From positions 1 through 20,776 of IMG/VR virus record IMGVR_UViG_3300037189_015197: a DNA stretch of 20,776 nucleotides; one strand, 5' to 3'. How positions within the stretch are numbered: the first letter of the stretch is position 1; each line of letters opens with the position of its first letter. The stretch comes from a virus. The translations under genes were made by a program, and so were the position numbers. Of the stretch, positions 1 to 20,776 are shown piece by piece. The notes under the pieces were generated by a model. That model ran no database searches and was not told the origin of the DNA. It saw only the letters and a list, made by a program, of their open reading frames with translations.

Positions 1-1
1 C

Positions 2-721
2 GATGACGTAATGGCATCTGCTTCACGTCTTCTCGGTCGTAACATGGCTATCTACCTAGACCAGCTTTCACGCGACACCCTCTACGCAGCAACTTCAACC
101 ATCTACGGTGAAGACCGCTCATCACTATCAGCTGTTAACAACTGGTACGCATACGGTAACACTGCTGGTTCACGTGCTGCAATGACAGGAAACTTCTTCC
201 TCTCAACTCACACAATCAAGGATGCAGTTGAGACACTCTCAACCAAGAACATCCCTCGTTTGGGCGAGACCTATGTCTGCTTCGTTCACCCTCACCAATC
301 ACGTCGTCTTCGTGACTTGCCTGAGTTCATCGAAGTTACAAAGTACGCAGCTCCAGGAAACTTCATGCTCGGTGAAATCGGTCGTTTGTACGACTGCGTA
401 TTCATCGAAACAACACAAGTTCTCAAGGTTGCTGGTGGCGCTGGCGCTAACTACACCACTGATACAACTGTTGCTAACCCAACCGTAACACCTGGTGGAG
501 GATACATCACTCCAGCAACAAAGACCGGTAATGGTCTTGCAGACCGCTATGCATCTATCTTCATTGGAGATAACGCATTCGGACACGCAATCTCACTTCC
601 AGTCGAACTACGCGATGGCGGTATCTTGGACTTCGGTCGTGAGCACGCACTCGCTTGGTACTCAATCTTCGGCCTCGGTCTTATCACTGACCAAGCTGTT
701 GTTATTGCAGAAACCAACTAA
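2..721 (+). CDS. Major capsid protein, N4-gp56-like family (C-terminal part, 5' end outside window)
   Basis: This is probably the protein that builds the icosahedral phage head. The frame is open to the left edge, and the first ATG at position 11 falls inside a conserved region, so the gene begins upstream and about 240 residues are visible. Features typical of N4-gp56-type capsid proteins are an early LLGRNMAIYLDQLSRDTLY segment, YVCFVHPHQSRRLRD, then APGNFMLGEIGRLYDCVFIET, and a late ADRYASIFIGDNAFGHAIS segment. These correspond to the EIGR...G..F.ET and GkdAfg landmarks I know from the family. The usual length is roughly 300-400 residues, so 60-150 may be missing. A strong terminator follows immediately, as expected for a very highly expressed gene. 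The family assignment is from remembered motifs and has not been searched. Confidence 0.82.
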   Translation, partial: DDVMASASRLLGRNMAIYLDQLSRDTLYAATSTIYGEDRSSLSAVNNWYAYGNTAGSRAAMTGNFFLSTHTIKDAVETLSTKNIPRLGETYVCFVHPHQSRRLRDLPEFIEVTKYAAPGNFMLGEIGRLYDCVFIETTQVLKVAGGAGANYTTDTTVANPTVTPGGGYITPATKTGNGLADRYASIFIGDNAFGHAISLPVELRDGGILDFGREHALAWYSIFGLGLITDQAVVIAETN

Positions 722-738
722 TAACTTAATAGCAGAGG

Positions 739-770
739 GAGGGGGCCGAAAGGCCCCCTCTATTTAACCG
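739..770 (+). terminator. Rho-independent terminator after the capsid gene
   Basis: A perfect 9-bp stem (GAGGGGGCC, 739-747, with GGCCCCCTC, 752-760) closes a GAAA tetraloop and is followed by TATTTAA. It starts 18 bases after the capsid stop codon. It would end or attenuate the capsid transcript, or protect its 3' end. Confidence 0.88.
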
Positions 771-794
771 AGATACTAAATTGGAGGATTTATA

Positions 795-1154
795 GTGGCC
801 AAGAAGCCCACCGATGTAACAGGCGTAGTTCGTGAGAAGATGCTTGCAGATAATGCAGAAGCTCTTCAAGAACGCGCAGCAGAAATGTCTATGGCAACTG
901 CAGAAGCTAAGGTCAAGTTAGAGACCGAAGTTATTGACGCAACAAAGCCAGACCGTCAAACAGTTATTGTTGATGAAGTAGTAACTGTAGGAACCGGCAG
1001 TACTGATGTTGAGATTCGTGTAGTTCAAGATATTGAGAACATGACTCTTGGTGCTGGAAACAGCTACAGCTTTAAGGCTGGACAAAAGTACAAAGTCACA
1101 CAGAATGTAGCCAACCACCTTAAGGAAAAAGGCTACCTTGCAGGAGTTATCTAA
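795..1154 (+). CDS. Small structural-region protein of unknown function (119 aa)
   Basis: I do not recognise the family with certainty. The start is GTG at 795, preceded by GGAGG at 783-787. The N-terminal 50 residues are rich in Ala, Glu, Lys and Met and look helical, possibly a short coiled coil (AEALQERAAEMSMATAEAKV). The middle is beta-rich (residues 50-80, many Val, Asp and Thr). The C-terminal part (FKAGQKYKVTQNVANHLKEKGYL) resembles the small ending found in phage proteins encoded next to capsid genes, where a short motif contains a bound or turn-forming GxKYKV followed by a helix. The gene sits alone between two terminators just downstream of the capsid gene, so a virion accessory or head decoration role is plausible but inferred from position only. 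Confidence 0.75.
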   Translation: MAKKPTDVTGVVREKMLADNAEALQERAAEMSMATAEAKVKLETEVIDATKPDRQTVIVDEVVTVGTGSTDVEIRVVQDIENMTLGAGNSYSFKAGQKYKVTQNVANHLKEKGYLAGVI

Positions 1155-1172
1155 GACATAACTATTGGAGTG

Positions 1173-1200
1173 GGCGCCCTGACTGGGCGCCTTCTTTGTT
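1173..1200 (+). terminator. Rho-independent terminator after the 119-aa gene
   Basis: A 7-bp GC-rich stem (GGCGCCC, 1173-1179, with GGGCGCC, 1185-1191) encloses a 5-base loop and is followed by TTCTTTGTTT. It lies 19 bases after the stop codon at 1154. With the terminator at 739 it isolates the 119-aa gene. Confidence 0.8.
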
Positions 1201-1261
1201 TATACAGATTTTTTAGGCGTTTGGCGCCATCATTATATCTACCGTATTGTAGGGAGTTCCT

Positions 1262-2326
1262 GTGGCTGTAATTTCTGACCTACTCTCTAGAGTTCGTCTA
1301 GAGCTGGGTGACCAGCAGAAGCAATTCACCTTTACAGGTCTTGGCGATGGTGTAACTAAAGCTTTTTACGTAGAGCACAAGCCAATTGAGCTTTCCAGTC
1401 TTTATATTAAAGTAGGCTCTACTCAGCTTGCCTACCCCGCTGATTATTCAGTTGAAGAAGATATTGGCGTTATCCACTTTACAACAGCACCTGCTGATTT
1501 GGCGACCATCACAGTTTCTGGTCTAGAAGACCGCTACTTCCTTGATAATCAGCTTTGCCAGTTTATTAACGACGCGCTTACTCAACATACATATAACCGC
1601 ACAGACGCCTTTGGCAGTCTAGTTACTATCAGTTCTGTCCCCGCAGTGGAAGAATACCCACTGGCCATCCTAGCTACTATTGAAGCGCTATGGGCGCTCG
1701 CTACGGATGCGTCTTTTGATATAGACATCACGGCACCGGATGGGGTACATATTCCTCGTTCTGAACGTTACCGTCAGATTAGTTCACTTATTCAACAGCG
1801 TTGGGAACAGTACCGTCAGCTATGCGCGGCGCTTAATATTGGTCTTTGGAAGATTGAAATGGGAACGCTTCGTCGTATATCCCGTACAACTAACAAGCTT
1901 GTACCTGTTTATATGGCACAAGAGGTAGATGATAGCCGTCGTCCAGAGCGCGTTTACATTCAAAATGACCTTAATGGCCGCTCACCGCTACCAACAACAG
2001 CACAGATTTATGACATTACTTTGTATCAAGGAAACTCTTTTGAAGCGGAATTTGACTTTCCATTTGACACAACTGGCTTAGAGTTTGCAGCACAGATTAG
2101 AACTTATCCAAATGCTCCGTCTCTATACGCTACATTTGATATAACTGTTGTATCAACGTCATCAACGTTAAGTAAGATTAAGCTTAGCTTAACTACCGCA
2201 GATACTGATTATATGCCTGTAAGAGCATTCTGGGATTTGAGGGCTACTATGCCAGCTGACCCAAATTATGCGCAGACATATATCAAAGGTCAGGTGTTTA
2301 CAACTCAGGCGGTAACAGTTGACTAG
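1262..2326 (+). CDS. Putative head-tail connector or adaptor protein with a C-terminal fibre-anchoring-like domain
   Basis: The start is GTG at 1262 after AGGGAG. The N-terminal part (residues 1-200) begins with [14 protein letters not shown], a beginning I associate with phage head-tail adaptor proteins. It continues with a beta-rich segment ([31 protein letters not shown]) like those found in phage structural proteins, then helices ending in [15 protein letters not shown]-terminal domain of about 110 residues (from [18 protein letters not shown] to [15 protein letters not shown]) looks like the Ig-like or BppU N-terminal-like module, which in other phages attaches baseplate or fibre proteins. 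Its signs are 'xxYQGNxF', 'AAQIR', 'LSLTTADT', 'FWDLRA' and 'GQVFT'. The gene overlaps the next gene by 8 bases and precedes the long collagen-like fibre, which fits an anchoring role. The adaptor role is an inference; the C-terminal domain call is firmer. Confidence 0.6.
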
Positions 2327-5018
2327 TTGCAACTACTGTTCCTGTAACCCCTGCTGCTGTGGCGCTCAAGGCGTCACAGTTATTCCTTCTTCCCCAATTG
2401 TTGTAACGGTTAATCCGTCAACACAAACAATTACCAACCCAGGCCCTATAACAGTTGTACCTGCTATTCAAGGCGCCACAGGTATTCAAGGGCCACAAGG
2501 TTTTGGTTATGCGCAGATGCAAGGTGTTCAGGGACCGCAAGGTATCCAAGGCGGACCTGGCGCACAAGGAATTCAAGGCGTTCAAGGACGCACAGGTACG
2601 CAGGGTCTACAAGGATTTGGTTACGCGCAACAACGTGGTGCTCAAGGTACTCAAGGAACATATGGCGCTCAAGGTGTTGCCGGTACATCTGTAACCATTC
2701 TTGGTTCGTATAACTCTGAAGCAGAACTTATTGCCGCGCACCCCACAGGTAGCAATGGCGACGGTTACATCATTGACCCATATCTATATGTTTGGATTGA
2801 TACTGCTTGGGTTAACGTAGGTGTTGTTCAAGGTCCTCAAGGTACGCAGGGAACTCAAGGCATTCAAGGTGTGCAAGGCACACAAGGTTTGCAAGGTGTT
2901 CAGGGTGAAACAGGAATCCAAGGATTTGATGGAATACAGGGTACTCAAGGAGTACAAGGTGACCAAGGGGTTCAAGGTTTACAAGGTTTTGACGGCATTC
3001 AGGGAACGCAAGGTTTGCAAGGCGACCAGGGTATCCAAGGCATTCAAGGATTTGATGGTACTCAAGGCACACAGGGTTTACAAGGTGACCAAGGAATTCA
3101 AGGGCTGCAAGGCTTTGATGGAACGCAAGGAACACAAGGTCTACAAGGAGACCAAGGTGTTCAAGGTGAAATTGGTATTCAAGGACTTGATGGACTACAA
3201 GGTTTTGATGGCGCACAAGGCACTCAGGGTCTACAAGGTGAAACAGGTTTACAAGGTTTCACAGGTATACAAGGAGCTGATGGTTATCTAGGCGCGGATG
3301 GTGCGCAAGGAACGCAAGGCACGCAAGGTGTTCAAGGAAGTAACGGACTCCAAGGTACTCAAGGATTACAAGGCGTACAAGGCGCACAGGGCGTACAAGG
3401 TGCTCAAGGTTTACAGGGAACACAAGGCACGCAAGGAACTCAAGGAAATCAAGGTGTTCAAGGAGTTCAAGGCTTACAAGGGCTTCAAGGTGTTCAAGGT
3501 ATTCAAGGAGTTCAAGGCCCTGCAAATTTAAACAACGCTCACCTTTCAGTTTCTTTAGCAACTGCAGCGGTTCTTCCTAACTCACCTACTTACACAGCAG
3601 GAACAACAGATGCTTCTGGTGGAACTGGTATTGGCGCTTATTTACAAGCAACAACTTTTGGTGCTCTTGTAGTTGATGGCGTAACAGTAACCTCAGTTGG
3701 ACAACGTATTTTGGTTAAAGACCAAGTAACAACAACCAATAACGGAATCTATGTAGTAACTACTATTGGTAATGGCTCCACTTACTGGAAACTTACTCGT
3801 GCCTCTGACTATGACGATAGCAGCACAGGAGAAGTTCAATACGGTGATTTTGTTCTTGTAGTTGCAGGAAACACACACTCAGGACAGTCTTGGATTCAAT
3901 ACGCCACTGGTTCACTCTCTGGTGGGGCAATCAAGATTGGCACAGATGCAATCCTTTGGACACAGACTACTGGTACCGGTGCTCAAGGTGCTACTGGTTC
4001 AACTGGTGCTGGTGGAACTATTGCTTACTGGGGTTCTTTCTGGAACACAACAAATGACATTATTTCTAGCACAACAACAGCGTATCCATTGCCGCTTAAT
4101 AGCTCAGACCCTAATAACTTTGGCGTTTCTATACAGAACAGTAGCCAAATTAAGTTCTCTTATGCTGGCGTTTACAACATTCAGTTCTCTGCACAGATAA
4201 AAAACACCGATACTCAAATACATGATGCAAGTTTTTGGATAAGATTAAATGGAACAGATGTCGCAGAAACTCGTGGTGAAATTGCTGTAACATCTTCTCA
4301 CGGAGGTACTGCAGGGTACACCCTTGCTGCATGGAACTACGTACTTAAATTAGCCGCTAATGATTATGTAGAACTAGTATGGCAGTCAGAAAGCACACAA
4401 ATATCATTAGCAACACTAAGTGCTGGAACAAGTCCTACTTCTCCAACATCACCTTCTCTTATCCTTACAGCAACACAAGTTGCTTACGCACTTCAAGGTA
4501 CACAAGGTCTGCAAGGTATTCAAGGACTGCAAGGACTGCAAGGTGCTCAAGGTCTACAAGGTCTACAAGGAATTCAAGGTCTACAAGGAATTCAAGGGCT
4601 TACTGGTTCCACAGGTTCCACAGGAGCAACTGGTTTACAGGGGCTTCAAGGACTGCAAGGTTTACAAGGCACACAAGGTGTTTTAGGTGCGCAAGGAACT
4701 TACTTTGTATCAGCCACTGTTCCAGCATCTCCTGTATCAGGTAATGCTTGGCTAAACACAACAACAGGTCGTCTGTACATTTACGACGGAACTAGTTGGT
4801 TTGAGCCGTATAATAATCAAACTGGAGCGCAGGGTACGCAGGGAATTCAGGGACTTCAAGGTTTTGGTTACGCTCAATTACAAGGTGTTCAAGGAGTGCA
4901 AGGAACACAGGGTATACAAGGCTTAACTGGCGCGGGAACCCAGGGTATTCAAGGTACTGCTGGTCCTGCGGCTACAACAGATGATTTGACCGTTTCTATA
5001 GTAATGCAACGTTTCTAA
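2319..5018 (+). CDS. Collagen-like phage fibre with C1q-like domain
   Basis: An 899-residue modular fibre protein, presumably on the virion surface. TTG at 2319 is the only plausible start: an in-frame TAA lies just upstream at 2313, the next in-frame ATG is about 67 codons downstream, and AGGCGG sits 6 bases before it. Modules in order: a cluster of six cysteines in residues 4-14; Gly-x-Gln collagen-like triplets (about 50-123); a small domain with [18 protein letters not shown] and [13 protein letters not shown] (about 125-169); a long GxQ block (about 170-403); a phage-fibre domain with [16 protein letters not shown] and [12 protein letters not shown] (about 404-553); a C1q/TNF-like beta domain with [15 protein letters not shown] (about 567-722); GxQ again; a short domain with [17 protein letters not shown] (about 793-833); and a last GxQ block. 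The triplets predict trimeric triple helices. No further cysteine is seen after residue 14. Confidence 0.85.
2922..3173 (+). repeat. Four tandem 63-bp units inside the collagen-like gene
   Basis: Units begin at 2922, 2985, 3048 and 3111, each encoding 21 residues: GFDG, then GxQ triplets with one GDQG. The first three units are complete. The fourth is extended, and a degenerate fifth GFDG unit starts at 3201, 90 bases later. Third bases differ between units while the protein repeats closely, so this is an older, selected repeat rather than a fresh duplication. Confidence 0.85.
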
Positions 5019-5028
5019 GGAGTAAGTA

Positions 5029-5337
5029 ATGGCTACTACAACATCAAAGGTTCTCTACCGCGGAGCAGCCTCTACGACAACAACAACTACTCTTTATACT
5101 GTTCCGTCTTTAACTACTACTGTAGTAACTGACATTATTGTTACCAACACCGCCGGAACTGCCGGCTCATTCACTCTTAACTTAGCTGGCGTAAACCTTG
5201 CTACTACCGTAACTGTTGGCGCCTACGACTCAACTGTTATTCCTATGAAGCAAACCCTTGTGGCTACTAACACCATCACTGGAGGAGCGTCCGCAACCAC
5301 TATCAACTTCCACATATCGGGCGTTGAAATCGCGTAA
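5029..5337 (+). CDS. Small beta-rich protein A, paralogue of the protein at 9315-9629
   Basis: A 102-residue protein with extreme Thr content and no signal peptide or membrane segment. It reads as a single beta sandwich: LYTVPS, VVTDIIVTNTAGTAG, SFTLNLAG, then TTINFHISGVEIA. It is clearly homologous to the 104-residue protein at 9315: both share LYTVP, VTNTA, a central KQ and an identical last ten residues (NFHISGVEIA). The start ATG follows TAAGGAG, where the stop of the fibre gene overlaps its ribosome site. Its stop overlaps the next start (TAATG). In both places it stands between a collagen-like protein and adhesins, so it may be a joint or cap of the fibre. I do not recognise a named family. 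Confidence 0.8.
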   Translation: MATTTSKVLYRGAASTTTTTTLYTVPSLTTTVVTDIIVTNTAGTAGSFTLNLAGVNLATTVTVGAYDSTVIPMKQTLVATNTITGGASATTINFHISGVEIA

Positions 5338-5963
5338 TGGACATTTATAAGCTTTCTAATGCGGGAGGTCTAACTACCAAAACGCGTTACTCAAGTATGC
5401 TGGCAGGTAATACAGTATGGAATCCGTATTCTGTTACTGGCTCATATGACTCTTTGGCAACTGTAACATTAAGCGCAAATCAGTCATCTATTGTATTTAG
5501 TAATATTCCTAGCACGTATGCTCATCTTCAAATTCGTGCAATATTTAGAAATACAAATTCAGGCACAGGTGTTGACTGGGTTGATATGCAACTTAATGGA
5601 GATACTGGTTCAAATTATAAAGCACATTATCTTATCGGAGATGGCGGTTCCGCATCAGCCGCAGTAAGCGGATTAACAACAGGAATGATTACCGCGTTAG
5701 GTAATCCCAATAGTGGCAATACAGCAAATGCTTTTGGTGCTGGAATCTTTGATATTCTTGATTATGCAAATACAAACAAATATAAAACTGTACGTACTTT
5801 ACACGGATTAAGCAACAATGCAACAAGTGAAAACTATGTTGGAATTAACTCTGGTTTATGGATGAGTACTGCTGCTATTACATCTATTACTTTATATAAC
5901 AATACGGGTGGTGCAAATTTTGCTCCATATTCTTCCTTCGCACTATACGGGGTGAAAGCATAA
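5337..5963 (+). CDS. Phage fibre protein, stand-alone jelly-roll-like module
   Basis: A 208-residue protein. The first 45 residues (KLSNAGGLTTKTRYSSML, WNPYS) look like a virion-attachment start. The rest matches the N-terminal module of the two following proteins: a strand with 'IVFSNIPSTYAHLQI', 'LNGDTGSNY', 'GDG', 'DILDYANTNKYKT', 'GLWMSTAAITSITLY' and the ending SSFALYGVKA. I know this module from phage tail fibres, where it is followed by variable adhesin domains. Here the adhesin domain is absent, so the protein is a bare module. Both ends overlap their neighbours by one base (TAATG), suggesting translational coupling. The exact fold is inferred. Confidence 0.78.
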   Translation: MDIYKLSNAGGLTTKTRYSSMLAGNTVWNPYSVTGSYDSLATVTLSANQSSIVFSNIPSTYAHLQIRAIFRNTNSGTGVDWVDMQLNGDTGSNYKAHYLIGDGGSASAAVSGLTTGMITALGNPNSGNTANAFGAGIFDILDYANTNKYKTVRTLHGLSNNATSENYVGINSGLWMSTAAITSITLYNNTGGANFAPYSSFALYGVKA

Positions 5964-7318
5964 TGGCTACTAATACATATGTTGCGCTTCAAACACAGAC
6001 GCTTAGTTCAAATACAGCGGCTGTTACTTTTTCATCTATACCATCTGGTTATACAGATTTAGTTATTGTATTTAACGGTTCATTATCAAGCGCAAACTCT
6101 CCTGCTTATAGAATTAATGGAGATACCGCTAGCAATTATTCAGCAACAGATATGACTGGTGATGGTTCTTCTGCTCAAAGCGCAAGAAATAGCAGTGTTG
6201 CTTGGGGTACATTGGGTGGTATGTTTGCAACAGTAACTGCTGGTAATCAATTTTCAATGATTATCAATGTTATGAATTATGCAAATACAACAACATACAA
6301 AACTGTTATGACTAGAACCTCAGTTGCTGGTCAAATGTCAGAAGCGTCAGTTAGTCTTTGGCGTAGCACGGCAGCAGTAACTTCATTTACAGTGCAGGGA
6401 TATAACAATGGTGGAGCATATGCCACAGGCTCAACCTTCACCCTATACGGCATCGCAGCCGAAGGACAGGGTTATGCCACAGGCGGTTTGATTACCTCCG
6501 ACGCTAATTACTATTACCACGCTTTTACTTCATCAGGAACGTTTACTCCAAGCAAAGCACTTACTGCTGACATCCTTGTTGTTGCTGGCGGTGGTGGCGG
6601 CTCAGGCTCTGGAGCAGGTGCTGGTGGCTTATTGACTTTTGCTTCTCAATCTCTTACTAGCGGAACAAGTTATACTTGCACTGTTGGTGCTGGCGGTGCT
6701 GGCTCATCCAATGGACAATCAGCAAATGGTTCTAACGGTGGCAACTCACAGTTTGGCGCATTAACCGCAACAGTGGGTGGCGGTGCTGGTGTTTACACTG
6801 GCGGTAGTTTACTTAATGGTCTTAGCGGTGGTTCTGGCTCAGGTGGAACGCAAGGTGGTGGCTCAGGTTCTGGTGCAGGCTTGGGCGGCGCTGGCACTTC
6901 AGGTCAAGGCTATGCAGGCGGTGCCTCTTACACATTTACGGCATCATCATCTTCATCAGGCGGTGGCGGTGGAGCAGGTGGAGTCGGTGGAAACGCACCA
7001 TCTGTAAACTCTGCTGGAGTTGGCGGAGTCGGTTACACATCATCTCTTATTAACGCAATGGCTTTAGCAACTGGTACTGGTCAACTATCAAGTGGTAATT
7101 ACTACTACGCTGGTGGTGGAGGCGGTGGCTATTATGTCAATGGCTCCGCCGTAGCAGGTGGACTTGGTGGTGGTGGTACTGGCTCATCTAACAATGCTGC
7201 TGGTTCATCAGCGCTAGCAAACACAGGCGGTGGTGGTGGTGGATATTATTCAGAAACCTATAAAACTGCTGTGTACAACGGTGGCTCAGGCGTAATCATA
7301 GTTAGGTACCCAAGATAA
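5963..7318 (+). CDS. Modular tail adhesin: jelly-roll-like module plus glycine-rich domain
   Basis: A 451-residue adhesin, probably exposed at a fibre tip. Residues 1-165 repeat the module of the previous protein (VTFSSIPSGYTDLVIVF, INGDTASNY, NYANTTTYKT, SLWRSTAAVTSFTV, STFTLYGIA). A linker with YYYHAFTSSGTF leads to a glycine-rich domain (about 200-451). That domain opens with ADILVVAGGGGGSG, continues through VGAGGAGSS and repeated GGG runs, and closes with GGSGVIIVRYPR. This opening and closing pair recurs in four other places in the window. Polyglycine-sandwich adhesins with similar composition are known from T-even phage tips (gp38 type), where loops between glycine helices bind receptors; whether the fold is the same here is inference. 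Confidence 0.8.
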   Translation: MATNTYVALQTQTLSSNTAAVTFSSIPSGYTDLVIVFNGSLSSANSPAYRINGDTASNYSATDMTGDGSSAQSARNSSVAWGTLGGMFATVTAGNQFSMIINVMNYANTTTYKTVMTRTSVAGQMSEASVSLWRSTAAVTSFTVQGYNNGGAYATGSTFTLYGIAAEGQGYATGGLITSDANYYYHAFTSSGTFTPSKALTADILVVAGGGGGSGSGAGAGGLLTFASQSLTSGTSYTCTVGAGGAGSSNGQSANGSNGGNSQFGALTATVGGGAGVYTGGSLLNGLSGGSGSGGTQGGGSGSGAGLGGAGTSGQGYAGGASYTFTASSSSSGGGGGAGGVGGNAPSVNSAGVGGVGYTSSLINAMALATGTGQLSSGNYYYAGGGGGGYYVNGSAVAGGLGGGGTGSSNNAAGSSALANTGGGGGGYYSETYKTAVYNGGSGVIIVRYPR

Positions 7319-8694
7319 TGGCAGCAAACTACGTTCTCCTTGAAAAGATAACAGTCGGCGCAACCAAGGCTGCTTCGATTACTTTTAATAACATTCCTCA
7401 AACTGGTTACACTGACTTAAAATTGGTTATGTCTACACGCCTTGATTCAGCATCAGGTGCAAACTTTAACTATGTTAAATTTAATGGAAGTTCAACTGGA
7501 TTTACCATTAGAACATTAGAAGGCAGTGGCAATGGCGCAGGTTCAGGAAGCGGTTCTACTGGCAATGCTGGACTAGATGAAGGCACAAGTTACACCGCTA
7601 ATACATTTTCCAGTACTGATATTTATATTCCCAATTATACATCCAGTAATTACAAATCCTATAGCGTAGAAACCGTTACTGAAAATAATGCGACTGCTGC
7701 TTATATGGAAATGGTTGCAGGGCTTTGGTCAAATACCGCTGCTATCACAAGCGTAACGGTTTACCCTGACACTGGTGGGCGTAACTATGTTCAATACTCA
7801 ACCTTCGCCCTCTACGGCCTAGCCGCAGTCGGCGCTACTCCAGCTATTGATCCAAAGGCTACTGGCGGAGATATCATTCAGACCGATGGCACATACTGGT
7901 ACCACGCCTTCTTGTCCTCTGGAACATTTACTCCGAAGGCCGGACTTACTTGTGATTATCTTGTTATTGCAGGCGGCGGTGGAGGAGGCGGGGGCTGGGA
8001 AGGTGCTGGTGGAGGAGCAGGAGGACTTCGCTCTACAGTAACTGCTACAGGAGGTGGCGGAACACTTGAACCCGCTATATCTTTAAATTCTGGGACGGCG
8101 TATACCGTTACTATTGGCGCAGGTGGAGCTGGAGGCGCTTCAGGTAATAACTTGCACGGTACTCAAGGTTCTAATTCTGTTTTTTCTACTATTACCTCGA
8201 TAGGTGGCGGTTACGGAGCTTCGGGAGCAAACTTAGAAAACGGCGGTAGTGGAGGTTCTGGCGGTGGAACTGGACGCCAAGGAACTGGTGGAACCGGAAC
8301 TTCTGGTCAAGGTTATGCTGGCGGATATAACACAACCTTCACACCAACTGGTGCTTATGCAACTGGTGGTGGTGGTGGAGCTGGTCAAGTTGGAGGTAAT
8401 TCCAGTGCAGATAGCTCTGCTGGTGCTGGAGGCGCTGGCGTATCAATACCATCATTTGCTTCCGCTACCTCTACTGGAGTCAGCAATTATTATGCTGGCG
8501 GTGGTGGTGGTGCTGCTTACACCGGTTCTACTAATGGAGCTGGAGGAGCGGGTGGCGGCGGAGCTGGTAACTATAGTACTCCTACAACAGGAACTGCTAA
8601 TACTGGCGGTGGCGGTGGTGGTGCTCGTATTGATACTGGTGCTGGAGCAGCAGGCGGGTCTGGTTTAGTAATTATTAGATACTCAAGAACATAA
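7318..8694 (+). CDS. Modular tail adhesin, paralogue of the preceding gene
   Basis: A 458-residue protein with the same architecture as its upstream neighbour. A jelly-roll-like module (ITFNNIPQTGYTDLKLVM, NYTSSNYKSYSVETV, GLWSNTAAITSVTVYPD, STFALYGLA) is followed by a YWYHAFLSSGTFTPKAG linker and a glycine-rich domain (CDYLVIAGGGGGGGGWEG to GGSGLVIIRYSRT). The two copies have diverged in both modules, so the duplication is old. Position-specific loops between glycine runs differ strongly (for example ANLENGG and YNTTFTPTGAY), as expected for receptor-binding surfaces. The start overlaps the preceding stop (TAATG). The stop is fused to the next ribosome site (TAAGGAG). Confidence 0.8.
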   Translation: MAANYVLLEKITVGATKAASITFNNIPQTGYTDLKLVMSTRLDSASGANFNYVKFNGSSTGFTIRTLEGSGNGAGSGSGSTGNAGLDEGTSYTANTFSSTDIYIPNYTSSNYKSYSVETVTENNATAAYMEMVAGLWSNTAAITSVTVYPDTGGRNYVQYSTFALYGLAAVGATPAIDPKATGGDIIQTDGTYWYHAFLSSGTFTPKAGLTCDYLVIAGGGGGGGGWEGAGGGAGGLRSTVTATGGGGTLEPAISLNSGTAYTVTIGAGGAGGASGNNLHGTQGSNSVFSTITSIGGGYGASGANLENGGSGGSGGGTGRQGTGGTGTSGQGYAGGYNTTFTPTGAYATGGGGGAGQVGGNSSADSSAGAGGAGVSIPSFASATSTGVSNYYAGGGGGAAYTGSTNGAGGAGGGGAGNYSTPTTGTANTGGGGGGARIDTGAGAAGGSGLVIIRYSRT

Positions 8695-8703
8695 GGAGAA
8701 ACA

Positions 8704-8931
8704 ATGACAGATAAAAAGATTATCGTTGACTGCTCTACTGGGATAGTAACAGAAGTAGAATTGACTGCTGAAGAAATTCAGCAACGTGAACTAGAGGCTA
8801 TTGCAGCGGCTACAGCTAAGGCTGAAGCTGATGCTAGGGCTGAAGCTGAGGCGGACGCCAAGCTTAATGCTCAGGCAAAGCTTGCTGCGCTAGGACTTAC
8901 TCCAGAAGAAATTGCAGCACTAATTAAATAG
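8704..8931 (+). CDS. Small Ala/Glu-rich coiled-coil protein
   Basis: A 75-residue acidic protein preceded by AAGGAG. A short beta start (KKIIVDCSTGIVTEVELT) is followed by a predicted long helix (about 22-62), rich in Ala, Glu and Lys with AEADARAEAEADAKLNAQAK. It ends with LGLTPEEIAALIK. Small proteins that pair an 'x-V-D-C-S-T-G' start with an Ala-rich helix are common after fibre genes in environmental phages; I do not know a demonstrated function. It may be a chaperone or trimerising accessory for the adhesins, by position only. Confidence 0.75.
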   Translation: MTDKKIIVDCSTGIVTEVELTAEEIQQRELEAIAAATAKAEADARAEAEADAKLNAQAKLAALGLTPEEIAALIK

Positions 8932-8951
8932 TTTAAAGAAGCGGATAAAAA

Positions 8952-9314
8952 ATGCCTATTAGCTTTCCAACAACAGGGTTAGTAACTAATGTTACGACCT
9001 ATACCTACCTGGGTCATACCTGGTTGTGGAACGGCACTACTTGGGATTCCACAGGAACTATCCAAGGACTTCAAGGAACTCAAGGTATTACTGGCCTACA
9101 AGGGACTGTAGGGCTTCAAGGCAATACCGGTAACGCTGGAACAACAATAGTTACAGCTAAAGGCGATTTGATTGTTGGAACAGCGTCATCAACAGTAACT
9201 AACCAAGCAATAGGCGGAAACTACCAAACACTTATTGCTGACTCAGCGGTAACTAATGGGTTACGATGGGGAGACGATTTGAGACTATTAGATATTATGG
9301 GAGCGAACCTTTAA
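8952..9314 (+). CDS. Short collagen-like fibre protein
   Basis: A 120-residue protein. It begins with a small domain (VTTYTYLGHTWLWNGTTWDS) related to the 'YxWDGTxW' domains that interrupt the large fibre at 2319. About eight collagen-like GxQ or Gxx triplets follow (roughly residues 37-62), then a C-terminal segment (TIVTAKGDLIVGTASSTVTN, GLRWGDDLRLLDIMGANL) typical of phage fibre ends. This looks like a miniature counterpart of the 899-residue fibre, and the order collagen-like protein, ~100-aa beta protein, adhesin repeats here. The stop is directly followed by the next ATG with no spacer. Confidence 0.78.
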   Translation: MPISFPTTGLVTNVTTYTYLGHTWLWNGTTWDSTGTIQGLQGTQGITGLQGTVGLQGNTGNAGTTIVTAKGDLIVGTASSTVTNQAIGGNYQTLIADSAVTNGLRWGDDLRLLDIMGANL

Positions 9315-9629
9315 ATGGCAATTACAGTAAAAGCCTTAACACGTGCAGCGGCGGCAACATCAAGCGCTACCCTATATACAGTACCTAACTCAAGCACAAC
9401 TACTATTGTTACTAACATTGTAGTAACTAATACCGCAGCCACTTCAGCCACATTTACTATTAACATTGACTCTGTAGCGATATTAAGCGGAGTTTCACTT
9501 GCTGCTAATACTTCGGCTTTCTTTGACCTTAAGCAGGTAATACCAGCTAATGCTACCCCTAAAACAATTACTGGTTTAGCTTCCGCAACTACTGTTAACT
9601 TTCATATCAGTGGCGTAGAGATAGCGTAA
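9315..9629 (+). CDS. Small beta-rich protein B, paralogue of the protein at 5029-5337
   Basis: A 104-residue beta-rich protein, alignable with the 102-residue protein at 5029 along its length: LYTVPNSSTTTIVTNIVVTN, ATFTINIDS, a central LKQ, then LASATTVNFHISGVEIA. The last ten residues are identical. Divergence in the middle (about residues 50-80) suggests an exposed variable face. GGGAG-type bases at 9299-9303 within the upstream gene could serve as its ribosome site. The function is unknown; its position before glycine-rich adhesins is conserved between the two copies. Confidence 0.8.
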   Translation: MAITVKALTRAAAATSSATLYTVPNSSTTTIVTNIVVTNTAATSATFTINIDSVAILSGVSLAANTSAFFDLKQVIPANATPKTITGLASATTVNFHISGVEIA

Positions 9630-9635
9630 TAAACT

Positions 9636-10280
9636 ATGGGCGCAAATATATACCCGGTGCCGGCGTCTACAGCATCTATTACTGACCCTACTATCGGCAT
9701 TCCTACAAACGTAACTTTACGCAACTCGTACACATCAAGCACATCAGGATTATCTTTTCCTGTAACTAACGTCTTTGCACTTGTTGTAGGCGGAGGCGGA
9801 GCTGGCGGTTGTAGCGGTAGCGGCGGATATTATGGCGGTGGCGGAGGTGGCGGAGTAGTTATGGGCTGGATTCCTGCCCCAACTTCCGTAACTGTTGGCG
9901 CTGGCGCTCCTGGCGTAGGAACTAACCAAGCTGGCGGTTCTGGTGGTTATAGTAAAGCAGGACCGCTTATTGCAGGTGGCGGCGGCGGTGGCGCAAACTA
10001 TAACGCTAATGGTGGTCAAGGTTATTATGGTAGTGGTGCAGGATACGGTTACAACGGAACTGCTGGTGGCGGCGCTTACTTAAACGCTTATGGCGGTCTT
10101 GGTGGACAATATGGAACCGGAAGCGGTGGAGACTATCCAACAGGTCTTTTTACTGGTGGTGGTGTAAGCGGTGGTGCTGCTGGACAAGCATATAAAACCT
10201 CTTATGGATATGGTGGCTACGGACGTAACGGTGGTACATCTGGTTCAGGTGGCGCTGGTTTAGTAGAGATTTACTATTAA
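9636..10280 (+). CDS. Short glycine-rich adhesin, copy 1
   Basis: A 214-residue protein. After a short N-terminal segment (about 45 residues, with LRNSYTSSTSGLSFPVT) nearly all is a glycine-rich domain. It opens with VFALVVGGGGAGG, contains GWIPAPTSVTVGAG and SYGYGGYG, and ends GGAGLVEIYY. It lacks the jelly-roll-like module of the longer adhesins, so it must attach through its N-terminal segment. The following gene is a tandem paralogue. Both lack cysteine, except one pair position in this copy (GGCSGSG). The role in receptor binding is inferred from composition and position. Confidence 0.78.
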   Translation: MGANIYPVPASTASITDPTIGIPTNVTLRNSYTSSTSGLSFPVTNVFALVVGGGGAGGCSGSGGYYGGGGGGGVVMGWIPAPTSVTVGAGAPGVGTNQAGGSGGYSKAGPLIAGGGGGGANYNANGGQGYYGSGAGYGYNGTAGGGAYLNAYGGLGGQYGTGSGGDYPTGLFTGGGVSGGAAGQAYKTSYGYGGYGRNGGTSGSGGAGLVEIYY

Positions 10281-10289
10281 GGAGTTCTA

Positions 10290-10952
10290 ATGGGAAGCTC
10301 AACTTTTCCTCTTTCATCAGCTGGTGCGGCAATACCTAGTACAGTTTTAGGCGCAGCTCCCGCTGGACTTACTCTTCGTAATTCATATACATCAAGCACG
10401 TCTGGTTTGTCTTTTCCAGTTTCAATGGTTTATGCAATTGTTATTGGAGGAGGCGGCGGTGGAGGAGGCTACCCTAACTCTCCGTACGGATATGGCGGCG
10501 GTGCAGGTGGACTTGCACAAGGATGGATTCCCGCACCAACCTCAGTGACTGTTGGCGCTGGCGGCGCAGGTGGAGCGAACTCTTATGGTGGTACTGGTGG
10601 AATGAGCCAAGCAGGATACTTAGTCGCAGGTGGTGGCGGCGGCGGTATGGTAAGCAATGGTTCTGTTACTGCTGGCGGTGCTGGTGGAGTTAACGCTGGT
10701 GCTGGCGGAGGAAACTACACAGCTCCTGTAAACTGGCCTTTAATGGGTAGTGCTGGTTCTCCCCCACTAACAATAGGTATTAGTGGTGGTGGCGGACAGC
10801 AAACTGGAAGTTTGATAAACGGTGGCGGAAACGTCAACGCTGGAAACGGTGTTGGGTATAAGACCTCTTACGGTTACGGTGGCGGAGGCACAAGCGGTAA
10901 CGGAGTTGCTGCTAATGCTGGCGGCGGTGGCCTTGTAGAAATCTATTACTAA
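10290..10952 (+). CDS. Short glycine-rich adhesin, copy 2
   Basis: A 220-residue tandem paralogue of the preceding gene. The shared parts are LRNSYTSSTSGLSFPV, GWIPAPTSVTVGAG, YKTSYGYGG and the end GLVEIYY. Loops between the glycine runs differ (for example PVNWPLMGSAGSPP here). The start follows TAAGGAGTTCTA, and the stop is again fused to the next AAGGAG. Codons for the shared segments differ at many third positions, so the copies are not recent. Confidence 0.78.
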   Translation: MGSSTFPLSSAGAAIPSTVLGAAPAGLTLRNSYTSSTSGLSFPVSMVYAIVIGGGGGGGGYPNSPYGYGGGAGGLAQGWIPAPTSVTVGAGGAGGANSYGGTGGMSQAGYLVAGGGGGGMVSNGSVTAGGAGGVNAGAGGGNYTAPVNWPLMGSAGSPPLTIGISGGGGQQTGSLINGGGNVNAGNGVGYKTSYGYGGGGTSGNGVAANAGGGGLVEIYY

Positions 10953-10963
10953 GGAGAAAAAAT

Positions 10964-11155
10964 ATGGCAATGTTTGCAGTTATTAGCAACGATAGAGTTG
11001 TAAATAAGATTCTTGCGGATACAAAAGCAACCGCGGAAGAAGTGACTGGGTTGACTTGCGTGGAGTTTGACGATACGGTTGTCGTACGAATTGGCGCAAA
11101 GTGGGACGGTACTTCTTTTGAAGAGCTAGAGACAGATGGTGTTCCCCCTCTATAA
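10964..11155 (+). CDS. Small fibre-associated protein of unknown function (63 aa)
   Basis: A 63-residue acidic protein with a strong AAGGAG site. It starts MAMFAVISNDRVVNKILADT and continues with EEVTGLTCVEFDD, a single cysteine, and IGAKWDGTSFEE. This pattern (FAVI..G.VVN.IVAD, then TGxTCVE, then WDGTxF) is familiar from very small proteins encoded next to tail fibres in many phages. No biochemical role is known to me. It closes the adhesin block. Confidence 0.78.
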   Translation: MAMFAVISNDRVVNKILADTKATAEEVTGLTCVEFDDTVVVRIGAKWDGTSFEELETDGVPPL

Positions 11156-11183
11156 ACCTAGCAGTTAAGCATCGGAGCATAAA

Positions 11184-11873
11184 ATGAATATTAAAGTACA
11201 GTTCTCTCATACAGATAACCAAAAGGATTTGTTTCCTCCGGTACCGGCTAGTCAAGTAATACCTGATTGGTATAAGAACTTACCTCCATATATTGGTAAT
11301 CAAAAGAAGCCTTTATTTGATGAGGATTTGACTACAGCCACAGGTAAAAAATGTATGCCTATGTTTGATGCTTTAACAGCCGGATACATCATCTTTCTTC
11401 AAGGTGACATCTATGTAGAGATTAGAGACGGAAAGCCTTTTTACCGTTGGACAAAAGCCAACGATGTTAGGTTTCACCCAGAAAGACAATTTGATGGTCA
11501 CCCAGAATCTCAAGGGTTTGACCTAGCTAAATGGGATAATAAATGGATTATTACTACCCCGCAAGGCTATTCTTCTTTGTTTATTCAACCTGTACATAGA
11601 GAAAGCCCATTTAAAATCCTTGAAGGTGTCGTAGACACTGATACCTACAATAACCCGGTGCAGTTTATTTTTACCCTTAAAGACCCAAACTTTGAAGGGC
11701 TTATTCCCGCAGGCACTCCTATCGCTCAGGTTATACCTTTTAAGAGAGAAACGTACGAAATGTCAGTCGTAGACTTAGATACAGAAAAGCATATGGCAGT
11801 ACGACACTTCTTAAATAATAAATTTTTTGGTGCTTACAAAAGTAAATACTGGAGTAGAAAAGAATACAAGTAA
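11184..11873 (+). CDS. Conserved phage protein of unknown function (229 aa)
   Basis: A 229-residue protein with ATG at 11184 after CGGAG. Recognisable blocks are IPDWYKNLPPYI, KKCMPMFDALTAGYIIFL, a central RFHPERQFDGHPE, WIITTPQGYSSLFIQP, GVVDTDTYNNPVQF, and GTPIAQVIPFKRETYEM near the end. I associate this combination with a family found in marine phages and bacteria, with no established function; the motifs suggest a beta-rich barrel or cupin-like protein. There is no signal peptide or membrane segment. It starts a three-gene insert between the adhesins and the head-tail joining genes, together with a glycan-related propeller protein, so a sugar-linked role is possible but unproven. Confidence 0.72.
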   Translation: MNIKVQFSHTDNQKDLFPPVPASQVIPDWYKNLPPYIGNQKKPLFDEDLTTATGKKCMPMFDALTAGYIIFLQGDIYVEIRDGKPFYRWTKANDVRFHPERQFDGHPESQGFDLAKWDNKWIITTPQGYSSLFIQPVHRESPFKILEGVVDTDTYNNPVQFIFTLKDPNFEGLIPAGTPIAQVIPFKRETYEMSVVDLDTEKHMAVRHFLNNKFFGAYKSKYWSRKEYK

Positions 11874-11884
11874 AGGGCGCTAGT

Positions 11885-12880
11885 ATGAACTTGGTACAAA
11901 AAGCTGTACATTATGGTGGAAAGCTGGCACCTTTAATTATTAATGATTTGCCGTCTAAGACAGGTTTAATGAACCCGTCTGTCTTTATAGATGATGACGG
12001 TGACATTTTAGTTAACCTTCGTCACGTAAACTACACCCTGTATCACTCTGAAAACACACAGCGGTTTATATCTCCTTGGGGCCCGCTATCTTATTTGCAC
12101 CCTGAGAAAGACCAGCGGTTAGTCACAGAAAATTACCTAATGCGTCTCAACACAAACCTTGAGGTTATTAACCACGCCAAGGTAGAGATGCTCTCTCTTC
12201 ACACTCCCGTATGGGAATTTGTAGGACTTGAGGATGCGCGCGTTGTTCAATGGAATGGGCAGTACTACTTAGTTGGCGTTAGGCGTGACACTACTACTAA
12301 TGGCCAAGGTCGTATGGAGTACACGCATATATCTATTGACAAAGACAAGTGGGAAGTAAAAGAAACTAAACGCGTACGCATACCCGCCCCTGAGCCTGAT
12401 GATTCTTATTGTGAAAAAAACTGGGTACCTGTTATTGATATCCCGTATACCTTTGTTAAATGGACATCTCCAGTAGAACTGGTTAACGCCAACCCGTATG
12501 CGCCAGAGTGCACGCAATTATCTGTTAAGCAGGGAATTAAACCGTTGGCTGACCAACGCGGCAGCTCTCACGTCATACCGTGGAAGAACGTAAGAATATC
12601 TATTACCCACGAAGTTACTTTATTTAAGAACTACCTAAACCAGAAAGATGGAATCTACAGACATCGTTTATGTGTTTGGGATGATGAGATGAATTTGGTT
12701 GGGCTCAGTAATCAGTTCTCTTTCTTAGACGCCAGAATTGAGTTCTGTGCAGGCATAGCTAAATTAGATGAGGACTTACTAATTAGCTGGGGATTTCAGG
12801 ACAATGCGGCATTTGTATTGCGTACTCCTGGGGCATTGATAGATGAACTGATTGAGGAGGCAATGACATATGGCAATTGA
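11885..12880 (+). CDS. Five-bladed beta-propeller glycosidase-like protein (GH43/GH130-type)
   Basis: A 331-residue protein, the length of a single five-bladed propeller. Blade-like blocks are LMNPSVFIDDDGDILVNLRH (about 28-47), GLEDARVVQWNGQYYLVGVR (about 114-133), a CEKNWVPVIDI block with KWTSPVEL (about 175-197), RGSSHVIPW with THEV (about 226-245), YRHRLCVWDDE, and IEFCAGIAKLDEDLLISWGF (about 285-304). The 'GxEDAR...G.YY' and 'EKNW.P' blocks are those of GH130 and related propellers. The 'HR...EFC.G...L.IS.G..D' ending is like the propeller found fused to TPR and glycosyltransferase domains in other genomes. The catalytic role is unproven; it might bind or cleave a sugar. It overlaps the TPR-like gene by 11 bases. 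Confidence 0.7.
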   Translation: MNLVQKAVHYGGKLAPLIINDLPSKTGLMNPSVFIDDDGDILVNLRHVNYTLYHSENTQRFISPWGPLSYLHPEKDQRLVTENYLMRLNTNLEVINHAKVEMLSLHTPVWEFVGLEDARVVQWNGQYYLVGVRRDTTTNGQGRMEYTHISIDKDKWEVKETKRVRIPAPEPDDSYCEKNWVPVIDIPYTFVKWTSPVELVNANPYAPECTQLSVKQGIKPLADQRGSSHVIPWKNVRISITHEVTLFKNYLNQKDGIYRHRLCVWDDEMNLVGLSNQFSFLDARIEFCAGIAKLDEDLLISWGFQDNAAFVLRTPGALIDELIEEAMTYGN

Positions 12881-13424
12881 GCACACAGTCGTTGAGTTAT
12901 CCACAGACCCGTTTAACCCAATGTTGAACTTTAAAGCTGCCAAAGAATATGACGAGCTCGGTCAAAGTGCTTCAGCCGTATCTTTTTATCTAAGAACCGC
13001 AGAGTACGGATATGAAAGCCATAAGTATTTGGCGTATCAATCCCTATTAAGAATGTCTATGTGCTTTGAGGACCAGAATGATAGACAACACACGGTGAGT
13101 AACTGCATACTTCAAGCAATAGCTTTGATGCCTAATAAACCGGAAGCATACTTTTTAATGTCTAGGTTCTACGAAAGACAGAGCGCTTGGCAGTCTTGCT
13201 ATACCTATGCTGTGCTGGGGCTTGAACACCCAAGCTTTGAGAACTTGTTTTTAGATTTCCCTGGGCAAATTGGGTTGCTGTTTGAACAGGCAGTTAGCGC
13301 TTGGTGGATTGGCAGACAAGAAGAATCAATAGCTATATTTAACGACCTATTGACCCGTAAGCTGCCGGAGTCCTACAGACAGGCTATTAATAACAATTTA
13401 AATAGGATTAATCCAGTAGGTTAG
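12870..13424 (+). CDS. TPR-like helical repeat protein
   Basis: A 184-residue helical protein. Paired helices with TPR-like spacing are visible: FNPMLNFKAAKEYDELGQSA with AVSFYLRTAEYG (about 16-49), YLAYQSLLRMSMCFED then NCILQAIALMPNKPEAYFLM (about 54-100), SAWQSCYTYAVLGLEHP, and WWIGRQEESIAIFNDLL. ATG at 12870 is preceded by GAGGAGG at 12854-12860. TPR repeats of this type, with 'PNKPEAYFLMSRFYE', often sit next to or are fused with glycosyltransferase and propeller domains. Here the propeller is encoded by the overlapping upstream gene and no transferase domain is present, so the pair may be a split or reduced version of such a protein. Confidence 0.72.
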   Translation: MAIEHTVVELSTDPFNPMLNFKAAKEYDELGQSASAVSFYLRTAEYGYESHKYLAYQSLLRMSMCFEDQNDRQHTVSNCILQAIALMPNKPEAYFLMSRFYERQSAWQSCYTYAVLGLEHPSFENLFLDFPGQIGLLFEQAVSAWWIGRQEESIAIFNDLLTRKLPESYRQAINNNLNRINPVG

Positions 13425-13440
13425 GCGGCCATTTAGACGG

Positions 13441-13469
13441 AATTACTGCGTAGAATAGTACTAGTAATT
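13441..13469 (+). other. Inverted repeat before the head-tail gene, role unknown
   Basis: AATTACT (13441-13447) and AGTAATT (13463-13469) form a 7-bp stem with a 15-base loop, followed by TTAAG. It lies in the 67-base gap after the TPR-like gene. The stem is AT-rich, so it is a weak terminator at best. A TAGAAT at 13451 could be a promoter -10 box, but no -35 box at a proper distance is visible. Confidence 0.35.
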
Positions 13470-13491
13470 TTAAGTCGGAGGGTAAAGCTTA

Positions 13492-14022
13492 ATGCGCGGA
13501 TACACGCAGGGCGGTCGGTTTGATGACGACTTTGAGACCAACGATGTGCTTACCGGAATTGATGTTGAACTTAAAAACCCAGTAGGAACTCATGCGCTTT
13601 GGTATGTCTACGACCCTGTGCATACTGTGGTTGACCCAGTTTATGATGTTGGTTATGACCCTACTTATGGTGTAGGCGGAAAAGTCTGGACCGGTCCTTA
13701 CAAGCTTCCTGTAGTCCGTGCTGTTATTACTCAAGGTAAAGCTCGTACTTCAGCTGTTGGTTACTACAACTCTGATGAGCTTCATTTAACCCTTAATGCT
13801 GAAGATGTTGAAAGAATTAGCCCAGGAGTTATTAATAACCCTGACCTTCAAAACCGCGGTCGTATCGTTTGGAAGAACCAAGTTTATCGACCATACGGAG
13901 TTCAGCAAAGAGGCATTGTATCTGAGCGATATACTCTTATTGTAGTTGACTGCATTCAGCTTATGCCTGAAGAAATGGTTAACGACCCTCAGTTCGCTGA
14001 TTTCACCACACGCCCACTATAG
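13492..14022 (+). CDS. Putative head-tail joining (head closure) protein
   Basis: A 176-residue protein, started by ATG 13492 after GGAGGG (13477-13482). The N-terminus MRGYTQGGRFDDDFETND is followed by YDVGYDPTYGVGGKVWTGPY, a beta-strand stretch, and then ELHLTLNAEDVERISPGVIN, GRIVWKNQVYRPYGVQQRG and YTLIVVDCIQLMPEEM. The pattern of a small barrel with a 'D.xxLtxx..v.......G.ivwknqvY.P.gv......yt.i' strand series resembles head closure or stopper proteins of the SPP1 gp16 type. The position before neck and tail terminator candidates supports it. No family was searched and the call is moderate. Confidence 0.5.
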   Translation: MRGYTQGGRFDDDFETNDVLTGIDVELKNPVGTHALWYVYDPVHTVVDPVYDVGYDPTYGVGGKVWTGPYKLPVVRAVITQGKARTSAVGYYNSDELHLTLNAEDVERISPGVINNPDLQNRGRIVWKNQVYRPYGVQQRGIVSERYTLIVVDCIQLMPEEMVNDPQFADFTTRPL

Positions 14023-14030
14023 GAGTAGAT

Positions 14031-14201
14031 ATGCCAGCAAAATCAAAGGGACCTAAGAAGGTCGAAAAAGTAATGAAGGAATACGGCGAAGGAAAGCTGC
14101 ATTCTGGCTCCAAGAAGGGCCCACAAGTAAAGTCTAAGAAGCAAGCAGTAGCTATTGCTATGTCCGAAGCTGGTATGGCAAAAAAGAAAGGTAAGAAGTA
14201 A
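14031..14201 (+). CDS. Small lysine-rich protein, DUF6496-like (56 aa)
   Basis: A 56-residue basic protein (17 lysines) with ATG 14031 after AGGAG. KVMKEYGEGKLHSGSKKGP followed by VKSKKQAVAIAMSEAGMAKK matches what I recall of DUF6496, whose members have 'VMhEFk.GkLkSGS...V.nrKQAiAIaLSEA'. Such proteins occur in phages and bacteria and their function is unknown. DNA binding or packaging help is a guess from charge. The stop overlaps the next ATG (TAATG). Confidence 0.75.
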   Translation: MPAKSKGPKKVEKVMKEYGEGKLHSGSKKGPQVKSKKQAVAIAMSEAGMAKKKGKK

Positions 14202-14482
14202 TGGCAATTAGTTCACGTAAATTTGGAAGCGGAGATATCTCTAACTGGGCTCCAGTAGTAGTTGACCCAACAGCATCTGTTACAGACATTTCTATTCAAA
14301 ACCTAAGCGGCACCAATAGTGTTTATCTTTCACTTGATGCTGATTGGAATAAGCAGTTTGCTTATCTAGCTACAGGTCAACTTATTTCTTTTGAAGGTTT
14401 AACAGCAGATGATGCAAAAAGAATTTTCATTACAAATGACGGCGGAGATGCCGAAGTTGGGGTTATCGTAATTTCACGATGA
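14201..14482 (+). CDS. Small beta-rich protein preceding the LamG adhesin (93 aa)
   Basis: A 93-residue protein with a beta-rich pattern: VTDISIQNLSGTNSVYLSLD, AYLATGQLISFEGL, AKRIFITNDGG and AEVGVIVISR. It resembles the two ~100-aa proteins at 5029 and 9315 in size, beta content and position directly before an adhesin, but I see no clear sequence identity. The start overlaps the upstream stop (TAATG), and the stop overlaps the downstream start (ATGA). A structural joint role is inferred from position only. Confidence 0.75.
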   Translation: MAISSRKFGSGDISNWAPVVVDPTASVTDISIQNLSGTNSVYLSLDADWNKQFAYLATGQLISFEGLTADDAKRIFITNDGGDAEVGVIVISR

Positions 14483-16842
14483 CTTTTAAATTTAACAGCC
14501 GCATAGTAGGTCGTCGCAGATACGGTAGCACGACCTCTTTTAGCCTTGCTTCGATAGGCGTGCCAGTCGATGTCCCTTGGACAAATACTGGTGCTGGCGG
14601 TACGTTTAGATTTTACGGTGGAACTAACTCATACGTTAGAGTCGCTAACAACGGCCAATTTAATCTAGGTTCTGGCGATTTTACTATTGAGTGGTGGCAG
14701 TTTGAAACTGACGTTAATGGTGCTCCTAGACCTTGGGCGTTTGGCCCTTGGCCATTAACAGAACTTGGTGTTTCATTTGAAGGCGGAAGTTTCCTTCTTT
14801 GGAGACAGGGCACAAATGCACCTATGGCTTTAAGCAAAGCAACGCTTAATAAGCGTAACCACTTTGCTATTGTTAAACACTCATCTGTAATTGCCGTATA
14901 TCAAAATGGCGTTAAGTTAAACGAAACAACTGATACCTATACTTATAATTTAACTTATGATTTAACAATTGGTTACGAAGGCGGTACTTACAACAGTCAA
15001 TGTTTTGGCGGAGATATAACTAACTTTAATATTGTAAATAGCGCAAAATACACAGCTAACTTTACTCCAACAGACACCGCTCTTGGCTATGACTCAAATA
15101 CAAGACTATTATTATCTGCGGAAACCCTTGCCACTTGGACTGCAACAAAGGGAAGTTACACGGGGAGCGTTAGCACAGGACCTAATACTGATTGGATAAA
15201 CGTAAGTCCATTCCTTTATCCAGCGCCTGTTCACCCTCTTCCAGTAGTAACGGGCGGAACCCTAAGCCACGATTCAACTTACTATTATCGTACGTTTACC
15301 GCTAGCGACAGTTTAGTTGTAACTAGCGCTGATTTAACAGCTGACATTCTTGTTGTTGCAGGTGGTGGTTCAGGCTCTTACTATGGCGGTGGCGGAGCCG
15401 GTGGAGTTCTTTACTATTCTTCTCAAACACTAACACCAGCTACTTACACTTGTGCTGTAGGTGCGGGGTCTTCCCTTAGATATTGGACAGGTAGTGGCGT
15501 AGGAAATAATTCACAGTTTGGCTCTTTAGCTCCTGCAATAGGCGGTGGAGCTGGTGGCTCGGTCTATGACCCAACTATGGATGGTGGCTCCGGTGGTGGA
15601 GGTAGTGAAGGTTATGGAACAAATGGCCACGGAATTCCTGGTCAAGGTCACGATGGTGGAAACCCTAGCTCCGGTGGTTCTGGTGGCGGAGGTGCAGGTG
15701 CAGCTGGTATCGGTAGCAGCGGATACCGTGCTGGTGGAAATGGTGGAGTTGGTACCGCAGATTATTCTGACTGGGGCTTAGCTACTAGTACTGGTCACCT
15801 TGTAAGTGGAACTTACTATTACGCAGGTGGTGGCGGCGGCGGTTCTGGAGAAGGACGTTATAAAGCTGCTGGTGGATACGGCGGTGGAGGTGCTGGCGGA
15901 GCTAGCGCTGCAGATAACGGCTTACCTGGTATGGCTAACACAGGTGGTGGCGGTGGAGCTGCTGGAACTCAATCTGGTTGCTGTAACTCCGTTCCTGATA
16001 CAGGCGGTTCTGGAATTATTATTGTTCGTTACTTAAAGACAGCAGTTGCTCCAGTTCCAACTCCAGTAGTAACAGGTGGAACTTTAACCTCTGACTCAAC
16101 TTACTATTACAGAACATTTACAGCTAGCGATACTTTAAATATTACAACCGCGCCATTAAATGTTGATTACCTTGTCCTTGCTGGTGGCGGTAGTGGTGGA
16201 TTAAGAATTGGTGGCGGTGGAGGAGCCGGAGGCTACAGAACAAGCCTTGGCGGTTCTCAATTATCTTTGTCACCTAGCGCTTATTCAGTAATTGTTGGCG
16301 CTGGCGGTTCTGCTGGAGGTAATGGAAACGATTCAACATTAGCAACCATTACATCTCTTGGCGGCGGTTATGGTGGCGATATTGATGGAGTAACAAACAA
16401 TGGTAATTCAGGAGGCTCTGGCGGTGGCGGAGAAGCTACTGGTGTAGCTGGTGCTGGAACACCTGGCCAAGGTAATGCTGGCGGAGACGGTGCTTATGAT
16501 GGCGCAGGTTGGATATTTGGCGGAGGCGGCGGAGGAGCTGGCACCGCAGGATATCCAGGTAACCACGGCTATTACGGCGGTGGCGGAGGAGCTGGTGGCG
16601 CTGGTGTTACTAGCGATATCTCAGGCACTTCTGTAACTTACGCTGGTGGTGGCGGAGGATGCTTTAACGCAGGATGGGGCTCTTACTCTGGTGCCGGAGG
16701 TGCTGGAGGCGGAGGCGCTGGCGGCGGAGTAAATGGAACTGCAAACCTAGGTGGCGGAGGCGGAGGTGCTACTAATGGTGGTGCTCCTGGTTCCGGTGGC
16801 TCTGGTGTTGTTGTAGTTCGCTACTTAAAATCAGATGTTTAA
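14479..16842 (+). CDS. Large adhesin: LamG domain plus two glycine-rich domains
   Basis: A 787-residue protein, the largest adhesin here. A short N-terminal segment (KFNSRIVGRRRYGSTTSFSL) is followed by a concanavalin/LamG-like domain (about 43-205). Its marks are FRFYGGTNSYVRVANNGQFN, FTIEWWQFETD, KRNHFAIVKHSSVIAVYQNG and NFNIVNSAKYTANF. Two glycine-rich domains follow: about 256-522, starting VVTGGTLSHDSTYYYRTFTA and ending GGSGIIIVRYLKT, and about 530-787, starting VVTGGTLTSDSTYYYRTF and ending GGSGVVVVRYLK. Both contain the ADILVVAGGG/VDYLVLAGGG opening used in the other adhesins. LamG-type domains bind sugars or proteins, so several receptor-binding surfaces may be combined here. The gene sits between head closure and neck genes, an unusual position for an adhesin. 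Confidence 0.82.
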   Translation: MTFKFNSRIVGRRRYGSTTSFSLASIGVPVDVPWTNTGAGGTFRFYGGTNSYVRVANNGQFNLGSGDFTIEWWQFETDVNGAPRPWAFGPWPLTELGVSFEGGSFLLWRQGTNAPMALSKATLNKRNHFAIVKHSSVIAVYQNGVKLNETTDTYTYNLTYDLTIGYEGGTYNSQCFGGDITNFNIVNSAKYTANFTPTDTALGYDSNTRLLLSAETLATWTATKGSYTGSVSTGPNTDWINVSPFLYPAPVHPLPVVTGGTLSHDSTYYYRTFTASDSLVVTSADLTADILVVAGGGSGSYYGGGGAGGVLYYSSQTLTPATYTCAVGAGSSLRYWTGSGVGNNSQFGSLAPAIGGGAGGSVYDPTMDGGSGGGGSEGYGTNGHGIPGQGHDGGNPSSGGSGGGGAGAAGIGSSGYRAGGNGGVGTADYSDWGLATSTGHLVSGTYYYAGGGGGGSGEGRYKAAGGYGGGGAGGASAADNGLPGMANTGGGGGAAGTQSGCCNSVPDTGGSGIIIVRYLKTAVAPVPTPVVTGGTLTSDSTYYYRTFTASDTLNITTAPLNVDYLVLAGGGSGGLRIGGGGGAGGYRTSLGGSQLSLSPSAYSVIVGAGGSAGGNGNDSTLATITSLGGGYGGDIDGVTNNGNSGGSGGGGEATGVAGAGTPGQGNAGGDGAYDGAGWIFGGGGGGAGTAGYPGNHGYYGGGGGAGGAGVTSDISGTSVTYAGGGGGCFNAGWGSYSGAGGAGGGGAGGGVNGTANLGGGGGGATNGGAPGSGGSGVVVVRYLKSDV

Positions 16843-16879
16843 TATAAACTAACAAGTACCTCATAGAAAAGGGAAAATG

Positions 16880-17047
16880 ATGGCAGCAAAAAAACCTAAG
16901 CTCGGTTCAGGCAAGCGCTTTGAACAAATCGAGGAAAAGGCAAAAAAGTCTGGCGCCAAGAATCCTGCTGCGGTTGCTGCCGCTGCTGGTATTAAAAAGT
17001 ATGGCGTTAAGAAAATGGAAAAAATGGCACAGAAGGGAAAGAAATAA
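16880..17047 (+). CDS. Small lysine-rich phage protein (55 aa)
   Basis: A 55-residue basic protein (16 lysines). Two ATG codons stand in a row at 16877 and 16880; the second has the better spacing to AAAAGGG at 16867-16873. The sequence has KPKLGSGKRFEQIEEKAKKS, then NPAAVAAAAGIKKYGVKKME. It matches a pattern of small phage proteins with 'LGSGxRF' near the start and 'ALAAaIGrKKYG' later, whose function is unknown to me. A long opposite-strand reading frame across this gene is a composition shadow. The stop overlaps the next ATG. Confidence 0.75.
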   Translation: MAAKKPKLGSGKRFEQIEEKAKKSGAKNPAAVAAAAGIKKYGVKKMEKMAQKGKK

Positions 17048-17238
17048 TGTGCGCAACATGCGGATGCCGTAGCAAGGCAAAAGATAAGAAGCAAGACGCT
17101 AAAGTAATGAAAGGCATGACTCCTTCTCAAAAGAGCAAGTTTAAGAAGGAAGATGTCAAGATGGATAAGAAGAAGCCTTCAGCTAAAGCAGATGCAAAGA
17201 TGGACAAGGCATTAGCTAAGAGGATTAAAAAGAAGTAA
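17047..17238 (+). CDS. Small lysine-rich protein with N-terminal CxxCxC motif
   Basis: A 63-residue protein that starts MCATCGC, a motif seen at the start of small proteins in actinophages. The rest is extremely rich in lysine (21 of 63), with KVMKGMTPSQKSKFKKED and a helical Ala/Lys tail. The three cysteines could bind a metal or form disulfides; the tail could bind DNA or RNA. No function is known to me. The start overlaps the preceding stop (TAATG), and a strong terminator follows. Confidence 0.75.
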   Translation: MCATCGCRSKAKDKKQDAKVMKGMTPSQKSKFKKEDVKMDKKKPSAKADAKMDKALAKRIKKK

Positions 17239-17243
17239 ACGTT

Positions 17244-17270
17244 AGGCCCCCGAAAGGGGGCCTTTTGCTT
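17244..17270 (+). terminator. Rho-independent terminator after the lysine-rich cluster
   Basis: Stem AGGCCCCC (17244-17251) with GGGGGCCT (17256-17263), GAAA loop, followed by TTTGCTTT. It begins 6 bases after the stop at 17238 and uses the same GAAA-closed GC-rich stem as the terminator after the capsid gene. Confidence 0.88.
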
Positions 17271-17274
17271 TATC

Positions 17275-17302
17275 CTTTAAGTAATCCCGTGCGGGATTAA
17301 AG
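17275..17302 (+). other. Inverted repeat just after the terminator, possible regulatory hairpin
   Basis: AATCCCG (17283-17289) and CGGGATT (17292-17298) form a GC-centred stem that can extend through CTTTAA (17275-17280) and TTAAAG (17297-17302) with a small bulge. It lies in the 109-base gap before the next small gene. A TTGACC at 17304-17309 lies next to it, but no -10 box at a normal distance is seen. A promoter or processing site is possible; none is proven. Confidence 0.45.
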
Positions 17303-17347
17303 CTTGACCCCTGCGAAGTACGTTGCCACTCCTAAAGGAGAATGCCT

Positions 17348-17494
17348 ATGTCTAAAATAGACAGAGCTTCAGATAGTGAATTTGCACAGGCTATTGCCGA
17401 TGCTATCCCTGAAGCCAAAGAGCATCATTTACTTGCAGCTCTGGGCGCGGCTTACGTAGCAGGAAAAGTAATCAAGCGTGTTACTAAAAAATAA
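17348..17494 (+). CDS. Small protein of unknown function (48 aa)
   Basis: A 48-residue protein, too short for most gene lists. An in-frame ATG stands at 17342, but AAAGGAG at 17334-17340 is properly spaced (7 bases) only for ATG 17348. The sequence is SKIDRASDSEFAQAIADAIP, then an Ala-rich helix (HHLLAALGAAYVAGKVIKRV) with a basic end. That helix could be amphipathic or membrane-associated. The gene overlaps the neck candidate by 17 bases. I do not recognise a family. Confidence 0.6.
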   Translation: MSKIDRASDSEFAQAIADAIPEAKEHHLLAALGAAYVAGKVIKRVTKK

Positions 17495-17813
17495 CCCTAA
17501 CCTTATTATTGAAGAAGAAGTCCATGAGTTGGCTTCTATCCTTGATGCTGAACTAAAGTCATACACCAAAAATGCTGGGTGGCCAGACCACATTGTTAAG
17601 TCATTACGTGTGGTTGCCGACACAAACAATAACATCTCGTACTCCTTCCCAGAAGAGCTTAGTGATGAGATTGATGACCTCGAGTACGGCGCAATGGGAA
17701 AAATGCCTAGCGCAGCTAAGCGTCCATTTGAAAATAGAGCTGGCAGTATTATTGCTAACTATATAGAAAGCAAAGCTTTCCCAAGACTGTTTGATGCGTT
17801 GGAGGTTATGTAA
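17478..17813 (+). CDS. Putative neck protein (HK97 gp10-like)
   Basis: A 111-residue protein. Start GTG at 17478 lies inside the preceding gene, with AGGAAAAG 9 bases upstream. Residues 1-65 are mixed helix and strand (EEEVHELASILDAELKSYTK, VKSLRVVADTNNNISYSF). The C-terminal part has DDLEYGAMGKMPSAAKRPFE, which matches the LEYGT..mP.rPF motif of HK97 gp10-like head-tail or tail completion proteins, followed by a helix. The position directly before a tail terminator and sheath fits. The stop overlaps the next ATG (TAATG), with GGAGG just upstream. Confidence 0.6.
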   Translation: MLLKNNPNLIIEEEVHELASILDAELKSYTKNAGWPDHIVKSLRVVADTNNNISYSFPEELSDEIDDLEYGAMGKMPSAAKRPFENRAGSIIANYIESKAFPRLFDALEVM

Positions 17814-18442
17814 TGGGTGACAAATTCATTCTTGCCGAAGATAAAGCCCTTAAAGCCTACCTTCAAGGAATCACAGTTACAGATGACAAGAACGCAGCTC
17901 GACTAGTCAAGGTGTGGTACGGGTACCCAGACGTTGAAGTCCGTGACCAGTCTTTCCCATTTATTACTATTGACTTGATTGACGTTGTTCCCGCAAACGA
18001 GCGCCAGACATCAGGTGTTCTGTATGACAGCGACTACATTGGGACTGTAGCTGTTGACGGTACAACCCTTTATTCTTACGACACACCAGTCGCATATGAC
18101 CTTGTGTACCAGGTCACTTCCTACAGCCGCCATCCTCGCCATGACCGCGAGTTAATGTTCCGGCTTCACCATAAGTTTCCATCAAAGTACGGGTCACTTG
18201 AAGTACCTAATGAACTAGGTACAGCTAGTGCTAGCCGCAGTATGTTTCTTGATGGATTCACAAAGCGAGACGCTGTTGAAGGGGAAACGGGCAACCGTCG
18301 TCTTCTTCGTAATGTGTACTCGGTTCGCGTAATCAGCCAGATGACACCTTTGGTAGCGGCTCAGGTCTCTGTCGCGGTTGAGGACGTATTACTAAATACC
18401 AACACTTCGTTTATTCCGCCTGAGTACTACCCGGTCCAATAA
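17813..18442 (+). CDS. Putative tail terminator / tail completion protein
   Basis: A 209-residue protein preceding the tail sheath gene. It begins GDKFILAEDKALKAYLQGIT, continues with VKVWYGYPDVEVRDQSFPFI, TIDLIDVVPANERQ, and PVAYDLVYQVTSYSRHPRHD followed by a short helix. The pattern of 'YP..e......PfItidL.Dv......' and 'YdLvYqv...s.hprhd..lm' is what I associate with tail terminators of contractile phages, which cap the tail tube and join it to the head. A C-terminal segment (LRNVYSVRVISQMT to PPEYYPVQ) is unassigned. It overlaps the neck candidate by one base. Confidence 0.6.
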   Translation: MGDKFILAEDKALKAYLQGITVTDDKNAARLVKVWYGYPDVEVRDQSFPFITIDLIDVVPANERQTSGVLYDSDYIGTVAVDGTTLYSYDTPVAYDLVYQVTSYSRHPRHDRELMFRLHHKFPSKYGSLEVPNELGTASASRSMFLDGFTKRDAVEGETGNRRLLRNVYSVRVISQMTPLVAAQVSVAVEDVLLNTNTSFIPPEYYPVQ

Positions 18443-18476
18443 TCGTTAATCCGTAAAAAAACTAAGGAGACAAAGC

Positions 18477-19994
18477 ATGGCATCTTTCTTACGACCAGGA
18501 GTTTACGTCCAAGAGACGCTAAACCCTATCGCACCTATTGCTGGCGCTAACTCAAACGCAATTGGTGCGTTTATTGGCGCTAACGACCGTGGTCCAACTA
18601 CACCTACTTACCTTACATCTTGGAGTCAATATGTAACAAAGTTTGGTGGATGGAACTCAGTTGCTTCTAATGACCTTCCACTTGCTGTTTATATGTTCTT
18701 TGCAAATGGTGGTAACGGAGCATATGTAGCTCGCGTCACAAGCTCTACTGCTGCATCAGCGGCTCGTACTCTTACTGACCGCGCAGTTTCACCTCTTTCT
18801 ACTCTCTCTGTAGCAGCCAACTCATCTGGCTCTTGGGGAACAAATATTTATGTAGCTATTACAGACTCAGCTACATCTGGCTTGTTTAACGTAGTTGTTT
18901 ACTACAAGGGCAATACAGCAGCTAACATTGTTGAGCGTTGGACAGACCTTTCAATGGACTCAGCTAACCAACGTTATGCTCCAACAGTAATTAACGCAGC
19001 TTCTAACTACATCTTGGTAGCAGACCTTCTATCAGCTTCATCTGGTAATACAAAGAACCCAGCAGTTATTTCTGCAACACAGCTTCTTGGTAGCAGCCTA
19101 GATGGAACAGCTGTAGGAAGCGCAGAAATCGTTGCTTCTCTTGGAGTAAACACTCCTTGGGATACAGTTAAGCAATCTTTGATTCTTAATATTCCAGGCT
19201 ACACAGATGACGTAACTATTAACGCAGCTATTGCTTATGCTGATGGCCGTGGGGATATCTTTGTAGTTGTTGATGGCGCTAACGACACTGTAGCTAATCA
19301 GCTAACACTTGCCGCAAGCTATACAGCTACTTCTGCAGCTGCTGTTTACTACCCACGCATCTCAATTGCTGACCCAACTCTAGGAGTAGGCGCAGCAACA
19401 GGAACAACAAAGCTTGTTGGGCCTGGTGGAGCTGTTGTAGGAGTTTACTCAGCAACAGATAAGTCTCGCGGAGTGTTTAAAGCACCTGCTGGTCTACAAG
19501 CAAAGGTTGCAGGCGCAGTCAGCGTAGCTTCTCTTACAAACACAGAGTTAGATTCTCTAAACAGCGCATCTGCTCCAGTAAACGCAATTAAGTTTGTACC
19601 TGGCGCAGGAATTGTTGTTATGGGAGCTCGCACCCTTAAGACAGGATACGTAGACCGTTACGTGCCAGTCCGCCGCACACTTATCTACTTGGAGAAGTCT
19701 CTAAAGGACCTCACCGAGTTTGCTGTCTTTGAGCCAAACGATGCACGTCTATGGCGCCGCATTGAATCTACAGTAAGCACCTTCTTGACTGGTTTCTGGT
19801 CACAAGGTGGATTAGCTGGTGGAACACCTGCTCAAGCATTCTTCGTTAAAGTTGATTCAGAAAATAATACTTCTGCAACAATTGACAACGGAGAAGTACA
19901 CATTGAAGTTGGCGTTGCTCTACAACGTCCAGCTGAATTCGTAGTCATTAAAATTGGTCAGTTTGACGGTGGAACCACCGTTACTGTGGCGTAA
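18477..19994 (+). CDS. Tail sheath protein (contractile tail)
   Basis: A 505-residue protein with the standard sheath arrangement. The N-terminus is RPGVYVQETLNPIAPIAGAN, followed by AIGAFIGANDRGPTTPTYLT and VYMFFANGGNGAYVARV. Residues 85-380 hold variable strands with VDGANDTVANQLTLAASYTA and an inner domain with SADPTLGVGAATGT-like loops. The C-terminal part is most conserved: YVPVRRTLIYLEKSLKDLTE, FEPNDARLWRRIESTVSTFL, QAFFVKVDSENNT and VGVALQRPAEFVVIKIGQ. AAGGAG precedes the start. The family folds around the tail tube and contracts during injection. This makes the phage myovirus-type. Confidence 0.95.
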   Translation: MASFLRPGVYVQETLNPIAPIAGANSNAIGAFIGANDRGPTTPTYLTSWSQYVTKFGGWNSVASNDLPLAVYMFFANGGNGAYVARVTSSTAASAARTLTDRAVSPLSTLSVAANSSGSWGTNIYVAITDSATSGLFNVVVYYKGNTAANIVERWTDLSMDSANQRYAPTVINAASNYILVADLLSASSGNTKNPAVISATQLLGSSLDGTAVGSAEIVASLGVNTPWDTVKQSLILNIPGYTDDVTINAAIAYADGRGDIFVVVDGANDTVANQLTLAASYTATSAAAVYYPRISIADPTLGVGAATGTTKLVGPGGAVVGVYSATDKSRGVFKAPAGLQAKVAGAVSVASLTNTELDSLNSASAPVNAIKFVPGAGIVVMGARTLKTGYVDRYVPVRRTLIYLEKSLKDLTEFAVFEPNDARLWRRIESTVSTFLTGFWSQGGLAGGTPAQAFFVKVDSENNTSATIDNGEVHIEVGVALQRPAEFVVIKIGQFDGGTTVTVA

Positions 19995-20009
19995 AGGAGA
20001 AAATAAATA

Positions 20010-20582
20010 ATGGCAACTTTCGAACCGATTGTCTATGGCTCAACGCTTGCGACAGACCCTTTACGTACGTTTAGGTTCCAAGCAGAGTTTACGCCTACAG
20101 AAGGGTCAACTCAATCCCTAGGGTTGGGTTGGAGGGGCGGCTTCACAAGCATTGATGGTCTTGGTATCAACACCCAGAACATCCAATACCGTGAAGGCGG
20201 CTTCAACACTACTGTCCACCAGATTCCTGGTATGACAACATTTGCACCAGTTACTTTTAGCCGTGGCGTAATCCAAGGACATGACACAGCAATTAACTGG
20301 ATGAAGGGATTGTTTTCAGCTCAATTGGGGACAGGTCTCCCTGTAGCATCTGCTACTGGTTTTCGCGTTAACATCGATATCTATGTTATGGACCACCCAA
20401 ATGCTGGTGCGGTTAATGACACAGCTAAGATGAAGTTCACAATCAAGAACGCTTGGATTACCAACCTCAACTTCACAAGCTTGGATGCTACTAACGGAGC
20501 AATCATGTTTGAGACAATGACTTTGGTACACGAAGGCCTTACAGCAGAGTATGTAACTAACCCTACTGGCGTACAAGCGTAA
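20010..20582 (+). CDS. Tail tube protein (T4 gp19-like)
   Basis: A 190-residue protein directly after the sheath gene. It begins ATFEPIVYGSTLATDPLRTF, then FRFQAEFT, SIDGLGINTQNIQYREGG, HQIPGMTTFAPVTFSRGVIQ, and DIYVMDHP, and ends with KMKFTIKNAWITNLNFTSLD and ETMTLVHEGL. The order 'F.V.i.......v.G......y.eGg.........pg......v.l.rG.......' and the late 'A.i..i.....da....i..e.i.l.hEGl' are those of the T4 gp19-type tube proteins. Hexamers stack to form the inner tube inside the sheath. Ribosome site AAAGGAG at 19994-20000. High confidence from motif and position. Confidence 0.92.
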   Translation: MATFEPIVYGSTLATDPLRTFRFQAEFTPTEGSTQSLGLGWRGGFTSIDGLGINTQNIQYREGGFNTTVHQIPGMTTFAPVTFSRGVIQGHDTAINWMKGLFSAQLGTGLPVASATGFRVNIDIYVMDHPNAGAVNDTAKMKFTIKNAWITNLNFTSLDATNGAIMFETMTLVHEGLTAEYVTNPTGVQA

Positions 20583-20604
20583 CAACTAACTAGGAGTAAA
20601 AATC

Positions 20605-20776
20605 GTGGCAGAAATTATTACAGATGCACAAATGGTAAATCAGCTTGCCCAAAAAGCAATGGAGGAGCCCGCACAAGCTGTGGCTACTAGGGCTCCTTCA
20701 GGCTCAGAAGTAAAACTACCTGGTGGGTTTCTTGAACCAAACGGAGAAGTAATTTATACCGCAGAGGTTCAAGAAC
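20605..20776 (+). CDS. Putative tail assembly chaperone (N-terminal part, 3' end outside window)
   Basis: The gene begins with GTG at 20605 after AGGAG at 20592-20596 and runs open to the window edge, giving 57 residues. After an Ala/Gln-rich helix (TDAQMVNQLAQKAMEEPAQA) comes KLPGGFLEPNGEVIYTAEVQ, which matches the 'LPGGy.d..G.v....elReltG.dEE' start of tail assembly proteins found next to tube genes. The position after the tube fits. A programmed frameshift, common in such genes, could lie downstream and is not visible. Confidence 0.6.
   Translation, partial: MAEIITDAQMVNQLAQKAMEEPAQAVATRAPSGSEVKLPGGFLEPNGEVIYTAEVQE

What the first reader, a model, noticed from the sequence alone, without database searches (positions are those of the whole stretch)
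2319..10952. Two tandem host-recognition cassettes with the same gene order
Cassette one is collagen-like protein (2319), ~100-aa beta protein (5029), adhesins (5337, 5963, 7318). Cassette two is short collagen-like protein (8952), ~100-aa paralogue (9315), adhesins (9636, 10290). The ~100-aa proteins share their last ten residues and align along their length. The LamG adhesin at 14479 is likewise preceded by a small beta-rich protein (14201). The repeated order suggests a reusable unit in which a small joint protein connects a fibre to interchangeable tips, and one phage may carry two alternative or co-assembled recognition systems.
Basis: partly seen in the sequence, partly recalled or inferred. 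Interest (0 to 1): 0.72.

Follow-up and report, generated by a model that had tools for sequence, protein, structure and literature searches.

The report
Phage fibre-to-tip snap-on joint proteins
This water-virus genome carries two copies of a small protein that, across many kinds of bacteria-infecting viruses, sits between a tail fibre and its host-recognising tip and probably acts as a standard coupling that lets tips be exchanged.

Summary
The two cassettes are real. The ~100-aa proteins at 5029 (S1) and 9315 (S2) are homologues (54%, E=1.9e-24), but each has closer kin in other phages, so this is no recent tandem duplication. S is a confident all-beta sandwich (pLDDT 96) with hundreds of relatives in environmental phages and distant ones in cultured Streptomyces siphophages and cyanophages. 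Three additions. (1) Upstream proteins of different kinds share a C-terminal 'plug': 99 of 129 tails against 43 of 1823 others. (2) Many tips start with a 'dock' peptide (84 of 141); S similarity tracks the tip start (r=0.43), not the plug (r=-0.09), and S residue 67 separates the two main dock classes in 104 of 106. (3) In 23 loci, the window included, a K-dock S is followed by exactly three old paralogues, only the first docked; I infer a heterotrimeric tip held by one chain. Best reading: S is a structural adaptor, generic for fibres, selective for tips. Not shown: binding (a single-chain model did not dock). The proposed third unit (14201) is not a family member.

The parts
2319..5018 (+). 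fibre 1, 899-aa collagen-like protein (TTG start as listed)
   Evidence: Pfam Collagen E=4.4e-53; phage tail fibre PHROGs
4974..5015 (+). C-terminal plug of fibre 1, [14 protein letters not shown]
   Evidence: plug pattern on 99 of 129 distinct proteins directly upstream of S against 43 of 1823 other C-termini
5029..5337 (+). S1, 102-aa joint protein, dock class K
   Evidence: 54% identical to S2; AlphaFold2 pLDDT 96.1, all-beta; among class-K rows in the tree
5227..5229 (+). Asp67 codon of S1, the residue that best separates the dock classes
   Evidence: D in 53 of 54 class-K rows and 1 of 52 class-FP rows
5337..5963 (+). tip subunit 1: dock peptide (residues 1-35, DIYKLSNAGG..TRYSSMLAGN) plus J domain (36-207)
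   Evidence: strict K-dock pattern on 34 of 141 proteins directly downstream of S against 2 of 1160 other frames; J domain
5963..7318 (+). tip subunit 2: J domain (5-164) without dock, then glycine-rich domain
   Evidence: Gly_rich_2 E=5.4e-16; groups with other position-2 domains
7318..8694 (+). tip subunit 3: J domain (4-167) without dock, then glycine-rich domain
   Evidence: Gly_rich_2 E=1.2e-23; in the position-3 clade, support 98
8704..8931 (+). 75-aa charged protein closing cassette 1, role unknown; may not belong
   Evidence: similar C-termini within five genes after 18 of 130 S copies only; no Pfam match above cut-off
8952..9314 (+). fibre 2, 120-aa protein with a short collagen-like stretch
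   Evidence: blastp to 2319 E=9e-7, low-complexity filter off; Collagen 20.3 bits, below cut-off
9270..9311 (+). C-terminal plug of fibre 2, DDLRLLDIMGANL and the residue before it
   Evidence: as for fibre 1
9315..9629 (+). S2, 104-aa joint protein, dock class FP; Thr66 at the place of Asp67
9636..10280 (+). tip with FP dock (MGANIYPVP), glycine-rich
   Evidence: FP-dock pattern on 50 of 141 proteins directly downstream of S against 39 of 1160 others
10290..10952 (+). second tip with FP dock (MGSSTFPLS), glycine-rich, paralogue of 9636 (56-57% over ~113 aa)

Best explanation
S1 and S2 are small beta-sandwich adaptor proteins of the virion. Each probably takes the C-terminal plug peptide of a fibre (or, in Streptomyces siphophages, of a tail-hub-like protein) on one face and the N-terminal dock peptide of a tip on another. 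The plug is a common fitting; the dock comes in classes and is probably read by S segments around residues 56-71 and 10-19, above all residue 67. Fibres and tips can therefore be exchanged without re-engineering each other, as long as S and tip move together. In cassette one the tip is inferred to be a heterotrimer (5337+5963+7318) held by the single docked chain 5337; in cassette two, 9636 and 10290 each carry a dock and are alternative or co-mounted tips. SHOWN: homology, fold model, gene order, plug and dock statistics, S-dock association, conserved trio. INFERRED: physical binding, stoichiometry, presence in this phage's virion, host recognition.
For: Gene order around 192 S genes in 158 loci. 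Plug: 99 of 129 upstream tails against 43 of 1823 others. Docks: a strict pattern on 84 of 141 proteins directly downstream; K 34 of 141 against 2 of 1160, FP 50 of 141 against 39 of 1160. S-dock association: the K and FP labels need 13 and 11 changes on the S tree against 43 and 42 shuffled; Mantel S-head r=0.43 (p=0.005, the least possible with 199 permutations), S-tail r=-0.09, tail-head r=-0.03, 88 rows. Residue 67 agrees with dock class in 104 of 106. Trio: 23 of 38 runs of J genes after S are exactly three genes and not cut by a contig edge, first docked, others not; best other-locus hit has the same position in 75 of 77. Patterns formed elsewhere hold in 10 Streptomyces phages that I opened (of 172 records matched): the hub-like protein ends in MGVW or MGVY in 10 of 10 (directly upstream of S in 9), the protein after S has Pro at residue 7 in 10 of 10 (my FP pattern fits 9), and residue 67 is Gly, never Asp, in 10 of 10. 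Virion: the S homologue of cyanophage S-SCSM1 (38.8 bits) lies between two tail fibre genes and is labelled 'virion protein'; its paper reports 45 proteins detected by mass spectrometry of purified virions (passages).
Against: No interface was seen: in the read-through single-chain model S and J are confident, but the plug (blocks of pLDDT 45-60) and dock (48-62) are not. 30 of 129 upstream tails lack the plug pattern; some follow a tip gene or other gene rather than a fibre. 57 of 141 downstream proteins lack a strict dock. The plug is not recognisable in Xanthomonas PhiXhv-15 or S-CAM1. Plug and dock patterns were drawn after looking at the same loci, and my automatic dock labels contain errors. 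S-dock linkage is partly shared ancestry: on well-supported branches only one independent pair exists. S also follows the tip's residues 45-110, more weakly (r=0.17). I did not see the list of MS-detected proteins.
Confidence: 0.72

Rival explanations
1. S is an assembly chaperone that folds or trimerises the tip or fibre and leaves, like Tfa proteins.
For: Small separate gene next to fibre and tip. [quoted passage not shown] The association of S with the tip's N-terminus would also suit a chaperone.
Against: The S homologue of S-SCSM1 is labelled a virion protein. A chaperone of the tip would not explain a shared C-terminus on upstream proteins of different kinds. The S model lacks a helical trimerisation domain such as gp25 has.
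Confidence: 0.15
2. S is itself a minor receptor-binding or decoration protein carried with the fibre genes, and the shared plug and dock ends serve fibre-tip contacts that do not involve S.
For: Beta-sandwich folds are common in both roles; PDB look-alikes include a trimeric phage cement protein and sugar-binding domains.
Against: S lies between the plug and dock genes in most combinations; tail and head do not covary with each other (r=-0.03), whereas S and head do.
Confidence: 0.1
3. The cassettes are recombination units: S and the end peptides are conserved because their DNA serves as crossover points for tip exchange, with little structural role.
For: Mosaic arrangement, several S copies in 27 of 158 loci; in isolated freshwater actinophages a variable island holds part of the tail fibre gene and two collagen-like proteins (PMC10202952, passages).
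Against: Conservation is seen in proteins, with dock classes matched to S residues, and the same pattern occurs in Streptomyces phages whose S is only about 35-53% identical. DNA-level conservation at the junctions was not measured.
Confidence: 0.03

Closest known systems
T2/S16 gp37-gp38 long tail fibre with glycine-rich tip adhesin
   Same: A glycine-rich tip on a fibre, attached by its N-terminal part (PMC9608196 passages describe S16 gp38 and its attachment to gp37)
   Different: There the tip attaches to gp37 itself; here a separate ~100-aa protein lies between in gene order, the dock peptide is ~10-35 aa, and dock classes go with S types
Myocyanophage Pam3 fibre gp24 and chaperone gp25
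   Same: Tip with beta and glycine-rich domains; small partner protein with a beta-sandwich domain (passages)
   Different: gp24 is one homotrimeric protein reaching to the baseplate; gp25 has a helical trimerisation domain; S has none in its model
T4 long tail fibre gp34-35-36-37 (gp35 role recalled)
   Same: Several proteins joined end to end, one small joint (gp35)
   Different: gp35 is a single knee protein; S is a widespread family with varied partners and several copies in some phages
Branched tailspike systems with shared anchor and docking domains, such as CBA120 and G7C (recalled)
   Same: One virion mounts several receptor-binding proteins through conserved N-terminal docking parts
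   Different: Docking domains are part of the spikes; no separate portable adaptor that I recall
Bacillus Ena endospore appendage subunits
   Same: Among the best structural matches of the S model (7a02 Z 8.9, 8pdz Z 8.7)
   Different: Disulfide-linked pili by their title; S1 and S2 have no cysteine

Membership tests
S family (joint protein, defined here) | matches the profile built from 106 S sequences | tested here: met
   in the 44-kb contig S2 E=3.1e-40, S1 E=1.7e-39; both are among the 106 rows, so this is by construction; the independent evidence is E=1.9e-24 between them
S family (joint protein, defined here) | 14201 protein as a third member | tested here: not met
   4.3 bits against the profile; not among the two matches
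Tfa/gp25 tail fibre chaperones | C-terminal helical trimerisation domain (as described for gp25) | tested here: not met
   S model is strands only, no helix of 4 or more residues
Tfa/gp25 tail fibre chaperones | absent from the mature virion | tested here: inconclusive
   S homologue of S-SCSM1 labelled virion protein; not tested for this phage
gp38-type tip adhesins (for the tips) | glycine-rich domain of stacked glycine motifs | tested here: inconclusive
   Gly_rich_2 above cut-off in 5963, 7318, 10290, below in 9636, none in 5337; phrog_863 E=4e-8 to 2e-5 in 5963, 9636, 10290; the glycine-rich part was not modelled
gp38-type tip adhesins (for the tips) | direct attachment to the fibre trimer | not testable with these tools
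   needs complexes or virions
Ena appendage subunits | jelly-roll fold | tested here: met
   7a02 Z 8.9, rmsd 2.5, 90 residues aligned; tied with nucleoplasmins and others, a common fold
Ena appendage subunits | cysteines for inter-subunit disulfides | tested here: not met
   no Cys in S1 or S2; the title of 7a02 calls Ena disulfide-linked
C1q/TNF-like trimeric caps on collagen (BclA, collagen X) | trimeric jelly roll at the end of a collagen stalk | tested here: inconclusive
   1c28 Z 7.1, 1gr3 Z 6.9; oligomer state not tested; S is a separate chain

The most novel reading that the evidence does not exclude
S is a general coupling of tailed phages: one small adaptor fold that takes a common fibre plug on one side and class-coded tip docks on the other, shared by contractile- and non-contractile-tailed phages of actinobacteria, cyanobacteria and others. 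One of its dock classes mounts obligate heterotrimeric tips through a single chain, so three different receptor-binding subunits sit on one joint.
Probability: 0.45. Interest if true: 0.86.

Novelty: new variant of a known kind. Interest (0 to 1): 0.72.

Why it matters
How phages change host range without redesigning their fibres is an old question. A portable adaptor with readable plug and dock peptides would give a rule for predicting which tips fit which fibres from sequence alone, would give a role to a family of mostly 'hypothetical' proteins (172 Streptomyces phage records matched, 88 mostly cyanophage records, duplicates included), and would make tip exchange directly testable in laboratory phages such as R4. 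Heterotrimeric tips with one docked chain would be an unusual architecture for receptor-binding proteins.

Tried and rejected
Recent tandem duplication of one cassette: rejected, S1 and S2 are 54% identical while, the window's own contig aside, S1 has an 84% and S2 an 81% relative elsewhere. 14201/14479 as a third cassette: rejected. S-CREM2 ORF84, a 'tail fiber attachment' protein in that phage's virion proteome table (passage), as an S homologue: rejected (0.8 bits). A small closing gene with a common C-terminus as a general cassette feature: only 18 of 130. Co-variation of plug and S: none found. A salt bridge between Asp67 and the dock lysine: left open, because docks with Glu in that place (MGVYELSGAG) also go with Asp67. 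Prophage relatives: 1 of 28 pattern matches in genome contigs, in a scan that used a single peptide pattern, so no host was learnt. Ten paper searches, open-licence library only, listed no title or abstract start that names such a joint; I opened passages of five papers and no whole paper, so this is weak evidence of absence in print. Fold searches: no PDB row for the J domain stood out (best Z 7.9, 8beu, 127 residues); the model was that of L153, not of the window.

The two residue-67 exceptions (L046, L140) look on inspection like errors of my automatic dock label (L046's tip begins MAVYKFSSSS; L140's neighbour has no recognisable dock); I kept them as exceptions in the count. The same kind of error is in the labels. 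Rows dropped: L002 and L082 (the window's apparent contig), L001, L161; S longer than 125 aa left out of the tree; 88 of 134 rows had both neighbours complete enough for the Mantel test; one search used only S under 107 aa with a K or FP label (106 rows). The search for related loci kept the best 80 of 481 and of 409 relatives, so weaker relatives are under-sampled. An earlier gene-calling pass missed S genes under opposite-strand frames; counts are from the second pass (onward) unless said. In one search the eight J genes of L086 were given positions 1-2-3 by their order, an assumption.
Full report
What the window is. The window is a whole 20,776-base virus record. A 44-kb IMG/VR contig (L002/L082) has identical S1, S2 and 14201 proteins and the same gene lengths around S; I take it as the same or a near-identical phage and did not align the two in full. 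The window carries a major head protein at the left end (phrog_1357) and a tail sheath and tail tube at the right end, so it is a contractile-tailed phage. The nearest sheath among deposited phages is about 40% identical, in Streptomyces phages of the BRock group; in one of them, pSt2308, a tailspike gene lies between capsid and sheath genes. An actinobacterial host is a guess, no more.

The two small proteins are homologues. S1 (5029) and S2 (9315) match at E=1.9e-24, 54% identity over 102 columns. In a tree of 134 S sequences S1 lies among proteins of one type and S2 among another; S1's best relative is 84% identical and S2's 81%, in other phages. The cassettes were therefore put together from different sources or diverged long ago; they were not recently duplicated in place. 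Few forks of that tree are well supported (9 of 131 inner branches starred), so only the gross pattern is used.

Family and context. Protein searches of viral contigs gave 481 and 409 related places, of which the best 80 each were kept. In 158 loci I found 192 S genes; 131 loci have one, 23 two, one three, three four (one of the fours, L130, includes two fused forms). After removing identical sets there are 154 combinations: 142 have a same-strand gene within 150 nt upstream (7 have an opposite-strand gene, 3 are at a contig edge, 2 are farther), 149 downstream (4 at an edge, 1 farther).

The plug. The upstream proteins differ in body but many end alike: a hydrophobic residue, Met, then two to four residues and the stop, as in window 2319 (..[13 protein letters not shown]) and 8952 (..GDDLRLLDIMGANL). 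The pattern fits 99 of 129 distinct upstream tails and 43 of 1823 other C-termini of the same loci. Several of the 43 look like fibre proteins set off from S by one or more genes. I drew the pattern after seeing the data, and tails are not independent, so the Fisher value (1e-103) should not be read as a probability.

The docks. Many proteins directly after S begin with a short peptide of one of a few classes: FP (start, three to five residues, aromatic or Ile, Pro; window 9636 MGANIYPVP, 10290 MGSSTFPLS) or K (window 5337 DIYKLSNAGG..TRYSSMLAGN). Strict patterns: K 34 of 141 against 2 of 1160 other frames, FP 50 of 141 against 39 of 1160, either 84 of 141. A clade of mostly longer S proteins (97-124 aa, most 108-124) goes in most rows with plugs ending in ..MGA and with other tip starts. 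In the tree the K and FP labels need 13 and 11 changes against 43 and 42 in shuffles, none of 500 as low. In 88 rows with both neighbours, S similarity follows the tip's first 34 residues (Spearman r=0.43, p=0.005 with 199 permutations), less so the tip's residues 45-110 (0.17), and not the fibre's last 14 residues (-0.09); tail and head are unrelated (-0.03). So the plug looks generic and S travels with the tip.

Where specificity may lie. Of the 16 S columns that best separate K from FP, nine lie at S1 residues 56-71, with residue 67 first, six at 10-19 and one at 86. Asp67 occurs in 53 of 54 K rows and 1 of 52 FP rows. On a tree built without residues 54-72 the dock label changes 10 times and Asp67 11 times; but only one independent pair lies on well-supported branches, so this test cannot reach significance. 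In the window S1 has Asp67 and a K dock follows; S2 has Thr and FP docks follow.

The trio. The part of 5337 after its dock is homologous to the N-terminal parts of 5963 and 7318. A profile of this J domain shows 38 distinct runs of J genes after S: 23 are exactly three genes not cut by a contig edge, 8 are single, 3 are two; of 4 cut by an edge, 2 have two, one has one, one has eight. In all 23 trios the first gene has 29-40 residues before J and a K-type start; the second and third have 1-5, except L105's second (21, start probably miscalled). Not every K-dock S has a trio: others have, for example, one ~300-aa glycine-rich tip, and two of the 8 single runs have K docks (L104, L123; the other six FP). 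The edge run of eight (L086) reads as docked, undocked, undocked, repeated. In a tree of 86 domains position 3 is one clade (98), position 2 needs 3 changes and position 1 seven, against about 22 in shuffles. The best match in another locus has the same position for 75 of 77, and beats the own-locus paralogue in 77 of 77. Three old paralogues kept in fixed order, only one with a dock, point to a hetero-oligomer, most simply a heterotrimer held by one chain. This is inference.

Cultured phages. Window S1 and S2 gave no tblastn match in 50,697 phage records, but a typed consensus (85 Streptomyces records) and then natural relatives did. Saftant S matches 172 Streptomyces phage records, duplicates included. 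In ten that I opened, from six genera, a minor tail protein (in Sitrop's own record by HHpred like the 80alpha tail-associated protein gp58) ends in MGVW or MGVY in 10 of 10, directly before S in 9 of 10 (Itza has one gene between). The next protein has Pro at residue 7 in 10 of 10 (MGFNVIPAP, VGLSVWPAP, VPTTWYPYD and so on; my FP pattern fits 9), in several followed by a collagen-like stretch, and in some phages further genes repeat the dock (Saftant VGAGLYPPP, MGASIYPPP). Residue 67 is Gly in 10 of 10. In four cyanomyophages the upstream protein ends in another way (TP[LF]ILALG, then 1-2 residues: P-SSM2, S-T4, S-SRM01, S-SCSM1, 4 of 4) and the downstream start also differs (..[SG]GR..); the neighbours are labelled tail fibre in P-SSM2 and S-SCSM1, otherwise in S-T4 and S-SRM01. 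Pontimonas phiPsal1 ends ..ALMLMGG and Pelagibacter HTVC026P ..LPLAIALG upstream, without a dock that I recognise downstream; Xanthomonas PhiXhv-15 and S-CAM1 show neither clearly.

Structure. S1 with 106 rows folds with mean pLDDT 96.1, pTM 0.84, eight strands, no helix. The best solved look-alikes are Ena spore appendage subunits (7a02 Z 8.9, 8pdz Z 8.7), plant and animal nucleoplasmin-like domains (about 8-9), a haloarchaeal virus turret (8.3), a phage cement protein (7.9) and, at about Z 7, C1q-type caps of collagen stalks; this is a common fold and names no function. Among predicted viral structures, matches include proteins labelled virion (structural) protein in S-TIM5, S-SCSM1 and MaMV-DC. 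A second model of fibre end, S and tip in one chain (L153, 119 rows) gave confident S and J domains but low confidence for the plug and dock segments: no support for docking, though a single chain of unknown stoichiometry is a poor test.

In the virion? The S-SCSM1 homologue (gene 27) is labelled 'virion protein' in its record, between 'long tail fiber protein (virion protein)' and 'tail fiber protein (virion protein)'. The paper reports 45 proteins found by mass spectrometry of CsCl-purified phage (passages). I did not see the list, so that gene 27 is one of the 45 is an inference from the label.

Verdict. The best reading is a structural adaptor with a common fibre side and a class-specific tip side. 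The chaperone rival is weaker but alive until a virion structure or a binding experiment is done.

Noticed in passing
window 14201-16842: 93-aa protein whose only relative found is on the apparently same contig, directly before a 787-aa protein with two glycine-rich stretches; the latter starts MTFKFNSRIVGRRRYGS, faintly like a K dock (by eye)
   Followed up: partly
window 11184-13424: three genes (phrog_7084, weak DUF6065; weak GH130-like; weak match to a phage beta-1,4-glycosyltransferase family); in L004, L006, L007, L009 and L129 one or two genes that look like the last two (by eye, no alignment run) lie on the opposite strand between the fibre and S
   Followed up: partly
L110 and L112 about 8294-8760: a 155-aa protein with a Cys-rich start (MNSKGCVTCGAE..) stands directly after S; in L112 the K-dock tip follows it at 8764; possibly an inserted gene
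   Followed up: no
L086 from about 12130: eight J-domain genes in a row after S, as docked/undocked/undocked repeats, run cut by the locus end
   Followed up: partly
L130 12734-14920: two genes whose N-termini match the first 60-70 positions of S and continue into long repeats (SSTDGITWT..); L059 10681-12183 has S-like sequence at its C-terminus: apparent S fusions
   Followed up: partly
L005 956-1618: two S genes back to back before one tip
   Followed up: no
window 2319-2380: fibre 1 begins with a cysteine cluster ([12 protein letters not shown]), unlike fibre 2 (FPTTG..WNGTTW), so the two fibres may attach at different places
   Followed up: no
window 8704-8931 and 10964-11155: each cassette is followed by a small gene (75 and 63 aa); the second matches phrog_14370
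   Followed up: partly
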